Shown: positions 1 through 64,000 of the stretch, piece by piece | Position numbering within the stretch: position 1 is the first letter of the stretch | Layout of the letters: every line of letters starts with the position of its first letter | NCBI RefSeq assembly: GCF_018070025.1 | Contig: NZ_JAGPYQ010000001.1 | Coordinates: 5,146,001-5,210,000 of the forward strand | Length of the DNA: 64,000 nt | Reading direction: 5' to 3' | Source of the DNA: Streptomyces liliiviolaceus | GTDB lineage: Bacteria > Actinomycetota > Actinomycetes > Streptomycetales > Streptomycetaceae | Made by a program: the position numbers and the translations under genes | Notes under the pieces: generated by a model | What the model was told of the DNA's origin: nothing | Database searches by the model: none | Seen by the model: only the letters and a program-made list of their open reading frames with translations

Positions 1-810
1 TACCCCTTGGCGGACTACGCGTTGACCCCGAGCGTGGCCATCGTCGATCCGTCGCTCACCAAGGAGCTGCCGCCGGCGCTGGCCGCCGACAGCGGCTTCG
101 ACGCACTGACCCACGCCATCGAGTCGTACGTGTCCGTGTACGCGAACGACTTCACGGACGGCCTGGCCCTCCATGCGATCCGGCTGGTCTTCGACAACAT
201 CGAGGCGGCGGTCGGCGACCGCACGGACCGGCCCGGCGCGCGGGAGAAGATGCACAACGCCGGCACCATCGCCGGGATGGCCTTCGGCAACGCGTTCCTC
301 GGCATCGTCCACGCCATGTCCCACACCCTCGGCGCCACCTTCCACGTCGCGCACGGCCGCACCAACGCGATCCTGCTGCCGCACGTCATCCGCTACAACG
401 GCACCGTTCCCGCCAAACTCACGGGCTGGCCCAAGTACGAGCACTACCGTGCCCCCGAACGCTTCCAGGACATCGCCCGCACCCTCGGCCTTCCGTCGGC
501 CACCCCGCAGGAGGGGGTGGAGTCGCTGGCCCGAGCCGTGGAACGGCTGCGTGACGCCGTGGGCATCGAGCCGTCGTTCCGTGCCGTCGGCGTCGACGAG
601 CGCGCGTTCCTCGACGCGCTGCCGCAACAGGCCCTCAACGCCTACGAGGACCAGTGCGCGCCCGCCAACCCGCGGATGCCGATGCTCGACGACATGCGGG
701 AGATCATGCGCGCGGCCTACTACGGCCGAGCGGACGCCCCCGACATCGACGAGGACGTGGCCGTACAGGGGCGGCCGGACACGGACGAGGGCCGAACGGC
801 CCTGGCGTGA
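1..810 (+). CDS. Iron-dependent alcohol dehydrogenase domain, C-terminal part of an AdhE-like protein (5' end outside window)
   Basis: The frame is open from base 1, so the start lies upstream. The visible 269 residues are the metal-binding half of a group III (iron) alcohol dehydrogenase: the segment DSGFDALTHAIESYV supplies the conserved Asp/His, and GIVHAMSHTLG followed by FHVAHGRTNA supplies the two later His ligands. The opening YPLADYALTP is typical of the second half of bifunctional acetaldehyde-CoA/alcohol dehydrogenase. The enzyme would reduce acetaldehyde to ethanol with NADH, re-oxidising cofactor in the cytoplasm. The nearby pyruvate formate-lyase pair, which makes acetyl-CoA, fits a fermentative role. 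Whether the N-terminal aldehyde dehydrogenase domain is present cannot be seen; a stand-alone iron ADH is the alternative. Confidence 0.85.
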   Translation, partial: YPLADYALTPSVAIVDPSLTKELPPALAADSGFDALTHAIESYVSVYANDFTDGLALHAIRLVFDNIEAAVGDRTDRPGAREKMHNAGTIAGMAFGNAFLGIVHAMSHTLGATFHVAHGRTNAILLPHVIRYNGTVPAKLTGWPKYEHYRAPERFQDIARTLGLPSATPQEGVESLARAVERLRDAVGIEPSFRAVGVDERAFLDALPQQALNAYEDQCAPANPRMPMLDDMREIMRAAYYGRADAPDIDEDVAVQGRPDTDEGRTALA

Positions 811-852
811 GGCACCCCGGCCTCGTTCCAATGACCTGATCACGCACACGCG

Positions 853-1347
853 GTGTGCAACGACCCCTTACGGACATCCGCCATGGCCTTCGACAATGCC
901 GAGCCGGTCGACTCCGGGCCCCGCCAGAGCATCGAGCTCGACGGCGAGGAGGCTCTGCGACTGCTGGGCACCGTGTCCCTGGGAAGGATCGTCTTCACCC
1001 GGGACGCGCTGCCCACCATCCGCCCGGTCAACCATGTGCTGGACGGCGGGGACATCGTCATCCGCACCCACGAGGGGGCGGCCCTGACCTCACGCACCCG
1101 GCACACCGGCGGCCCGGGAGTGGTCGTCGCCTACGAGGCCGACGCCATCGACCCCGACACGCATCTCGGCTGGAGCGTCGTGGTCACCGGCTACGCGCAC
1201 CTGGTGACCGAGTCGCACGAACTCGCCCGCTACCGGGAGCTGTTGCGGCCCTGGGTGGACCGGACGATGGACTACGCGGTCCGCATCCACCCCGACCTGA
1301 TCACCGGCATCCGCCTCACCGCCCTGCGCAGCGGGGCAAGCCGGTGA
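853..1347 (+). CDS. Pyridoxamine 5'-phosphate oxidase-like flavin/deazaflavin-binding protein
   Basis: A 164-residue protein of the PPOX-like split-barrel family. The pattern LLGTVSLGRIVFTRDALPTI, then PVNHVLDGGDIVIRT and ALTSRTRH, is the FMN/F420-binding barrel seen in small actinobacterial oxidoreductases, and the length is typical. The substrate cannot be inferred. It lies 42 bp after the alcohol dehydrogenase on the same strand and may be cotranscribed. The GTG at 853 gives the longest frame; an ATG at 883 (MAFDNAEP) is an equally possible start because neither has a strong ribosome site. Similar genes are common in stress/dormancy gene sets of actinobacteria. Confidence 0.8.
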   Translation: MCNDPLRTSAMAFDNAEPVDSGPRQSIELDGEEALRLLGTVSLGRIVFTRDALPTIRPVNHVLDGGDIVIRTHEGAALTSRTRHTGGPGVVVAYEADAIDPDTHLGWSVVVTGYAHLVTESHELARYRELLRPWVDRTMDYAVRIHPDLITGIRLTALRSGASR

Positions 1348-1368
1348 GTCGCCGGCCGGGGGTGTCGT

Positions 1369-2007
1369 TCATCCGGTCGGCACGACGAGCACGGGGCAGT
1401 GGGAGCGGTGCAGCAGGGTGTGCGCCGTCGGACCCAGGTGCGGTCCGACCCGACGGTGGTGGGCGCCGATGACGACGACGTCGGCCGCCCTGGTGGCCTC
1501 CAGCAGTGCGCGGCGCGGGACGCGCAGCCGGGCGCCGCGGCGCTCCGCCTCCTCGATGGCGCAGGCGGCCACGTCGGGGTCCGCGTCGCCGGCGGGACCG
1601 AGCAGCACCTCACCGCCGTCCCCGCACCGGCGGTCGCCGCGTACCACCAGCAGCGGGCTGTGCACACGGGCCGCCAGACGCAGGCTCACGGACCCGAGCA
1701 GCATGCCGGTGAGCCCTGAGAACCCGCGGGTCCCGACGACGGTGAGCGCGGCGCCCTCGCTCTCGCGCGTCAGCGCCCGTACGGCGCCGCCCCGCACGGC
1801 CTCGGTGGTCACCGGCAGGCCGGGGTGCCGCGCGACGACCCGGGCCTTCGCCGCAGCGAGGATCGGGCCGGCCTCGTCCAGGTCGGGCACGGCGTACAGG
1901 ATGCGCAGCGCGGCCGCCCGTCGTGCCGCCTCGGCCGCCGCCCGGTCCAGCGCCCGGACGGAGACGAGTGAACCGTCCACTCCGGCGACCACCTGATGGG
2001 TCCTCAC
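1369..2007 (-). CDS. Universal stress protein, tandem-domain, second domain internally shortened
   Basis: About 212 residues. The first USP domain carries the nucleotide-binding pattern GTRGFSGLTGMLLGSVS (G-x2-G-x9-G-S). The second begins normally (EVLLGPAGDADPD, then RRGARLRV) but jumps directly to RRALLEATRAADVVVIG, so roughly 60-70 residues present in the three other USPs here are missing from its middle; it still ends with the usual HRSHCPVLVVPTG. I chose the GTG at 2007 because GAGGGGG lies 7 bases upstream; an ATG at 2025 is possible. Family members bind ATP and support survival in slow growth or hypoxia. The frame is intact, so this is a deletion rather than a decayed gene. Confidence 0.8.
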   Translation of the reverse strand: MRTHQVVAGVDGSLVSVRALDRAAAEAARRAAALRILYAVPDLDEAGPILAAAKARVVARHPGLPVTTEAVRGGAVRALTRESEGAALTVVGTRGFSGLTGMLLGSVSLRLAARVHSPLLVVRGDRRCGDGGEVLLGPAGDADPDVAACAIEEAERRGARLRVPRRALLEATRAADVVVIGAHHRRVGPHLGPTAHTLLHRSHCPVLVVPTG

Positions 2008-2021
2008 AGTCGTGCCCCCTC

Positions 2022-2089
2022 GCATGTCGTTAGGTCCCGTATGCCGTTAGGCCCTGTATGCCGTCAGGTCCCGCATGTCGTTCGGTGTT
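2022..2089. repeat. Four 17-bp imperfect tandem repeats in front of the shortened USP gene
   Basis: Units at 2022-2038, 2039-2055, 2056-2072 and 2073-2089. Read on the minus strand they are variants of GGGACCTAACGGCATAC. They cover the leader directly upstream of the USP start, and three begin with GGGAC or AGGGC, which resembles half of a DosR-type site. They could be a repeated operator, or a slippage product with no function. Confidence 0.75.
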
Positions 2090-2113
2090 CTGGGAGGTGT
2101 CGTGTCCCGCCCT

Positions 2114-2854
2114 TCAGCGGGCCGCCACCCCGTTTCTCCGGAACTGTTCCTGGACGCGCCTGATCAGCTCGGGCTCGGGACCCGGTGTGTCCCGCAACGG
2201 GAAGGGCAGGCCGAGGGCCTCGTACTTCGCCGCGCCGAGTCTGTGGAACGGCAGGACGTCCACGCGGTCGACTGCGTCGAGGCCCGCGACGAAGCGGGCG
2301 AGACCGTCGACGGCCTCCGGATCGTCGGTCCAGCCGGGGACCAGGACGTACCGGACCCACATGCGGACGCCGAGCCGGTCGAGCCGGGTGGCGAAGTTCA
2401 GGGTGGGGGCCAGTTCGCCGCCGGTCAGCTTCCGGTAGGTGTTCACGTCGAAGGACTTGATGTCGAGGAGCACCAGGTCGGTGTCGGCGAGGAGCTCGTC
2501 CGTGGCACGGGCGCCGAGGAAGCCCGAGGTGTCGAGCGCGGTGTGCAGCCCGGTCTCCTTGCAGCGGCGCAGCACCTCGGCGGTGAAGGCGGGCTGGAGC
2601 AGCGGCTCGCCGCCGGTGAGCGTCACCCCTCCCCCGGCCGCGGTGACGAACCCCCGGTACCTGTCGATCTCGGCCATCACCTCGTCGACGGTGGCCTCCC
2701 GGCCGTCCCGCATGTGCCAGGTGTCGGGGTTGGCGCAGTACAGGCAGCGCAGCGGGCAGCCGCTGACGAAGAGCACGAACCGGGTCCCGGGGCCGTCCAC
2801 GCCGGTGGACAGGTCCCAGGAGTGGATCCGGCCGGTCGTGTTCATGCGGTTCAT
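2114..2854 (-). CDS. pflA: Pyruvate formate-lyase activating enzyme (radical SAM)
   Basis: A 246-residue radical SAM enzyme. C33, C37 and C40 form the CxxxCxxC iron-sulfur motif (GCPLRCLYC), followed by [14 protein letters not shown], the SAM-binding GGEP segment. It abstracts hydrogen from a glycine of pyruvate formate-lyase to make the catalytic glycyl radical; it is cytoplasmic and oxygen-sensitive. Its ATG overlaps the stop codon of the lyase gene (ATGA at 2851-2854), so the two are translationally coupled. A second ATG three codons downstream is possible. Length matches E. coli PflA. Confidence 0.95.
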
Positions 2855-5109
2855 CGGGCTTCGTGGAAGGTGCGGCTGATCACGTCGAGCTGCTGCTCAC
2901 GTGTCAGGCGTACGAAGTTGACGGCGTACCCGGAGACCCGGATGGTCAACTCCGGGTATTTCTCGGGGTGGTGCATGGCGTCCTCCAGTGTCCGCCGGTC
3001 CAGGACGTTGACGTTCATGTGGAAGCCGCCGGAGGCGGTGTAGGCGTCGAGGATGCCGACCAGGTGGGCCGCGCGCTCCTCCGGACGGTGGCCCAGTCCC
3101 TCGGGTGTGATCGTCGTGGTCAGCGAGATGCCGTCCCGTGCCTGCGCGTACGGCAGCTTGGCCACCGACAGCGCGGAGGCGGCCACACCGTGCCGGTCGC
3201 GTCCGTTCATGGGGTTGGCGCCGGGTGCGAAGGGCTGTCCGGCGCGGCGGCCGTCGGGGGTGTTGCCGGTGTGCTTGCCGTAGACGACGTTCGAGGTGAT
3301 GGTGAGCACCGACTGGGTGTGTTCGGCGTCGCGGTGGGCGGGGTGCTTGCGCACCTTGGCCATGAAGGACTCGACCAGCCCCACGGCCAGGGCGTCGGCG
3401 CGGTCGTCGTTGTTGCCGTAGGCGGGCCAGTCGCCCTCGGTCTCATAGTCCACGGCCAGTCCGGTGGCGTCGCGGACCACCTTGACCCGGCCGTACCTGA
3501 CCGCCGACAGACTGTCCGCGGCGACCGACAGGCCCGCGATGCCGCAGGCCATGAACCGGTGCACCGGGTGGTCGTGGAGAGCCATCTCGATGCGTTCGTA
3601 GGCGTACTTGTCGTGCATGAAGTGGATGACGTTCAGCGTGTTGACGTAGGTGGCCGCCAGCCAGTCCAGCATCCGGTCGTACGCCGCCGACAGTTCCTCG
3701 TAGTCCAGGTACTCCCCGGTCAGTGCGGGTGTCCGGGGGCCGATCTGCTCGCCGGTCAGCTCGTCCCGGCCGCCGTTGACCGCGTACAGCAGCGCCTTGG
3801 CGAGGTTGACGCGCGCACCGAAGAACTGCATCTGCCTGCCGACCGCCATCGCCGACACGCAGCAGGCGATCGCCGTGTCGTCGCCGGTGCACGGCCGCAT
3901 CAGGTCGTCGGACTCGTACTGGACGGCGCTGGTGTCGATGGACACCTGTGCGCAGAACTCCTTGAAGCCGGCCGGGAGCCGGGGCGACCAGAGCACGGTG
4001 AGGTTGGGCTCCGGGGCGGGACCGAGGTTGTGGAGCGTCTGCAGGAAGCGGAAGGAGGTGCGGGTGACGAGCGGGCGCCCGTCGGTGCCGAGGCCGCCGA
4101 TGGACTCCGTCACCCAGGTCGGGTCGCCGGAGAACAGCGCGTCGTACTCCGGGGTGCGCAGGAACCGTACGATCCGCAGTTTGATGACGAAGTCGTCGAT
4201 CAGTTCCTGGGCCCGGACCTCGTCGATCAGGCCCTCTGTCAGGTCCCGTTGGAGGAAGACGTCGAGGAACGTGGAGGTGCGGCCGAGCGACATCGCGGCG
4301 CCGTTCTGTTCCTTCACCGCGGCCAGGAAGCCGAGGTAGAGCCACTGCACGGCTTCGTGCGCGGTGGCGGCCGGGCGGGTGACGTCGCAGCCGTACGAGG
4401 CCGCCATCTCCGCCAGCTCGCCCAACGCCCTTACCTGCTCGGCCAGTTCCTCCCGGTCACGGATGACGTCCGGGTCGGAGGGCCGCGCGTCCAGCAGGGC
4501 CCGCTCGGCCTTCTTGGCCTCGGTCAGGCGGGCCGTGCCGTACAGCGCCACCCGGCGGTAGTCCCCGATGATGCGGCCACGCCCGTAGGCGTCGGGCAGG
4601 CCGGTGATGATCCCCGCCCGGCGGGCGGCCCGCATCTCGGGTGTGTAGGCGTCGAAGACACCGTCGTTGTGGGTCTTGCGGTAGGTCCCGAAGACCCGCG
4701 AGACGAAGGGGTCCACCTGGTGGCCGTACGCCTTCAGGCCGTTCTCCACCATGCGCAGTCCGCCGCCCGGCATGATCGCCCGCCGGAGGGGCGCGTCGGT
4801 CTGCAGGCCGACGATCAGCTCGCGGTCGCGGTCGATGTACCCCGGGCGGTGCGAGGTGATGGTGGAAGGCGTGGCCGGGTCGACGTCCAGGACGCCCTTG
4901 CGCCGTTCCTCGGGAAACAGTGCGCTGACCTTGTGCCAGACGGCCAGGGTGCGTTCGGTCGGACCGGCGAGGAACGCCGGGCCGCCCTCGTACGGCGTGT
5001 AGGTGGCCTGGATGAAGTCGCGTACGTCGATACGGTCCCGCCATCGCGTCCCGGCGAAGCCGCTCCACGCATCGGTCCGTCCGCTGTCGGCTTTCGCGGT
5101 CGCGGTCAT
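2851..5109 (-). CDS. pflB: Formate acetyltransferase (pyruvate formate-lyase)
   Basis: A 752-residue glycyl radical enzyme converting pyruvate and CoA to formate and acetyl-CoA. The catalytic cysteine pair is visible as [11 protein letters not shown] (C416, C417) and the radical glycine as RVSGYAVNF (about G727) near the C-terminus. I placed the start at ATG 5109 because GAAGGGGCGA lies just upstream; an extension to 5190 exists but is low-complexity and makes the protein longer than the family norm. The activase follows in an overlapping arrangement. PFL is oxygen-labile, so its presence in an obligately aerobic genus suggests energy maintenance during oxygen limitation, together with the alcohol dehydrogenase at the window start. 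Confidence 0.95.
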
Positions 5110-5224
5110 CGTCGGTCGCCCCTTCCCTGTTCCACCTGTTCCACCTGTGCGGGTCTCCCTCTTCACATGCTCGTCCGGCGCGGTCGTCACGGGCAGTGCC
5201 GGACAGCGCCGACAGGTGGTCCGG

Positions 5225-5248
5225 CCGGCCCCGGAACGATGGGGCCGG
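5225..5248. terminator. Perfect 8-bp inverted repeat between usp and pflB
   Basis: CCGGCCCC (5225-5232) pairs with GGGGCCGG (5241-5248) around an 8-base loop. It lies just beyond the USP stop at 5255 and could end that transcript. It is also upstream of pflB, so an operator role cannot be excluded. There is no T-run. Confidence 0.45.
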
Positions 5249-5254
5249 GTGGAC

Positions 5255-6166
5255 TCAGCCGTGCGGGACCACGGCGACGGGGCAGGCGACGTGGTGCAGC
5301 ACCGCGTGGGCCACGGAGCCGATGTGCGTCCCGAGGTGGCTCTCCCGGATCCTTCGGCCCACCACCACGAGGCAGGCTTCGGACGAGGCGTGGATCAGGG
5401 CGCCGGCCGCCCGGCCCTCGGAGACGGTCTCGGTCACGGTGACTTCGGGATACTTCCCGCACCACGGACGCAGCGTCGCGACGACGGCGCGTTCCTGGCC
5501 GGCGAGCACTTCCGCCTTGGCCCCGGTGACCGCGTGCGGGTCGCCGCCGTCGGCCGAGGGCACGCTGAAGGCGTGGATCACCCGCAGTGCGGTGCCGTGC
5601 AGCCGGGCGGCCTCGAAGGCGAACTCGATCAGTTCGTCACAGGGATGCCGGACGTCCAGCCCCAGGACGACGTCGCGATACGGGGTCTTGGACCTCTCCT
5701 GCGAAGAGCCCTCCTTGCCGGGCGCCGTGGGGGCCTCGTCGACCGCGGCCTTGCCCGCACGGACGAGCACGACAGGGCGTACGGACCTGGCGACGACCCG
5801 CTGGGACACCGAGCCGAGCATGAACCCCGCGACACCGCCGAGTCCGCGGGAGCCGAGCACCAGCACGTCGGTGTCGTCGCTCCACGAGAGCAAGGCCCTG
5901 ACCGGGGAGTCGGACACCAGCCGGGCGTCGACGGAGAGCTCGGGGTGCGCGGCCCGCACGCTGCCGACCACCTGGTCCAGGGTCTGCTGGGCCCATTCGT
6001 GCTCGGTGTTGCCCATGGGGACGGAGGCGGGCGGGCGGGGGTGCCACTGCCAGGCGTGCACCACCCTCAACGGGGCTCCGCGGCGCACGGCTTCCCGGGC
6101 CGCCCAGTGTGCGGTCGCGAGGCTCTCGACGGAACCGTCGACGCCCGTGGTGACATGGCGAAGCAT
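5255..6166 (-). CDS. Universal stress protein, two tandem USP domains
   Basis: 303 residues. Domain 1 (about 1-145) opens with [22 protein letters not shown] and carries [19 protein letters not shown], the G-x2-G-x9-G-S ATP motif. Domain 2 (about 165-303) opens with [11 protein letters not shown] and ends [13 protein letters not shown], but its ATP loop is less canonical, with [18 protein letters not shown] perfect AGGAGG precedes ATG 6166. The gene is divergent from the cyclic-nucleotide-binding gene at 6366, and the gap contains a DosR-like palindrome. Proteins of this build belong to oxygen-limitation regulons in mycobacteria; a specific target is not known. Confidence 0.92.
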
Positions 6167-6289
6167 GCTGCCTACCTCCTTGGTCCGCGGTCTGATGCCC
6201 TTCCCGTCGAGCTTCGTTCCGGAGCGGACCCGTGCGGAGGGTGCCGAAGGACCTCGGCCGAGTACCGGGCGGCCCGGTCATGGGGCCGG

Positions 6290-6305
6290 GTGGCCCATGG
6301 TCCCC
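6290..6305 (-). promoter_or_regulatory. DosR/DevR-like site between divergent usp and cNMP-binding genes
   Basis: On the minus strand it reads GGGGACCATGGGCCAC, matching the relaxed mycobacterial DosR pattern GGNCNWWNGNCC at every fixed position. It lies about 125 bp upstream of the USP start and 60 bp upstream of the cNMP-protein start. This is a pattern match by eye; no regulator gene is in the window. Confidence 0.45.
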
Positions 6306-6365
6306 GGCCGGGGCGCGGCAGGACGCTGTGGGCGCAAGGACCGCATGCACCCATGGAGGCACGTC

Positions 6366-6830
6366 ATGAACGATCCCGTCACGTCGAGCATGCTGCGGGC
6401 CCTCCCCGCCGAACACCGGCAGCGGTTGATGGACCTCGCCCGCGAGGTGTCGTTCCAGGCGGGCACCCGCCTCTTCGAGGAGGGGGGACGGGCCGACCGC
6501 TTCTGGATCGTGCGCACCGGCACGGTCACTCTCGACATGCGGGTGCCCGGCCGGCGGGCAGCGGTCATCGAGACACTGGGACACAACCAACTCGCGGGCT
6601 GGTCCTGGCTGTTCGCGCCGCACACCTGGCACCTGGGCGCCGAGGCCACCACTCCCCTGCGGGCCTACGAGTTCGACGCCGCGGCCGTACGCGCCCTGTG
6701 CCGCAGCGATCCGGAGTTCGGCATGGCGGTCACCCAGTGGGTCGGTGACGTGCTGGCCCACCGGCTGCGCTCGGCCCGCACCCGGCTGCTGGACCTGTAC
6801 GCCCCCTACGGCAGCGGCAGTCGCGTGTGA
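6366..6830 (+). CDS. Cyclic nucleotide-binding domain protein (Crp-type sensor domain without DNA-binding domain)
   Basis: 154 residues forming a single cNMP-binding beta-roll: FQAGTRLFEEGGRADRFWIV is the classic opening, and LGHNQLAGWSWLFAPHTWH occupies the position of the phosphate-binding cassette. The protein ends shortly after the roll (LDLYAPYGSGSRV), so the winged-helix of Crp/Fnr regulators is absent. GGAGG six bases before ATG 6366 fixes the start; a longer frame upstream has no such site. It is followed after 34 bp by a CBS-BON gene, probably in one transcript. It may act as a ligand-sensing partner protein; the ligand and partner are unknown. Confidence 0.85.
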   Translation: MNDPVTSSMLRALPAEHRQRLMDLAREVSFQAGTRLFEEGGRADRFWIVRTGTVTLDMRVPGRRAAVIETLGHNQLAGWSWLFAPHTWHLGAEATTPLRAYEFDAAAVRALCRSDPEFGMAVTQWVGDVLAHRLRSARTRLLDLYAPYGSGSRV

Positions 6831-6864
6831 CGAGGCCCCCGACCGAAGCGTTCAAGGAGGCATC

Positions 6865-7521
6865 ATGCACGGCACGCCGCACGTCGTGAGCGATGTGATG
6901 ACCCACGCCGTCGCCACGGTGGACCGCGAGACCTCGTTCAAGGAGATCGTGCGGACGATGCAGGATCGGAAGGTCAGCGCTCTGCCCGTCGTCGAAGGCG
7001 AGGGACGCGTGGTCGGCGTCGTCTCCGAGGCCGACCTGCTGCCCAAGGAGGAGTTCCGCGACAGCGACCCGGATCGCTATACCCAATTGCGCAGGCTCTC
7101 CGACCTCGCGAAGGCCGGCGCGCTCACCGCCGGGGAACTGATGACCTCCCCGGCCCTCACCACACCTCCCGACGCGACGCTCGCCCAGGCCGCCCGGACG
7201 ATGGCACGCGCCAGGGTCAAGCGGCTCCCCGTCGTCGACGGATCGGGCACGCTGCGGGGCGTCGTCAGCCGCGCCGACCTGTTGAAGGTCTTCCTCCGGG
7301 ACGACGAGGAGATGGCGGAGGAGGTACGGCGGGAGGTCGTGTCGTACCTGTTCCCGCCACCCTCGTCCTCCGTATGGACCGAGGTACGCGGTGGTGTGGT
7401 GAAGCTCAGCGGACACGTCCGGGACACGTCCCTGGTGCCGGTGGCCGCACGGCTGGCGCGGGCCGTCGAGGGCGTCGTGGACGTCGAGTTCGACCTCTCC
7501 GGGCACGAGCGTTCCTCATAG
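6865..7521 (+). CDS. CBS-domain pair protein with C-terminal BON domain
   Basis: 218 residues. CBS 1 (about 8-65: VSDVMTHAVATVDRETSFKEI, LPVVEGEGRVVGVVSEADLL), CBS 2 (about 90-150: AGELMTSPALTTPPDATL, LPVVDGSGTLRGVVSRADLL), then a BON-like domain (VWTEVRGGVVKLSGHVRD). CBS pairs bind adenine nucleotides; the mycobacterial DosR-regulon protein Hrp1 is a CBS pair, although it lacks BON. AAGGAGG precedes ATG 6865. Its last six bases overlap the 3' end of the convergent arsM. A paralogue lies at 13119-13850. Confidence 0.9.
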   Translation: MHGTPHVVSDVMTHAVATVDRETSFKEIVRTMQDRKVSALPVVEGEGRVVGVVSEADLLPKEEFRDSDPDRYTQLRRLSDLAKAGALTAGELMTSPALTTPPDATLAQAARTMARARVKRLPVVDGSGTLRGVVSRADLLKVFLRDDEEMAEEVRREVVSYLFPPPSSSVWTEVRGGVVKLSGHVRDTSLVPVAARLARAVEGVVDVEFDLSGHERSS

Positions 7522-8367
7522 CGGCAGCGCCTTCCCCGGCGGCCTGGTGACGGTGTCCGGGGTGGCGGTGTCCGGGACGCCGATGTCCGGGGTGCCGGTG
7601 TTCGCGGGCTTGCCGGCGCGGACGACGGCGGAGTGCATGCCGTCGGCGACCGGGTGGGTCGGGGTGATCTCGATGTCCGTGAAACCGGCCGCCTCCAGCC
7701 CCCGGCGGTACTCCGCGAAGGACAGGGCTCCGGCGATGCAGCCGGCGTGGTCCCCGCGCTCGGCCCGCTGCCCGGGAGTGAGGGTGTCGTCGGCGACGAC
7801 GTCCGAGACGCCCAGGCGGCCGCCGGGCCTGAGCACGCGGAAGGTCTCGGCGAAGACGGCGGACTTGTCGGTGGACAGGTTGATCACGCAGTTGGAGATG
7901 ACGACGTCGACCGTGTCCGCGGGCAGCGGGATCGCCTCGATGGTGCCCTTGAGGAACTCGACGTTCGTCGCGCCCGCCTTCTCGGCGTTGGCCAGGGCCA
8001 GTGCCAGCATCTCCTCCGTCATGTCCAGTCCGTACGCCTTGCCGGTCGGGCCCACCCGGCGGGCGGACAGCAGGACGTCGATTCCGCCGCCCGAGCCGAG
8101 GTCGAGCACGCGTTCACCCGCGCGCAGTGCGGCGACGGCGGTCGGGTTGCCGCAGCCGAGCGAGGCCGCGACAGCCTCGGCGGGCAGGGTGTCGCGCTCG
8201 TCGGCTCCGTACAGGGCCGGTCCGAAGGTGTCGTCGGTCTCGACCGGCTGCGGTCCGCAGCAGCCGGTGCCGCCCTCGGTGGCGCTCACGGCCGTCGTGA
8301 CCTTGAGAGCCGCTGCGGCGTACCGCCGGCGGACTGTTTCGCGGAGGTCGGTGGACTGCTCACTCAT
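7516..8367 (-). CDS. arsM: Arsenite S-adenosylmethionine methyltransferase
   Basis: 283 residues, a class I SAM methyltransferase (VLDLGSGGGIDVLLSA, motif I). The family's conserved arsenic-binding cysteines are present: C72 (SLGCGNP), C160 (ISNCVINLS) and C210 (DHAGCIAG), plus a C36-C37 pair. It methylates As(III) to volatile or less toxic species in the cytoplasm. It is divergent from arsR at 8472 with an operator between them, so arsenic-induced expression is likely. The C-terminal 30 residues are a low-complexity TPDTG-rich tail. There is a 6-bp convergent overlap with the CBS gene. Confidence 0.92.
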   Translation of the reverse strand: MSEQSTDLRETVRRRYAAAALKVTTAVSATEGGTGCCGPQPVETDDTFGPALYGADERDTLPAEAVAASLGCGNPTAVAALRAGERVLDLGSGGGIDVLLSARRVGPTGKAYGLDMTEEMLALALANAEKAGATNVEFLKGTIEAIPLPADTVDVVISNCVINLSTDKSAVFAETFRVLRPGGRLGVSDVVADDTLTPGQRAERGDHAGCIAGALSFAEYRRGLEAAGFTDIEITPTHPVADGMHSAVVRAGKPANTGTPDIGVPDTATPDTVTRPPGKALPL

Positions 8368-8411
8368 GTCTCACTCCCCGGTGAAGGACCGCGGTGCGGC
8401 CCGGAACGGCC

Positions 8412-8433
8412 TGTATCGACATTCATTGATACA
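8412..8433. promoter_or_regulatory. Probable ArsR operator (22-bp inverted repeat)
   Basis: TGTATCGA and TTGATACA flank CATTCA, giving a near-perfect palindrome in the arsM-arsR divergent gap. A weaker related element, ATCGA-N6-TCAAT, lies at 8448-8463. ArsR/SmtB repressors commonly use ATCAA-N6-TTGAT-like sites in actinobacteria, and the AT-rich character stands out here. Confidence 0.75.
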
Positions 8434-8471
8434 AGCTTGCGCCTTGGATCGAAAGACGTCAATATAGAAGA

Positions 8472-8873
8472 ATGCCGAAACAAGAGCTTGAGGTGATCGG
8501 CCAGGACAGCGCCTGCTGCCCCGGCCTGGCCGCCGCGCCGTTGGACGAGGACCAGGCGGCCGATCTGGCGAAGTTCTTCAAGGCCCTGGGCGACCCGGTC
8601 CGCCTGCGTCTGATGTCGATGATCGCCTCATGCGGCGAGCACGGCGAGGGCGATGCGGACGGCGAGCGCGGCGAGGTCTGCGTGTGCGAGCTGACCCCGG
8701 CCTTCGACCTGTCCCAGCCGACGATCTCCCACCACCTCAAGCTGTTGCGACAGGCCGGCCTCATCGACTGCGAACGCCGCGGGACATGGGTGTACTACTG
8801 GGTGCTGCCCGGCGTACTGGACCGGCTCGCCACGTTCCTGGCCACCCCGCGGCCTGCCGGAGCCCGCGCGTGA
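8472..8873 (+). CDS. arsR: ArsR-family metalloregulator
   Basis: 133 residues with a winged helix (LAKFFKALGDPVRLRLMSMI, SQPTISHHLKLLRQAGLI). C70 and C72 in EVCVCELT form the usual As(III)-sensing site at the start of the recognition region; a further C15-C16 pair near the N-terminus may add a ligand. As(III) binding would release the operator at 8412-8433 and allow expression of arsM leftward and arsR-arsC rightward. The arsenate reductase gene follows 14 bp downstream. Confidence 0.93.
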   Translation: MPKQELEVIGQDSACCPGLAAAPLDEDQAADLAKFFKALGDPVRLRLMSMIASCGEHGEGDADGERGEVCVCELTPAFDLSQPTISHHLKLLRQAGLIDCERRGTWVYYWVLPGVLDRLATFLATPRPAGARA

Positions 8874-8887
8874 AGGAGCCACCCTCC

Positions 8888-9301
8888 ATGGACACGTCCG
8901 CCCCACGCCCGTCGGTGCTCTTCGTCTGCGTCCACAACGCCGGCCGCTCCCAGATGGCCGCCGCCTTCCTCACCCACCTCGCGGGCGACCGTATCGAGGT
9001 CCGCTCGGCCGGCTCCGCCCCCGCCGGCGCCGTCAACCCGGCCGTGGTCGACGCGATGGCCGAGGCCGGCATCGACATCTCCGCCGAGACTCCGAAGATC
9101 CTCACGGTGGAGGCCGTCCAGGCGTCCGACGTCGTCATCACCATGGGCTGCGGCGACGCCTGCCCCGTCTTCCCCGGCAAGCGGTACCTCGACTGGCAGC
9201 TCGACGACCCGGCCGGTCAGGGCGTCGAGGCCGTCCGGCCCATCCGCGACGCGATCGAGACGCGCGTGCGCGCACTGATCTCCGAGGTGGCACCCGGCTG
9301 A
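8888..9301 (+). CDS. arsC: Arsenate reductase, low-molecular-weight phosphatase type
   Basis: 137 residues. C14-VHNAG-R20 is the phosphatase P-loop; C88 and C92 (MGCGDACPV) are the relay cysteines of the thioredoxin-coupled class, and DDPAG (about 105-109) is the general acid loop. It reduces arsenate to arsenite, which ArsM can then methylate. AAGGAG ten bases before ATG 8888 fixes the start, although the frame is open further upstream. It is in one transcript with arsR. No arsenite exporter is seen in this locus. Confidence 0.93.
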   Translation: MDTSAPRPSVLFVCVHNAGRSQMAAAFLTHLAGDRIEVRSAGSAPAGAVNPAVVDAMAEAGIDISAETPKILTVEAVQASDVVITMGCGDACPVFPGKRYLDWQLDDPAGQGVEAVRPIRDAIETRVRALISEVAPG

Positions 9302-9367
9302 GCCGGCCTTGACGGCCGTCCCTCCGCCGTCCCGTCCGCCATGCCTCCGCCATCGCGCAAGCGGTCC

Positions 9368-9955
9368 TCAGCCGGTTCTGCGTCCCCACCGGGGTCCGAC
9401 CTGTGCCCACTCCTCGCCCCAGCGCTCGGTCGCCCGGTGCTCGACCCGCCGTCGGACGACGCGTCCGGCGGCCAGGATCACCAGACCGCCGCAGACGCAG
9501 GCTCCCGCGCCGGTCAGCATCGCGCGCGCCCGCGCCTCCGCCGAGCCCATCGGCGCGGGCACCAGGCGGCCGTGCCCGTCCGTCCACACCGGCACCGTGG
9601 TACCGGACTTCGTACCGGCCCGTACGGTCGCGCTGTCCGTACGCACGATTCCGTTGCCGTCGGTCCAGCGCACCTGTGCCCGTACCCGGGAACAGATGGC
9701 TCCGGTGGTCATGTCGACCACGTCGGCCGGCGCCGTCTCCAGAAGCACGGCGGACACCTCCCGGCGCTCTGCCCGACTCCGCGTCAGCGCGTTCTCCGTG
9801 CCCTGCGCGGCGACGGCTCCCGCGATGGCGCCGCCGACCGTCGCCAGAGCCCAGGCGATCAGGACGATCCACGCCTCCACCGCGTCACTGCGGCGCCGCA
9901 ATGGATTGCGCCGCCAGCGCCAGCGCGAGATCTTCGTGGGCCGGGTCCTCCCCAT
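9368..9955 (-). CDS. Rv1733c-family membrane protein
   Basis: 195 residues. The N-terminus WRWRRNPLRRRSDAVEAW is the hallmark of the Rv1733c family, followed by one membrane segment (about 28-50), an extracytoplasmic domain (VRAQVRWTDGNGIVRTD, GTTVPVWTDGHGRLV) and a second membrane segment (about 150-172). Rv1733c of M. tuberculosis is a DosR-regulon membrane protein of unknown function. The start is ATG 9955 after GAGGGGGCGAAC. It is divergent from the Acg-type gene, another DosR-regulon family, with a palindrome between them. Confidence 0.85.
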   Translation of the reverse strand: MGRTRPTKISRWRWRRNPLRRRSDAVEAWIVLIAWALATVGGAIAGAVAAQGTENALTRSRAERREVSAVLLETAPADVVDMTTGAICSRVRAQVRWTDGNGIVRTDSATVRAGTKSGTTVPVWTDGHGRLVPAPMGSAEARARAMLTGAGACVCGGLVILAAGRVVRRRVEHRATERWGEEWAQVGPRWGRRTG

Positions 9956-10076
9956 CGTTCGCCCCCTCTCGTGGACGGATGAGTTCGAGGAACTGCCGTG
10001 CGGACCTGAAGTACGGAACCGCTCCGAACGTCTCACTTCCGAGGCCGCGGCGGCAGGTGCCTCAGGTCCGCGGTAT

Positions 10077-10096
10077 CCGGGCCGTTCGGGGCCCGG
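10077..10096. promoter_or_regulatory. DosR-like palindrome between Rv1733c-type and acg-type genes
   Basis: CCGGGCC (10077-10083) and GGCCCGG (10090-10096) flank GTTCGG. The inner string CCGTTCGGGGCC recurs, on the opposite strand, in the promoter of the USP gene starting at 12219. It lies 121 bp upstream of the Rv1733c-type start and 106 bp upstream of the nitroreductase start. Confidence 0.45.
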
Positions 10097-10202
10097 CAAG
10101 GCCGTCCGGCCCCTCCTGGACGCGGCGCGCCGGGCGCACGCTGGATCCGCTCGCCAACCGAGCCCCGCCGTCCTGTCGGCGCGGGGCGGGGAGGAGTCCG
10201 CG

Positions 10203-11213
10203 ATGCGATCCGCCGTTCTCGACGTCACCACCCTGGAGAACCTCGTCTCGGCGGCCGTGGCCGCCCCGTCGATCCACAACACCCAGCCGTGGCGCTTCCG
10301 GCTGGACCCGGACAGCCTGACGCTGGAGATCCGGGCAGCGGCGGAGCGCGGTCTGCGCCACACCGATCCGACCGGGCGGGGCCTGTATCTGTCCGTCGGG
10401 TGCGCGCTCCTCAACCTCCGGGTGGCGGTGGCGCACCACGGCTGGGAGCCGGTGTCCCGGTTGCTGCCCCGGCCGGACGAGCCGGATCTGCTGGCGACGG
10501 TACGGCCCAGCGGCACCGCCGCCGCTTCCTCCACGCCGCGCCTCTACGGGACGCTGTGGCGTCGGCACAGCAGCCGTTTCCCGTTCTCCGAGCGGCAGTT
10601 GCCCACGGCCGTCCTCACCGAACTCGCCGAGGCCGCCCATGTCGAGGGAGCTCGGCTGAGCGTTCCCGGTCCCGCTGAGAGCGACCGGCTCCTGCGTCTC
10701 ACCCGCGAGGCGGAGCACCGCAACACGGCCGACCCCGACCGGGCCGCCGAGAGCCGCCGCTGGGTGCGCGCTCCGGCCGACGACGCCCTCGGCATACCGC
10801 CCGACGCGCTGGGACCGCAGGACTTCCGGGAGCGTCTTCCCCTGCGGGACTTCGGCGCGCACCGGCACCGCGACGCGCTCACCGCCCGCCCCTTCGAGGA
10901 ACGGCCGTCGATCGCCGTGCTGTCCACGGCACACGACCGGCGGGCCGACTGGCTGCGCGCCGGACAGGCACTCGAACGCGTGCTGCTGGTGGCCACCGCG
11001 CACGGCGTACGCTCGTCCCTGCTGCACCAGGCCCTTGAGTGGCCGGACCTGCGGGAGCGGCTCATGGAAGCTCCCGGCGGCCGGGGTGCGAACGCCCAGA
11101 TGGTGCTGCGTCTCGGATACGGTCCGCAGGGCCCGCCCTCCCCGCGTCGCACGGCTGAGCAGGTACTGGCCGAGGAACCGCTGTCGATCTCCCGCCGCAC
11201 GCCCACGCGCTGA
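10203..11213 (+). CDS. Acg-family nitroreductase-like protein
   Basis: 336 residues of the Acg/Rv2032 type: the opening LVSAAVAAPSIHNTQPWRF is diagnostic, with the second half-site at about 280-325 (LHQALEWPDLRERL, AQMVLRLGYG). Acg proteins look like fused nitroreductase halves that sequester FMN, and mycobacterial acg is DosR-controlled. GGGGAGGAG precedes ATG 10203; an upstream open frame lacks a good start. It is convergent with the USP gene at 11287. Confidence 0.9.
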   Translation: MRSAVLDVTTLENLVSAAVAAPSIHNTQPWRFRLDPDSLTLEIRAAAERGLRHTDPTGRGLYLSVGCALLNLRVAVAHHGWEPVSRLLPRPDEPDLLATVRPSGTAAASSTPRLYGTLWRRHSSRFPFSERQLPTAVLTELAEAAHVEGARLSVPGPAESDRLLRLTREAEHRNTADPDRAAESRRWVRAPADDALGIPPDALGPQDFRERLPLRDFGAHRHRDALTARPFEERPSIAVLSTAHDRRADWLRAGQALERVLLVATAHGVRSSLLHQALEWPDLRERLMEAPGGRGANAQMVLRLGYGPQGPPSPRRTAEQVLAEEPLSISRRTPTR

Positions 11214-11265
11214 CCACCGTGCCGGCGGGTGCGGCGTCGGCCGGACACCGTCGTCGACCGTCTCC

Positions 11266-11285
11266 GGTCCGGTCCGGTCCGGTCC
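11266..11285. repeat. Pentanucleotide repeat (GGTCC)4
   Basis: Four exact GGTCC units between two convergent genes, ending two bases before the USP stop codon. Probably a slippage-prone microsatellite without function. Confidence 0.8.
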
Positions 11286-11286
11286 G

Positions 11287-12219
11287 TCAAGGATGGGGCA
11301 CCACGGCCACGGGACAGCCGACGTGATGGATCACCGCGTGGGTGACGGGTCCGGTGCGCGGACCCACCGGCCGCTCGGCCAGGCGATGCCCGACCACCAC
11401 GAGCCCCGCGGCGGAGGCCGCCCGGATCAGCGCGGTCGACGCCTTCTCCTGCGGCACGCACTCCACGACCTCGACCCCGGGGTACTTGTCCCGCCACACC
11501 TGAAGCACCGCGGACATGAATCCCCGCCACTCCCGCGCCTGCTGGGGTTTGCCCGCCAGAGCCACGTCTCCCGGGCCCAGTTCGAACGCGGAGGGCTCCT
11601 GCCAGGCGTAGAGGACCCGCAACCGGGCGCCGCGCAGCCGGGCCGCCTCGAAGGCGAACTCGATCACGTCGTCGCTCGGGTCACCGGCGTCGAGACCGAG
11701 CACCACGTCCCGGTGCCGGGTCCGGTCGAAGGCACTTCCGTCTCCCGCACTGCCGGCCTCCGTACTCCCGTCGTCCGCGGGAAGGTACTCATCCGCCGCC
11801 TGCTCCCCCGCACGTACGAGCACCACGGGGCAGCTCGCCCTCGCCACCACGGCGAGAGCCACGGACCCCACCAGGAATCCGGTGAAGCCGCTGAGCCCGC
11901 GCGAGCCGAGTACCAACAGGTCGGCCCGGTCCGCCGCGTTCAACAGGGCGGCGCTCGCGGGCCCTTCGACCTGTTCGTCGGACAGCACGGCCGCCGGGCA
12001 GGCCCGGTGGACGCGTTCCTCGGCCCGGTGCAGGGCTCGGCGGGCCAGCTGCCGCCGCGCGGCGTCCGCCGCCTCGCCGTCCGCGCGGCGGGGATGCCAG
12101 TTCCTCGCGTGCAGGAGCAGCAGGGGGCGTTCGCGGCGTACGGCCTCACGGGCCGCCCACTCTGCTGCCGCGAAACTCTCCGCGGAGCCGTCGACTCCGG
12201 CCATCACGGGCGTGGGCAT
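11287..12219 (-). CDS. Universal stress protein, two tandem USP domains
   Basis: 310 residues. Domain 1 (MAGVDGSAESFAAAEWAAREA, LGSRGLSGFTGFLVGSVAL) has the full nucleotide-binding pattern; domain 2 starts at about 165 ([15 protein letters not shown]) and ends [16 protein letters not shown] 12219 follows GGAGG by 8 bases, so an upstream extension is not used. The 336-bp gap upstream contains two DosR-like motifs and a terminator-like hairpin. Confidence 0.92.
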   Translation of the reverse strand: MPTPVMAGVDGSAESFAAAEWAAREAVRRERPLLLLHARNWHPRRADGEAADAARRQLARRALHRAEERVHRACPAAVLSDEQVEGPASAALLNAADRADLLVLGSRGLSGFTGFLVGSVALAVVARASCPVVLVRAGEQAADEYLPADDGSTEAGSAGDGSAFDRTRHRDVVLGLDAGDPSDDVIEFAFEAARLRGARLRVLYAWQEPSAFELGPGDVALAGKPQQAREWRGFMSAVLQVWRDKYPGVEVVECVPQEKASTALIRAASAAGLVVVGHRLAERPVGPRTGPVTHAVIHHVGCPVAVVPHP

Positions 12220-12307
12220 TCCGCACACCTCCAGTGTCTCGGTCTGCTTCTCATGACCAGCGTCGCTCCGTGCCGACCCGTCCGGCATGGGCCGCCAGGT
12301 CTTCGTC

Positions 12308-12357
12308 GAGGACCGTTGGGCCCCAGCTCAGCCATGCCGTCCGGCCCCGAACGGTCA
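12308..12357. promoter_or_regulatory. Two DosR-like motifs upstream of the USP gene
   Basis: Motif one (12308-12324) reads GAGGACCGTTGGGCCCC. Motif two (12342-12357) reads TGACCGTTCGGGGCCG on the minus strand and shares CCGTTCGGGGCC with the acg/Rv1733c palindrome. They lie 90-140 bp upstream of the USP start. Visual matches only. Confidence 0.4.
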
Positions 12358-12394
12358 TCGCTCGGAAAGCGCCGCGGCCTCGGCACGTCCGAAC

Positions 12395-12429
12395 GGCCGC
12401 CGCCCCTTTCGCCGGTCGGGGCGGCGGCC
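12395..12429 (-). terminator. Hairpin with perfect 12-bp stem
   Basis: GGCCGCCGCCCC (12395-12406) pairs with GGGGCGGCGGCC (12418-12429) around an 11-base loop. It is 127 bp past the stop of the leftward flavodoxin-domain gene and is a reasonable terminator for the patA-CBS-flavodoxin operon. The rest of 12220-12555 holds the two motifs above and no gene. Confidence 0.55.
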
Positions 12430-12555
12430 GGTGCGCGAGATCGCGCGTCTCCCCCGCCGCGTGGTTCTCGCGCGGGTGTCCTCGCGGCGTCCGGTGCCGG
12501 CGGGAGCGGGAGAGCACCGACCCGACAGGGGCCGCGGGGACAGGCCACGGGTGGG

Positions 12556-13080
12556 TCAGCCGCTCGACCGGTCCTGGTCGTGGGTGTCCACGAGTTCGGC
12601 CCCGATCCGCGACGCCCACGCCTCGATGGCGGTGAAGTCCCGGAAGTCCCCGCCTTTTCCGTTCCGGACGATCATCCGGGCGACGAAACCCTTCGCGCCC
12701 TCTTCGAGGCAGCCGCCGAAGGTGATGTGCTCCCTGACGTCCAGTCGGTCCATGGCCCGCCGCACGTCGGGCACGGGCGGGATGTCCCGTTCCGAGGCCG
12801 ACGCGTCGAGCGGGCCGCTGCTGAACAGCCACACCGGCCGTGCGGCCAGCTCCGCACGGTGGCGGCGGAGGAACCGCCGGGCGTCGCGGTGCCAGCGCCC
12901 GGCGTAGAGGCCTCCTCCGACCACCACGGCGTCGTACGACGCGAGGGTCGCCGCCACGGACCGGGCCGGCAGCGGGTCGGCGGCCAGTCCGTCCTTGCGC
13001 AGGACCGCGGCGATGGCGTCGGCGATCCGCGCGGTCGATCCGTTCTTCGTCCCGTAGGCGACCAGCACACGCTTCGGCAT
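12556..13080 (-). CDS. Flavodoxin-domain protein (HemG-like)
   Basis: 174 residues. VLVAYGTKNGSTARIADAIA is the FMN-phosphate loop of flavodoxins, and VVVGGGLYAGRWHRDARRFLRRH matches the protoporphyrinogen dehydrogenase (HemG)-like subgroup. It may reduce a quinone or haem intermediate; a general flavodoxin role is also possible. GAGGAGG precedes ATG 13080. It is the last gene of a likely three-gene operon after patA and the CBS-BON gene (38-bp gap). Confidence 0.8.
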   Translation of the reverse strand: MPKRVLVAYGTKNGSTARIADAIAAVLRKDGLAADPLPARSVAATLASYDAVVVGGGLYAGRWHRDARRFLRRHRAELAARPVWLFSSGPLDASASERDIPPVPDVRRAMDRLDVREHITFGGCLEEGAKGFVARMIVRNGKGGDFRDFTAIEAWASRIGAELVDTHDQDRSSG

Positions 13081-13118
13081 GACGGTCCGCCTCCTCTCCG
13101 TCCCGTCTCGATCCCGCG

Positions 13119-13850
13119 TCAGGTCCTGCGCATCCAGGTGTCGGTGACACCGTGCAGCCCCTGCTCGTCGGGCTGGAACCGGTCGTCGTCCAGTCGGAAG
13201 GTGAGCTTGTCGACGACCGCGACCACACCGTCGATCTGGCGCGTCATCGAGACGGCGATCTTCGCCTCGCTCCGGCGCTCCAGGTGACCGGCCAGCGTGA
13301 CGACTCCTTCGACCACCGACACCTCGACCGTCCGGGGTGCCAGCCACAGCGCCCGTACCACCACTTCGTCGATCACCACCTGGCGGATCTCCCGGTCGGG
13401 CCGCAGGAAGACCTGGAGCAGGTCGCGGCGGGTGACGATGCCGACGAGCCGGTCCTCCTCGTCCAGGACGGGCAGTCGTTCCACCCGCCGTCCGGCCATC
13501 GTGCGAGCGGCCTCGACGATGCTGTCGTCGGCGTGCACCGTCACGGGCGGGTCGGTCATCAGCTGCCCCGCGGTACGCGCCCGTGCCTTCGCGGCCTGCT
13601 TCCTGGCGCCGCGCCTCAGGCCGGCGAGCCGGCGGCGACGCTTCGGCGCGTACGGATCGGGGGTCTGCGCCTGCCGGGCCATCAGGTCCGTCTCGGAGAT
13701 GACTCCGATGACCTTCTCGTCCTCGTCGACCACGGGCAGACCGCTGATCCGATGGCCTGCGAGCAGCCGTGCCACCTCCTTGAACGGGGTTCCGTACGCG
13801 GCCCGGACGACCTCCGTGGTCATCACGGAGCCGACCTTGTCGTGCTTCAT
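13119..13850 (-). CDS. CBS-domain pair protein with C-terminal BON domain
   Basis: 243 residues and paralogous to 6865-7521. CBS 1 (about 5-60: VGSVMTTEVVRAAYGTPFKEV, LPVVDEDEKVIGVISETDLM), a basic linker (YAPKRRRRLAGLRRGARKQA), CBS 2 (about 95-155, LPVLDEEDRLVGIVTRRDLL), then BON (VEVSVVEGVVTLAGHLERR). Adenine-nucleotide sensing is the usual CBS role. The start at ATG 13850 follows GAGGAGGGA and lies 13 bp after the patA stop. Confidence 0.9.
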   Translation of the reverse strand: MKHDKVGSVMTTEVVRAAYGTPFKEVARLLAGHRISGLPVVDEDEKVIGVISETDLMARQAQTPDPYAPKRRRRLAGLRRGARKQAAKARARTAGQLMTDPPVTVHADDSIVEAARTMAGRRVERLPVLDEEDRLVGIVTRRDLLQVFLRPDREIRQVVIDEVVVRALWLAPRTVEVSVVEGVVTLAGHLERRSEAKIAVSMTRQIDGVVAVVDKLTFRLDDDRFQPDEQGLHGVTDTWMRRT

Positions 13851-13863
13851 GGTGGTTCCCTCC

Positions 13864-16596
13864 TCAGCGGAGTCGGCGCAGGTACGGGTCCTGGGGCCTG
13901 CGCGGCAGCAGGCGCACACGCGCATCGAGCACGGAGACCGTGTCCGGTGTCGCGAGAACGGGGTTGAAGTCGGCTTCGGCGAGCTGGGGCAGGTCGCTGG
14001 CCATGCGGGACAGGCGCAGCAGCACCTGTTCGAGGGCTTCGAGGTCGACCGGCCCGCCGCCCTTGGCTCCGAAGAGGAGGGGAGCGCAGCGCGGGGTCGT
14101 GATCAGATCGTGGACGTCGCGGTCGGTCAGCGGGGCGAGCCGGGCGGCGTGGTCGGCGAGCACCTCCGTCGCCGTCCCTCCGAGGCCGAACAGGACCAGC
14201 GGTCCGAAGACCTCGTCCTGGACGACGCCCGCGAGCAGTTCGGTGCCGCGCGGGGCGAGCGGCTGTATGACCACGCCCGTGAGCAGGCCCGCGAACCGTG
14301 TCTCGAAGTCCCGGAAGGCGGCCCGTACCTGGGAGTCGCCCTGGAGGTCGAGGTGGACGGCGTGCTGTTCGCTCTTGTGCAGCAGGCCCGGCCAGTGGGC
14401 CTTCATGACCACCCGGCCGTCGGGACCGCGCAGCCGCTCGGCGGCGATCACGGCGTCGTTCTCGGTCTCGGCCCAGGCCCACCTGAGCTGCGGAATGCCG
14501 TAGCAGGCGAGGAGTTCGGCGCAGGTGCGCGGGTCCAGCCAGCCGCCGTCGGGGTGCGCGGCCAGGAAGGTGTCGGCGACCTCGTGCGCGCGTTGCGTGT
14601 CGACTCCTTCGAGGTCCGGGACCGTCCCGGCGGGGCGGCTGAGCCAGGCCGCTCGGCGCGCGGCGTGGGCCAGGGCCCGTGCCGCCGCCCGGGGTTCGGC
14701 GTAGGAGGGGACGGCACTGCCGTCGGTGGCGGGCAGCAGCGTGACCGGAAGGTCCTGTTCGAGCCGCACGGCGACGACCGGCACCGCCCGGTGCCCGGGA
14801 ACGAGGGTCCGGCCCGCCCGCTTGCGGTCCGGAGTCCGGGGCCGGGTCAGGGCCCGGATCAGGTCGTCACCGGTGGCCGCGGCCACCGCCGTGGGAACGA
14901 GGACCAGCAGCACGGCGTCGACAGCCGGGATACGTGTGATCCGCTCGACGCATGTCCGCAGCTGTTCCTCGGTGACGGCGGCGGTCGCGTCGACGGGGTT
15001 GCCGACCGCTGCGCCCTCGGGCAGTGCGGCGAGCAGGTCGTCGACCGTCTCCGGGGTGAACGGCGGCAGGGCGAGCCCCGCCTCCGCGCAGGCGTCGGCC
15101 GCCAGGACTCCTGCGCCGCCCGCGTTGGTGACGATCGCGACGCGGGTGCCGGCGGGCAGCGGCTGGGAGTGCATCAGGGCGGCGGCTTCGAGGAGTTCGG
15201 CGACCGAGTGCGTGGCGGTGACACCCGCTTGGAAGAACAGGGCCTGCCGCGTCATCGTCCGGGTGGCGGCGGCCGCCGTGTGCGAGGCTGCGGCGCGGCG
15301 GCCCGCGTCGGTGCGTCCGGCGTCGACGGTGAGGACGGGCATGCGCCGGGTCACCCGACGCGCGGTGCGCGAGAAGGAGCGTGGGTTTCCGAAGGACTCC
15401 AGATGCAGCAGGGCGAGGTCGGTCCGGCCGTCGCACTCCCACCACTGGAGCATGTCGTTGCCGCTGACGTCGTACTTGTCGCCGAGGGAGACGAAGGAGG
15501 ACACCCCGATGCCCAGGCGCGCCAGCCCGCCGAGCAGCGCGATGCCCACCCCACCGGACTGCACGGCCACGCCGGCGGTGCCGGGGCGCGGGTGGTCGGC
15601 GGCGAAGGTGGCGTCGAGCCGCAGCTCGGGATCGGTGTTGGAGAGTCCCAGGCAGTTGGGCCCGACGAGCCGCATCCCGAACGTACGGCACGCCTCCATG
15701 AGCGCCTGGGCCTGCGCGCTGTCCAGACCGGCGGAGACGACGAGCAGGGCGCGGACACCGGCCTTGCCGCACTCCTCGGCGGTGGCCGGTACCGCGACGG
15801 CCGGGACCGCGACGACGACCAGGTCGGGAGTCCTGGGCAGGGCGCTGACCGACGGGTAGGACGGCACGCCGAGAATCGACGTGGCCGAGGGGTTCACCGC
15901 GAGGAGCCGCCGGGTGTAGCCGCCCGCATGCAGATGGCGCAGGACGGCGCGCCCCACCGATCCGGCCTTGCGGCCCGCACCCGCGACGGCGACGACCTCG
16001 GGCCGCAGGAGGGGCTCCAGGCTCGCGAGGTCGGCGGCGCGCCCTCGGGCCTCCACGGCCGTCAGGTAGGCGTCGCTCTCGGCGAGGTCGACGGTGCAGC
16101 GCACCTCCGGCCCCTCGAAGCGGCGGGCCGTGCGCAGACCGAGATCGGCGAACAGCTGGAGAACCTCGTGGTTCTCGCTGAGCGCGTCGGCGGTGAAGGT
16201 GCCGATGCCCTCCGCGCGGGCGGCCGAGACCAGATGCTCCACGAGCAGGGTGCCGATGCCCCGGTGGTGGAGTCCGTCGGCGACGGCGATGGAGATCTCG
16301 GCCTCGTCACCGCCGCCCTGCGTGTCGTATTCGGCCAGGCCGATCACCTGGCCCCGTGTCTCGGCCAGCAGAGCCCGGTAGCCGGGTCGCGGCGGGGCGC
16401 AGGCACGGTCGGCGGCCAGTTCGGCGGAGCGCCGGCTCGCCGCGAAGAACCTCAGCCGCAGGTTGTCCGGGGACATCTCCTCGTACAGTCCCCGCAGCTG
16501 GTCGTGGTCTCCCCGCGCCACGGGACGGATGCACACGGTGGTGCCGTCCGCGAGCAGGGCGTGGACCATGGGCCGGCTTCCTGTTTCGTCCGTCAT
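13864..16596 (-). CDS. GNAT acetyltransferase fused to ADP-forming acyl-CoA synthetase-like domains (PatA type)
   Basis: 910 residues. Residues about 15-175 are a GNAT domain (motif A as HHRGIGTLLVEHL). Then follow a CoA-binding Rossmann domain (VAVAGAGRKAGSVGRAVLRHL), the succinyl-CoA-ligase-like domains with SHTAAAATRTMTRQ around the position of the phosphohistidine, and a C-terminal ATP-grasp domain (VVMKAHWPGLLHKSE). This is the protein lysine acetyltransferase (Pat) architecture with the GNAT domain first, as described for PatA of Streptomyces lividans, rather than last as in Salmonella Pat. Likely targets are acyl-CoA synthetases. GGAGGAG precedes ATG 16596. It is divergent from ppk2. 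Confidence 0.88.
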   Translation of the reverse strand: MTDETGSRPMVHALLADGTTVCIRPVARGDHDQLRGLYEEMSPDNLRLRFFAASRRSAELAADRACAPPRPGYRALLAETRGQVIGLAEYDTQGGGDEAEISIAVADGLHHRGIGTLLVEHLVSAARAEGIGTFTADALSENHEVLQLFADLGLRTARRFEGPEVRCTVDLAESDAYLTAVEARGRAADLASLEPLLRPEVVAVAGAGRKAGSVGRAVLRHLHAGGYTRRLLAVNPSATSILGVPSYPSVSALPRTPDLVVVAVPAVAVPATAEECGKAGVRALLVVSAGLDSAQAQALMEACRTFGMRLVGPNCLGLSNTDPELRLDATFAADHPRPGTAGVAVQSGGVGIALLGGLARLGIGVSSFVSLGDKYDVSGNDMLQWWECDGRTDLALLHLESFGNPRSFSRTARRVTRRMPVLTVDAGRTDAGRRAAASHTAAAATRTMTRQALFFQAGVTATHSVAELLEAAALMHSQPLPAGTRVAIVTNAGGAGVLAADACAEAGLALPPFTPETVDDLLAALPEGAAVGNPVDATAAVTEEQLRTCVERITRIPAVDAVLLVLVPTAVAAATGDDLIRALTRPRTPDRKRAGRTLVPGHRAVPVVAVRLEQDLPVTLLPATDGSAVPSYAEPRAAARALAHAARRAAWLSRPAGTVPDLEGVDTQRAHEVADTFLAAHPDGGWLDPRTCAELLACYGIPQLRWAWAETENDAVIAAERLRGPDGRVVMKAHWPGLLHKSEQHAVHLDLQGDSQVRAAFRDFETRFAGLLTGVVIQPLAPRGTELLAGVVQDEVFGPLVLFGLGGTATEVLADHAARLAPLTDRDVHDLITTPRCAPLLFGAKGGGPVDLEALEQVLLRLSRMASDLPQLAEADFNPVLATPDTVSVLDARVRLLPRRPQDPYLRRLR

Positions 16597-16679
16597 CGCG
16601 GGTCTCCTCCAGGCCTCTGGGCACTTCGAGCATCCAGCGGTCCGGGCCGCGCCCCCATGGGCTGTACGGGGTGGGATGA

Positions 16680-16693
16680 GGGCCGGTCGGCCC
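16680..16693. promoter_or_regulatory. DosR-like palindrome between patA-like gene and ppk2
   Basis: GGGCCGGTCGGCCC has perfect 6-bp arms (GGGCCG/CGGCCC) around GT and differs by two central bases from the site at 19323-19336. It lies 84 bp upstream of patA and about 155 bp upstream of ppk2. Confidence 0.45.
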
Positions 16694-16847
16694 CAGGGCC
16701 CCGGCCGTGCGGCAGGCCCGCGGGGCCCGGCCACGGACCCTGGCCGGTGGCCGGGGTGCGCGGCCGGTCGTCGGTCAGTACCGTGCTGTCCTGGTGTCCG
16801 ACCTCGGGCAGGGTGGTTCCGTCAGGTCCGCGAGCAGGGGAGGCGGC

Positions 16848-17651
16848 ATGGCCGACAAGAAGGCGGCGACTCTGCCGCGCAAACCGTACGAGCGTGAACT
16901 GCTGCGCCTGCAGACCGAGTTGGTGAAGCTCCAGGAGTGGGTCCGGGCGGAGGGCGCACGGCTCGTGGTCGTCTTCGAGGGACGCGACGCGGCGGGCAAG
17001 GGCGGCACCATCAAACGGGTCGCCGAGCATCTCAATCCGCGGGTCGCCCGGATCGTGGCCCTGCCGAAGCCGACGGAGCGGCAGCGCACCCAGTGGTACT
17101 TCCAGCGCTACGCGGAGCACCTGCCCGCGGCCGGGGAGATCGTGCTGTTCGACCGCAGCTGGTACAACCGGGCCGGGGTCGAGCACGTCATGGGCTTCTG
17201 TACGAAGCAGGAGTACCAGCTGTTCCTGCGCCAGTGTCCGATCTTCGAGCGGATGCTGGTGGAGGAGGGGATCGTGCTGCGCAAGTACTGGTTCTCGGTG
17301 AGCGACGCCGTCCAGGAGGACCGGTTCCGGCGGCGGCTCGACGATCCGGTGCGGCGCTGGAAGCTCTCGCCGATGGACCTGGAGTCGATCACCCACTGGG
17401 AGGCGTACTCACGGGCCAAGGACGAGATGCTGGTCCACACGGACATCGCCGAGGCGCCCTGGTTCGTCGTCGAGAGCGACGACAAGCGGCGGGCCCGCCT
17501 GAACATGATCGCCCATCTGCTGGGTTCGTTGCCCTACCACGACGTCCCGCCGCCGGTGCTGGAGCTGCCGAAGCGACCGCCGTCGATGGGCTACGAGCGA
17601 CCGCCGCGCGATCTGCAGACGTACGTCCCCGACCACGCGGCAAGCCTGTGA
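16848..17651 (+). CDS. ppk2: Polyphosphate kinase 2
   Basis: 267 residues, the one-domain PPK2 length. GRDAAGKGG (45-53) is the Walker A loop, DRSWYNRAGVEHVMGF the Walker B/lid region, and PMDLESITHWEAYSRAKDEM the conserved helical stretch. It transfers phosphate between polyphosphate and nucleotides, most often making ATP/GTP from polyphosphate, which suits energy supply in non-growing cells. AGGGGAGG precedes ATG 16848. It is convergent with the ATPase-domain gene at 17695. Confidence 0.94.
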   Translation: MADKKAATLPRKPYERELLRLQTELVKLQEWVRAEGARLVVVFEGRDAAGKGGTIKRVAEHLNPRVARIVALPKPTERQRTQWYFQRYAEHLPAAGEIVLFDRSWYNRAGVEHVMGFCTKQEYQLFLRQCPIFERMLVEEGIVLRKYWFSVSDAVQEDRFRRRLDDPVRRWKLSPMDLESITHWEAYSRAKDEMLVHTDIAEAPWFVVESDDKRRARLNMIAHLLGSLPYHDVPPPVLELPKRPPSMGYERPPRDLQTYVPDHAASL

Positions 17652-17694
17652 CCGCGCGTCCGGCACCTGACCAGGCACCGGCGCACGGCCCTGT

Positions 17695-18171
17695 TCACAT
17701 CGGCTGACGGCCGGCCGCGTCACCGCCCGGTTCGTCGGCGAGGACGATCGAGGCCCGGATGCGTTTGCCGACCGGTTCCCGATGGATCTCGAAGCTCCGG
17801 CACACCGCCATGACGATCTCCAGACCGTGCTGTCCGATCCGCGCGGGGTTCGGTGGCAGGACCTGCGGCAACGTGGCGTCGCTGTCCCACACCGTCACCG
17901 CGACGGCTCCTTCGCCGGCCTCCAGAGTCATCACGCAGGGACCCGGAGCGTGCTTACGGGCATTGGTCACCAGCTCGGACACCACCAGCTGAACCATTGC
18001 GATCGCCCGCGAGGACACCGGAACCCCGTGCTCGACCTGCAAGGATTCCAAGAATGCGCGGGCCGCGTCGCGGGAATCGCCGATCCCCGCGGTGCCCTCC
18101 ACCACAGCGGTGACCGCTGCGTAGGTGTCCGTCAGTCGCTGCCGGCCTTTTTCCTGCCCAGCCAGATTCAT
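17695..18171 (-). CDS. Anti-sigma-type ATP-binding protein (HATPase_c)
   Basis: 158 residues with only a GHKL ATPase domain: N-box VSELVTNARKHAPG, a G1 region VTVWDSDATLP, and G2 QHGLEIVMAVC. Streptomyces has many such RsbW/SpoIIAB-like proteins that bind sigma or anti-anti-sigma factors. GAGGCGG lies upstream of ATG 18171. No partner gene is adjacent, so its target is unknown; the location suggests a link to the stress island. Confidence 0.85.
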   Translation of the reverse strand: MNLAGQEKGRQRLTDTYAAVTAVVEGTAGIGDSRDAARAFLESLQVEHGVPVSSRAIAMVQLVVSELVTNARKHAPGPCVMTLEAGEGAVAVTVWDSDATLPQVLPPNPARIGQHGLEIVMAVCRSFEIHREPVGKRIRASIVLADEPGGDAAGRQPM

Positions 18172-18304
18172 ACATTCCGCCTCACTGCCGAAGCGCTCTT
18201 ACCGGATGTCGCTTACCCCGGAAACATCACCTCACCGGAAATTCGGCGAACGATTCCGGCCGGGCCGCCGCCGCCCATGATCGTGTTCTGGTCCGGCGTA
18301 CGCG

Positions 18305-19210
18305 TCAGCCGTGCGCCACGACGGCGACGGGGGCTGCGGCGTGGTGCAGGACGGCGTGCGTGACGGGGCCTATGTGCGCGCCGAAGGGGCTGTGCCGGAT
18401 CCGTCGGCCGACGACGACCAGGGAGGCTTCGCGGGACGCGTCCACCAGGTGATGGGCCGCGCTGCCGTAGCGGGCCCGCTCGACGACCTCGACGGTGGGG
18501 AACTTGCGCCGCCACGGGCGCAGCACCTCGGTGAGGGCCGCGGCCCGCTGCTTGGCCAGTTCCTCGTGGAGGCCGAGGTCCGCCGGGATTCCGTAGGCGT
18601 AGTAGGGCGGCGGGTTCCAGCCGTGCACGACCCGCAGACCGGACTCCCGCCGTAGCGCGGCGTCGAACGCGAACTCGATCACCGTGTCGTGCGGGCCGTC
18701 GGTGTCGAGGCCGAGGAGCACGGGTCGGAAGGGGCTCGCCGCGGAGGGGATACCGGCCGGGTCCATCGCGTGTTCGTCGGCCGCCTGCTCCCCCGCGCGG
18801 ACCAGGACCACGGGGCCCTCCGTCCGGGCGACGACGGCCAGGCCGACGGAACCCAGCAGGAAACCTCCGACACCGCTCATGCCCCGGGAGCCGAGGACCA
18901 GCAGTTCGGCGTCCTTCGCCGTACGCGTCAGCACCTCGCTGGGCCGGCCGGCCAGCTGCTCCGCGCTCACGTCCACGCCGGGGTGGCGCAGCCGGACGCC
19001 TTCGGTGGCCTCGCGGGGAATGCGTTCGGTCCAGTGCTGCTGTGTCTCGGCTCCGACGAGCGGCGCCTGGGCGATGGGTTCGGGGGCCGGCTCCCAGACG
19101 TGGACGAGCTTGAGCGGCAGGCCCCGCAGTTTCGCCTCGCGGGCGGCCCACTCGACGGCGGCCAGACTCTCGGCCGATCCGTCGAGACCTGCGACAACCG
19201 TGCGGACCAT
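18305..19210 (-). CDS. Universal stress protein, two tandem USP domains
   Basis: 301 residues. Domain 1 (VVAGLDGSAESLAAVEWAAREA, LGSRGMSGVGGFLLGSVGL) has an intact ATP loop; domain 2 begins at about 162 (RPVLLGLDTDGPHD) and ends LHHAAAPVAVVAHG. AGGAGG precedes ATG 19210. It is the fourth USP gene in 18 kb and is closest in layout to those at 5255 and 11287. Its promoter region contains tandem palindromic repeats. Confidence 0.92.
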   Translation of the reverse strand: MVRTVVAGLDGSAESLAAVEWAAREAKLRGLPLKLVHVWEPAPEPIAQAPLVGAETQQHWTERIPREATEGVRLRHPGVDVSAEQLAGRPSEVLTRTAKDAELLVLGSRGMSGVGGFLLGSVGLAVVARTEGPVVLVRAGEQAADEHAMDPAGIPSAASPFRPVLLGLDTDGPHDTVIEFAFDAALRRESGLRVVHGWNPPPYYAYGIPADLGLHEELAKQRAAALTEVLRPWRRKFPTVEVVERARYGSAAHHLVDASREASLVVVGRRIRHSPFGAHIGPVTHAVLHHAAAPVAVVAHG

Positions 19211-19280
19211 GGTGTTGCCTCCTGAGGGGTGAGGTGGTTCCGGCTTCGGGGGCGGGGGGTGTGGCCTGATGCGGGGGCCG

Positions 19281-19337
19281 CTGGTTCCCGGCTCGGCCGA
19301 ACGAGCCGCTGTTTCCCGGCTCGGGCCGAACGGCCCG
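19281..19337. repeat. Tandem direct repeat with two embedded palindromes upstream of the USP gene
   Basis: Two adjacent units (19281-19308 and 19309-19337) share CTGNTTCCCGGCTCG and GGCCGAACG. Each contains an inverted repeat: CGGCTCG/CGAGCCG in the first, CGGGCCG/CGGCCCG with a 2-base centre in the second. The second matches GGNCNWWNGNCC fully. Position 70-130 bp upstream of the USP start suggests a double operator; terminator hairpins are the alternative. Confidence 0.55.
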
Positions 19338-19345
19338 CGACCGGC

Positions 19346-19380
19346 GGACGCGGCGGGCCCTTGCCGGGTCCGCCGCGTCC
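19346..19380 (-). terminator. Terminator hairpin after the DoxX gene
   Basis: A 15-bp stem with one G-U pair (19346-19360 with 19366-19380; outer arms GGACGCGGCGG and CCGCCGCGTCC) around TTGCC, 7 bp past the leftward DoxX stop. No T-run, as is common in high-GC actinobacteria. Confidence 0.7.
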
Positions 19381-19387
19381 CTCGCGG

Positions 19388-20017
19388 TCACCGCAGCCAG
19401 CGATGGTCGCGGACCACCGGGATCCGCTCCCAGATCCTGCCCAGTCCCCAGGTGACACCGGCACCGGCCACCGCGAGGGCGATCAGGACCACGGCGTAGA
19501 TCACGTGGTAGTCGACGAAGGGATTCGTCGACATGCTCGGCGCGCCGTCGGAGAGGTGCTTCGCCGGGGGCCACTCGGCGATCCACATCAGCGCCATCAT
19601 CGCGGTCCCGGCCAGCGCGGCCAGTCGCAGCGCGACACCGGCGGTGACGGCGATCCCCACGCCCAGCAGGCCGAGCATGAACAGCCAGTCGGCCCACGTG
19701 GCCCCGGCCCACTCGTGGAACGTGGACTCCATCGGCCCGACGGCCACACCACTGAGGAATCCCTTGGTCGGTGAGCCGCCGTCGATCCAGCCCTTGCCGG
19801 ACGGCGTCGCGTAACCGAGGCCGAACGTCTTGTCCAGGAACGCCCACAGGAAGACGAACCCGGTCAGCAGACGCAGCGACGCGAAGGCGTAGGCACGTGC
19901 GGTGCGCGTGTCGGTGAGCGTCGACACCGCGTCCCCGGCGGCGGAGGGGGTCCGGTTCTTGCGCGACGACCGTAGAGGGAAGCCCGGACTCCGGTGAGGG
20001 TGCTCGTGCACGGCCAT
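19388..20017 (-). CDS. DoxX-family membrane protein
   Basis: 209 residues with a basic N-terminus (SSRKNRTP) and four membrane segments (about 40-62, 105-127, 130-150 and 172-193). The core RLLTGFVFLWAFLDKTFGLGY, with a loop containing ATPSGKGWIDGGSPTKGFL, is typical of DoxX/thiosulfate:quinone oxidoreductase large-subunit-like proteins. Such proteins are linked to quinone-coupled redox or oxidative stress, but no function is certain here. GAAGGGATC precedes ATG 20017; an upstream ATG at 20059 is less likely. The 251-bp gap beyond the start holds nothing I can name. Confidence 0.8.
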   Translation of the reverse strand: MAVHEHPHRSPGFPLRSSRKNRTPSAAGDAVSTLTDTRTARAYAFASLRLLTGFVFLWAFLDKTFGLGYATPSGKGWIDGGSPTKGFLSGVAVGPMESTFHEWAGATWADWLFMLGLLGVGIAVTAGVALRLAALAGTAMMALMWIAEWPPAKHLSDGAPSMSTNPFVDYHVIYAVVLIALAVAGAGVTWGLGRIWERIPVVRDHRWLR

Positions 20018-20268
20018 GGTGGTGATCCCTTCGAGGTTGGTCCCGTCGGTTTCTGACACCTCTCACTCTCGGCCCCGGGGGCGCTTCGCGCCGGATGCCG
20101 AAGGTCCGCGACTGCGAGGCTGAACGTCCCTCTCCGCAAGGCCTGTTGGGCTGCGGCCGGAGTGACTCCCTTGCGTTTCCGGACTTCCCGGAGGGCGAGA
20201 GGCGTGTGCAGGCCTCCGTCGCACCCCGTCGACGACAGGGGCTCCGGTCACGTCACGCGGAGGGTTCG

Positions 20269-21186
20269 TCAGGGCTGTCGGCGCTGCTGCCGTCCGGTCT
20301 GCCGAGCGGGCCGCGCCGCAGAGTCCGCCGTTGCCATGTCGAGCAGGAGCATGGCGTCGTGGTCGGGAGTGCCGGGATCGGCCGCGTAGACGCTCAGGCG
20401 CTGGCCGGGGGTGTCCTCAAGGTGCATGCTCTGGGCGCTGAGGGTGAGGACCCCGACCTGGGGGTGATGGAAAGTCTTGTGGATCTTCTTGCGGCCGGCC
20501 ACTTCGTAGCGCTCCCACAGCTTGGCGAAGTCAGAGCTCTTGACCAGGAGTTCGCCCACCAGACCGGTGAGGTCGGAGGCGTCCGGGTCGGTACCGGCCA
20601 GGGCCCGCAGCCGGGCGACGCAACCGCGGACCTGGTGGTCCCAGTCGGGGAAGAGGGTGCGCGCGGTGGGGTGGAGGAAGAGGTAGCGGGCGAGGTTGCG
20701 CTGCGTGGCGGGCCAGTCGTCGAGGCCCGCGTACAGGGCGAGTCCGCCGGGGTTCCAGGCGAGCAGGTCCATGCTGCGGCTGATGACGTAGGCCGGATCG
20801 GGCCGCATGGTCTCCAGGATCAGCTTCAGGTGGGGACGCACGGTACGGCCGGGCGGCGGCGCCGGCTCGGCGGCGTACCGCGCGGCCAGAGCGGCCAGCT
20901 CGCGCAGGTGCTGGTGCTCGGCGTCGTCGAGCCGCAGGGCGCGGGCGAGGGCGTCCAGTACGGCGGGGCTGGGACGGGTCTCCTTGCCGCGCTCCAGGCG
21001 CACGTAGTAGTCGATGCTGATGCCGGCGAGCGTGGCCAGTTCCTCGCGGCGCAGCCCGGGGGTGCGGCGCAGGCCGGTGCCCGCGGTGAGACCCACCTGC
21101 TCGGGGCGGGTCTGGTTGCGGCGGGCGTGCAGGAACCGGCCCAGTTCCCGGTCGGCGCTCCTGCCGGTGCTGTGCTCGGATGCCAT
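20269..21186 (-). CDS. XRE-type regulator with MmyB-like ligand-binding domain
   Basis: 305 residues. The N-terminal helix-turn-helix is [18 protein letters not shown] followed by DYYVRLERG, the signature of the HTH_31/MmyB group abundant in Streptomyces; the C-terminal domain (about 115-280, [14 protein letters not shown]) is PAS-like and may bind a fatty acid or similar ligand. It is divergent from an aldo/keto reductase, its most likely target. ATG 21186 was chosen because it gives the usual N-terminus; the ribosome site is weak. Confidence 0.85.
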
Positions 21187-21194
21187 ACCGCCAG

Positions 21195-21246
21195 TGTCAC
21201 ACCGCGCTGACCTGCGTGGCTGGTGCAAGGGGGGCCCTGTCACACC
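21195..21246. promoter_or_regulatory. Repeated TGTCACACC in the regulator/reductase gap
   Basis: TGTCACACC occurs at 21195-21203 and again at 21238-21246, in the divergent gap between the XRE regulator and the aldo/keto reductase. It could be the regulator's binding site; support is positional only. Confidence 0.3.
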
Positions 21247-21356
21247 CCCGAACGTCACTCCCCTGCACGACTCGGCCTGCCACCTGGGCGGAAGAGGAGC
21301 GAGGCTCGGTGATTGTCAGCACCAGAATGTGGCCCTGCCCTCCGAAGGAAGTCCCC

Positions 21357-22208
21357 ATGCACATCGTCACCCTCAACAACGGCGTCGAGATGCCGATCCT
21401 CGGTTTCGGCGTGTTCCAGATCCCCGCGGAGGAGACCGAGCGGGCCGTCACCGAGGCCCTGGCCGCCGGCTACCGGATGCTCGACACGGCATCCTCCTAC
21501 CAGAACGAGGAGGCCGTCGGCCGCGCGATCAGGAGCAGCGGCATTCCGCGCGCGGACCTGTTCGTCACCACCAAGCTGTACGTCCAGGACGCTCCCGCGG
21601 AGGAGAACACCAAGCGTGCCTTCGAGACATCGCTGGAAAAGCTGGGCCTGGACCACGTCGACCTGTATCTGATGCACCAGCCCTACGGTGACGTGTACGG
21701 CCAGTGGCGTGCCATGGAGGACCTGCACCGCGCGGGCCTGAGCCGGGCCATCGGTGTCTCCAACTTCTACCCGGACCGACTCCTCGACCTCGTCATCAAC
21801 AACGAGATCACCCCGGCGGTCAACCAGATCGAGACCCATCCGTTCTTCCAGCGCGCCGACTACCAGGAGCTCATGCGCGAGCACGGCGTCCAGATCGAGT
21901 CGTGGGGCGGCTTCGCCGAGGGCAGGAACGACCTCTTCGGCAATCCGGTCCTGAACGGCATCGGCGAGCAGCACGGCAAGTCGGTGGCGCAGGTCGTGCT
22001 CCGCTGGCTGACCCAGCGCGGGGTCGTCGCCATCCCCAAGTCGGTCCGCGCCGACCGGATGGCCGAGAACCTCGACGTCTTCGACTTCGAACTCACCGGC
22101 GAACAGATGGCGTCCATCGCCGCCCTGGACACCGGCAGTTCACTGTTCTTCGACCACCACGACCCGAAGATGGTCAGCTGGCTCAGCGCGCGGCGCCTGG
22201 ACGGCTGA
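21357..22208 (+). CDS. Aldo/keto reductase
   Basis: 283 residues. The family pattern is clear: [31 protein letters not shown] with the catalytic Asp/Tyr, TTKLYV with the Lys, and [15 protein letters not shown] with the His; SKSVRADR-like residues ([16 protein letters not shown]) bind NADPH. It reduces aldehydes or ketones in the cytoplasm; the physiological substrate is not deducible. GAAGGAAG precedes ATG 21357. It is probably controlled by the divergent XRE regulator. Confidence 0.92.
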
Positions 22209-23242
<1,034 letters not shown>

Positions 23243-23365
23243 GGTTGCGCGCTTCTCCTGTCGGCTTGCGTTCCGGACACGGTCAACCCTGCGCCTCGGC
23301 GTCCGCGGGAGGCAGGCCGAGCTGTGCCAGGGGACGACGAGCGGGGGTACGACAGGACCTCCCTC

Positions 23366-23387
23366 GGCAGGCAGGCAGGCAGGCAGG
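23366..23387. repeat. Tetranucleotide microsatellite (GGCA)5
   Basis: Five GGCA units plus GG, followed by three copies of a GCCGGAGC-type octamer (about 23401-23450). Non-coding, between an aldo/keto reductase promoter and the TetR 3' end. Confidence 0.85.
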
Positions 23388-23461
23388 TCGCCGCGGCGGA
23401 GCCGGAGCGAGGTGAGGCCGGAGCGAGGGAGGAAGCCGGAGCGGGGGGACGAGCCCGGGCC

Positions 23462-23487
23462 GAGGGCCGCGGTGCCGCGCGGCCCTC
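23462..23487 (-). terminator. Terminator hairpin after the TetR gene
   Basis: GAGGGCCGCG (23462-23471) pairs perfectly with CGCGGCCCTC (23478-23487) around GTGCCG, nine bases past the leftward TetR stop. Confidence 0.65.
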
Positions 23488-23496
23488 ACGCCTCGT

Positions 23497-24066
23497 TCAG
23501 GCCGGCGCCTCCGACGCCGCGAGGAACGTGGCCACCAGTTCTCGCGCCCAGTCGCTGGAGGCCGGCTGGGCGCTGAAGATGGCGCGGTAGTACAGCGGTC
23601 CGAGCAGGAAATCGACGGCGTTCTCCACCGCGGGGGCACGGCCGCCGCGGGAGCGCTCGCGCTCGATGATGGCGCTCAGCTGCTCATGGCGGTCCCCGAT
23701 GCAGGCGCAGCCGCCGTCCGGCCCGGAGCCGATGGTGGCGCGCATGAGAGCGAGGGTGTCGGGGTCCCTGAGGTCGGTGGCCACGTCCCCCAGCCAGCGT
23801 TCCAGGTCACCGGTGAGCGTCCCGGTGTCGGGCACGACGACGTCGCCGCTGAACCGGCTGGTGGCCACGTCGCCGAGGAGCTGAGCGGGTGAGCCCCAGC
23901 GCCGGTACACCGTGGTCGGGTGCACGCCCGCGCGGGCGGCGACGGCGGGAATCGTCAGGGCCTCCGCGGGTTCCTCCGCGAGGAGCTGTGCGACGGCGTG
24001 ATGTACGGCCGCGCGGACCTTCGCCGAGCGACCGCCGGGGCGTACCTGAGCTTGAGCGTCAACCAT
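23497..24066 (-). CDS. TetR-family repressor
   Basis: 189 residues. The helix-turn-helix is LTIPAVAARAGVHPTTVYRRWG (about 39-60); the C-terminal ligand domain resembles the TetR_C_16/33 type and ends WARELVATFLAA. It is divergent from an MFS exporter with several inverted TGCGTT elements between, so it most likely represses both genes and is released by the exporter's substrate. The ligand is unknown. Confidence 0.9.
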   Translation of the reverse strand: MVDAQAQVRPGGRSAKVRAAVHHAVAQLLAEEPAEALTIPAVAARAGVHPTTVYRRWGSPAQLLGDVATSRFSGDVVVPDTGTLTGDLERWLGDVATDLRDPDTLALMRATIGSGPDGGCACIGDRHEQLSAIIERERSRGGRAPAVENAVDFLLGPLYYRAIFSAQPASSDWARELVATFLAASEAPA

Positions 24067-24083
24067 GGGGAAATTATCGCACT

Positions 24084-24130
24084 GATCGTTGCGTTAGTGG
24101 TAGCGTCCTTAACGCATCGATCACTGCGTT
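24084..24130. promoter_or_regulatory. Operator cluster between tetR and the MFS gene
   Basis: GATCGTTGCGTTA (24084-24096) and TAACGCATCGATC (24110-24122) form an inverted repeat with one mismatch; AACGCA (24111-24116) also pairs with TGCGTT (24125-24130). The elements overlap the ribosome-site side of the MFS gene and the promoter zone of the repressor, as expected for TetR autoregulation. Confidence 0.7.
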
Positions 24131-24141
24131 TGGAGAGAGTC

Positions 24142-25425
24142 GTGTCCGTCTCCGCCCTGCCCGAGAACGACAACCCGATACCGCCCCCGCCCGATACCGC
24201 CCGGCCCCGCCGAAGCCGTCGCGAACTCGGTCGCCCGACCGCCTTCGCCGCCATCGCCGTCGTCTTCGTGCTCTTCATGGCCGCGTCCAGCGCGCCGTCC
24301 CCCCTCTACGTCGTCTACCAGCAGCAGTGGGACTTCTCCGCGACCACCCTCACCACGGTGTTCGCCGTCTACGTGCTCGGGATGATCGCGGCCCTGCTGG
24401 TGCTCGGCTCCCTGTCCGACCATCTCGGCCGCCGCCCGGTACTGCTCTCCGCGATCACGCTCGAAGCCGCGTCGATGGCGCTCTTCCTGGTCGCCGACAG
24501 CGTCTCCCTGCTGCTGACCGCACGACTGGTCCAGGGCATCGCCACCGGGGCCGCCATGACGGCACTCGGCGCGGCCCTGGCCGACCTGAACCCCACCCAC
24601 GCACCGCACCGCGCCGGCGTCGTCACCGGCGCCGCACCCACCTTCGGACTGGGGCTCGGCGCTCTGGGCTGCGGCTTCCTCGTCGAGTACGGGCCGCACC
24701 CGACCCGCCTCGTGTACGTGCTGCTGCTGGCGGGCCTTGTCCTGGCCGCGGCCGTGGTCGCGGCCCTGCCCGAGACGTCGCTGCGGCGACCCGGAGCCGC
24801 CCGCTCGCTCCAGCCGCGCCTCAAGGTGGCACCCCACCTCCGGGCGGACCTGCTGCGCCTGGTGCCGATCCTCGTCGCGAGCTGGGCGCTGGGCGGCCTG
24901 TACCTCTCACTCGGACCGTCGGTCGCCGTGGGCCTGTTCGGCCTCTCCAGTCACGTCGTCGGCGGACTGGTGGTCACCCTGCTGACCGTACCGGCCTGCC
25001 TGACCGCGATCGCGCTGCGCGGCTGGCCCGTCGCCCGCACCCTCGCACTCGGCGCCGGCCTCCTGCTCACCGGCACGGTCGTCGCCCTGACCGGGGTCGA
25101 GGAGGACTCGCTGCTCACCGCGGCGCTCGGCACCGTGGTCGCCGGGGTCGGATTCGGCGCCTCCTCCCTCGCGAGCTTCGGCACGCTGGCCCGGATGGCC
25201 GCGCCCTCCGAACGCGGCGAGCTGTTCTCCGTGGCGTTCGTGATCTCCTACCTGTCCTTCAGCGTCCCCGCCGTCGTCGCCGGGATCGCCACCACCCGTA
25301 CGGGGCTCCACGAGACGTCCGTCGCCTACGCCGCCACGGTCGCCTTCCTCGCCGCCCTCGCCCTGCTCGCCCAGTGGCTCCGCTCCCGCCGCACCCCGGA
25401 ACGCGTCACCTGCCCCCAGACGTGA
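24142..25425 (+). CDS. MFS-family exporter
   Basis: 427 residues with 12 predicted membrane segments starting at about residue 33 (AFAAIAVVFVLFMAASSAPSP). LGSLSDHLGRRPVLL is the cytoplasmic loop 2-3 signature (G-x3-D-x2-GRR) and RLVQGIATGAAMTALGAAL the drug-exporter-like helix 4. GTG 24142 follows GGAGAGA. A drug or metabolite efflux role controlled by the divergent TetR protein is likely; the substrate is not known. Confidence 0.9.
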   Translation: MSVSALPENDNPIPPPPDTARPRRSRRELGRPTAFAAIAVVFVLFMAASSAPSPLYVVYQQQWDFSATTLTTVFAVYVLGMIAALLVLGSLSDHLGRRPVLLSAITLEAASMALFLVADSVSLLLTARLVQGIATGAAMTALGAALADLNPTHAPHRAGVVTGAAPTFGLGLGALGCGFLVEYGPHPTRLVYVLLLAGLVLAAAVVAALPETSLRRPGAARSLQPRLKVAPHLRADLLRLVPILVASWALGGLYLSLGPSVAVGLFGLSSHVVGGLVVTLLTVPACLTAIALRGWPVARTLALGAGLLLTGTVVALTGVEEDSLLTAALGTVVAGVGFGASSLASFGTLARMAAPSERGELFSVAFVISYLSFSVPAVVAGIATTRTGLHETSVAYAATVAFLAALALLAQWLRSRRTPERVTCPQT

Positions 25426-25470
25426 CCCGCACCCCACCCGCCGCGCGTCCAGGCCCCCAAGGTGCCCGAC

Positions 25471-25517
25471 AGGCCGACCGGTGGTCGACCCCTCATCGGC
25501 CGGCCACCGGTCGGCCT
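25471..25517. terminator. Perfect 14-bp inverted repeat after the MFS gene
   Basis: AGGCCGACCGGTGG (25471-25484) pairs with CCACCGGTCGGCCT (25504-25517). More GGTCGGCC fragments follow to about 25545. It is a plausible terminator 46 bp past the MFS stop; the repeated fragments may also be a small degenerate array. From here to 25626 I see nothing else. Confidence 0.55.
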
Positions 25518-25626
25518 CAGGTCGGCCATCGGTCGGCCGCCGACCAGGCAACGTCCGGCCACCGTCCAAGAACCAGTCGCGGATGACCGCGTTCCGACGC
25601 ACCCCCACCGGTCCGTGTCAGAACTC

Positions 25627-25656
25627 TTGACAACGATGTCAGACGCGTGATCTAGT
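25627..25656 (+). promoter_or_regulatory. Probable promoter with LacI-type operator for the GH92 gene
   Basis: TTGACA (25627-25632) is a -35 box; ATCTAG/TCTAGT (25650-25656) lies 17-18 bases downstream as a weaker -10. The -35 box is part of TGACA-ACGA-TGTCA (25628-25641), a perfect inverted repeat of the kind bound by LacI-family sugar repressors, so repression by blocking the polymerase is likely. Confidence 0.55.
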
Positions 25657-25710
25657 CCGCTTCCAGCCAGCCGGATGCCGTCGATTGCGCTGCGAGGGGG
25701 GCTCGACGCG

Positions 25711-25827
25711 ATGACCTGCACACCGCTTCCTTCCTGTGCCGAATTCCCGCGCCCGAGCACACACATACACGAGCGCCGGCCCATCTCGGGCCGGCGCTTC
25801 TTTCCGTGCGCAGCACATGAAGAGTGA
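25711..25827 (+). CDS. Possible 38-codon leader reading frame upstream of the GH92 gene
   Basis: ATG 25711 follows GAGGGGGGCTC and opens a frame of 38 codons ending at TGA 25825-25827, only 19 bases before the mannosidase ATG. The frame runs through the intrinsic terminator at 25772-25803. Translation through the hairpin could prevent termination, making this an attenuator. It may equally be chance; there is no recognisable peptide motif. Confidence 0.3.
   Translation: MTCTPLPSCAEFPRPSTHIHERRPISGRRFFPCAAHEE
25772..25803 (+). terminator. Intrinsic terminator inside the GH92 leader
   Basis: AGCGCCGGCCC (25772-25782) pairs perfectly with GGGCCGGCGCT (25788-25798) around ATCTC and is followed by TTCTTT. 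It lies between the predicted promoter and the gene. It could be conditional, or it could mark a short transcript end if the real promoter is downstream. Confidence 0.75.
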
Positions 25828-25846
25828 GGAACAGGAGCCCGCTTCC

Positions 25847-28800
25847 ATGCACAGACCCCTCCACCGATGGCGGAACCGCGCGTCAACCGTCCTCGCCGCG
25901 CTGCTCGTCGCCGGGGGCGCGCTGGCCCCGGTGCCGGCCGTCGCCCAGGCACCCGCGGCCGCCGCTCAACCGACCTCCCTGGTCAACCCGTTCATCGGCA
26001 CCCAGAACTTCGGCAACACCTTCCCCGGCGCGAGCGCGCCCTTCGGCATGGTCCAGGTCAGCCCCGACACCGGCGGCCAGGGCGGCTACGACTACCAGCA
26101 GGACAAGATCCACGGGTTCAGCCAGACCCACCTGTCCGGTGTCGGCTGTTCCGTCATGGGCGAGCTGCCGATCATGCCGACGACCGGAGCGGTCGACAGC
26201 GTCGACCCGAACTCCTACCGGTCGACGTTCTCGCACGACGACGAGGACGCCGAACCCGGCTACTACCGCGTCGGGTTGAAGTCGTACGACATCGACGCCG
26301 AGCTGACCGCCACCTCCCGCACGGGATGGCAGCGCTACACCTTCCCGTCGACCGACCGCGCCAACGTCCTGTTCAACACGGGCCGCGCGAACCAGAAGGT
26401 CTACAGCTCGGAAGTGCATGTCGTCGGCGACCGGACCGTCGAGGGCCGGGTCGAGGCGGGCAACTTCTGCGCGGGCAAGGACAAGCACACCGTCTACTTC
26501 ACCGCGACCTTCGACCGGCCGTTCACCTCGCACGGCGCCTGGCGCGGAACCACTCCCACCCCCGGTGAACGGGACGCGGCCGGCGAGGGCGACAACGGCG
26601 CCTGGGTGACCTTCGACGCCGCCGCCGACCGTGACGTCGTCGTCAAGGTGGGGCTCTCCTACACGGGCCTCGACGGCGCCCGCGCGAACCTCAAGGCGGA
26701 GACGCAGGACTCGTACGACTTCGACGCCACGCGGGCGGCGCTGCACGCGACCTGGGAGCGGCAGCTCGACGCCGTCAAGATCGGCGGCGGGTCGGCCGAG
26801 CGGCAGCGCGCGTTCTACACGGCGCTGTATCACGCGCAGTTGCACCCGAACCTCGCCGGAGACGTCGACGGCCGGTACGCGGGCTTCGACGGGAAGAACC
26901 ATCAGGCGTCGGGGTTCACGCCGTACCAGAACCTGTCGTTGTGGGACACCCACCGGCCGCAGAACCAACTGCTCCAGATGCTGCAGCCGAAGGTCGCCCG
27001 TGATGTGGCGCTGTCGGTCGTCGCGATCGGGCGGGACGGCGGCTGGCTGCCGCGCTGGTCGCTCGCCAACAGCGAGACCAACATCATGACCGGCGACCCG
27101 GTGACCCCCTTCCTCGTCGAGGCGTGGTCCAAGGGACTGCTCGCGGGCCACGAGAAGGAGGCGTACGCGCTGCTGCGGAAGAACGCGGTCAGTACGCCAC
27201 CGGCCGACTCCCCCTACAACGGCCGGTCGGGAGTGGACGAGTACCAGAAGCGCGGTTACGTCCCCAGCGGGCTGGAACCGGGGAAGGACTGCGCGGACAA
27301 GGGCGGGGACAACGACTGCCGCCATCCCGCCTCGGCGACCATGGAGTACGCGGCCGCGGACGCCTCGCTGGCGCTGATGGCCAAGGGGCTGGGGCACAAA
27401 GCGGACGCCAAGATGTTCGCGGCGCGCGGCCAGTGGTACCGGAACCTGTGGGACTCCTCCATCCAGCAGTTCCGGCCGCGGACGACCGACGGCACCTGGC
27501 TGACGCCGTACGACCCGGTCGAAGCGGGCCACCAGTTCCATGAGGGCGGCGCCTACCAGTACCAGTGGCTGGCTCCGCAGGACCCGGCCGGGCTCGTCTC
27601 CCTGATGGGCGGCAAGCGCGCGACCGAGAAGCGGCTCGACTCCTTCTTCGCCTACGACAAACTCCTCGCGGACCCCGCGAAGACCGCTCGCGAGGACTGG
27701 ATCTCGGCGCCGTACGACTACTACGGGAAGGCGACCTACAACCCCAACAACGAGCCCGATCTGCACGCGCCGTACATGTATCTGTGGTCCGGCGCACCCG
27801 CCAAGACCGCCACCGTGGTCCGCGCCGCGATGACGCTCTTCACGGACGGGCCCGACGGTATGACCGGCAACGACGATCTGGGCACCATGTCGGCCTGGTA
27901 CGTCTTCTCGTCGCTGGGCCTGTACCCGACGACGAACGGCGGCGACTTCCTCGCCGTCTCCAGCCCGCAGTTCCCCTCCGCGGTCATCCGCATCGGCGCG
28001 TACGGGAACAAGCAGGGCGGCACCCTGACGGTGAAGGCACCGGGGACGAGCGACGACCGACGCTATGTGAAGCAGGCGAGGTTCGGCGGGAAGAACCTGC
28101 GCGCCACCTGGCTGGACTGGGACGCGGTCGCCAAGGGCGGAGACCTCGCCTTCGAGATGGCCGACAAGCCGTCGGCCTGGGGTACGGGCAAGGGCGACGA
28201 GCCGCCGTCCGTGAACCGCGCGGCGGCCGACTCGCGCCGCAACCTCGACGCGTCGCTCCGTACCTCCTCCGACGTCCTGCCGACGTCCGACAGCGCGCAG
28301 AACGTCCGCCTGAAGCTGGACGTGCTGGGCCAGTCCCCCGGCACCCTGCGGGTGGCCGTCGACGCGAAGGCTCCGAGCGGCTGGACCGCGAAGACCTCAC
28401 AGCCCTTCTCGCTCACGTCCCACCGTCTTCCGGTCCAGCGGACCGCGACGGTGGACGTGAACGTGCCGGCCGGGACCGCTCCGGGTTCGTACAGCGTGCG
28501 GATCACGGCGGGCGCGAAGGGGGTGAAGAGCGTGGAACGGGTCGCGACCATCGAGGTGCGCGCCGCGGCCCGCTGCGCGCCGGACATCGACGAGCAGTGC
28601 GCCGTCGACCTCGGCAAGGAGGTGAACCACGACGGCACCGCGACCGTCGCGGCCTCCGACCAGGGCGACTTCGACGGAGGCGGCTGGAGCTTCGACGGTG
28701 ACCTGCTGCCCGCGGCGGGTCCGGTCGTCTGGGGCGGCGTGACCTACGACGCCCCCGATCCGTCCGGCACGGCCGAGAACTTCGTGGAGGCCCGCGGTCA

Positions 28801-29131
28801 GTCCATGCTGCTCCCCGCCGGTTCGTACGGCGCGCTGCGCGTGGTCGCCGTGGCCCACCACGGCCCGGTGACGACCGCGCTGAGCGTCCGCTACACCGAC
28901 GGAACCACCGCCGAAGTGGCCGTCCCCGTGGGCGACTGGGCGGGATCCACACCGCAGGGCAGCTCCGTGGTGCTGGAGATGCCGCACCGCATCAAGCGCG
29001 GACAGGGCGTGGACGGCCCGCCGGTACGCCTGTTCGGCGCCTCGGCGGACCTGGACGCGTCGAAGACGGTGCGTTCCGTCGGCCTGCAGAACGATCCGCG
29101 GGTGCAGGTGTACGCGATCACTCTCAAGTAG
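25847..29131 (+). CDS. Secreted GH92-family alpha-mannosidase with C-terminal accessory domains
   Basis: 1094 residues. A signal peptide (RNRASTVLAALLVAGGALAP, cleavage near residue 34) precedes the GH92 N-domain (VNPFIGTQNFGNTFPGASAP) and catalytic barrel. HEGGAYQYQW (about residue 565) and GNDDLGTMSAWYVFSSLGLY (about 674) are conserved catalytic segments carrying acid Glu and base Asp. After about 775 there is a NEW3-type beta domain (LDVLGQSPGTLRVAVDA) and a final carbohydrate-binding-like beta domain. The enzyme removes terminal alpha-mannose from glycans outside the cell; calcium dependence is usual for the family. ATG 25847 follows CAGGAG; an ATG at 25817 is possible. Control is probably by a LacI-type repressor and the leader terminator. 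Confidence 0.93.
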   Translation: MHRPLHRWRNRASTVLAALLVAGGALAPVPAVAQAPAAAAQPTSLVNPFIGTQNFGNTFPGASAPFGMVQVSPDTGGQGGYDYQQDKIHGFSQTHLSGVGCSVMGELPIMPTTGAVDSVDPNSYRSTFSHDDEDAEPGYYRVGLKSYDIDAELTATSRTGWQRYTFPSTDRANVLFNTGRANQKVYSSEVHVVGDRTVEGRVEAGNFCAGKDKHTVYFTATFDRPFTSHGAWRGTTPTPGERDAAGEGDNGAWVTFDAAADRDVVVKVGLSYTGLDGARANLKAETQDSYDFDATRAALHATWERQLDAVKIGGGSAERQRAFYTALYHAQLHPNLAGDVDGRYAGFDGKNHQASGFTPYQNLSLWDTHRPQNQLLQMLQPKVARDVALSVVAIGRDGGWLPRWSLANSETNIMTGDPVTPFLVEAWSKGLLAGHEKEAYALLRKNAVSTPPADSPYNGRSGVDEYQKRGYVPSGLEPGKDCADKGGDNDCRHPASATMEYAAADASLALMAKGLGHKADAKMFAARGQWYRNLWDSSIQQFRPRTTDGTWLTPYDPVEAGHQFHEGGAYQYQWLAPQDPAGLVSLMGGKRATEKRLDSFFAYDKLLADPAKTAREDWISAPYDYYGKATYNPNNEPDLHAPYMYLWSGAPAKTATVVRAAMTLFTDGPDGMTGNDDLGTMSAWYVFSSLGLYPTTNGGDFLAVSSPQFPSAVIRIGAYGNKQGGTLTVKAPGTSDDRRYVKQARFGGKNLRATWLDWDAVAKGGDLAFEMADKPSAWGTGKGDEPPSVNRAAADSRRNLDASLRTSSDVLPTSDSAQNVRLKLDVLGQSPGTLRVAVDAKAPSGWTAKTSQPFSLTSHRLPVQRTATVDVNVPAGTAPGSYSVRITAGAKGVKSVERVATIEVRAAARCAPDIDEQCAVDLGKEVNHDGTATVAASDQGDFDGGGWSFDGDLLPAAGPVVWGGVTYDAPDPSGTAENFVEARGQSMLLPAGSYGALRVVAVAHHGPVTTALSVRYTDGTTAEVAVPVGDWAGSTPQGSSVVLEMPHRIKRGQGVDGPPVRLFGASADLDASKTVRSVGLQNDPRVQVYAITLK

Positions 29132-29139
29132 GACCCGCA

Positions 29140-29218
29140 GGACTCCGTATGTTCGCCGGCCCGCGCTTCCCGATCGGGAGGGGTGGGCCGGTGGGCCCTC
29201 TGCCCGTTCACGGAGTCC
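29140..29218 (+). terminator. Nested inverted repeats after the GH92 gene
   Basis: Three concentric pairs: GGACTCCGT (29140-29148) with ACGGAGTCC (29210-29218); CCGGCCC (29156-29162) with GGGCCGG (29185-29191); and TCCCGATCGGGA (29168-29179). They lie 8 bp past the stop and should fold into one large hairpin, likely a terminator. Confidence 0.6.
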
Positions 29219-29226
29219 GCCACCGT

Positions 29227-29898
29227 ATGAGTACCTGCACTCATGACGCCCGCTCCCCGAGGCCTCAGACTTCCTCCATGTCCATGTCCATGTCCAGGCT
29301 TCTGAGACGGTCGGTCATCGCAGCCGCCCTCGTCGCGACCACCATGACCGCGTGCGGCACCGAGCAGAGCGGTCGGTCTCAGTCGGCCACGCCCCCGACC
29401 TCGTACCCTCCCCGGCCGAAGTGCGCGCAGCCGGCGGAGAAGCCCGCGGACCCGGCCACCGCGCTGCCGTCCTCGCCGCGTCCGAGTGCGGAGGGCGACC
29501 GTTCGGGAGAGCCGTCGGCGGAGAACGCGGACCGCCCGCCCCACTACGCCGAGAATAATGCCTACCGCATGCAAGGGTCCCTGTCCGAAGGCAAGCGCGC
29601 CCAAGGAGAGGCCTCGGCCGGACTCATCCGGAGGGAACTGGAGAAGGTCCGGGAGGAGGGCGGTTCCGGCGCGTACGGCGTCTTCGACGAGCGGCGGATC
29701 GCCGCGGCGCTGAAGCGTCTCGGCTGCGGCAAGGAGCACGGTGTCTACATCGGGAACGGGTTCTACAGCGTCCACACGGGAGTCGTGTGCGTGTCCGGGT
29801 ACGTGACGAAGGACGAGTTGACCAGCGAGGTGCACGGAGCCTACGCCGAGCCTCAGCCCGGGACGGGCCCCTGCGTCGAGAACCGAGGCGGCCACTGA
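29227..29898 (+). CDS. Putative lipoprotein of unknown function
   Basis: 223 residues from ATG 29227 (GGAG 11 bases upstream); later ATGs at 29278, 29284 and 29290 would give a more normal signal peptide. MSRLLRRSVIAAALVATTMTAC ends in a lipobox-like Cys, followed by a Pro/Ser-rich linker and a folded C-terminal part (GAYGVFDERRIAAALKRLGC, VYIGNGFYSVHTGVVCVSGY) with three further cysteines. I do not recognise the family. The N-terminus contains a triple ATGTCC hexamer repeat (29278-29295), which creates the alternative starts. Confidence 0.65.
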   Translation: MSTCTHDARSPRPQTSSMSMSMSRLLRRSVIAAALVATTMTACGTEQSGRSQSATPPTSYPPRPKCAQPAEKPADPATALPSSPRPSAEGDRSGEPSAENADRPPHYAENNAYRMQGSLSEGKRAQGEASAGLIRRELEKVREEGGSGAYGVFDERRIAAALKRLGCGKEHGVYIGNGFYSVHTGVVCVSGYVTKDELTSEVHGAYAEPQPGTGPCVENRGGH

Positions 29899-29984
29899 CT
29901 ACTCGCGCGGTCCGATTCGTCAAGCAGCAGCCGCCCGGGAAGATGTTTTTCCGCCAAAGGGAAGTCGTGCTTCACCTGCGGCAG

Positions 29985-30020
29985 ATGCTTCTTGCGTCGA
30001 TCTGGCGCGCGATGAAGCAT
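29985..30020. other. Inverted repeat in the gap before the biosynthetic cluster
   Basis: ATGCTTC (29985-29991) pairs with GAAGCAT (30014-30020). The gap 29899-30145 is noticeably less GC-rich, with a T5 run at 29946-29950, and probably holds the promoter of the FAD oxygenase gene; no clear -35/-10 pair is visible. Confidence 0.3.
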
Positions 30021-30145
30021 GGGTGATCGGGCTGCGGCGGAACGTTGGATTCGGGCGGGCGGGCTCACCTCACTCCCTTCGTCGGACACACGCGTGCGCG
30101 CCCCGAAGGGGCCGGTTGACGCCGGCGATCTGTCTGGAGGTCCTC

Positions 30146-31582
30146 GTGTACGAGTCTGCCGCCCGAGTGTTCGCCCGCCTCAGTACCGACGAGCCCCTCA
30201 CGAGAACCCGGACGCTGATGGACAAGGCCGTGGTGCTCGGCGGGAGCCTCGCCGGACTGCTGGCCGCACGGGTGCTCTCCGACCATGCCGAGAGCGTGGT
30301 CGTCATCGAGCGGGACTCGCTGCCCCCGGCCGCCGCCGCACGGCCGGGCACCCCGCACGACGGGCAGTTGCACACCCTGATGCACGGCGGCCGGATGCAA
30401 CTCCAGCGGCTGTTCCCGGGCTTCGAGGAGGAGGCCAGGGCGGGCGGCGCGATCGTGTCGTCGCCGTACACCATCCGGGCCTACGCGGACGGCGTCCCGA
30501 AGGTCAGTGACGGCTCGATGGGGCTGATTTCGAGCAGCAGGCCGTTCCTGGAGGCACTGGTACGCCGCCGCACACTGGCCCTGCCGAACGTCAAGGTGCT
30601 CACCTGCCGTGCGATCGGCCTGAAGTTCCAGGGTGATGCGGTCAGCGGTGGTGCCGTCAGCGGGGTGCGGTGCGGCCCGGTCACCCGCCCCGGCCCCGGC
30701 ACCGGCGGCGAAGAGTGGGTTGAGGAAGCCGACTTCGTCGTCGACGCCATGGGGCGTGCGAGCAAACTGGGTGACTGGCTGGAGAAGGCGGGCTGGGAAC
30801 GGCCCGCGATGCGCCGGATGGCCATCGACATCGATTACGCGACCGGCTACTTCCGGCGTACCACGAGCGATCCCGAGCTGGCCGCGGCCATCGCCTACCG
30901 CGTCCCCACCGCGACCCCGCCCCGGGTGGCGAGCGGCGCCATCACCGCCATCGAGGGCGACCGGTGGCTGATCACCCTGGCCAACTACGGGAAGCAGCCG
31001 CCGATCCGGGACGTGGACGAGTTCCGGAAGCTGTGCGGTGAACTGCCGCCCGTGTACCGCGAGGCGGTCGAGGGCGAACAGCTCGGCGACATCCTCACCT
31101 ACCACCAGGCCGACAGCCGCCGCCGCGACTACCACCTGCTGAAACGGTTCCCGGCGCGGCTGATCAGCGTGGGTGACGCGGTCGCCTCGTTCAACCCGAT
31201 CTACGGACAGGGCATGTCGTCGGCGGCCCTGCACGCGTCCGCCCTCTCCCACCACCTGCGGTCGCAGCCGGATCTGCGCAGGCCTGCCCGCGCCTTCTTC
31301 GCCGACCAGCGCGTCGTGGTGGACGCGGCCTGGCAGCTGTCCACCGCCGCCGACCTGGCCCGTCCCGATGTGCACGGCCCCTACCCGCGCGGCTACCGGC
31401 TCACGAAGTGGTGCGCCGAGCAGATCGCCGAGGCCTCCATCACGGACCGGGAGGTCGCCGTGCGCTTCAACTCCGTGACCTATATGCGCAGTCATCCCAG
31501 TTCCCTGGCCGCGCCCGGCACGCTGCTGCGCGCACTGCGGTTGAACCGCTCGTCCAGGAAGCCGCGACGCGAGAGGAACTAG
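30146..31582 (+). CDS. FAD-dependent monooxygenase
   Basis: 478 residues. KAVVLGGSLAGLLAARVL is the dinucleotide-binding beta-alpha-beta, and LISVGDAVASFNPIYGQGMS is the GD motif contacting the FAD ribityl chain; both place it with aromatic hydroxylase-like flavoproteins. GTG 30146 follows GGAGG by five bases and is preferred over ATG 30218, which has none. The exporter gene begins 5 bp after its stop. It is the leftmost likely member of the biosynthetic cluster and may hydroxylate the aromatic product; the substrate is inferred only from context. Confidence 0.85.
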   Translation: MYESAARVFARLSTDEPLTRTRTLMDKAVVLGGSLAGLLAARVLSDHAESVVVIERDSLPPAAAARPGTPHDGQLHTLMHGGRMQLQRLFPGFEEEARAGGAIVSSPYTIRAYADGVPKVSDGSMGLISSSRPFLEALVRRRTLALPNVKVLTCRAIGLKFQGDAVSGGAVSGVRCGPVTRPGPGTGGEEWVEEADFVVDAMGRASKLGDWLEKAGWERPAMRRMAIDIDYATGYFRRTTSDPELAAAIAYRVPTATPPRVASGAITAIEGDRWLITLANYGKQPPIRDVDEFRKLCGELPPVYREAVEGEQLGDILTYHQADSRRRDYHLLKRFPARLISVGDAVASFNPIYGQGMSSAALHASALSHHLRSQPDLRRPARAFFADQRVVVDAAWQLSTAADLARPDVHGPYPRGYRLTKWCAEQIAEASITDREVAVRFNSVTYMRSHPSSLAAPGTLLRALRLNRSSRKPRRERN

Positions 31583-31587
31583 CCGAC

Positions 31588-33819
31588 GTGTTCGCCTCAC
31601 TGGCCCGACTCGCCCGCCGCCGCAGCCGACTTGTGCTGTATCTGTCCGGAGTCCTGTTCGTCGTCGCGGGTGCGCTCGGCGGGAGCGTGCTCCAGGAGCT
31701 GTCCGCCGGAGGGTTCGTCGACGACTCGACGGAATCGGCGCACACCGCGAAGGCGATGGACGACAGATTCGGGGCGGGCGCCCCGGACCTCGTCCTCCTG
31801 GTCTCCGACGAGCGAGGGGTGGACTCCCCCGCCGTCGCCGCCGCGGGCGCGCGGCTCACCGCCCGGGTGGCCCGCGAACCGGGCGTCGAACAAGCCGTCT
31901 CCTACTGGTCGTTGGGCAAGGCCGAGCCGCTGCGCGGGAAGGACGGACAGCAGGCCCTCGTGATGGCCCGGATCTCCGGCGACGAGGACCAGGTCCAGGA
32001 CACCTTCGAACGGCTGGAAAACCGCTACCGGCACACATCCCGGGGATTGGACGTCCGGGTGGGCGGCCACGCCCTCGCCGACAAGGAGATGTCCGAGACC
32101 ACGGAGAAGGACCTCCTCAAGATAGAGGCCGTGACCTTCCCGGTCCTGCTCGTCGTGATGCTGTTCGTGTTCCGCAGTGTCGTCGCCGCCCTGGTGCCGC
32201 TGCTGGTCAGCGGGCTGACGATCCTGTCCGTCCTCCTGGTCATCCGGGTCCTGACCCTTTTCACCGAGGTGTCCGCGCTGGCGAGCAACGTCGCCACCGG
32301 TCTGGGGCTCGGCCTCGCCATCGACTACAGCCTCATCCTCATCAAGCGCTACCGGGAGGAACGGGACCGGGGCGCCGGGACCGACCAGGCGCTCACCCTG
32401 ATGCTGCGTACAGCGGGCCGTACCGTGCTGTTCTCCTCGGTGACGGTCACCCTGGCACTCGCCGCGCTGCTGGTGTTCCCGTTCTACTACCTGCGCTCGT
32501 TCGCGTACGCCGGGATCCCGACCGCACTGCTCGCCGCCGTCGTCTCGCTCACCTTCCTGCCCGCGCTGCTCAAGGTGCTGGACCATCGCATCGAGAAGGG
32601 ACGGCTTCCCGGCCGCCGGTCCGCGAAGGCCGCGAAGGCCGCAGCACGGAGCAACGGCGGGCGTGCGGCCGGGGAACGCGCGGCCGAGGAGGGGTTCTGG
32701 CACCGGCTCGCGATGGGCGTCATGCGGTTCCCGCTGCCGGTCGCCGGCGCCGTCGTCGCGCTTCTGCTGCTGCTCGGCGCGCCCTTCCTCGGCCTGCGGC
32801 TGAGCCTGCCGGACGAGCGGGTGCTCCCGGCCGACAGCCAGGCCCGGCAGGTCGGTGGCGTCCTCCGGGACAACTTCCGGGCGCAGGAGACCCAGGCCCT
32901 CAACGTGGTCCTGAGCGACACACCGGGACCCGGCGCCCGCCGCGTGGCCCCGTACGCCGAGCGGTTGTCCGGGCTCGACGGGGTGGCGCGGGTGGACAGC
33001 GAGGCCGGGACCTTCGCCGGAGGCCGACTCGTACAGGAGCCGTCGGTCCACTCCGCTCGGTTCGGCGCCGAGGACAGCACCTATCTGTCCGTGGTCCCGC
33101 GCGACCAGTCGATGTCGGAGCAGGGGCGGGAGTTGGTGGAACACCTGCGAGGCCTTCCGGCTCCGTACGCCGTGCAGGTGGGCGGGCCCGCGGCGGAGCT
33201 GACCGACTCCATCGACTCGATGAACGCCCGGCTGCCCGCCGCCCTCGCCGTGATCGCGGTCAGCTCCTTCGTGGTGCTGTTCCTGTTCACGGGCAGTCTG
33301 CTGCTCCCCCTCAAGGCGCTGGTCCTCAACTGCCTGAGCCTGAGCGCCACTCTGGGCGTGCTGGTGTGGGGGTTCCAGGAGGGCCATCTACAGGGCGTGG
33401 TCGGGGACTTCGTGGTGACGGACTCGATCACCTGGACCGTGCCACTGCTGCTGTTCTGCCTCGCGTTCGGGCTGTCGATGGACTACGAGGTGTTCCTGCT
33501 GTCCCGTATCAAGGAGGAGTACGACAGAACCGGAGACAACACGGCGTCGGTGGCCCGGGGGCTCGAACGCACCGGCTCGATGATCACGGCCGCGGCGGTG
33601 CTGATCTCCATCGTGTTCCTGGGTTTCCTCATCTCGGGCATCGTCTATCTCAAGGCGATCGGACTCGGACTGGCGCTGGCGGTCCTGATGGACGCCACCT
33701 TGGTACGGGGCCTTCTGGTGCCCGCGTTCATGCGGCTGGTCGGGAAGGGCAACTGGTGGGCGCCGAAGCCACTGCGGGCCCTGCACGCCAGGGCCGGGCT
33801 GCGCGAACGCGGACCGTGA
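31588..33819 (+). CDS. MMPL/RND-family exporter
   Basis: 743 residues in two homologous halves, each with a membrane helix, a soluble porter domain and five more helices. The conserved Asp-Tyr pairs of the proton relay are visible in GLGLAIDYSLILIKRYREE (about 235) and AFGLSMDYEVFLLSRIKEEY (about 625). MMPL proteins export lipids or lipid-linked natural products. GTG 31588 follows GAGAGGA and is 5 bp after the oxygenase stop, so the two form an operon. It is likely the product exporter of the cluster, which hints at a hydrophobic product. Confidence 0.93.
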   Translation: MFASLARLARRRSRLVLYLSGVLFVVAGALGGSVLQELSAGGFVDDSTESAHTAKAMDDRFGAGAPDLVLLVSDERGVDSPAVAAAGARLTARVAREPGVEQAVSYWSLGKAEPLRGKDGQQALVMARISGDEDQVQDTFERLENRYRHTSRGLDVRVGGHALADKEMSETTEKDLLKIEAVTFPVLLVVMLFVFRSVVAALVPLLVSGLTILSVLLVIRVLTLFTEVSALASNVATGLGLGLAIDYSLILIKRYREERDRGAGTDQALTLMLRTAGRTVLFSSVTVTLALAALLVFPFYYLRSFAYAGIPTALLAAVVSLTFLPALLKVLDHRIEKGRLPGRRSAKAAKAAARSNGGRAAGERAAEEGFWHRLAMGVMRFPLPVAGAVVALLLLLGAPFLGLRLSLPDERVLPADSQARQVGGVLRDNFRAQETQALNVVLSDTPGPGARRVAPYAERLSGLDGVARVDSEAGTFAGGRLVQEPSVHSARFGAEDSTYLSVVPRDQSMSEQGRELVEHLRGLPAPYAVQVGGPAAELTDSIDSMNARLPAALAVIAVSSFVVLFLFTGSLLLPLKALVLNCLSLSATLGVLVWGFQEGHLQGVVGDFVVTDSITWTVPLLLFCLAFGLSMDYEVFLLSRIKEEYDRTGDNTASVARGLERTGSMITAAAVLISIVFLGFLISGIVYLKAIGLGLALAVLMDATLVRGLLVPAFMRLVGKGNWWAPKPLRALHARAGLRERGP

Positions 33820-33882
33820 CCGGGAAAGGTGACAACTCCCCTGGTCCCGACCCGCGTTCACCCGCCCACAGGCACCGCCCAG

Positions 33883-34440
33883 TCAGTCCCGCGCCTGCTC
33901 CACGCGCCGCCCGGCGGCCTCTTCCTCCGCCCTCGCCCGCGTGGCCGCTTCCGTCTTCAGCAGGGCGTCGGGAGTGATCTCGATGTAGGCCGCCTCCTCG
34001 TAGACCGTGGCGACCGTACGGTCGTAGAGCTTGCGGCCCGCGCCGTACGCGCCCGCGATGATCCGCGCGGCTGCCGGTTTCTCCTCGTCCGGCAGGATGC
34101 GCGCCGTGCACGCGAGGACCGCGCCCTTCGGCTTGCCCCGGATGTTGGACGGCGCGAACAGGACCTGCGGGTTGTTCCGCATCCGGCGCACCTTCCAGGA
34201 GTCGCAGCCGGTCCTCAGATAGGCCCGGCCATCCTTGAGGCCGAACCACATCGCCGACGGTACGGCGTCACCGTTGCGCTTGTAAGTGACGAGCAGGGCG
34301 AAGCGGCGCCGCTTGAACTGCCGCAGATCACCCGGTCCTTCCGGTGTCTCCGTGACATGCCAGGTCACCGGGTCCCGCCACGAGTCGTACATGCGCAGGA
34401 CCCGTTCTTCCCACCATTCCTTGCTCAGCAGACGCGGCAC
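33883..34440 (-). CDS. PPOX-class F420-dependent oxidoreductase-like protein (Rv2061c type)
   Basis: 185 residues. RRFALLVTYKRNGDAVPSAMWF, then DGRAYLRTGCDSWKVRRMRNN and VLFAPSNIRGKPKG, follow the split-barrel F420-binding pattern of Rv2061c-like proteins. It could reduce a C=C bond in the product or intermediate. GTG 34440 follows GGAAGG. It is the last gene of the leftward operon; the final 63 bp before the convergent exporter contain no strong hairpin. Confidence 0.75.
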   Translation of the reverse strand: MPRLLSKEWWEERVLRMYDSWRDPVTWHVTETPEGPGDLRQFKRRRFALLVTYKRNGDAVPSAMWFGLKDGRAYLRTGCDSWKVRRMRNNPQVLFAPSNIRGKPKGAVLACTARILPDEEKPAAARIIAGAYGAGRKLYDRTVATVYEEAAYIEITPDALLKTEAATRARAEEEAAGRRVEQARD

Positions 34441-34468
34441 GTGTGCCTTCCTTCCTTGTCGGCCCTGT

Positions 34469-35485
34469 TCAGACGCTGTCGCCCAGGTCTTCGGGGAGCA
34501 GCACCACGCGGCCCAGGCCGCCCGCGCCCTCGCGGCCCTCCAGCAGACGGTGGGCGCGGGCGGCCTCGGTCAGCGGAAGCCTGGCCCGGACCCTGCCCTT
34601 GAGGCGGCCTCGGGCCAGTTCGCGGTTGATGTCGTGGGCGGCTTCGGCGAGTTCGGCCGCGGACGCGTTGCTGATGACGAAGCCGCGCACGCTGATGTCC
34701 CGGGTGTACACGGCTCCGACGGGCAGGACGGCGCGTACCCGGAGCCCGGCCGTGAGCACGACGCGACCGCCCCGGGCGAGCAGCGGGACGGTCGCCTCGA
34801 AGTCGTGGTGTCCTGAGCAGTCCCAGAGCACGTCCACTCCGCCGGGTGCCAGGTCACGGACGGCCTCGGGGGTTTTCGGGTCGTCGCGGTCGAGCACCTG
34901 GTCGGCTCCGCAGGCGCGGCACCACTCGGCGTTCTCGGCACGGTCGACGACGATCACCCGCGCGCCGGCCGTGGCCGCGAGCCGGACGACGGCGCTGCCG
35001 ACCCCTCCGCCGCCGCCCTGGACGAGGATCGTCTCGCCCTCCTGGAGGCGGGCGGTGCGGAACAGGCCGAGATGCGCGGTGGCCGCCGTGTGCAGAACGG
35101 CCACCGCGCGCTCCGGGTCGACCCCGGCGGGCAGGGGATACAGCCGGTCCACCGGGACGGCGGCGTACCGGGCGAACGAGCCCTGTCTGCCGTCGTGGCC
35201 GAGGCTGTTGCACCACACCCGGTCGCCGGCCGCGAACGGACCGGCGGGCGCGGCGACGGTACCGACGAGGTCCCGCCCGATGACGAAGGGAAACGGCACG
35301 TCGGTCGCGTACGCGCCGGAGCGGACGAAGGTGTCGACGTGATTCGCGGCGACCGCGTCGACCCGCACGAGTGCTTCGTGCGGGCCTGGGGCGGGTCTGG
35401 GCAGCCGGCCCACCCGGATGTCGTCCGCGCCGCCGAAACCCGTGATGTACGCCGCCGTCATGCCGGCGTCCGCTGCCTCCCTCAT
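34469..35485 (-). CDS. Zinc-independent quinone oxidoreductase-like dehydrogenase (MDR family)
   Basis: 338 residues. A GroES-like N-domain (VAANHVDTFVRSGAYATDVPF) is followed by the NADPH-binding loop VQGGGGGVGSAVVRLAAT. No structural zinc cysteines are present, so this is of the quinone oxidoreductase/enoyl reductase group. ATG 35485 overlaps the UbiA stop (ATGA), implying translational coupling. Reduction of a quinone or an enone in the prenylated intermediate is a reasonable guess. Confidence 0.88.
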   Translation of the reverse strand: MREAADAGMTAAYITGFGGADDIRVGRLPRPAPGPHEALVRVDAVAANHVDTFVRSGAYATDVPFPFVIGRDLVGTVAAPAGPFAAGDRVWCNSLGHDGRQGSFARYAAVPVDRLYPLPAGVDPERAVAVLHTAATAHLGLFRTARLQEGETILVQGGGGGVGSAVVRLAATAGARVIVVDRAENAEWCRACGADQVLDRDDPKTPEAVRDLAPGGVDVLWDCSGHHDFEATVPLLARGGRVVLTAGLRVRAVLPVGAVYTRDISVRGFVISNASAAELAEAAHDINRELARGRLKGRVRARLPLTEAARAHRLLEGREGAGGLGRVVLLPEDLGDSV

Positions 35486-36432
35486 GCCAGTACGAAGGCG
35501 AGTGCCAGTCCCAGGCAGCCCAGGTCGACCGAGCTGAGCCCGATGAACCGCGCCTTGCGCCACTCTTCCTTCCCGGCGCCGAAGTACAGCTGTACGGCGT
35601 GCAGGACGACGACGGGCACGACCGTCAGGGCGAGCAGCGGGTCGAACCGGGTGGTGGTGAACAGCAGGGTCAGCAGGGTGACGCTGGCGACGAAGAGCAG
35701 GGACAGGAAGACCTTGAACGCGCCGAGGGGCAGCAGCACGGCCATGGTGTGCCGGGACACCTCGGAGTCACCCTCTTTGTCGGAGGCGTTCCCGTAGGAC
35801 ACGATCAGCAGGAACCACACCCCCACGAGGGCTGCCGTGAACAGGGCTTCGGCGGTGACCTGGCCCGCGACCAGCCAGTACGGCACCAGGCCTATGCAGC
35901 CGATGACGTAGAAGATGGTGACTTCGAGTCCGCCCGGCAGATAGCTGAGCTTCAGTCCCGTCGAGTACTGCACCGAGGCGATCTGGCCCACGAGCATCAC
36001 CAGCACGGCGGCCAGCGGCGCTTTGCCGTCCAGGGTGAACACGGCGAGGAGCCCGGCCGCGACCGCGATCACCCACATCACGACACCGAACCGGACCGCC
36101 TCCGTCTCCGTCAGCACCCCGGTGAGGAGGGGTTTCTTGGCGACGGTGCCGGGCGGCCGGCCCGCGTAGTTGCGGGCGTCGCTGCCGTCCCGGAAGCCGC
36201 CGAGGTCGTCGGCGGCGCCCCCGCTCCACTGGGTGGCGAGCACCATCAGCAGGAGCAGGGCGAGCGCGGGCGCGGTGTCACGTCCCACATGGCCGTCCAG
36301 GCGCAGCAGGAGCAGGGCGAGGATCCAACCGTAGGCATGGTGGTAGATCCGGACCTTGCCCAGCCGGACGTATCCCATGGCCTTCGAGGCCGTGGAGCTC
36401 TTGGTGGCCTCGGACGCGCTGGTGGCGGTCAT
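35482..36432 (-). CDS. UbiA-family prenyltransferase
   Basis: 316 residues, membrane protein with about eight to nine helices. The two Asp-rich motifs of the family are present in variant form: ADDLGGFRDGSDARNY (about 75-90) and NASDKEGDSEVSRHT (about 225). It transfers an isoprenoid from its diphosphate to an aromatic or quinone acceptor at the membrane. In this cluster the acceptor may be 3-hydroxyanthranilate or a derivative. No prenyl diphosphate synthase is in the window, so the donor must come from general metabolism. Confidence 0.85.
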   Translation of the reverse strand: MTATSASEATKSSTASKAMGYVRLGKVRIYHHAYGWILALLLLRLDGHVGRDTAPALALLLLMVLATQWSGGAADDLGGFRDGSDARNYAGRPPGTVAKKPLLTGVLTETEAVRFGVVMWVIAVAAGLLAVFTLDGKAPLAAVLVMLVGQIASVQYSTGLKLSYLPGGLEVTIFYVIGCIGLVPYWLVAGQVTAEALFTAALVGVWFLLIVSYGNASDKEGDSEVSRHTMAVLLPLGAFKVFLSLLFVASVTLLTLLFTTTRFDPLLALTVVPVVVLHAVQLYFGAGKEEWRKARFIGLSSVDLGCLGLALAFVLA

Positions 36433-36444
36433 ACGAACGCTCCC

Positions 36445-38004
36445 TCAAAGGCGTACGGAACGGCTCTGGTCGGCCGGGCGGCGATCGGCCAGCGTCTTCT
36501 TCAGCTGCTCCCGCTGGATCTTCCCGGTGACGGTCCGGGGGAAGTCGTGGTCGGGGATGACGATCGGCTCGGCCATCTTCGCCAGGCGGCCGGCCGCGGA
36601 CGCCCATGCGCGCTGTCGGAACTCGGTGCCGGGGCGCAGCGACAGGACGGGCTGGAGGGTTCCGTCCATCTCCAGGACGACCAGTTCCAGGAACTCGGGG
36701 AAGGTCTCCAGCAGGATGTCCTCGATGCCGATGCCGCTGATGGCGCCGGAGACCTTGTCGACCTGGCGGTCGATCAGGGTGATGCGGCCGGTGCGCGACT
36801 TCGTCCCCCAGTCGCCGGTGTCCCACCAGCGGTTGTCGGGGTAGTTCCGGGAGGTCAGGTCCGGCCGGTTGATGTACCCGGAGAAGACACCGGGGGTGTT
36901 GACCACCATGCGGCCGGGGGTGCCGGCCGGTACCGTGCGCCCGGAGTCGTCGACGATACGGACCCGGCAGAACGGGAAGTGCGGTCCGGCGGGATGTCCG
37001 CGCAGCAGTTTGGACCGCTGGATCCGGCGCAGTGCGCGCGTCACCCTCTGCATGCCCTTCAGATGGCTGCGGATGGCGATGGGGCCGGTCTCGTTCTGTC
37101 CGTACACCTCGACGCAGACGGCGAACCGGTGGGCCGAGCCCCCGAGCAGGGCGGCGACCGTGTCGGGGTGGATGACGTCGAATCCGGCGCCGAAGAAGCG
37201 GATCGAGCGGAAGGCTCCGCCGGGCGCCAGGTGCTGCCAGGCGCGGAAGGTGTTGGGGTGGGTCTCCAGGTAGACGGGCCGGTGGCGCTTGAGCATCCGG
37301 TCCACGTTGTCCGGTGAGTCGTCCTGCAGCAGCAGGAGGGGTGCCCGCCGCATGAGCGCGGCGAGGATGCCGACCACGGTCCGGCCGTGCACCGGGGAGA
37401 TGACCAGGGCGAGGTGTCCGTCCAGGCGGGACAGCCAGTGGATGACCGCCTGCACCCGGGCGTTGAAGCGGATGCTGGCGCTGGAGCACTCGGCCAGTTT
37501 CGGGGTGCCGGTGGTGCCGGAGGTGTGGACGATGACGTACGGGGCGTCGGAGGCCACCTCGCGGCGCCGGGAGATCCTCGGGTGCTCCGGGAGTTCGGCG
37601 GCGATGTCACGCCAGTCAACGAGGCGACCGATGTCCGGGAAGGTCTTCTCGCTGGTCGCGAGCCGGTCGTCGGTGGCGATCACGGCGGTGATCCGGGAGA
37701 CGTTCTCCACCATCGAGGCGGCGACCGGGCCCGGGAGGGTCGGGCTGAGGAGGATGGGCACGGCGTCGAGCGCGGTGATGGCCGCGTAGGCGACGATGAT
37801 GTCGGTCGGGGACTCCAGCCAGACGACGCACCGCTCCCCCGGGACGACTCCGTGGGAGCGCAGCGCGGTGGCGGCCCGCGCGGCGGCGTCCGCTATCTCG
37901 CTCGGCGCGATCCGCTCGTCCCGGGCGGCGACGATGATCGGCTGATGGTCGACGATCCAGGGCTCGGCGTCGCTGGGCAGAGCCAGCAGCTTGTCAAAGA
38001 TCAA
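36445..38004 (-). CDS. AMP-dependent acyl/aryl ligase
   Basis: 519 residues of the adenylate-forming superfamily: VIVHTSGTTGTPKLAE (P-loop), VYGQNETGP (A5), WWDTGDWG (A7) and PRTVTGKIQREQL (A10 with the catalytic Lys). The stretch ETHPNTFRAWQHLAP and FDVIHPDTVAALLGG is shared with the ligase at 50345, so the two are paralogues. It starts with TTG (AGAGG upstream). It presumably activates a carboxylic acid for CoA or carrier-protein loading; the substrate is not deducible. Confidence 0.9.
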   Translation of the reverse strand: MIFDKLLALPSDAEPWIVDHQPIIVAARDERIAPSEIADAAARAATALRSHGVVPGERCVVWLESPTDIIVAYAAITALDAVPILLSPTLPGPVAASMVENVSRITAVIATDDRLATSEKTFPDIGRLVDWRDIAAELPEHPRISRRREVASDAPYVIVHTSGTTGTPKLAECSSASIRFNARVQAVIHWLSRLDGHLALVISPVHGRTVVGILAALMRRAPLLLLQDDSPDNVDRMLKRHRPVYLETHPNTFRAWQHLAPGGAFRSIRFFGAGFDVIHPDTVAALLGGSAHRFAVCVEVYGQNETGPIAIRSHLKGMQRVTRALRRIQRSKLLRGHPAGPHFPFCRVRIVDDSGRTVPAGTPGRMVVNTPGVFSGYINRPDLTSRNYPDNRWWDTGDWGTKSRTGRITLIDRQVDKVSGAISGIGIEDILLETFPEFLELVVLEMDGTLQPVLSLRPGTEFRQRAWASAAGRLAKMAEPIVIPDHDFPRTVTGKIQREQLKKTLADRRPADQSRSVRL

Positions 38005-38090
38005 GGGTGGCCTCTTCTCGGGCGGTGTGGGACGAGCGAGCGGCGGGCGGCGGTCTCACGAGGAGGGCGCGGCCGGTGGCGGGCCGGCGG

Positions 38091-38768
38091 TCACAGGGGG
38101 ACGACCTCCAGCAGTTCGTAGACCACCGGGCCCTCCGGTTCCGCCACGGTCGTGGTGTCGACCGTCCGCAGGGCCTGTCCCTCGGCCGCCGCCAGCTCTT
38201 CGAGTTCGGCGCGGCCGGCGCGGCTGCTCAGCGCGATCAGCACCTGTCCCCCGGGCGCCACATGACGCCGGGCCTCGCGGAAGTACCGTCGGTGCGCGTC
38301 GTATCCGGGGTCGACATAGGCCAACTCGTGCACGTTGATGTCGAGTTCGGGCGGGGCCCACACGTTGTTGGAGTGCCAGTAGACGACGTCGAAGGCGGGT
38401 GCGTCGCCCAGGCCGTCGAAGAGGTCGCTCTCGACGCTGGTCACCTGGTGCGCTACGCCGAAGCGCTCCGCGTTGAGCGCGGTGTTGCGGACGGCGGCGG
38501 GGTTGAGGTCGGTGGCGTGGACGGCGCGGCAGCCGGCGAGGGCGGCGCTGACGGCGATCAGTCCGGTTCCGGAGCCGATCTCCAGGAAGGTCCCGCCGAC
38601 CGGGAACTTCAGCAGATCGAGATGGGCCAGGCTGGATCTGGAGTCGGCCGGGGAGAACACGTCCGGCAGCAGGGTCCAGTGCCGGCCGCGCAGCTCGATG
38701 TCCGTGGGCTGCCGTACCTTCGCCCGGCTGGCTTCGCTGCGCTTGAGGGGCTGGGTGTAGTCGTACAT
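38091..38768 (-). CDS. Class I SAM-dependent methyltransferase (PrmA/HemK-like fold)
   Basis: 225 residues. TFLEIGSGTGLIAVSAALAG is motif I; ATDLNPAAVRNTALNAERFG is motif II. At the position where HemK/PrmC-type enzymes have NPPY, this protein reads WHSNNVWAPP, so a glutamine-methylating role is unlikely and a small-molecule substrate is more plausible. Its ATG directly follows the stop of the Baeyer-Villiger-like gene with no spacer, suggesting coupled translation. O- or N-methylation of the product is inferred from context. Confidence 0.8.
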   Translation of the reverse strand: MYDYTQPLKRSEASRAKVRQPTDIELRGRHWTLLPDVFSPADSRSSLAHLDLLKFPVGGTFLEIGSGTGLIAVSAALAGCRAVHATDLNPAAVRNTALNAERFGVAHQVTSVESDLFDGLGDAPAFDVVYWHSNNVWAPPELDINVHELAYVDPGYDAHRRYFREARRHVAPGGQVLIALSSRAGRAELEELAAAEGQALRTVDTTTVAEPEGPVVYELLEVVPL

Positions 38769-40307
38769 TCAGCGCTCCGCGGGGGTCGTGGCGTAGTTCT
38801 CGATGTCGAAGCGGGCCAGGTCCTTGCGCAGCCGCTTGGTGGACCAGGGCCAGGTGACGAAGTTCTTGCCCTTCTCGTCGAGGTAGACGCTGGTGCAGCC
38901 GCCGTTGTTGTAGACGGTCGAGGCGAGACCGCGCTGCACCTCGTCGTTGAACGAGCGGAACGGCTCGGGCCTGATCTCCAGGGCGTCGAGGCCGCGGTCG
39001 CGTGCGGTGCGGATCGCGTCGACGATGTAGTCGAGCTGGGCCTCGGCGAGCGCGAGCAGCGAGTTGTACATGACGATGTTCGGGCCGAGCAGCAGATAGG
39101 CGTTGGGGAGGGCCGGCAGGGTGGTCGCCCGGTAGGCCTCGGGGCTGTCGACAGCCCAGGTGTCGGCGAGCGTCCCGCCGTCGCGGCCCCGGATGCGTTC
39201 GGCGATCGGCGGATGGCGCAGCTCGAAACCGGAGCCGAGGACGATGACGTCCGCTTCGGCGCGCTCGCCGTTCGCGGCGACGAGTTCGCTGCCCTCGACG
39301 GCGGCTAGGGCGTGCGGGACGAGCCGGACGTTGGGCCGGGACATGGCGGGCAGATAGGTGTTGGAGAGCAGCAGCCGTTTGCAGCCGATGGTGAAGTCCG
39401 GGGTGAGCCGGGCGCGCAGTTCCGGATCGGGCACCTGGCGTTTGAGGACGCGTTTGCCGACCGGCGTGAGCAGCCGTGCGACGCGCGCGCGGCGCATGAG
39501 GAGCGCCAGCGTCCTGAGGACGGCGTCGCAGATCCCGCGGAACAGCCGCTGGGTGAACGGTACGTGCCGGAAGAGGCGTTGGACGGGCCGTGGGACCCGG
39601 AAGTCGAGCCGGGGCATGACCCAGGCGGCGGTGCGCTGGAAGACGTACAGCTCGCGCACCTGTGGCTGTATCTCGGGGATGAGCTGGACGGCCGAGCAGC
39701 CGGTGCCGACGACGGCGACCCGTTTGCCGGTCAGGTCCACGTCGTGGTTCCAGCGGGCCGAGTGGAACACGGGCCCGGGGAAGGCGTCCAGTCCTGGCAG
39801 GTCCGGGACGATCGGCTCGTGGAGGAGGCCGGAGGCGAAGACGACGTGCTGGGCGATGTACCGTCCCCGGCTGGTGTCCAGCACCCAGCGCCGGCGCTCC
39901 TGGGACCAGGAGGCGTCGAGGAGTTCGGTGCCGAGGCGCAGTCGCGGGGCCAGACGGAACTTGTCGACGGTGGCCTCGATGTAGGACAGCAGCTCGGGCT
40001 GGCCGACGAAGTTCCTGCTCCACTCCGGATTGGGGTTGAAGGAGAAGGAGTAGATCGGCGAGGGAATGTCGACGGCGCAGCCCGGATAGGTGTTCTCCCG
40101 CCAGGTCCCGCCGACCCGGTCGGCCTTCTCCAGGATCAGGAAGTCCGTGATGCCGCCGCGTCGCAGTTTGACCGCCGCGGCAATTCCCGATAATCCCGCG
40201 CCGATGACGATGACATGCGCGTATCGTTCCCCGGTCGGGTCCGGGGTCGCGGCCGCACTGGCGTCCGGATTGGCGTCCGGGATCGCGTCGTTCGCCGATA
40301 CGGGCAT
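38769..40307 (-). CDS. Flavin monooxygenase, Baeyer-Villiger type
   Basis: 512 residues. Two dinucleotide-binding sites (VIVIGAGLSGIAAAVKL for FAD and VAVVGTGCSAVQLIPEI for NADPH) flank FPGPVFHSARW, which fits the FxGxxxHxxxW fingerprint of Baeyer-Villiger monooxygenases. It would insert oxygen next to a ketone or aldehyde, or hydroxylate. A rare TTA codon (40191-40193) encodes the Leu inside GAGLSG, so translation should depend on the bldA tRNA. It is directly followed by the methyltransferase. Confidence 0.9.
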   Translation of the reverse strand: MPVSANDAIPDANPDASAAATPDPTGERYAHVIVIGAGLSGIAAAVKLRRGGITDFLILEKADRVGGTWRENTYPGCAVDIPSPIYSFSFNPNPEWSRNFVGQPELLSYIEATVDKFRLAPRLRLGTELLDASWSQERRRWVLDTSRGRYIAQHVVFASGLLHEPIVPDLPGLDAFPGPVFHSARWNHDVDLTGKRVAVVGTGCSAVQLIPEIQPQVRELYVFQRTAAWVMPRLDFRVPRPVQRLFRHVPFTQRLFRGICDAVLRTLALLMRRARVARLLTPVGKRVLKRQVPDPELRARLTPDFTIGCKRLLLSNTYLPAMSRPNVRLVPHALAAVEGSELVAANGERAEADVIVLGSGFELRHPPIAERIRGRDGGTLADTWAVDSPEAYRATTLPALPNAYLLLGPNIVMYNSLLALAEAQLDYIVDAIRTARDRGLDALEIRPEPFRSFNDEVQRGLASTVYNNGGCTSVYLDEKGKNFVTWPWSTKRLRKDLARFDIENYATTPAER

Positions 40308-40353
40308 GGGTTTCCCCTTGTCGTCGATCTGTGCGCGGATCGCCTTTCCGAGG

Positions 40354-40824
40354 CTATCCGGTTTCGCCGCGTTCCAGAATCGCCTTGCTCAACCGCAGTT
40401 CACGTTCGACGGACGTGGGCAGTGTGCGCCTGAGTACCGGGTCGAGCATCCACCGGGTGAAGGGGTTGAAGCGGAAGGAGATCATCCGCGTGGCCCGGAT
40501 CCCGTCGTCCACGGGCTCGCAGGAGAACCGTGCGCCGAATTCCGCCATGCGGTGGTTGAACTTGTTGAGAGGCAGCGGAGCCAGCTGAATGTCGATGCTT
40601 TTGCCCGGGGTGAGCCGCATCTGGGCAATTGCTTTCGGCTCCGGAAGGCGCAGTCCGGGCAGTCGTGGCTGGAACTTGAACTCGGTGAGATTGCCGTCCC
40701 TGCGCACCCAGGAGATCGCGCCGATCTTGTCGTCGACTTCGATGTACCGCTCGACGTCCAGCACAAAGCCGAGAAAGGCTTCCGGTGTACAGGCGATTGT
40801 CTGTTCTTTCTCCACCTTGACCAT
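40354..40824 (-). CDS. SRPBCC/polyketide cyclase-like protein
   Basis: 156 residues with the helix-grip fold pattern: an opening VEKEQTIACTPEAFLGFVLDV and a long C-terminal helix (LRRTLPTSVERELRLSKAIL). Such proteins bind hydrophobic ligands and may act as cyclases, dehydratases or carriers. No catalytic residues can be assigned. A second SRPBCC gene in the cluster is at 51986. Confidence 0.75.
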   Translation of the reverse strand: MVKVEKEQTIACTPEAFLGFVLDVERYIEVDDKIGAISWVRRDGNLTEFKFQPRLPGLRLPEPKAIAQMRLTPGKSIDIQLAPLPLNKFNHRMAEFGARFSCEPVDDGIRATRMISFRFNPFTRWMLDPVLRRTLPTSVERELRLSKAILERGETG

Positions 40825-40911
40825 GCCGTCACACTACCGGCTTGACAGCTTCCACCCCTTCCGCATGCCTCCACTCGTTTCAGCCGACCGAAAGGATCGC
40901 GTCACGGCCGT

Positions 40912-41718
40912 TCATAGATAGGCCCGGGCGTGCAGCACGGCCAGTTCGGCCAGTTCACCCTCGGCGGACAGTTCGCCTTTGGCGGCCAGGTCACCTTCGG
41001 CGGCCGGTGCGCCGGATGCGCTCGGTGCGGCCGGGCTGCCGCGCACGCGCCGGGTCGCGACCCGGCACCATGCCAGCAGCGAGCCGCGCAGCACATCGGT
41101 GGCGTCGGCCGGGCCGACCATGTGTCCAGTGCCGTCGCGCTCAGTCAACTCCAGGCGCAGAGTGCGACCTTGGGGCCGCCGCACCCGGCCCATGGCCAGC
41201 GCGTAGTGCAGGGTGGAGTGGCCGAGGACGGCGATCCGGCGCAGCCGTGGTGTCTCGTCCACCGGGAGTCCCAGTGCGTCACGGATGTCGAGGCCGTGCG
41301 CCCAGTGCTCCATGAGCCGGGCGGCCGCGAACGTCTCCGTGTTCATGCCGAAGCCCCAGGCCACGCGGTCCTCGGGGGCACGCTCGGCCAGTAGTCGACG
41401 GGTTCGCGCTGCGGCGCGGTCCCACCACGCGGTCAGGTCACCGGGCGGAAGTCCGTCGCCCCGGCGGCAGCCCGCGGCGGTGAAGTCCTCGGCCGTCGCG
41501 TACCGGGGCACGGTCCTCGTGAAGGCGCGCGGCCCGTCGGCCAGGGTGTCCGCGGCGACCTCTTCGGTGTCGGCGAGATGCGCCACCTGGTCGGCGACGG
41601 TCCAGCCGTCCGCCGCCGAGGGCCGCGGCCAGTCCGCGTCCTGGAGGGCCCCCAGCAGCGCGGCGAACTCCCGCTGCTCGTCGGCAAGATCGGCCAGTGC
41701 CTCCCGTACGGGAATCAC
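40912..41718 (-). CDS. Mycothiol-dependent maleylpyruvate isomerase-like (DinB-fold) protein
   Basis: 268 residues. DGWTVADQVAHLADTEEVAAD and RLMEHWAHGLDIRDALG carry the metal-binding His residues of the MDMPI/DinB fold, found in mycothiol S-transferases and isomerases. GTG 41718 overlaps the stop of the phosphotransferase gene (GTGA), so its expression is tied to it. The C-terminus ends in three tandem hexapeptides of the form AAEGDL/AAKGEL/SAEGEL, encoded by three 18-bp repeats (40951-41004). Thiol transfer or isomerisation of an intermediate is possible. Confidence 0.8.
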   Translation of the reverse strand: MIPVREALADLADEQREFAALLGALQDADWPRPSAADGWTVADQVAHLADTEEVAADTLADGPRAFTRTVPRYATAEDFTAAGCRRGDGLPPGDLTAWWDRAAARTRRLLAERAPEDRVAWGFGMNTETFAAARLMEHWAHGLDIRDALGLPVDETPRLRRIAVLGHSTLHYALAMGRVRRPQGRTLRLELTERDGTGHMVGPADATDVLRGSLLAWCRVATRRVRGSPAAPSASGAPAAEGDLAAKGELSAEGELAELAVLHARAYL

Positions 41719-42833
41719 AGCACCGCCACCGTTCCGGCCGAGCCGTCGACCGCGAGCGGGCGTCCCGAGCCCAGGCGGGCCAGCGCCGCGGCGCCCACCC
41801 CGGTCACGCAGGGCACCCCCAACTCCCGGGCGACGATGGCCGCGTGGCACAGCATGCCGCCCTCGGCGGTGACCAGAGCGGCCGCCTCCGCCATCAGCGG
41901 GACCCAGTCCGGGTCGGTGTGCTCCGTCAGCAGAACCGCGCCGGGCTCCCAGCGCGGATCGTCGACGTCCCGCAGCCGCAGGCCCCGAGCGGTGGCCAGA
42001 CCGCCGGAGGCCGCGATGCCGCGCACGAGCCGCTGACCACGCTCATCGGCAGGCTGGTCGGTTCGCCGGTCGCCGGGCTGGGCGGCCCTTTCAGCCGGCG
42101 CCTCGCCGAGCGCGGCCGTCATCGGACGGAACTGGAGCCACACCAGCGTCTCTTCGAGCTGTGCGAACTCCAGGTCGGCCGGGACGCCGAGTGCCTCCTG
42201 CACCATCGCGCACGCCGCGCCGACGGGCTGCCCTCCGCACTCCCACGCGTCGCGCTCCGATCCAGCTGTACGTCCCTCCGGCGTCCACTCCTCCCAGGCG
42301 GGGGTGACGGCACCGGAGACCAGCGTCTCCCCGCTGCCCTCGGTCCACTCCAGGCGGCCCCGGCCCGGCCCGCGGCCCAGCCAGAGGCCGCTGCGTACCG
42401 GAGGACGGAACGGCTGGAGCAGCACCGCCATCTCCACGTCGAGGGGTCCGGCGATCGTCCGTTCCCGGTATGCGGCGACCCGGCCGCTGTGCGCCGAGGC
42501 CCTGACGGCGGCGATCGCGTCGGCCACCTTCTCGGCCGGGACGTCGAGTTCGCTGCGGAACAGGCCGGCGTAACTCAGGCCGGTACCGTCCTCGACCGTG
42601 GCCGAGCTGCGCACCGCCCAGCGCGGCGCCACGGCCGTGAGCCGAGCCAGTGCCGCGGAGGTGGGAGCGGCGCCGACCGGCACCACCCAGGTGTCGGGGA
42701 TCGCCGCCCCGGCCCGCAGCAGTGCGGCGAGCCCCACGGCCTTGCCGCCCAGCACGCTCCGGTCGCGGTCTCCGGCGTCCCCGGGCAGCCCGAGGTCGCC
42801 GGTGAGCCGCAGCAGTGCGTCGGGGCCGCTCAT
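41715..42833 (-). CDS. Split PEP synthase/rifampicin phosphotransferase-like protein, ATP-grasp plus phospho-His swivel domain
   Basis: 372 residues. Residues about 20-250 are the PPDK-type nucleotide-binding domain (LGGKAVGLAALLRAGAAIP, WAVRSSATVEDGTGLSYAGLF, LVWLQFRPMT). Residues about 275-372 are the swivelling domain, with the phospho-acceptor His330 in GGMLCHAAIVARELGVPCV. The C-terminal PEP/pyruvate barrel of full enzymes and the substrate domain of rifampicin phosphotransferase are absent. ATP would phosphorylate His330, and the partner at 43794 would carry the substrate site. Phenylphosphate synthase is a known split enzyme of this type. Its ATG overlaps the upstream regulator's stop. 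Confidence 0.85.
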   Translation of the reverse strand: MSGPDALLRLTGDLGLPGDAGDRDRSVLGGKAVGLAALLRAGAAIPDTWVVPVGAAPTSAALARLTAVAPRWAVRSSATVEDGTGLSYAGLFRSELDVPAEKVADAIAAVRASAHSGRVAAYRERTIAGPLDVEMAVLLQPFRPPVRSGLWLGRGPGRGRLEWTEGSGETLVSGAVTPAWEEWTPEGRTAGSERDAWECGGQPVGAACAMVQEALGVPADLEFAQLEETLVWLQFRPMTAALGEAPAERAAQPGDRRTDQPADERGQRLVRGIAASGGLATARGLRLRDVDDPRWEPGAVLLTEHTDPDWVPLMAEAAALVTAEGGMLCHAAIVARELGVPCVTGVGAAALARLGSGRPLAVDGSAGTVAVL

Positions 42834-43456
42834 CGTGGCGTCCTGTCCCGTTCCTCGGTCTCCCGCTCGATCTTCAGCGAGACCAGCAGATCGCGGTGCA
42901 GCTCCATCCACACGTCGTGGTACGAGTCGCACAGCACACCGGTGAACGCCTGCTGCTCCCCTCCGCGCAGGCGGATCAGCGCGCGGGTGAGCCCGTCGGT
43001 GTAGCGCCCGAAGCGGGGGCGCACGGCGGTGAGCCGGTCCACGACCGGCATGGACTCCTCGTGCAGCGCGCCGAGTTCGTCGAACCGCGCCCGGTCGTAC
43101 GCAGGATCGGTGTGGTCGTTGGTCACGCCGTCACGGAGCTGCCAGCGGGTGCACAGCTCCTTGAACCGGTCGTTCAGCGGCAGGAAGCGCTCATATTCCG
43201 GTCGCAGTCGGTCGCGGGCGTCGCCGGTGAGGTCTTCGTCCAGCAGCGCGGCGTGCCGGTCGCGTCCCTCGGGTGTGACGCGCCACAGACCGCGGCGCTC
43301 CATGTGGGTGGCGAGCCCGTCCGCGCGCAGCTTCTCCAGTTCGGCGAGCACGTCCTCGCGCTCGTAGCGGCTGCCCGCCACCAGGGGATCGGTGGCGGCC
43401 ATCCCCTTGAGGGCCAGCACGTGGAGCACATCGAACGCGGCGGTGTCGGGAAGCAC
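42830..43456 (-). CDS. Winged-helix regulator-like protein (PadR/MarR type)
   Basis: 208 residues. The N-terminal 80 residues look like a winged helix (AFDVLHVLALKG, EDVLAELEKLRADGLATHMERRGLWRVTPEGRD); the rest is helical (YERFLPLNDRFKELC, WQLRDGVTNDHTDPAYDR) with a ligand-like cavity. GTG 43456 follows GGGAG. Its stop overlaps the phosphotransferase start. It may sense the phosphotransferase substrate or regulate the operon locally; direct repeats just upstream are candidate sites. It is not a typical cluster-wide activator. Confidence 0.65.
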   Translation of the reverse strand: MLPDTAAFDVLHVLALKGMAATDPLVAGSRYEREDVLAELEKLRADGLATHMERRGLWRVTPEGRDRHAALLDEDLTGDARDRLRPEYERFLPLNDRFKELCTRWQLRDGVTNDHTDPAYDRARFDELGALHEESMPVVDRLTAVRPRFGRYTDGLTRALIRLRGGEQQAFTGVLCDSYHDVWMELHRDLLVSLKIERETEERDRTPR

Positions 43457-43483
43457 GGCATCTCCCGTCGTCGTGGTCGGACG

Positions 43484-43516
43484 GTCGTCGGGTGGTCACA
43501 TCGTCGTCGGGTGGTC
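43484..43516. repeat. Direct repeat upstream of the winged-helix gene
   Basis: GTCGTCGGGTGGTC occurs at 43484-43497 and 43503-43516, one 19-bp period apart, in the 75-bp gap between the carrier-protein gene and the regulator gene. It may be a regulator binding site. Confidence 0.5.
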
Positions 43517-43531
43517 GTCGGGCAGGGGGCG

Positions 43532-43807
43532 TCAGGAGGCGCGGTCGGCGCGCAGTTCGTCGAGGAGTCCTACGAGGTCGCCGACCGTCGAGATCCCGGC
43601 GGTGCGGGGGTTGTCCACCAGCGCCACGCCGAAGCGTTCCTCCAGGGCGAGCAGGATCTCCAGGGTGGCCAGCGAGTCGACGCCCAGGTCCTGGACGATC
43701 CGGTCGGACGGCCGCAGGTCCCGCTGGACCCGTTTGACCTTGGCGTAGATCTCCTCCAGTGCCGTGAGCGCCTCACTGGGTGTCGAAGTGCGGTCAGGAA
43801 CGGTCAA
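43532..43807 (-). CDS. Acyl carrier protein
   Basis: 91 residues; the phosphopantetheine attachment serine is S45 in QDLGVDSLATLEILLALE. A stand-alone carrier, it probably receives the acyl group activated by one of the ligases (best candidate: the FAAL-like protein at 48650) and presents it to the acyl-CoA dehydrogenase-like and reductase-like enzymes. The start is TTG 43807, overlapping the preceding gene by 14 bp with GAGAGG upstream. Confidence 0.9.
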   Translation of the reverse strand: MTVPDRTSTPSEALTALEEIYAKVKRVQRDLRPSDRIVQDLGVDSLATLEILLALEERFGVALVDNPRTAGISTVGDLVGLLDELRADRAS

Positions 43808-45305
43808 AGATGTTCACCTCTCCGGTACTGCCATTGATGGAGACGGCCGTGCCCGCGGGCAGGGAGGCGGCTCCGGGGTAGCCCACGACGCAGGGAATCC
43901 CGTACTCGCGGGCGAGGATGGCGATGTGCGACAGGTCGCTGCCGCGTTCGCTGAGGACGCCTTCGGCGAAGGGCAGCAACGGGGCGATGTCCGCGTCCGC
44001 CGACGAGCAGACGATGATCACCGGTTCGTCGGGCAGGTCGTCCTGCGGGGCCATCACCGTGCCGGTGCCGATGCCCGGCGCCACGCCGCGCTGTTCCTGG
44101 GGTGTCGTGCTGAGCCACGGCCGCATGACGTCGTCGCCGGCGCTCAGGTCGAGGTGTTCGGGCATCGGGGTGGCGAGCGCCGCCCGGCAGGCCTCGACCC
44201 GCGGCCGGGCCCGTTCGATCCGTCCCGGTGAGGTCGCCAGATCCGTGAACTCCCGCAGTGTCAGATACGGCCACAGCCGCTCGGCGTCCTCTCCGAGTGA
44301 GGTCGCCAGCGCCGGGAGCAGCCGCCGGTAGATGTGCAGGGTGCGCATCGCCAGCGACTTGGAGTGTTCGCGGCCGGCCATCATCTCGCCGACGGCGACC
44401 GCCAGGGACCGTACGGTGCGGCTGCGCCACGGGGACACCATCCCGGCGAGCGCCTCGGCCGGGTCGATCGGGGCGACGGCGGCCTCGGTGCCGCCGCTCG
44501 CGACCTGTTTGTGCCGCACGGCGTAGTCCTGCCAGGGGGCCAGTCCGTCGGCGACCTCGTAGAAGGACGAGGACAGGAAGTCGCCCGGTCCGTGGGGGTC
44601 GAGGGTGGAGGCGGCGGTGTGCAGCCGGTCCCAGACCAGTTCGCGGGGCCGCGTCAGCCAGTGCGCGATCTCCTCGCCGTGCCGCAGCAGCTTGCCGTAG
44701 ACCCGGCGTTGCAGTGCGCGCACCGGTACGAGACCGGAGGTGGTGAGGATGTGCACCGCCCATGCCTCCTCCAGGACGGGCTGTGCGTCACGCAGTACCC
44801 CGGCCAGGGCGATCGGGCTGTTCGCGGTGGTCGCGGCGCGCAGCCCCCACTCCAGTTCGGCGACCTGTTCCTCCAGGGCGCGCAGCCGTGGTCCGGCGTC
44901 CCGCATCTCGCGCAGCAGCCGGGCGGAGCCGGCCCACTGGCGGGTCCGGCCGGAGCGCAGGGCGGTGAGTTCCGCCGGGGAGTCGACGCCCTCGAAGTAG
45001 GCGTCGGTGACGTCGCTGGGCCGCAGGCCCGGGATGGACGCGGACAGATGACAGTACGCGGCCAGGTTGTGGTACGGGCGGCAGCCGAAGTAGCCGACGA
45101 AGACGTAGTGGCCGCCCTCGGCCCACGCGGGGCGCCCCCACAGCCGCCGGGCCAGGGCGCGGGTGCCGCGTTCCATGGGATCGCCCACCAGCGACCAGGA
45201 CATGGGCGAGAGCCGCTGGGGGGCCACCTCGCCGAAGTTGCCCGCCGAGTAGACGGTGAAGTACGGATGCGGGTCGGTGTCCACCGACGCGGGTCGCGCG
45301 GTCAT
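43794..45305 (-). CDS. Split PEP synthase/rifampicin phosphotransferase-like protein, substrate-type domain plus phospho-His swivel domain
   Basis: 503 residues. The N-terminal about 390 residues are a helical domain opening NFGEVAPQRLSPMSWSLVG, which resembles the substrate-binding domain of rifampicin phosphotransferases. The C-terminal swivel domain carries His460 in SDLSHIAILAREYGIPCVVG. There is no ATP-grasp domain, so it cannot phosphorylate itself; the protein at 41715 supplies one. A swivel domain in both partners means the phosphate may pass His-to-His before reaching a hydroxyl of the substrate. Its ATG overlaps the stop of the next gene upstream (45302). Confidence 0.85.
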   Translation of the reverse strand: MTARPASVDTDPHPYFTVYSAGNFGEVAPQRLSPMSWSLVGDPMERGTRALARRLWGRPAWAEGGHYVFVGYFGCRPYHNLAAYCHLSASIPGLRPSDVTDAYFEGVDSPAELTALRSGRTRQWAGSARLLREMRDAGPRLRALEEQVAELEWGLRAATTANSPIALAGVLRDAQPVLEEAWAVHILTTSGLVPVRALQRRVYGKLLRHGEEIAHWLTRPRELVWDRLHTAASTLDPHGPGDFLSSSFYEVADGLAPWQDYAVRHKQVASGGTEAAVAPIDPAEALAGMVSPWRSRTVRSLAVAVGEMMAGREHSKSLAMRTLHIYRRLLPALATSLGEDAERLWPYLTLREFTDLATSPGRIERARPRVEACRAALATPMPEHLDLSAGDDVMRPWLSTTPQEQRGVAPGIGTGTVMAPQDDLPDEPVIIVCSSADADIAPLLPFAEGVLSERGSDLSHIAILAREYGIPCVVGYPGAASLPAGTAVSINGSTGEVNIFDRS

Positions 45306-46315
45306 GAAAGGGCCCTCTTCTCCGCGCCTGCCCGCAAGGTCTCCGTGCTTGCCGTGCCTGCCCGCAGGGCCTCGCCGGTCGCGCCCAGGTAGTCGGGGTC
45401 GGGGACCGGCCAGGGTTCGGGGATCTCCTTGAGGACGTCGACGTCCAGGTCGAGCCAGGGCTCGGCGTAGTCGGCCAACTCCCTTGGGGTGCCGACGCGT
45501 TCACCGATCAGTCGGGTGAACCGGCCCAGTGGCGCGGCCTCCACGATCTTCGGTACGACGCCCCAGGGCCGGCACACCTCGGTGAAGACCTCGCCGAGGG
45601 TGGGCAGCGCCGGGTCGAACCAGGTCCAGGTGGCCCGTCCGATGGGCTTGTCGAGGGCCTTGAGCACGATCTCCGCCGCCGAGGACACATCGGTGATCCA
45701 GCAGGGGAAGTCGCCTCGGCGGGCCAGATGGACGGGGTAGCCCGCGAGCAGGTGAGGGAACGCCATCGGCAGTCCGTGCCGGGTGTCGGGGCGTCCGCCG
45801 CGCGGGTCGGGTCCGAGCACCGGGCCGAAGCGCACGACGCCGACGGGCAGTTCGGGTGTGTCCCGCACGAGGCGTTCGGCGCAGTACTTGCCGTACTCGT
45901 ACCAGTTGCGAAACCGCTGGCCCGTGTACAGCTCGCGGTTGGTGATCCGGCCCTCGGAGCGGCCGAGCGCGAGCAGTGAGGAGACGTGCACGGCCTGCCG
46001 CAGGTGCGGGAGTTCCCGCAGGAAGGCCAGTGCCGAGCGGGTCCCGGAGCTGTGGGTCTCCAGGACCTCGCCGGGTCCGGAGGTCCAGGAGACCGAGCCG
46101 AAGCAGAACACGACGTGGGTGGTCTCCGTCCGGACCCGGGCCAGCTCGGCGGCGGACAGGCCGAGGCGCGGCAGCCGTACGTCGCCGCGTACGCCCTCGC
46201 CGGCGGTGGCGCGGCCGGAGCGTGACAGGACCCGGACCGTGGCGCCGGAGCGGACGCAGGCCTGCGCCACGGCCGTGCCGAGGAATCCGGAGCCGCCCAG
46301 GATCAACACGTTCAT
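45302..46315 (-). CDS. NAD-dependent epimerase/dehydratase-family protein (extended SDR)
   Basis: 337 residues. VLILGGSGFLGTAVAQACV is the NAD-binding GxxGxxG motif; HVSSLLALG supplies the Ser and YEYGKYCAE the YxxxK catalytic pair. Extended SDRs act on nucleotide sugars, sterol-like ketols or acyl ketones; with no sugar genes nearby, oxidation or reduction of the acyl or prenylated intermediate is more likely. It overlaps both neighbours by ATGA. Confidence 0.85.
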   Translation of the reverse strand: MNVLILGGSGFLGTAVAQACVRSGATVRVLSRSGRATAGEGVRGDVRLPRLGLSAAELARVRTETTHVVFCFGSVSWTSGPGEVLETHSSGTRSALAFLRELPHLRQAVHVSSLLALGRSEGRITNRELYTGQRFRNWYEYGKYCAERLVRDTPELPVGVVRFGPVLGPDPRGGRPDTRHGLPMAFPHLLAGYPVHLARRGDFPCWITDVSSAAEIVLKALDKPIGRATWTWFDPALPTLGEVFTEVCRPWGVVPKIVEAAPLGRFTRLIGERVGTPRELADYAEPWLDLDVDVLKEIPEPWPVPDPDYLGATGEALRAGTASTETLRAGAEKRALS

Positions 46316-47430
46316 GCCAGGAACCTCGACAATCCGTGGTCGGCGGGGGCCAGGGGCCGTTGGGGCTCCGGCAGGTCGAACAGCAGCCGGGCCAGCAGTT
46401 CGGCGGAGGGCTCCGGCAGTCGTCCGTCGACCAACTGGGCCAGCCGTCCGCGTTCCATCACCCGGTCCAGACCGATGTAGCGCAGCCCGATGAGGCTGTT
46501 GCGCCAGGCCGGTGAGAGGGGCAGGAAACGTTCGGCGTTGGCCGAGAGCCACAGCACCTGTTCGGCGGAGGCGGGCACGAGCCGGACCCATTTGCCGAAG
46601 GCCAGGGGCGACAGGGCGCGCGCCGTCTCCAGCAGGGCCCGCAGGGTCGGGGCCCGTTCCCCGGCCGAGAGATGGGTGATGACGGGCTCGGGGTGAGGTC
46701 CCGACCGGCGCAGTCCGGCCACCGAGTCCAGCAGGGTGCCGGCCGCCAGGTCGCGGGGCAGGACGTCGACCTTGGCGCCGCGCATGGCGGGCAGGACCCG
46801 GCCGGGCAGTTCGTCCCACCGTTCGGCCAGCAGGTACAGCGAATTGCGCTTGCGGGTGGCGCCGGTGCGGGAGTCGCCGAGCAGTGCGGCGACCCGGCTG
46901 ATGAGGATGTCGGGGCCGCCGGGCCCGTGCTGCCGCTCCAGTTCCCGTTCGGCCAGCCACTTGCTGTGTTCGTACGCGGTGCGGTGGCGGTCGGGGGCGA
47001 GCGGTGTCTCGGCGATGCGGCCGAGGGTGCCGCCGACGACGTAGATCGAGGACGCCTGGACGTAGGCCACGCGGCGGCCGGAGCGGCGTTGCAGTTCACG
47101 GGCCACGTCGTAGCCGTTGCGGGCGCCCAGGACGTTGACGGCGTACAGGTCGCGGCCGCTGCCCGCCCAGTTGGTGTCCCCGGCGAGGTTGACGACGGCG
47201 TCCACGTCGTCCGCGAGCGCGTCCAGATCGGCTTCGCCTAGGCCCCACAGGGGTTCGCGGACGTCGCCGGTGACCTGGACGGCGGCCAGGGACGGGAAGG
47301 CCCGCTCGAAGGGGACCTGGCCGGGGCGGGCGGGGCGTACCAGGGGCACGAGCGTGACACCGCGCTCGGGCGCGATCTCGGCGACGGCGGTGCCGAGTTG
47401 TCCGGTGACTCCGGTGAGCAGCAGTTTCAT
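46312..47430 (-). CDS. Thioester reductase-like extended SDR
   Basis: 372 residues. LLLTGVTGQLGTAVAEIAPE is the NADP-binding loop in the form seen in fatty acyl-CoA/thioester reductases; VAYVQASSIYVVGG and YEHSKWLAERELE carry the Ser/Tyr/Lys triad. The C-terminal region (LRYIGLDRVMERGRL) is also reductase-like. It could release a carrier-bound acyl group as aldehyde or alcohol, which would suit the ACP and ligases in the operon. It overlaps its neighbours by ATGA on both sides. Confidence 0.8.
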   Translation of the reverse strand: MKLLLTGVTGQLGTAVAEIAPERGVTLVPLVRPARPGQVPFERAFPSLAAVQVTGDVREPLWGLGEADLDALADDVDAVVNLAGDTNWAGSGRDLYAVNVLGARNGYDVARELQRRSGRRVAYVQASSIYVVGGTLGRIAETPLAPDRHRTAYEHSKWLAERELERQHGPGGPDILISRVAALLGDSRTGATRKRNSLYLLAERWDELPGRVLPAMRGAKVDVLPRDLAAGTLLDSVAGLRRSGPHPEPVITHLSAGERAPTLRALLETARALSPLAFGKWVRLVPASAEQVLWLSANAERFLPLSPAWRNSLIGLRYIGLDRVMERGRLAQLVDGRLPEPSAELLARLLFDLPEPQRPLAPADHGLSRFLA

Positions 47431-48653
47431 CCGAGGTCGACACTCTCGTCGTAGGCGGCGTCGTCGGGGACCAGTCCGCCGGCGACCAGTTCCCACAGCA
47501 TCTCGTCGGTCCCGCCGCCGATCCGGGCCAGTCGGGAGTCGCGCCACATGCGGGACATCGGTGTCTCGTCCTCCAGATAGCCGGGGCCGCCGAACAGGTG
47601 CATGCACTCGCTCGTCACCTCGGCGACGAACCGGGCCGCGGTGGTCTTGAGCGCCGCGATCTCCCGGGTGCCGCACGCGCCCGGCACCGGCACGCCCTGG
47701 GCGGCGGCGTAGACGGCGAAGCGCAGCGCCACCAGCCGGGAGGACAGTTCGGCCAGGCGCAGCCGCAGGGCCTGCTGCTCCATGAGCGGTCCGCCGAACT
47801 GCTCGCGGCGCTGGAGGTGGGCGGTGGCGAGGCCGATGGCGCGGGCGGCGCCGCCGACGGCCTGGGCGGCGATGGAGAGCCGTTCGTGGTTGAGCCCCCA
47901 GGTCGCGACGAGCAGTCCGCTGCCGGGCCGGCCGACCAGGGCCTCCTCGGGCACCTCGGCGTCGACCAGCATCCAGGTGGTGTCGAGCGCGGCGGTGCCG
48001 GCCTTGCTGAGCCGCTTGCGGGGAGTGAGTCCGGAGGCGGGGACGGCGAGCAGCCCGAGACGTCCGGCGACCGGTCCCGCGCCCTCGTCGAGGCGGCACA
48101 GCAGCAGGGCGATGTCGCAGACCAGGCCGAGCGACAGGTATTTCTTCTCGCCCGTCACGTGCCAGCCGCCGGGAGTCCTGCGGGCCACGGTGCGCACGCC
48201 GTTGAGGTCCGAGCCGCCGGTGGGTTCCGAGGCGCCGAGGCAGCCCACGAGCCGTCCGTCCAGCGCCCGGTCCCGGTACTCGGCGAGCAGCGGGGTGTCG
48301 CCGTAACGGGTGAGGACCGACAGGACCGTCTCGCAGTGCAGGCTGAGCCCGACCGACAGGCCCGCGTGCCCGAGCCGGCCGCTCTCCTCGGCGATGATCA
48401 CTGCGAGTCCGGGATCGCCGTACGGTTCGGCGGGGTCGGCCTGCGCCCAGCGCTCCCGGAAGAGTCCTGCGGCGCCGAGTCCGGCCAGCAGCTCCCGAGG
48501 GAACAGGCCTTCCGACTCGGCCTGTCGGGCGACGGGTTCGAAGGTCTGCCGCAGCAGTCCCGCGATCCGTTCGCGGGCCTCCTCCACGCGTTCGCCGAAC
48601 GGTCCCGCCGCGAACAGGCGGGAGGTCAGCGCCGGTGTGTCCACCACACTCAC
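47427..48653 (-). CDS. Acyl-CoA dehydrogenase-family flavoprotein
   Basis: 408 residues. CLGASEPTGGSDLNGVRTVARR is the FAD/substrate loop and LFGGPGYLEDETPMSRMWRD with RIGGGTDEM the C-terminal signature. It would introduce an alpha,beta double bond into an acyl thioester, possibly on the ACP rather than CoA. GTG 48653 overlaps the FAAL-like gene's stop (GTGA), so the two are probably partners in making an unsaturated acyl group. Confidence 0.92.
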   Translation of the reverse strand: MSVVDTPALTSRLFAAGPFGERVEEARERIAGLLRQTFEPVARQAESEGLFPRELLAGLGAAGLFRERWAQADPAEPYGDPGLAVIIAEESGRLGHAGLSVGLSLHCETVLSVLTRYGDTPLLAEYRDRALDGRLVGCLGASEPTGGSDLNGVRTVARRTPGGWHVTGEKKYLSLGLVCDIALLLCRLDEGAGPVAGRLGLLAVPASGLTPRKRLSKAGTAALDTTWMLVDAEVPEEALVGRPGSGLLVATWGLNHERLSIAAQAVGGAARAIGLATAHLQRREQFGGPLMEQQALRLRLAELSSRLVALRFAVYAAAQGVPVPGACGTREIAALKTTAARFVAEVTSECMHLFGGPGYLEDETPMSRMWRDSRLARIGGGTDEMLWELVAGGLVPDDAAYDESVDLG

Positions 48654-50329
48654 GAGTCGCTGCGCTCCTTCAGTTCGCCCGCCAAGTAGGCCAGCCACAG
48701 CGAACGGCGGCGGGGCTTGCGGCTGGAGGTCAGCGGGATGGTCCCCCGCTTGACGGTCAGCACCTGGGCACGTCCCTCGTCGCCGGTGAACGACGTGATG
48801 ACCGACAGCACGTCGTCGAGCCGGTCGCCCAGGGGGCGTTCGGTGACCACCAGGACGCGTGGCTCGCCGCGTACGACTCCGGCGACGACGGTGGCGTAGC
48901 GCTTGGAGACGGCTCCGGAGGCGACGAGTTCCAGTTCGATGTCCTCGACGAAGACGTTCTGGCCGTTGATCTTCACGCTGTCGCCGAGCCGGCCGATCAC
49001 GTACAGCTCGCCGTCCAGCAGGAATCCGGCGTCGCCGGTGTACAGCTTGCCGCCGCCCAGCCTGGCCAGGTCCTCGGGGGTCGCGTCCGCGTAGCCCTCG
49101 GCGACCGAGGGGCCCTGGACGAAGATCTCGCCGAGGACGCCCTCCGGTTGCGGGGCGCCTTCCTCGTCCAGGATCTCCACGCGCGCGCTCTCCAGCGGCG
49201 GACCGCAGCTGACCTGCCAGTTCCAGGGTTCGGCGACCGGCTCGGTGCTGAGTTCGGTGCTCTCGCGCACGTCCAGTTTCTCGCCGAGGCGCCGTTCCAG
49301 TCCGCCGACGCGCACGAGCCGGGGCAGGTCCCCCTTGCCGACGCCGGTGACGGCGAGGGTGCCCTCGGCCAGGCCGTACGCGGGCATGAGTGCCCGGACG
49401 TCGAAGCCGTACGGGCCGAGCAGCGCGGCGAACCGGGCCAGCACCGCGGGGTCGATCCGCTCGGCGCCGCTGACGACGGCGGTCAGCGCGGAGAAGTCGA
49501 GCCCCTCCAGATGGTGGGGCCGGACCGTCGCCAGGACCCGCTCGAACCCGAAGTTGGGCATGCACATGGAGGTGTACGGGGTGCGGCCGTACTCGGCGAG
49601 CCAGCCGGGGGTGTCGCGGACGAACTGCTCCGGGCGCATCAGGGCGTGCTCCACCTGGAGGGTCAGCGCGCCCAGCAGTCCGCCGACCAGACCCATGTCG
49701 TGGTAGAGCGGCAGCCAGGTGACCGCGCCGTGGCCGACCGGGTCCATCCAGCTGCCGATCATGCGGAGGTTGGCGGCCAGGTTGGCGACCGAGACGCGCA
49801 GGGCGCGCGGGGAGCCGCGGGAGCCGGAGGTGAACTGGAGGACGGCGAGGTCGCCCCAGGCGCGCGGCGCCTCGTCGGGGCGGTCGGCGTAGCGCGGTGC
49901 GATGACCTCGGTGCCGCCGCCGATGCGGGCCACGTTCTCCCCGACGATGTCGTGGTAGCGCGGGTCGGCGATCGCGTGCCGGGGATGGATGCGGGCGGTG
50001 ATGGCCTTCAGCTGGCTCTGGTAGCCCTCCCCCGCCCGCAGGGCGAGCGGCAGGGGCAGTACGGACGGGGTGGCGCCGATCGCCAGCAGCCCGAAGAACT
50101 GCGTGACGAAGTCCTCGCCGCCCGGCACCACCAGCGGTACGACGTCGCCGGGACGCACCCCGGCGTCGGCGAGCGCGGCGCCCGCGCCCAGGGTCCGGCG
50201 GGCCAGTTCGCGGTAGGTGAGTCGCTGCCAGGAGCCGTCGTCCAGCCGGAACCGCATCCCGCGTTCGTCGGACGGGGCGTCCAGCCAGCCGAGCAGCCGC
50301 TCGTGGTCGGCCGTCTTACGCTGCGACAA
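48650..50329 (-). CDS. Fatty acyl-AMP ligase-like enzyme
   Basis: 559 residues. LQFTSGSRGSPRALRVS, TWLPLYHDMGLVGGLLGAL and DSVKINGQNVFVEDIE are FAAL-type features; the catalytic Lys lies in TSSRKPRRRSLW. FAALs adenylate a fatty acid and pass it to a carrier protein instead of CoA, and a free-standing ACP is in the same operon. It starts with TTG 50329 after GGAGGG. Fifteen bases separate it from the preceding ligase. Confidence 0.88.
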   Translation of the reverse strand: MSQRKTADHERLLGWLDAPSDERGMRFRLDDGSWQRLTYRELARRTLGAGAALADAGVRPGDVVPLVVPGGEDFVTQFFGLLAIGATPSVLPLPLALRAGEGYQSQLKAITARIHPRHAIADPRYHDIVGENVARIGGGTEVIAPRYADRPDEAPRAWGDLAVLQFTSGSRGSPRALRVSVANLAANLRMIGSWMDPVGHGAVTWLPLYHDMGLVGGLLGALTLQVEHALMRPEQFVRDTPGWLAEYGRTPYTSMCMPNFGFERVLATVRPHHLEGLDFSALTAVVSGAERIDPAVLARFAALLGPYGFDVRALMPAYGLAEGTLAVTGVGKGDLPRLVRVGGLERRLGEKLDVRESTELSTEPVAEPWNWQVSCGPPLESARVEILDEEGAPQPEGVLGEIFVQGPSVAEGYADATPEDLARLGGGKLYTGDAGFLLDGELYVIGRLGDSVKINGQNVFVEDIELELVASGAVSKRYATVVAGVVRGEPRVLVVTERPLGDRLDDVLSVITSFTGDEGRAQVLTVKRGTIPLTSSRKPRRRSLWLAYLAGELKERSDS

Positions 50330-50344
50330 GGTGACCCTCCCCCT

Positions 50345-51928
50345 TCACGTGGCCGGCTGGGCGCCGGGGTCCGGGGCCCACAACTGGCGGGCCAGTTCCA
50401 GCCGCCGCACCTTGGCGGTGGCGGTGCGCGGCAGTTCGGCGAGGCGCAGTTGGACGGGAGGACGCATGGCGGGGAGCCCCGTGGTGGCGGCGGCCCACCG
50501 GGCGGGGTCCAGCGGGGTGTCGTCCCGGGTGACGACGACCGGGGTCGGCGCGCCCTCCTCGCCGGGGACGACGACGACCTCCAGCAGGACGTCGAGCCGC
50601 GACATGAGCGTGTCCTCGGCCTCCAGGGCGCTGCCGAAGCCGGGGATGACGTCGACCTCGCGGTCGGAGACGTGCAGACAGCCCCACCGGGTGCGGTGGC
50701 CGACGTCGCCCATGCGCCACCAGCAGTCGTCGAGCTGCTGCCGGAAGCGCGCGTCCTCGCCGAAGTAGGTGAGCGCCCGGCCGTCGGAGCGCACCTCGAT
50801 GAAACCGGGTGTGCCGGGGCCGGGCGTACGGCCGTCGCGGTCGACGACCCGCACGGCGGTCATCCCGGGGAACGGGAAGCCGACGCACCGGCCGTCGGCG
50901 GACATCGCGCGCCGCCGTGAGGTGGCCCGGCCGACGGTCGGCCCGATCTCGCTCTGCCCGTACAGCTGCAGGTGGAAGGGGCGCCGGCGCCGGGAGGCGC
51001 CCAGGATCCGCTGCACGGTCCGCGGGTGGATGGCGTCGAACGTGGAGCTGAGGGCGAGCACGTTGGACAGGGGCCCGCGCGGGTCGTCGGCCAGCGTCTC
51101 CCATTCGACGAACGTGTTGGGGTGGGCCTCCAGGACGCCGGGTTTGACCTCGGCGAAGATGTCGGCGATCCGCTGGGGCGTGGCGTCCTTGGTGATGACG
51201 ATCGGGAAGCCGCGGTCCAGCGCGATGGCGAGTGCGGTGACCAGACGCGAGTGGACGAACGAGACCCGCACGGCGAGGGTTTCGCGTCCGCGAATCAGCA
51301 ACCGGGCACCGAGGGCCTGCGGGCGGTAGCGGGCGCGCAGGGAACGGGCCGTGTGGACGACCAGTTTGGGCACGTCGGTGGTGCCGGAGGTGTGGGTGAG
51401 CAGCGCGGGTCGGTCCGCCCGGGGCCTGGCGAACGGGCGCGGGTGCTCCGCCGGGTTCCGCCGGAGCGCGGTGGCGCCCTCGGCCTCGCCGGTCACCAGC
51501 AGGACGCGGGCGCAGCGGCCGGCCACCTCGGCGGGCAGTTCCTCCCGCAGCTTCTTCTCGTCGGTGATCAGATGCGGCCACGCGCAGCGTTCCAGCAGCC
51601 GTGTCACGGTCTCGCCGTCGAGGCTCGGGGAGAGGGCGACGGGAACGGCGCCGGTACGGGCCACCGCGCACATGAGCAGGAAGATGTCGAAGGAGTCCTG
51701 TTTGTATACGGCGACCTTGTCGCCCGGGCGGACATTCTGGTCGCGCAGGGCGGACGCCATTTCGGCGACGAGGTTCGCACAGGCGTAGACGGTGAGGTCA
51801 CTGCCCAATTCCGGTGCGATGTCGAGTTCGTGGTCGAGGGTGATGCGCTGATAGGGGCTCTTCTTGGCGGCGCCGTCGAAGAAGGAACCCAGGAACAGTC
51901 CCCTGTTCCCGATGCGTTGCAGAATCAC
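50345..51928 (-). CDS. AMP-dependent acyl/aryl ligase (paralogue of 36445-38004)
   Basis: 527 residues from GTG 51928 (GGAAGG upstream; a GTG at 51946 is possible). Motifs: LLTHTSGTTDVPKLVVH, LYGQSEIGPTVG, WWRMGDVGHR and PRTATAKVRRLEL with the A10 Lys. EAHPNTFVEWETL and FDAIHPRTVQRILG align with the ligase at 36445, showing a duplication inside the cluster. One of the pair may activate 3-hydroxyanthranilate. Confidence 0.9.
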   Translation of the reverse strand: MILQRIGNRGLFLGSFFDGAAKKSPYQRITLDHELDIAPELGSDLTVYACANLVAEMASALRDQNVRPGDKVAVYKQDSFDIFLLMCAVARTGAVPVALSPSLDGETVTRLLERCAWPHLITDEKKLREELPAEVAGRCARVLLVTGEAEGATALRRNPAEHPRPFARPRADRPALLTHTSGTTDVPKLVVHTARSLRARYRPQALGARLLIRGRETLAVRVSFVHSRLVTALAIALDRGFPIVITKDATPQRIADIFAEVKPGVLEAHPNTFVEWETLADDPRGPLSNVLALSSTFDAIHPRTVQRILGASRRRRPFHLQLYGQSEIGPTVGRATSRRRAMSADGRCVGFPFPGMTAVRVVDRDGRTPGPGTPGFIEVRSDGRALTYFGEDARFRQQLDDCWWRMGDVGHRTRWGCLHVSDREVDVIPGFGSALEAEDTLMSRLDVLLEVVVVPGEEGAPTPVVVTRDDTPLDPARWAAATTGLPAMRPPVQLRLAELPRTATAKVRRLELARQLWAPDPGAQPAT

Positions 51929-51985
51929 GGTGGTGCCACCTTCCACGGGCGTCCGCGTTCAGCCGTGCCATTCTCTGTGCTGTCG

Positions 51986-52516
51986 TCAGGAGCCTTGTTC
52001 CAGTCGGGTTTTGATGCGCGCGAGTGTCCGGCGTATGTCGCCCTGGATTTTGTCCGCCCAGTCGACGAGGAACTTCTTCACCTCGTCGTCGTTCATGCCG
52101 GAGAGAATTCCCCGCATGCCCTCGGTCAGTTCGCCCATCCAGAAGGCGTGGGTGAGTGCGCTGCCCTCCGCCGTCGGCTCGACCGTGAACGACCATACGC
52201 TTTCCTGGGCCCGCCCGCCGCTGTCCCTCATGGCCCAGCTGAACACCCGCGGCGGAACGGCTTCCACGATCTCGCATTGGGTGGTCCATTCGCCGCGTAC
52301 GACCGGCGCCCAGGCGACCACTTCCGGCTCGCGGTGATTGCGGGCGGTGAAGACGGAGCCGACGGTCGCGGGATCTCCCGAGGTCCATTCACCGCCTTGG
52401 CACTCGGGGCTCCACTCGCCGCTCCTGGTCAGGTCGCTGACGTAGGCGAATACCGTCGCGGGATCGGCCTGTACGCCGGTCGTCACGTCGATGCGAAATG
52501 TCTCGGTGGAGCTCAT
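51986..52516 (-). CDS. SRPBCC-family protein
   Basis: 176 residues. The helix-grip pattern begins FRIDVTTGVQADPATVFAYVSD and includes GSVFTARNHREPEVVAW and an extended C-terminal helix (VKKFLVDWADKIQGDIRRTL). It resembles START-like aromatase/cyclase or carrier proteins. Function unknown. GGAGGGG precedes ATG 52516, and the isochorismatase follows upstream in the same operon. Confidence 0.8.
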   Translation of the reverse strand: MSSTETFRIDVTTGVQADPATVFAYVSDLTRSGEWSPECQGGEWTSGDPATVGSVFTARNHREPEVVAWAPVVRGEWTTQCEIVEAVPPRVFSWAMRDSGGRAQESVWSFTVEPTAEGSALTHAFWMGELTEGMRGILSGMNDDEVKKFLVDWADKIQGDIRRTLARIKTRLEQGS

Positions 52517-52532
52517 GACTGCGTCACCCCTC

Positions 52533-53210
52533 CTACGGGACAACTGGACCGGCCGGATCGCCGGAAACGTCTGGCACGTCCAGGAGATCGAGCAGCTGCG
52601 CGGTGGTGTGCACGGCCGCACAGCAGCGGACGGCGTAATCGAGTGCGGAGCGGTGGTGTTCGGCGGTGAAATCGGCCACCGCGTCCGCGACCAGGAACGG
52701 CTGGATGTCGGAGCTGAAGGCGTCGACGGCGGTGATCAGGCAGCCGACATGGGCGTACACCCCGCACACGATCAGCTGGTCCCGTCCGGACTTCTCCATC
52801 ACGTCACGGAGTTCGGAGCGGACGAACGCGCTGTAGCGCCACTTGGTGAGGACCAGGTCTCCGTCGGCCGGCTTCAGGGCGTCGACGATCGCGGTGTCGT
52901 GCTCCCGCGCGGACATTCCGGGGCCCCAGAAGTCGTGGAGCAGGCCGCGCTGTTCGCGGTCCATGTCGCCGGGCTGGGCCGAGTAGACCACCGGCATCCC
53001 GAGGGCGACGGCACGCTCGCGCAGGGCGCCGATGTGGGCCAGCAGTTCCTCGTACGGAGAACTGTCGGGGTCGAAGGGGGCGAGGAAGTACGCCTGCAGG
53101 TCGTGCAGGAAGAGGACGGCCCGGTCGGGGTCCGGCCGCCAGTCGACCTGGTTCGGGGGCAGTTCGGCGGCGGTGGGCATGGGATAGGGCGGGATGGCGG
53201 GGATGCTCAT
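52533..53210 (-). CDS. phzD: Isochorismatase, PhzD type (2-amino-2-deoxyisochorismatase)
   Basis: 225 residues and close to phenazine PhzD throughout: IPAIPPYPMPTAAELPPN, VLFLHDLQAYFL with D37, SAQPGDMDREQRGLLHDFWG, LTKWRYSAF with K123 and CGVYAHVGCLITAVDAFS. It cleaves the enolpyruvyl ether of 2-amino-2-deoxyisochorismate to trans-2,3-dihydro-3-hydroxyanthranilate and pyruvate. It lies between an EntA-type dehydrogenase and the SRPBCC gene, downstream of phzC and phzE in the same direction. Confidence 0.94.
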   Translation of the reverse strand: MSIPAIPPYPMPTAAELPPNQVDWRPDPDRAVLFLHDLQAYFLAPFDPDSSPYEELLAHIGALRERAVALGMPVVYSAQPGDMDREQRGLLHDFWGPGMSAREHDTAIVDALKPADGDLVLTKWRYSAFVRSELRDVMEKSGRDQLIVCGVYAHVGCLITAVDAFSSDIQPFLVADAVADFTAEHHRSALDYAVRCCAAVHTTAQLLDLLDVPDVSGDPAGPVVP

Positions 53211-53219
53211 GTCCGCTGT

Positions 53220-54008
53220 TCACACCCCCAGGACGGCGCCGCCGTCGACGCACAGGTCCTGCATCGTGATGTGCCGGGCCCGGTCGGAGGCGAGGAAGAC
53301 GACGGCGTCCGCGATGTCACCGGGTTCGGCGATCCGGCGCAGCGGAATTCCGGTCCTGTACGCCTCCGCGGAACCGTCGATCGTCGACTGGCGGCCCGAT
53401 TCCGTCGTCCACAGCGAACGCAGCATCTCGGTGTCGGTGGAGCCGGGCGACACCACGTTGCAGCGAATTCCGTGTTCCGCCAGTTCCAGCCCGAGCGATT
53501 TGGTGAAGAGGGAGGCGGCGGCCTTCGAGGCGCCGTACGCGGCCATCTGCAATCGGGGTATCCGTCCGGCGTTGGAGGCGACGGTCACGATCGCGCCCTC
53601 TCCGCGTTCCCTCATTCGTGCGGCGACGGCCCGGGAGCAATGGAAGAGACCGTCGAGATTGGTGGAGAAGATTGCCCGCCAGTCCGTGTCGGACATGTCG
53701 ACCAAGGTTCCGGAGCGCATGACTCCGGCGGCGTTCACCAGCAGGTCCACGGCACCGAGTTCGTTCTCGATCCGCTCGACCGTTTCCTCGATCCGGGCGG
53801 ATACGGTGATGTCGGTGGGAAATGCGACGGCCTTCAGTCCGTCGGCTGCCGATTTCTCCACCAGATCGGCGAGTCCCGCCGGGTCCTTGTCCACGGCCGC
53901 CACCACGGCTCCGCGACTCGCGAGAGCGCGCACCACGGCGTTTCCGATTCCGCCCGCCGCTCCTGTCACCAGCGCGACGCGGGAGACGATTTCACTGTGC
54001 TCGGTCAC
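53220..54008 (-). CDS. Short-chain dehydrogenase of the 2,3-dihydro-2,3-dihydroxybenzoate dehydrogenase (EntA/DhbA) type
   Basis: 262 residues. VALVTGAAGGIGNAVVRAL is the NAD site, VTVASNAGRIPR carries the Ser, and YGASKAAAS the Tyr/Lys. The C-terminus (SPGSTDTEMLRSLW and HITMQDLCVDGGAVLG) matches EntA. Given PhzD next door, it most likely oxidises dihydro-3-hydroxyanthranilate to 3-hydroxyanthranilate. GTG 54008 is the chosen start because the upstream frame is not EntA-like. The 116-bp gap before it carries a short inverted repeat. Confidence 0.92.
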   Translation of the reverse strand: MTEHSEIVSRVALVTGAAGGIGNAVVRALASRGAVVAAVDKDPAGLADLVEKSAADGLKAVAFPTDITVSARIEETVERIENELGAVDLLVNAAGVMRSGTLVDMSDTDWRAIFSTNLDGLFHCSRAVAARMRERGEGAIVTVASNAGRIPRLQMAAYGASKAAASLFTKSLGLELAEHGIRCNVVSPGSTDTEMLRSLWTTESGRQSTIDGSAEAYRTGIPLRRIAEPGDIADAVVFLASDRARHITMQDLCVDGGAVLGV

Positions 54009-54082
54009 CTTCCCACCTTCCAGAAAAGAAGGGCGTCCGCCGGCACAAGACACAGGGCAACGGCGGGATATCGCGAGTCTAC

Positions 54083-54102
54083 GGATTCCTGTGCGCGAAT
54101 CC
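54083..54102. other. Short inverted repeat in the phzC-dehydrogenase gap
   Basis: GGATTC (54083-54088) pairs with GAATCC (54097-54102) 23 bp past the phzC stop. It could be a weak terminator or processing site adjusting levels of the downstream genes. Confidence 0.35.
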
Positions 54103-54124
54103 AGGTGTGGACGTGGACCGGAAT

Positions 54125-55327
54125 CTAGGACCGGACCCAGGCCCGCATCAATTCGGCGGCCTGGTCCGGATTCAGTCGCGGATCGCACAGCGTCGTATAC
54201 CGCTCGGCCAGCCGGTCGACCCCGTCGACCTTTCCGCCCAGACATTCGGTGACATCCGACGCGGCCACTTCCAGATGGAGTCCGCCCGGGTGCTCCCCCG
54301 CCCGTTCCAGCACGCGTTTGCAGCGGCTCGCCTCGTCCACGACGTCGGTGAGGCGCCGCGTCTTGCGGCCTGCCTCCCGCACCGTGTTGCCGTGCATCGG
54401 ATCGCTCAGCCAGACCGGCCGGTGCCCCGCGTCCCGTACGGCGGCCACGAGCGGCGGCAACAGCCCGGTCACCCGCTCCGCGCCCATCCGCACGATCAGG
54501 GTGAGCCGACCGGGCATCCGGTACGGGTCCAACAGCGCGCACACCTCCCGCAGTTCGTCCGTCGCGACGGACGGTCCGAGCTTGAGCGCCACCGGGTTCA
54601 CGACGGATGCCAGCAGCCGGACATGGGCCGAGTCGGGAGCTCTGGTGCGGTCGCCGAGCCAGGGCAGATGCGTCGAACCGAGGAACCGCCGCCCGCCGTC
54701 CGTACGGACCAGCCGGGCCTCGTAGTCGACGACCAGGGCGTCATGGCTGGCCCACGGCCCGTCCTCGAACTCCTGTAAGCGGCGGGCGCGTTGGTCCCGT
54801 TCGCGGGTCAGGGCGCGCAGTACGTCGGCGCTCGCCTGGTAGGCCCGGACCATCCGGCGCGGGTCGTGGGCCCGTGCCTCGGGGGTGGGGCTCTCGCCGT
54901 TCACCATGTGGCCCCGGAAGGCCGGCAGCAGCACTCCGCCGACCTCTTCGTGGGGCAGGGTGCGGGGCTTGGCGAACTGGCCGCCGATCCGCCCGACCCG
55001 TAGCACCGGCAGGCCCGTGCTGTCGGCCACCTCGTCGGCGAGGGCGTGCAGCACCGCCGTCTTGGCCCGGACCTGGTCGGCGTCGGTCTCCTCGAAACTC
55101 TCCGCGCAGTCGCCGAGTTGCAGCATCACCGCCCCGCCCCCGGCCACCACCGCGAGGGCCCGCCGCAGCCGCGCCAGTTCCTCCGGGGTCACCAGCGCGG
55201 GCGCGGACGCCAGCGCGGTGCAGCTGGGCTCGTACGCGGGGTGCGTCGCCCAGTCCGGCTGCTGGGCCGCCTCCACGCCCGCCGGCCACGGCTGTCGGGG
55301 AGTGCTCCGCGCTCCGTCGCCGGTCAT
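54125..55327 (-). CDS. phzC: Class II DAHP synthase (PhzC type)
   Basis: 400 residues. MLQLGDCAESFEETDADQ, LRVGRIGGQFAKPR and WLSDPMHGNT are the plant-type (class II) DAHP synthase motifs with the metal-binding Cys, His and Glu. It condenses PEP and erythrose 4-phosphate, raising flux into chorismate for the pathway. Its ATG overlaps the phzE stop (ATGA at 55324-55327). A TTA codon (54776-54778, Leu in RRLQEF) makes it a probable bldA target. Confidence 0.94.
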   Translation of the reverse strand: MTGDGARSTPRQPWPAGVEAAQQPDWATHPAYEPSCTALASAPALVTPEELARLRRALAVVAGGGAVMLQLGDCAESFEETDADQVRAKTAVLHALADEVADSTGLPVLRVGRIGGQFAKPRTLPHEEVGGVLLPAFRGHMVNGESPTPEARAHDPRRMVRAYQASADVLRALTRERDQRARRLQEFEDGPWASHDALVVDYEARLVRTDGGRRFLGSTHLPWLGDRTRAPDSAHVRLLASVVNPVALKLGPSVATDELREVCALLDPYRMPGRLTLIVRMGAERVTGLLPPLVAAVRDAGHRPVWLSDPMHGNTVREAGRKTRRLTDVVDEASRCKRVLERAGEHPGGLHLEVAASDVTECLGGKVDGVDRLAERYTTLCDPRLNPDQAAELMRAWVRS

Positions 55328-57372
55328 CGGTGGGCACCGTGTTCGCCGCGGTCCGCCGGAGGACGCAGCACCCGTTCCAGGAGATCGGCCAGCAGGCCGG
55401 TGCCGTGCTCGGTCAGCACCGACTCCAGATGGAACTGGACGGCGGCGAACCGCTCCCCGCGCAGGGCGTGCACCTCCCCGGTGGCGGGATCCCGGCACAG
55501 GTACACGTTTCCGCGCACGAGCGGTGAGCGCAGGACGTCCTCGGCGTGGCGGGCCGCGTAGGAGTTGTAGAAGCCGACCGCCTCGGGGCGCCCGAAGAAG
55601 TCGATACGGCGTTGCGTGCCCTGGTTGGGCCTCTCGCGGCGGTGGAGCGGAAGCCCGAGGAGTGTGCACAGCGCCTGGTGGCTCAGGCACTCACCGACGA
55701 AGGGGATGCCGCCGGCGAGGAGACGGCCGGTCATCTCGGTGATCCCGCGGACCTTCGGGTCGGTGGTGGCCCGGGGGTCGCCGGGGCCGGGGCCGAGCAG
55801 GACGCAGTCGTACGCCTCCAGGTCCGAGGAGCGCACCGACCACCAGGGGCGGACCGTGGCGTCCAGTCCCAGGGCCCGGGTCTGGTGGCCGAGCATGTCG
55901 GTGAACTTGTCCTCGGCGTCCACGATCAGCACACGTCCCGCGTCGGGGGCGTGGGAGCGTACGGGCCGGTCGTCCTCCTTGCCGAGCCAGAACGCCGACA
56001 GCCCCACGTTGCGGCGGTCCAGGGCGTCCGTGACACGGGGGTCGTCCCTCAGAGGCTCCGGCGACTGTCGCGACCGCTGTGAGGGGTCCGGTGTCCGGGG
56101 CCGCCCCGTCAGACCGGTGGCGGCGAGCAGCGCGTCGGCCTTGGCCCAGGTCTCGGCGACCTCGGCGGTGGGCCGTGAGTCGCGTACGAGCGTGGCGCCC
56201 ACGTCGATGCGTACGGTGCCCTCCCGGCGGATCTCCGCGGTACGGATCAGGATCGCCGAGTCCAGGGTGGCGAGGCCGTTCGTGTCCCGGCCGAGCAGGG
56301 CGAGGGCGCCGCCGTAGTAGCCGCGGCCGCTCTCCTCGTGGCGGGCGATCACCCGGCAGGCGTTCTCCAGGGGGCTGCCGATGATGGTCGGCGCGAACAT
56401 CGTCTCGCGCAGCACCTCGCGCACGTCCAGGGACGTGGGGCCGTCCAGCAGGTACTCGGTGTGCGCCAGTCTGGCCATCTGCCGCAGGTAGGGGCCGCGG
56501 GCCCGGGCGCCGCCGTCGCAGACCCTGGCGAGCATCTTCAGCTCCTCGTCGACGACCATGAAGAGCTCGTCGGTCTCCTTACGGTCGTCCAGGAACTCCA
56601 GTACGCCGTCCATGTCCGCGCCCGAGGGCGGGTAGCGGTAGGTGCCGCTGATCGGATTCATCCGCGCCACGCCCTCGGCCACCTGGACGTGCAGTTCCGG
56701 GGAGGCGCCGACGAAGGTGCGGTCGCCGGTGTGCACCACGAACGTCCAGTGGGCGCCGGACTCCATGGTCAGCAGCCGCTTGAAGACGGTCAGGGCGACC
56801 TCGGGCCGGTAGTCGCGCAAGGTCGCCCGGAAGGACCGTCTGACGACGAAGTTCGAGCCCTCGCCGGACCGGATCTCCTCGTCGAGGACCTTCTGCACGA
56901 CCTTCTCGTACTCGTCGTCCCCGACGTCGAACCCGCCCTCGGACAGGGCGACTTCGGCGTCGGGCAGCAGTTCCAGCGCCTCCTGGACGGGGAGAGCGGC
57001 TCGTTGCCGCACGGCCAGCGTCAGGATGGGTTCGCCGTCGTCGTTGCAGGCGTACCCGCGCTCGGTGATCTGGCGGAAGGGGATGGCCGCCAGCACCTCC
57101 GCCGGTCCCCCGGCTCCGGCCCAGGCCTCGGACCCGGCCCAGGCCTCGGCCCCGCTTTCGGCTCCGCTCCCGGTCGCGTGCACAGGGCCGGGCAGCGGCA
57201 CGTCGGCGAGCGTCGTCACCTCTCGCACCTCCCCCGTCAGGACCTCCACCTCGGGGGTGTCCGTACCGGCTCTGCGCAGGAGCGCGAACGGGGGTGGGTC
57301 GGGCGTCAGCAGGGAGTTGAGGAGGTCCCGAGCGCACGTCTCGCGAAAGTCCCGGACAGTGCTGATCGTCAT
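55324..57372 (-). CDS. phzE: 2-Amino-2-deoxyisochorismate synthase (PhzE type)
   Basis: 682 residues: an anthranilate synthase-like chorismate domain (IPFRQITERGYACND, NPISGTYRYPPSGADMDG, MFAPTIIGSPLENACRVI) followed by a glutamine amidotransferase domain with the nucleophile in GECLSHQALC and FHLESVLTEHG. It turns chorismate and glutamine into 2-amino-2-deoxyisochorismate, the PhzD substrate. The N-terminal part has a short EAWAGS repeat encoded by an 18-bp duplication (about 57115-57150), probably a surface loop. AGGAAAGG precedes ATG 57372. Confidence 0.95.
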   Translation of the reverse strand: MTISTVRDFRETCARDLLNSLLTPDPPPFALLRRAGTDTPEVEVLTGEVREVTTLADVPLPGPVHATGSGAESGAEAWAGSEAWAGAGGPAEVLAAIPFRQITERGYACNDDGEPILTLAVRQRAALPVQEALELLPDAEVALSEGGFDVGDDEYEKVVQKVLDEEIRSGEGSNFVVRRSFRATLRDYRPEVALTVFKRLLTMESGAHWTFVVHTGDRTFVGASPELHVQVAEGVARMNPISGTYRYPPSGADMDGVLEFLDDRKETDELFMVVDEELKMLARVCDGGARARGPYLRQMARLAHTEYLLDGPTSLDVREVLRETMFAPTIIGSPLENACRVIARHEESGRGYYGGALALLGRDTNGLATLDSAILIRTAEIRREGTVRIDVGATLVRDSRPTAEVAETWAKADALLAATGLTGRPRTPDPSQRSRQSPEPLRDDPRVTDALDRRNVGLSAFWLGKEDDRPVRSHAPDAGRVLIVDAEDKFTDMLGHQTRALGLDATVRPWWSVRSSDLEAYDCVLLGPGPGDPRATTDPKVRGITEMTGRLLAGGIPFVGECLSHQALCTLLGLPLHRRERPNQGTQRRIDFFGRPEAVGFYNSYAARHAEDVLRSPLVRGNVYLCRDPATGEVHALRGERFAAVQFHLESVLTEHGTGLLADLLERVLRPPADRGEHGAHR

Positions 57373-57468
57373 GCCTGCCTTTCCTGGGCGCCGTGAAGCA
57401 GGCCGCGCAAGGCGACGGGCGTCGGTCCATCGAGGCGGAACGGGGGGAGGGTGGGAGAGCCGGGAACG

Positions 57469-58503
57469 TCAGCCGGATGCCTGCCGATCGGAGCGTCGCT
57501 CCAGTTCCGTCGCGAAGTCCTGCCATGCCCGGCTGCACGCACGGGCGGCCGACACGATGATCTCCGCACGGTGCGGCGGAACGTTTTCGCCGATCCGGGT
57601 CCACTCTTGCGGGCCCACCGTGCACACGTCCAGGAGCCGGAGCAGGGTGCGGCCCGATTCGGAGAACCGCAGCGAGGGGTCCTTGCGCAGGTTGTGGATC
57701 AGTCCCGCGAGGTCGACGTCATGGTCGGCGCCACCGTCGATACGGGCCAGTGCCTTCGGCCGTGGCAGTGTTCCCGCCGTCTCGGGGGTCCCTTCCGCGG
57801 CCGCTTCGGCAGGCGCCGTCCCCGGCCCGCGCCGTGTGGGGCCGGCGGGCGCCTCACCGCGCCGCAGCCGGTCCCGGACGTCCCGCACGGTGGCGGTACA
57901 GATCCCGGCCTCCCTGGCGACCTCGCGCAGCGAGACGCCGGGACGTTCGGCGAGGATCCTGCCCGCCTGTTCGCGCCCCTCGGCGGCGTCGACCGGCCGC
58001 TCCCGGCCATCACGCCCCATCCGGGTGTTCGAGTGGGGAATTTCCCCACTCGCACGGCGCCGGATCGCGCCGACGGTCTTGTGGGAGAGGCCGGTGACGG
58101 CGGCGATCGCCCGATCGCTCCACTCGGGGTGGGAGCTGACGATCCGTTCGGCGGCGGCGTTTCTGTCGGATCGCGGCAAGGGGAGGCCGTGGGAGATGTT
58201 CGCCTTCACGGCGAGGACGAATGCTTCCTCGTCGTCGCACTCGCAGAAGACCGCCTCGATTTTCTCTTGACCGCGCAGTTCCGCCGCGCGCACGCGATGC
58301 ATTCCGTCGACGACGCTCATCGTCCGGCGGTTCACGAGAATGGGCGGCAGTTCGGTGTCCGATTCGGCCAGGAGGCGCACGTGCTCATGGTCCGCACCCG
58401 AAAGCCGGGGGGAATCAAATCGGGTCAACTCGCTCAACGACACCAATTCGGTGGACGGGCCCGATATAAGCGCGGAAGCGTCAGCTAATCGCTGACCGTT
58501 CAT
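57469..58503 (-). CDS. ParB/StrR-like pathway-specific regulator
   Basis: 344 residues. Residues about 15-100 form a ParB-like nuclease/CTPase-type domain (PPILVNRRTMSVVDGMHRVRAA); a helix-turn-helix follows (DRAIAAVTGLSHKTVGAIRRR) and a second one at about 185-215 (VSLREVAREAGICTATVRDV). This matches StrR/NovG-like activators of antibiotic clusters. Codon 6 is TTA (58486-58488), so its translation should require the bldA leucyl-tRNA and tie the cluster to development. GGGGGG lies before ATG 58503. It is the first gene of the leftward series and probably activates it. Confidence 0.85.
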   Translation of the reverse strand: MNGQRLADASALISGPSTELVSLSELTRFDSPRLSGADHEHVRLLAESDTELPPILVNRRTMSVVDGMHRVRAAELRGQEKIEAVFCECDDEEAFVLAVKANISHGLPLPRSDRNAAAERIVSSHPEWSDRAIAAVTGLSHKTVGAIRRRASGEIPHSNTRMGRDGRERPVDAAEGREQAGRILAERPGVSLREVAREAGICTATVRDVRDRLRRGEAPAGPTRRGPGTAPAEAAAEGTPETAGTLPRPKALARIDGGADHDVDLAGLIHNLRKDPSLRFSESGRTLLRLLDVCTVGPQEWTRIGENVPPHRAEIIVSAARACSRAWQDFATELERRSDRQASG

Positions 58504-59370
58504 GAGTTTATCCCCCCGGGGCGAGCTGGAGCTTTGCAGGACGACAACGATGGCAAGAGACATCGAAGGGCATCCGCCCATGGAGGCACGCAGCCGAAAA
58601 AATCTCCAGCCGCATGAGCGCGAAAGTAACAGGATGATCGACTCAAGGCACACCCCCGTGCATTTCGGCCAGTTGTCCCGTGTGTCCGGTGGAACGCCGA
58701 CCGCACCGACACCGTTCGGGGCGCCGACGAATCGCAACACCCACGCAGTCGCCCGAAGAGCACGCCGGAGATTCAGGAGAGATCATCTCGGGCGCGATCA
58801 AGGACGGTGAAAGAGTTGCCATTCCACCTTTTAGTCAACAGCTGTTCCAAGACAAAGCGACCGTATCAGCCGCCCCTCGGCACCGGCAACCAAAACGTGA
58901 TGTGCTGTTAACAAGCCACGCACTCACCAAAACGCGGGGACATCGGCAGTGGTTGGTGATCTTCACGCACACCGCCGGATCGGGTACCGACGACAACGGC
59001 GCACTTCAGAGGCGTCGCGGCGACAGAGAAGCCGAGCGACGGAAAGTCGCCCCCCGAATTCCCGCGAACCCCGTTTGCGTCACGAATAGCTGGGCATCAG
59101 AAACAGGTTATCCACCTTGAAACGTGGACGCGCTCGGCGCTGTAACGGAATATTAACTTCCGCTTTCGCGATTCCGCGGGCGCGGCCCGCCATCCGCCGT
59201 CCGCGGTCCGGTGACGGGCTGTCCGGCGTGCGCCGGGTGGCCCGGTCAGGCGGTCCTGTTAGGTGGCCCGGATGACGGGTACCCGGCCGCCCGGCAGCAG
59301 GCGTGACGTGTGGCGACCCGCTGGACCTGCGGTGAGACTGGGGCAAGCGGCGCCTGACGATGGGTGGAGC
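58504..59370. other. 867-bp non-coding gap at the right boundary of the biosynthetic cluster
   Basis: No convincing gene: the small frames present lack the third-position GC bias of their neighbours. GC is clearly lower than the flanks, with A6 at about 58599-58604, a GTTAAC palindrome near 58910 and TTATCCACC (about 59108-59116), a single DnaA-box-like string. ACCGTTCGGGGC at 58711-58722 is shared with the DosR-like motif at 12342. It should contain the promoter of the regulator gene and that of the rightward SRPBCC gene, but I cannot assign boxes. Confidence 0.6.
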
Positions 59371-59931
59371 ATGTTCAGGGTTGAGGAAACGATCGAGGTC
59401 GCGGTCCCGGTGAGTGCCGCGTACAACCAGTGGACGCAGTTCAAGAGCTTTCCCCGGTTCATGACCGCGGTGAAGAGGGTCGAGCAGGTCCGGCCGGCGC
59501 TCCTCTCCTGGACGGTCGGGGTCGGACCCGTGCGCCGCGAGTTCCAGGCCGAGATCGTCGAACAGGAACCCGACTCCCATCTGACGTGGCAGAGCCTCGA
59601 ACGGCACTTCGTCCACCAGGGCGAGGTGTTGTTCCGGCCGACCGCCACGGACGGCCCCACCACGACGGCCGGCACGCCGGACGGCACGACGGACCGTACG
59701 ACCGTCGTCGTCCGGATCGAGGTCGACTCACCCGGCGCCACCGCCCTGCTCGGCGGCCTCCCCGAGCTGGTCGCCCGTGTCGTCCAGCGGGAGCTGCGGC
59801 ACTTCAAGGCGTACATCGAGGGGCTCGGCGCGGAGAGCGGGGCCTGGCGGGGCACCATCCACGGCGGACGCGTACGGCCCGACGAGCCCAAGCCGCACCG
59901 GAGCCGTGTGCCCCACTGGCCCGTCGGCTGA
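59371..59931 (+). CDS. SRPBCC-family cyclase/dehydrase-like protein
   Basis: 186 residues. The first 145 form the START-like domain: VEETIEVAVPVSAAYNQWTQF, FPRFMTAVKRVEQ, then LTWQSLERHFVHQGEVLFRP. This 'cyclase/dehydrase' subtype is common in actinobacterial stress regions and is not specific to polyketides. A Gly/Thr-rich insert (about 95-112) interrupts the beta-sheet. TGGAG precedes ATG 59371. The molybdopterin oxidoreductase gene follows after 39 bp on the same strand, probably in one transcript. Confidence 0.8.
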   Translation: MFRVEETIEVAVPVSAAYNQWTQFKSFPRFMTAVKRVEQVRPALLSWTVGVGPVRREFQAEIVEQEPDSHLTWQSLERHFVHQGEVLFRPTATDGPTTTAGTPDGTTDRTTVVVRIEVDSPGATALLGGLPELVARVVQRELRHFKAYIEGLGAESGAWRGTIHGGRVRPDEPKPHRSRVPHWPVG

Positions 59932-59970
59932 CGCCGGGAGCGACAACAGCGTGACTGAAAGGCGATACCG

Positions 59971-62289
59971 ATGAAGAAGGCCCCCGGCGAGGAGTCGAAC
60001 GAGGCTCTGACCGTGACCCCGCCGAAGAAGTGGGCGGCGGGCGTACCCGCGGTGGCGCACGCGTTGGAGTACTCCCTGGAGGAGACCTCCGTACGGCGCA
60101 CCGGGGAGACGCTGCTGACCATGAACCAGGTGGGCGGTATCGACTGTCCCGGCTGCGCGTGGGCTGACCCCTCACCCGGCAACCGGCATCGCAACGAGTA
60201 CTGCGAGAACGGCGCCAAGCACATCAACGACGAGGCGACGTCACGGCGCATCGGCGCCGACTTCTTCCGCGAGCACACGGTCTCCGAATTGGGCCGGCGC
60301 TCCGACACATGGCTGAACCAGCAGGGCCGGCTCACGGAGCCGATGGTGAAGCGGCCGGGGTCCGACTCGTACGAGCCGATCAGCTGGCACGACGCCTTCG
60401 ACCTGCTCGCCTCCGAGCTGACGTCGCTCGACTCCCCCGACGAGGCGGTGTTCTACACCTCCGGCCGGGCCAGCAACGAGGCCGCGTTCGTGCTGCAGTT
60501 GTTCGCCAGGGCGCTGGGCACCAACAATCTGCCCGACTGCAGCAACATGTGCCACGAGTCCAGCGGCTTCGCGCTGCACGAGACGCTGGGTACGGGCAAG
60601 GGGACGGTCAGCCTCGACGACCTGCACCACGCCGACCTGATCTTCGTGGTGGGGCAGAACCCCGGGACCAATCATCCGCGCCAACTGTCCGCGCTGGAAG
60701 AGGCCAAGCGCAACGGCGCCCGCATCGTCGCGGTCAACCCCCTGCCCGAAGCTGGGCTGTTGCGGTTCAAGAACCCGCAGAAGCCCAGCGGGGTCATCGG
60801 CAAGGGCACCCAGATCGCCGACCGCTTCCTCCACATCCGCAACGGCGGCGACCTGGCCCTGTTCCAGGGAATCAACCGGCTGCTGCTGGAGGCCGAGGAC
60901 GCCCGACCGGGCGAGGTCCTCGCCCGCGACTTCATCGAGAGCGACACCAAGGGCTTCGAGGAGTTCGCCGAGCACGCCCGTACCGTCGGGTGGAACGACA
61001 TCCTCGCCGCGACCGGTCTGGGCCGCGAGGAGATCGAGCAGGTACGGGACGAGGTGCTGGCAAGCCGGCGCGTCATCGTCTGCTGGGCGATGGGCATCAC
61101 CCAGCACAAGCACGCCGTCCCCACCATCAGGGAGATCGTGAACTTCCTGCTGCTGCGCGGGAACGTGGGCCGGGCCGGCACCGGCGCCTGTCCGGTACGC
61201 GGGCACAGCAACGTGCAGGGCGACCGCACGATGGGCATCTGGGAGCAGATGCCGGACGATTTCCTCGACTCGCTCCAGGAGGAGTTCGGCTTCGACCCGC
61301 CGCGCGCCCACGGGCTGGACTCCGTGAACTCGATCCGGGCGATGCGCGAGGGCCGTATCAAGTTCTTCCTCGCCCTGGCCGGCAATTTCGTCCGGGCCGC
61401 ACCGGACAGCGAGGTCACCGAAGAGGCCATGCGCACCTGCCGTCTGACGGCCCACATCTCCACCAAACTCAACCGGTCCCACACCGTGTGCGGCGAGACC
61501 GCGCTCATCCTGCCGCCCCTCGGCCGCACGGAGGTGGACATCCAGGCCGACGGGGAGCAGTTCGTCACCGTCGAGAACTCGATGAGCGAGGTGCACACCT
61601 CTCAGGGGCGGCTGCAACCGGCCTCGCCCCTGCTGCTGAGCGAGATCTCCATTCTGTGCCGGCTCGCCCGCCGCACCCTCGACGGCCGGGCCGCCGACAT
61701 CCCGTGGGAGCGGTTCGAGGCCGACTACGGCGCGATCCGCGACCACATCTCGCGCATCGTCCCAGGACTGCACGACTTCAACCGTCGTGTGACACGGCCC
61801 GGCGGCATCCAACTGCCCAACGCGGTCAACGAGGGCGTCTACCACAACGACGTCGGCAAGGCACTGTTCACCGCCAACGACTTCGCGATGCTCCAGGCCC
61901 CCGAGGGGCACCTGCTGCTGCAGACCCTGCGCTCCCACGACCAGTGGAACACCGTCCCGTACACGCCCAACGACCGCTACCGGGGCATTCACGGAAGCCG
62001 TCGGGTGGTACTCGTCAACCCGGAGGACGTGACCGCACTGGGCCTCTCCGCGGGACAGCACGTCGACCTGGTCAGCGTGTGGGGCGACGACCCCGATCGA
62101 CGTGCCGGGGACTTCCGCGTGGTCCCCTACCCCACCACCCGGGGCTGCGCCGCCGCCTACTACCCCGAGACGAACGTCCTGGTGCCGCTGGACAGCGTGT
62201 CCGACAAGAGCAACCAGCCGACGTCGAAGGCGATCGTCGTCCGTCTGGAGCCCGTCGCGTCGCCGACGGCGACCGCGTCAGCGAGGTGA
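59971..62289 (+). CDS. FdhF/YdeP-type molybdopterin oxidoreductase
   Basis: 772 residues. The N-terminal GGIDCPGCAWADPSPGNRH is characteristic of YdeP-like relatives of formate dehydrogenase; there is no CxxC-x3-C iron-sulfur set like that of FdhF, and NMCHESSG supplies a Cys at the molybdenum-ligand position (about residue 191), so no selenocysteine is involved. FRRHG-like cofactor segments include TGACPVRGHSNVQGDRTMG and the C-terminal MopB domain (VLVNPEDVTALGLSAGQHV). The substrate is unknown; YdeP is linked to acid resistance in E. coli. It overlaps the convergent GNAT gene by 12 bp. Confidence 0.9.
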   Translation: MKKAPGEESNEALTVTPPKKWAAGVPAVAHALEYSLEETSVRRTGETLLTMNQVGGIDCPGCAWADPSPGNRHRNEYCENGAKHINDEATSRRIGADFFREHTVSELGRRSDTWLNQQGRLTEPMVKRPGSDSYEPISWHDAFDLLASELTSLDSPDEAVFYTSGRASNEAAFVLQLFARALGTNNLPDCSNMCHESSGFALHETLGTGKGTVSLDDLHHADLIFVVGQNPGTNHPRQLSALEEAKRNGARIVAVNPLPEAGLLRFKNPQKPSGVIGKGTQIADRFLHIRNGGDLALFQGINRLLLEAEDARPGEVLARDFIESDTKGFEEFAEHARTVGWNDILAATGLGREEIEQVRDEVLASRRVIVCWAMGITQHKHAVPTIREIVNFLLLRGNVGRAGTGACPVRGHSNVQGDRTMGIWEQMPDDFLDSLQEEFGFDPPRAHGLDSVNSIRAMREGRIKFFLALAGNFVRAAPDSEVTEEAMRTCRLTAHISTKLNRSHTVCGETALILPPLGRTEVDIQADGEQFVTVENSMSEVHTSQGRLQPASPLLLSEISILCRLARRTLDGRAADIPWERFEADYGAIRDHISRIVPGLHDFNRRVTRPGGIQLPNAVNEGVYHNDVGKALFTANDFAMLQAPEGHLLLQTLRSHDQWNTVPYTPNDRYRGIHGSRRVVLVNPEDVTALGLSAGQHVDLVSVWGDDPDRRAGDFRVVPYPTTRGCAAAYYPETNVLVPLDSVSDKSNQPTSKAIVVRLEPVASPTATASAR

Positions 62290-62802
62290 ACGTGAGGCGT
62301 CGGGTACGGAGATGACGACCATCCGGTTCACCGTGCCGTCCTCGCCGACCACATCGCGTACGTGCCGGAAGCCCAGGCGCCGGCACAGGGCGAGACTCGC
62401 GGTGTTCCCGGCGCCCACCATGCCGTAGGCCTCCGTCAGCCCGAGGTTGTCGGCGGCGTGGCGGAGCAGGCCGTGCACGGCTTCGGTGCCGATACCCTGC
62501 CCCCAGTAGTCGGGGGCGAGGGCGACGATGAGTTCATGACCGTCGACGTTGCCGGTCCTCTTCACCTCCGCGTGCCCGATGTACGTCCCCTGCCACCACA
62601 CCCCCCACACGTCGAAGCGCCGCGTGGGATAGACGTCGGTGAGGATGGCACGGAACGCCGCGCGCAGGTCGGCCTCGGACACCATGTCCTGGCCCATCCA
62701 GTGGCACACCACCTCGTTGCGCAGCAGGGCGACGAAGTGGGTCTCGTCCTCTGGGCGGTAGGGCGTGAACTCCAGCCGTTCGGTCTTCAGGACGGGTGTC
62801 AT
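62278..62802 (-). CDS. GNAT-family N-acetyltransferase (RimJ/RimL type)
   Basis: 174 residues. LKTERLEFTPYRPEDETHFV is the RimJ/RimL-type opening; APDYWGQGIGTEAVHGLL is the acetyl-CoA loop (Q/RxxGxG) and GAGNTASLALCRRLGF the closing motif. The substrate could be a protein N-terminus, an antibiotic amine or a polyamine. It is downstream of the MbtH gene, separated by a hairpin. Confidence 0.9.
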   Translation of the reverse strand: MTPVLKTERLEFTPYRPEDETHFVALLRNEVVCHWMGQDMVSEADLRAAFRAILTDVYPTRRFDVWGVWWQGTYIGHAEVKRTGNVDGHELIVALAPDYWGQGIGTEAVHGLLRHAADNLGLTEAYGMVGAGNTASLALCRRLGFRHVRDVVGEDGTVNRMVVISVPDASRSPR

Positions 62803-62829
62803 CGATGGACTCCTGGGTGGGGTGAGGCC

Positions 62830-62867
62830 GGAGGGACGGGGGCGGGGTTCTCCGTCCCCGTCCCTCC
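62830..62867 (-). terminator. Hairpin with perfect 12-bp stem after the mbtH gene
   Basis: GGAGGGACGGGG (62830-62841) pairs with CCCCGTCCCTCC (62856-62867). It lies 15 bp past the leftward MbtH stop and 27 bp before the GNAT start, so it probably ends the NRPS-mbtH transcript. Confidence 0.65.
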
Positions 62868-62882
62868 GCGGCCACGGACGGG

Positions 62883-63095
62883 TCAGACCTCCGTGTCCTC
62901 CATGTTCTCCATCCGCTCACGCAGGCTGCGCGGACGCATGTCGGTCCACACCTCGTCGACGTACGCGGAGCACTCCTCCTCGGTGCCCTCCTTCCCGACG
63001 GGCTGCCAGCCAGCGGGCACCTCGATGTCGACCGGCCAGAGGGAGTACTGGTCCTCGTCGTTGCGCAGCACCTGGTAGCGGGTGTTCTCGTCCAT
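62883..63095 (-). CDS. MbtH-like protein
   Basis: 70 residues with the family signature complete: QYSLWPVDIEVPAGW, then SAYVDEVWTDMRPRSLRE. MbtH proteins bind and activate NRPS adenylation domains. It is located 76 bp after the NRPS stop, so it serves that synthetase. The C-terminus ERMENMEDTEV is acidic. Confidence 0.96.
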   Translation of the reverse strand: MDENTRYQVLRNDEDQYSLWPVDIEVPAGWQPVGKEGTEEECSAYVDEVWTDMRPRSLRERMENMEDTEV

Positions 63096-63108
63096 GTCGT
63101 TCTCTCCT

Positions 63109-63171
63109 GTCGTGGGTGGAGTCGGTCGTGGGTGGAGTCGGCGGGTCAGCGGGTCAGGGTTGGGGTTGGGG
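63109..63171. repeat. Stacked tandem repeats and G-quadruplex motif between NRPS and mbtH
   Basis: A perfect 16-bp tandem duplication (63109-63124 and 63125-63140, GTCGTGGGTGGAGTCG), then GCGGGTCA twice (63141-63156), then a GGGTTG series to 63171. The plus strand from 63143 has five runs of three or more Gs with 2-5-base loops, a G-quadruplex pattern; the mRNA would be C-rich. Confidence 0.8.
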
Positions 63172-64000
63172 TCACAGGCTCTCCCTCGCGTGCCGGGCGA
63201 TGTGGCTCAGTGCCTCGGCGAAGTCGCCGGCGACGCGGCGCACGGTCTGCGGGTCGTACGTCCCGCAGTGGTGCTGCCAGGTGAAGGCGAAGCGTCCGTC
63301 CCGCACGGCGCCGACCACCTCCAGCGGATGCGATCCACTGTCCCGGGGGTCGTGGTCCTGGCCGAAGGAGCCGTGCTCGGTCCGTACGAGGCCGCCGTCC
63401 GGGGCCGCGGGGCGGGCGTCCCACTGGCCGAGGTAGTTGAAGACGACCTGCCCGTGTGCGGCCGCGCCGAGCCGTTCGCGTACCTCCGGGGGCCCGAAGG
63501 TACGCAGGGCGCCGAAGCCCAGTCCGTTGCCGGGCACGGAACGCAGTTGGCGGCGTACCGACTTCACGAGGGAACGCCAGTTCCGGGCGGGCCCGGGGCG
63601 GTCCGGTTCGGAGACCTGGAGGACGACCGGGTGGATGGTCGTGAACCAGCCGACCGTGCGGGAGAGATCGACGTCGTCGAGCAGGTCCTCGCGACCGTGC
63701 CCTTCGAGGTCGAGGCGGACGCGTTCGCTTCCGGTCCAGCGGGCCAGCGCGAGGGCCAGCGCGGCCAGCAGGACGTCGTTGACGCGGGTGCGGTAGGCGG
63801 CCGGTGCGGCGCGCAGCAGGGACTCCGTGTCCTCCTCCCCCAGTTCGACGGTGAACGAGCCGGCCTCCTGGGCGGCCGGGGCGCCGGACGATGCCGCGTC
63901 CGAGAACTGTCCGACGGTCACGGCGTCCTCCCAGTAGGCCAGTTCATGGTCCAGGCCGCCGTCGGCGACGTGTCCGGCGAGTCGGTGGGCCCAGTCGCGG
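63172..64000 (-). CDS. Non-ribosomal peptide synthetase, C-terminal epimerization domain (5' end outside window)
   Basis: 276 residues visible; the frame is open to the window end, so the gene continues beyond 64000. The sequence is the second half of an epimerization domain: AYRTRVNDVLLAALALAL, LEGHGREDLLDDVDLSRTVG, WFTTIHPVVL and the E-domain signature VVFNYLGQWD. The protein stops about 90 residues later with no thioesterase or further module, so the D-configured peptidyl chain must pass to another protein. The MbtH gene follows downstream. Confidence 0.9.
   Translation of the reverse strand, partial: RDWAHRLAGHVADGGLDHELAYWEDAVTVGQFSDAASSGAPAAQEAGSFTVELGEEDTESLLRAAPAAYRTRVNDVLLAALALALARWTGSERVRLDLEGHGREDLLDDVDLSRTVGWFTTIHPVVLQVSEPDRPGPARNWRSLVKSVRRQLRSVPGNGLGFGALRTFGPPEVRERLGAAAHGQVVFNYLGQWDARPAAPDGGLVRTEHGSFGQDHDPRDSGSHPLEVVGAVRDGRFAFTWQHHCGTYDPQTVRRVAGDFAEALSHIARHARESL

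Follow-up and report, generated by a model that had tools for sequence, protein, structure and literature searches.

Two genes, A and B, in a 64,000-nucleotide stretch of Streptomyces liliiviolaceus DNA (the window) very probably encode a single two-component dikinase of the rifampin phosphotransferase (RPH) type, as judged from their sequences and predicted folds. Both lie on the minus strand and divide the domains of the enzyme between them.

41715..42833, minus strand: gene A (ATP component), 372 aa; ATP-grasp at residues ~1-240, phospho-His swivel at ~267-372, with H330 at 41846-41844
43794..45305, minus strand: gene B (acceptor component), 503 aa; RPH-type acceptor domain at residues ~9-400, swivel at ~403-503, without ATP-grasp; R312-E313-x-x-K316 at 44372-44358 and swivel H460 at 43928-43926

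Domain architecture of the two components

The Pfam PEP-utilizers match of A covers residues 296-367, including H330, and the presumed ATP-site residues of A are invariant among homologues. The swivel motif GGxx[CST]H was found in 62 of the 63 A homologues examined (P0002 and P0124-P0185, out of 96 matches), the lone exception being a truncated sequence record. In B, the RExxK pattern recurs in all 120 listed homologues, a pattern-level comparison with RPH, and H460 is invariant in 26 sequences. Its swivel reads GSxxSH in 119/120 of the listed homologues and takes the GG version in none (0/120); GGK plus VRSS/IRSS motifs are likewise found in 0/120, and A and B are separate open reading frames. 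The sole swivel-less member, the 724-aa record P0023, was considered as an SDR_b-B fusion and rejected; it was treated as frameshifted because its middle looks out-of-frame by eye and the swivel is absent. The GS swivel loop is not exclusive to the gene set described here, since it recurs in a B-like protein encoded by an M. avium plasmid. The plasmid search with B returned distant relatives only, all below 60% identity, the matches listed lying at 25-40%.

The preliminary description had proposed a split ATP-dependent phosphotransferase with complementary halves and a duplicated swivel, and the domain matches and predicted folds bear this out. A fold match was obtained for each half: among the VIA-align matches listed, the predicted fold of A matches RPH, PPDK, PEP synthase and HpeI, and that of B matches RPH, PPDK and PEP synthase. 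Unlike PEP synthase and PPDK, neither A nor B contains the PEP/pyruvate-binding barrel PF02896 in Pfam; the whole genome holds three PF02896 matches, none of them within the window and the nearest ~44 kb from A. The placement of the pair in a biosynthetic setting also held: it occurs in biosynthetic-type clusters and is rare, a survey of the genus with B having found it in 3 of 199 genomes (source genome counted). PADLOC matched neither A nor B, nor the 208-aa protein encoded between A and the acyl carrier protein.

Phenylphosphate synthase, invoked earlier as a precedent, proved apt, and HpeHI and CreHI are further documented cases (PMC12167813). HpeHI, CreHI and PpsAB are two-component small-molecule dikinases whose characterised members act in aromatic catabolism, where they phosphorylate phenols and turn ATP into AMP; HpeH, CreH and PpsA share about 45% identity among themselves, HpeI is described as ATP-grasp only, and the acceptor-component swivel motif is T/SxxGGxxxH (PMC12167813). 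As in these systems, A is an ATP-grasp protein and B combines an acceptor domain with a swivel, HpeH, CreH and PpsA being compared by description. Unlike HpeI, however, A bears its own swivel (H330), B has GS in place of the HpeH-type GG, and the pair is found in biosynthetic-type clusters with acyl-ACP genes rather than in aromatic catabolism. The acceptor residues of RPH are Arg666, Glu667 and Lys670, and A and B have in common with this enzyme the three domain types, the RExxK pattern and the swivel His (PMC4844700). In contrast to single-chain RPH, A/B is split in two, its swivel is duplicated and its substrate is presumably different. A also resembles VadK/Rv1127c, in which ATP-grasp and swivel occur without a pyruvate domain; the VadK partners named in the accessible portion of that paper are methylcitrate-cycle enzymes, an acceptor-domain partner not being among them (PMC13400623). 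The MPGMMDT loop of VadK is absent from the A of the window.

We infer a phosphotransfer in which A would bind ATP and phosphorylate its own swivel at H330, the phosphoryl group would pass to H460 of B, and the RExxK site of B would transfer it to a hydroxyl. This putative His330-to-His460 relay is indirectly supported by the differing GG and GS swivel loops and by the retention of the swivel in all the differing types of A.

Conserved gene set around the pair

The features accompanying A and B in the window are as follows.

35482..36432, minus strand: UbiA-type prenyltransferase (Pfam UbiA 60 bits; both acidic motifs recognised by eye)
40912..41718, minus strand: MDMPI-type (mycothiol-dependent family) protein, overlapping the end of A (Pfam 91.5 bits)
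42830..43456, minus strand: 208-aa protein, overlapping the start of A; N-terminal part winged-helix-like by eye
43532..43807, minus strand: acyl carrier protein (ACP), 91 aa, DSL motif, directly after B (Pfam PP-binding 30.5 bits)
45302..46315, minus strand: SDR_b, NAD_binding_4-type extended SDR, directly before B (Pfam 63 bits)
46312..47430, minus strand: SDR_a, thioester-reductase-like, NAD_binding_4 (Pfam 78 bits)
47427..48656, minus strand: acyl-ACP dehydrogenase, MbtN-like (MbtN 4xvx, 1.7e-87)
48650..50329, minus strand: fatty-acyl-AMP ligase (FAAL-like; FAALs among the best solved matches)
52533..57372, minus strand: 3-hydroxyanthranilate (3HAA) supply block (Pfam; TIGR04316 343.5 bits, cut-off 300), comprising the next four
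52533-53210, minus strand: isochorismatase
~53220-53990, minus strand: DhbA-type SDR
~54125-55324, minus strand: class II DAHP synthase
55324-57372, minus strand: chorismate-binding/GATase (PhzE-like)

The acyl-ACP dehydrogenase, SDR_a, SDR_b, B and ACP are present in 27/27 intact loci, with B between SDR_b and ACP in every one, and FAAL is present in 26/27, the exception (L011) beginning at a contig end. These counts are not independent, since the loci are related to one another. Both A and B are present in 22 of the 28 loci; of the six without the pair, five stop at a contig end and one is decayed. We use this tally of 22 for A and set aside a comparison giving 27/27, because several of its matches fall on B's own swivel; both A domains were confirmed by Pfam in L008 and L023. 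Conservation rows for SDR_c, AMPlig1 and AMPlig3 were left out, cross-matches being possible. In four genomes (L022, L024, L025 and L062) A is fused to FAAL, with ATP-grasp and FAAL in one open frame. No description of the cassette was found in the open-licence literature, judged by titles and abstract starts.

FAAL, ACP and acyl-ACP dehydrogenase are also the functions of the mycobactin side-chain module MbtM-MbtL-MbtN. The window dehydrogenase is nearest to MbtN (297 bits versus 138 bits for the runner-up), as is that of L024; unlike the mycobactin module, the cassette adds two SDRs, the putative dikinase and a prenyltransferase. The best solved match of SDR_a is MxaA (8e-11), and the MxaA match of SDR_b is weak.

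A prenyltransferase lies in or beside 24 intact loci: UbiA scores above cut-off inside the stretch in 20/27 (0.39 expected, assuming independent loci), L023 has UbiA ~6 kb outside the stretch, and an ABBA enzyme or its relative occurs in 3 further loci. L010 and L012 have neither a UbiA nearby nor, in the stretches compared, a relative of the L014 ABBA enzyme. Of the 22 genomes searched, only 2 have an isoprenyl diphosphate synthase less than 30 kb away from A; 7 genomes of the 28 loci were left out and some contigs are short. The missing local synthase is weak evidence, because the prenyltransferases may draw GPP or FPP from primary metabolism.

The 208-aa protein has no Pfam or NCBIfam match and belongs to a family of 224 homologues, some annotated as MarR family; a profile of this family found zero relatives among the 218 proteins compared. 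It is possibly a third component or a regulator.

Substrate of the pair

Since the pair is accompanied by lipid-handling genes and ring-alkylating enzymes, it may make an unusual activated lipid tail rather than a ring phosphate. We tentatively suggest, with belief and doubt almost balanced, that the substrate is an allylic alcohol made by the cassette from a fatty acid and then joined to an aromatic ring. FAAL would load the fatty acid onto ACP, the MbtN-like dehydrogenase would convert acyl-ACP to 2-enoyl-ACP, and the two SDRs would reduce the enoyl thioester to a 2-alken-1-ol. A and B would turn this alkenol into an allylic phosphate or, should the two swivels phosphorylate one after the other, into a diphosphate, and UbiA or ABBA prenyltransferase would use this donor to alkylate the aromatic acid of the cluster. 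The cassette as a terpenoid-independent route to prenyl-like donors, leading from ACP-bound fatty acid through allylic alcohol to allylic diphosphate for UbiA/ABBA by a double-swivel dikinase (two phosphoryl transfers or one pyrophosphoryl transfer), is a more doubtful proposal. Several points count against the alkenol. UbiA enzymes normally require a diphosphate and RPH-type enzymes give monophosphates; L010 and L012, which show no UbiA nearby, have a polyprenyl synthase ~14 kb from A, with an additional sub-threshold polyprenyl-synthase-like stretch in L010; a sugar reductase scores slightly above MxaA for the SDR_a of L017; and the MDMPI-type protein (15/27 intact loci) and the 208-aa protein (20/27) are not accounted for.

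The preliminary description favoured 3HAA-type phenols, and we rejected 3HAA as the general substrate because its supply genes vary while A and B stay across differing aromatic sources. The 3HAA block is variable and lies outside the conserved cassette: isochorismatase and DAHP synthase relatives occur in 6/27 intact loci, as against 26-27 for the acyl genes, and the pair is retained whether a cluster carries genes of the 3,4-AHBA type, those for a type III PKS or neither kind. That the pair phosphorylates a phenolic hydroxyl of whatever the aromatic block supplies (3HAA, 3,4-AHBA or a type III PKS product), for ring protection or a later step, is nevertheless favoured by the phenolic substrates of HpeHI, CreHI and PpsAB (PMC12167813) and by a recognisable aromatic source in or beside 17/27 intact loci. 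We consider it unlikely in view of the A-FAAL fusion and of the ACP adjoining B in 27/27.

Somewhat less probable still is that A and B act as a ligase resembling PigC, RedH and TamQ, in which case an aldehyde from FAAL, ACP and reductase would be activated and joined to an amine or to a carbon nucleophile. A comparable acyl, dehydrogenase, reductase and PigC set operates in the tambjamine pathway, and both the PigC and the RedH models match A and B, in B the swivel alone. The scores, however, are far below the curated whole-protein cut-offs (PigC, 100.7 for A and 40.6 for B of 1300 bits; RedH, 101.8 and 32.8 of 1350 bits), and the prenyltransferases would be left unexplained. The VadK-like layout of A (PMC13400623) and the resemblance of B to RPH would also fit a regulatory or resistance phosphotransfer, with A autophosphorylating like VadK and B inactivating the cluster product as RPH does rifampin. 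This we regard as improbable, given the fixed position of B between SDR_b and ACP and the constancy of the pair although aromatic sources vary among clusters.

If A and B do form one enzyme, two-component dikinases extend beyond aromatic catabolism, with a swivel on each component and a possible histidine-to-histidine phosphorelay within a small-molecule kinase. Should the allylic alcohol also prove to be the substrate, allylic (di)phosphates would be obtainable without isoprenoid pathways, which would explain UbiA/ABBA enzymes that mostly lack a nearby isoprenyl synthase and would provide tools for fixing fatty chains onto aromatic rings.

Occurrence and composition of the cassette

Protein A (ATP-grasp domain plus phospho-histidine swivel, H330) and protein B (acceptor domain plus swivel, H460) had been proposed in the preliminary description to form a split ATP-dependent phosphotransferase. 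The two indeed occur together: scanning one genome per species yielded 28 loci in Streptomyces, Amycolatopsis, Actinomadura, Frankia, Nocardia, Micromonospora, Actinophytocola and Antrihabitans, and both swivels are present in 22 of them. The stretch stops at a contig end in five of the other six (L016, L018, L020, L021 and L022), and the ATP-grasp of A is seen in L022 ahead of that end. Housekeeping genes, which would have spoken against the proposal, are not what we observed, since B is rare (3/199 genomes of the window's genus, its own included). A decayed cluster copy lies in Actinophytocola gossypii (L027), with partial SDR_b, B, MDMPI and FMO gene matches close together.

All 27 intact loci encode the acyl-ACP dehydrogenase, SDR_a, SDR_b, B and ACP, in this fixed order, and 26 encode the fatty-acyl-AMP ligase (FAAL); the exception, L011, begins at a contig end. 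Of the 27, 20 have the 208-aa protein, 15 have MDMPI, and six each have isochorismatase and DAHP synthase. MbtN is the closest solved structure to the dehydrogenase in both loci compared, the window (297 bits versus 138 for the next) and L024 (260 versus 144); MbtN takes part in forming the 2-enoyl side chain of mycobactin. FAALs are among the best solved-structure matches of the ligase, and the MxaA reductase is the closest to SDR_a, a sugar reductase scoring slightly above it for the L017 protein. The 208-aa family (window 42830-43456; 224 homologues, also in other actinobacteria) has a WMELHxDLL-like conserved stretch and no match in Pfam; it may be a third subunit or a regulator. An aconitase-type large subunit lies within or adjoining the cassette in L008, L009 and L013 (by Pfam for L009), as do a small-subunit-like protein and P450-like genes, judged by eye, in L009 and L013.

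In several loci, FAAL and A share one open frame:

L024:11777-15502, FAAL/ATP-grasp/swivel
L025:11777-15328, FAAL/ATP-grasp/swivel
L062:1529-5575, FAAL/ATP-grasp/swivel
L022:11456-14848, FAAL/ATP-grasp, ended by the contig before the swivel

These four frames sit in clusters with 3,4-AHBA-type genes.

Conserved residues and a proposed phosphoryl relay

Alignment of 23 A sequences revealed invariant residues including G29, K31, R75, E81, D82, Q140, E162, D220, E222, Q234, R236 and H330. Rifampin phosphotransferase (RPH) employs Lys22, Arg117 and Thr136 at its ATP side, and Arg666, Glu667, Lys670 and His825 serve at its acceptor side (PMC4844700). From the motifs, we read K31 and R75 as probable counterparts of the ATP-side residues. 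R312, E313, K316 and H460 of B are invariant in 26 aligned sequences, and RExxK occurs in all 120 homologues listed of 146 matches, the window's B included. Of these 120, 119 have the swivel loop GSxxSH and none has GG; GS also occurs in a plasmid B-like protein (L048). The loop of A reads GGxx[CST]H in 62 of the 63 homologues examined (from 96 matches), and the remaining record is truncated. A is of more than one type, the window form versus a form with an MPGMMDT loop (L017, L019, L024, L025 and L062), and the swivel histidine is kept in both, suggesting a need for the second swivel. In Streptomyces himastatinicus (L004), gene A is split over two frames by sequence error or decay. A-like proteins P0178-P0185 have about 570-590 aa, and two of them, read individually, carry an N-terminal extension of ~230 aa.

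Because both swivels are conserved and their loops differ (GG versus GS), we infer a phosphoryl relay from A to B. Alternatively, the B swivel may dock directly on the ATP-grasp of A, as modelled for HpeHI, a two-component dikinase of hydroxyphenylethanones whose report names CreHI and PpsAB as homologues; unlike A, its ATP component is described as an ATP-grasp protein that lacks a swivel (PMC12167813). VadK combines an ATP-grasp and a histidine domain and is reported to be phosphorylated at His422 (PMC13400623).

Predicted route to alkylated aromatic acids

In 20 of the 27 loci, UbiA prenyltransferase matches above the family cut-off fall inside the stretch analysed, against a chance expectation of 0.39 that assumes independent loci, which these are not; BLAST clustering leaves three UbiA groups unjoined. 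L023 has UbiA ~6 kb beyond its stretch, L014 an ABBA enzyme (Pfam), and L015 and L028 ABBA relatives by similarity. Neither type was found in the stretches compared for L010 and L012, and that of L011 is cut. Of 22 genomes searched, only G010 and G012 have a polyprenyl diphosphate synthase less than 30 kb from A (~14 kb in each); the nearest one in the window's genome is ~87 kb away. No GHMP kinase was found in the window, nor any other small-molecule kinase among the 26 cluster proteins by Pfam scan. Aromatic sources differ: 3-hydroxyanthranilate genes in L001-L005 and L007, DHQS- and aldolase-type genes in L022, L024, L025 and L061, and type III PKS in L016-L021 and adjoining L014 and L028. 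We read the second set as 3,4-AHBA synthesis of the GriH/GriI kind.

Taken together, the cassette, prenyltransferase and aromatic-source parts are best read as a route in which a fatty acid would become acyl-ACP, then 2-enoyl-ACP, an allylic alcohol and its phosphate or diphosphate, which would finally yield an alkylated aromatic acid; family-level homology supports these predicted steps. Readings of A and B as acting on a phenol, or in a PigC-like manner, are its rivals.

About 2.3 kb before the window (G000:C1:5141094-5143700) lies an open frame that resembles PEP synthase and matches the ATP-grasp, swivel and barrel domains. On plasmids L047 and L049, B-like proteins are encoded in gene runs that also include acyl-CoA dehydrogenase and AMP ligase genes; on L048, such a protein lies near kinase-like phosphotransferase genes. 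In the Rhodococcus plasmid L049, one run comprises genes for acyl-CoA dehydrogenases, an AMP ligase, a 463-aa protein with ATP-grasp and swivel, and a 412-aa protein with a swivel; double-swivel pairs may thus extend beyond this cassette.
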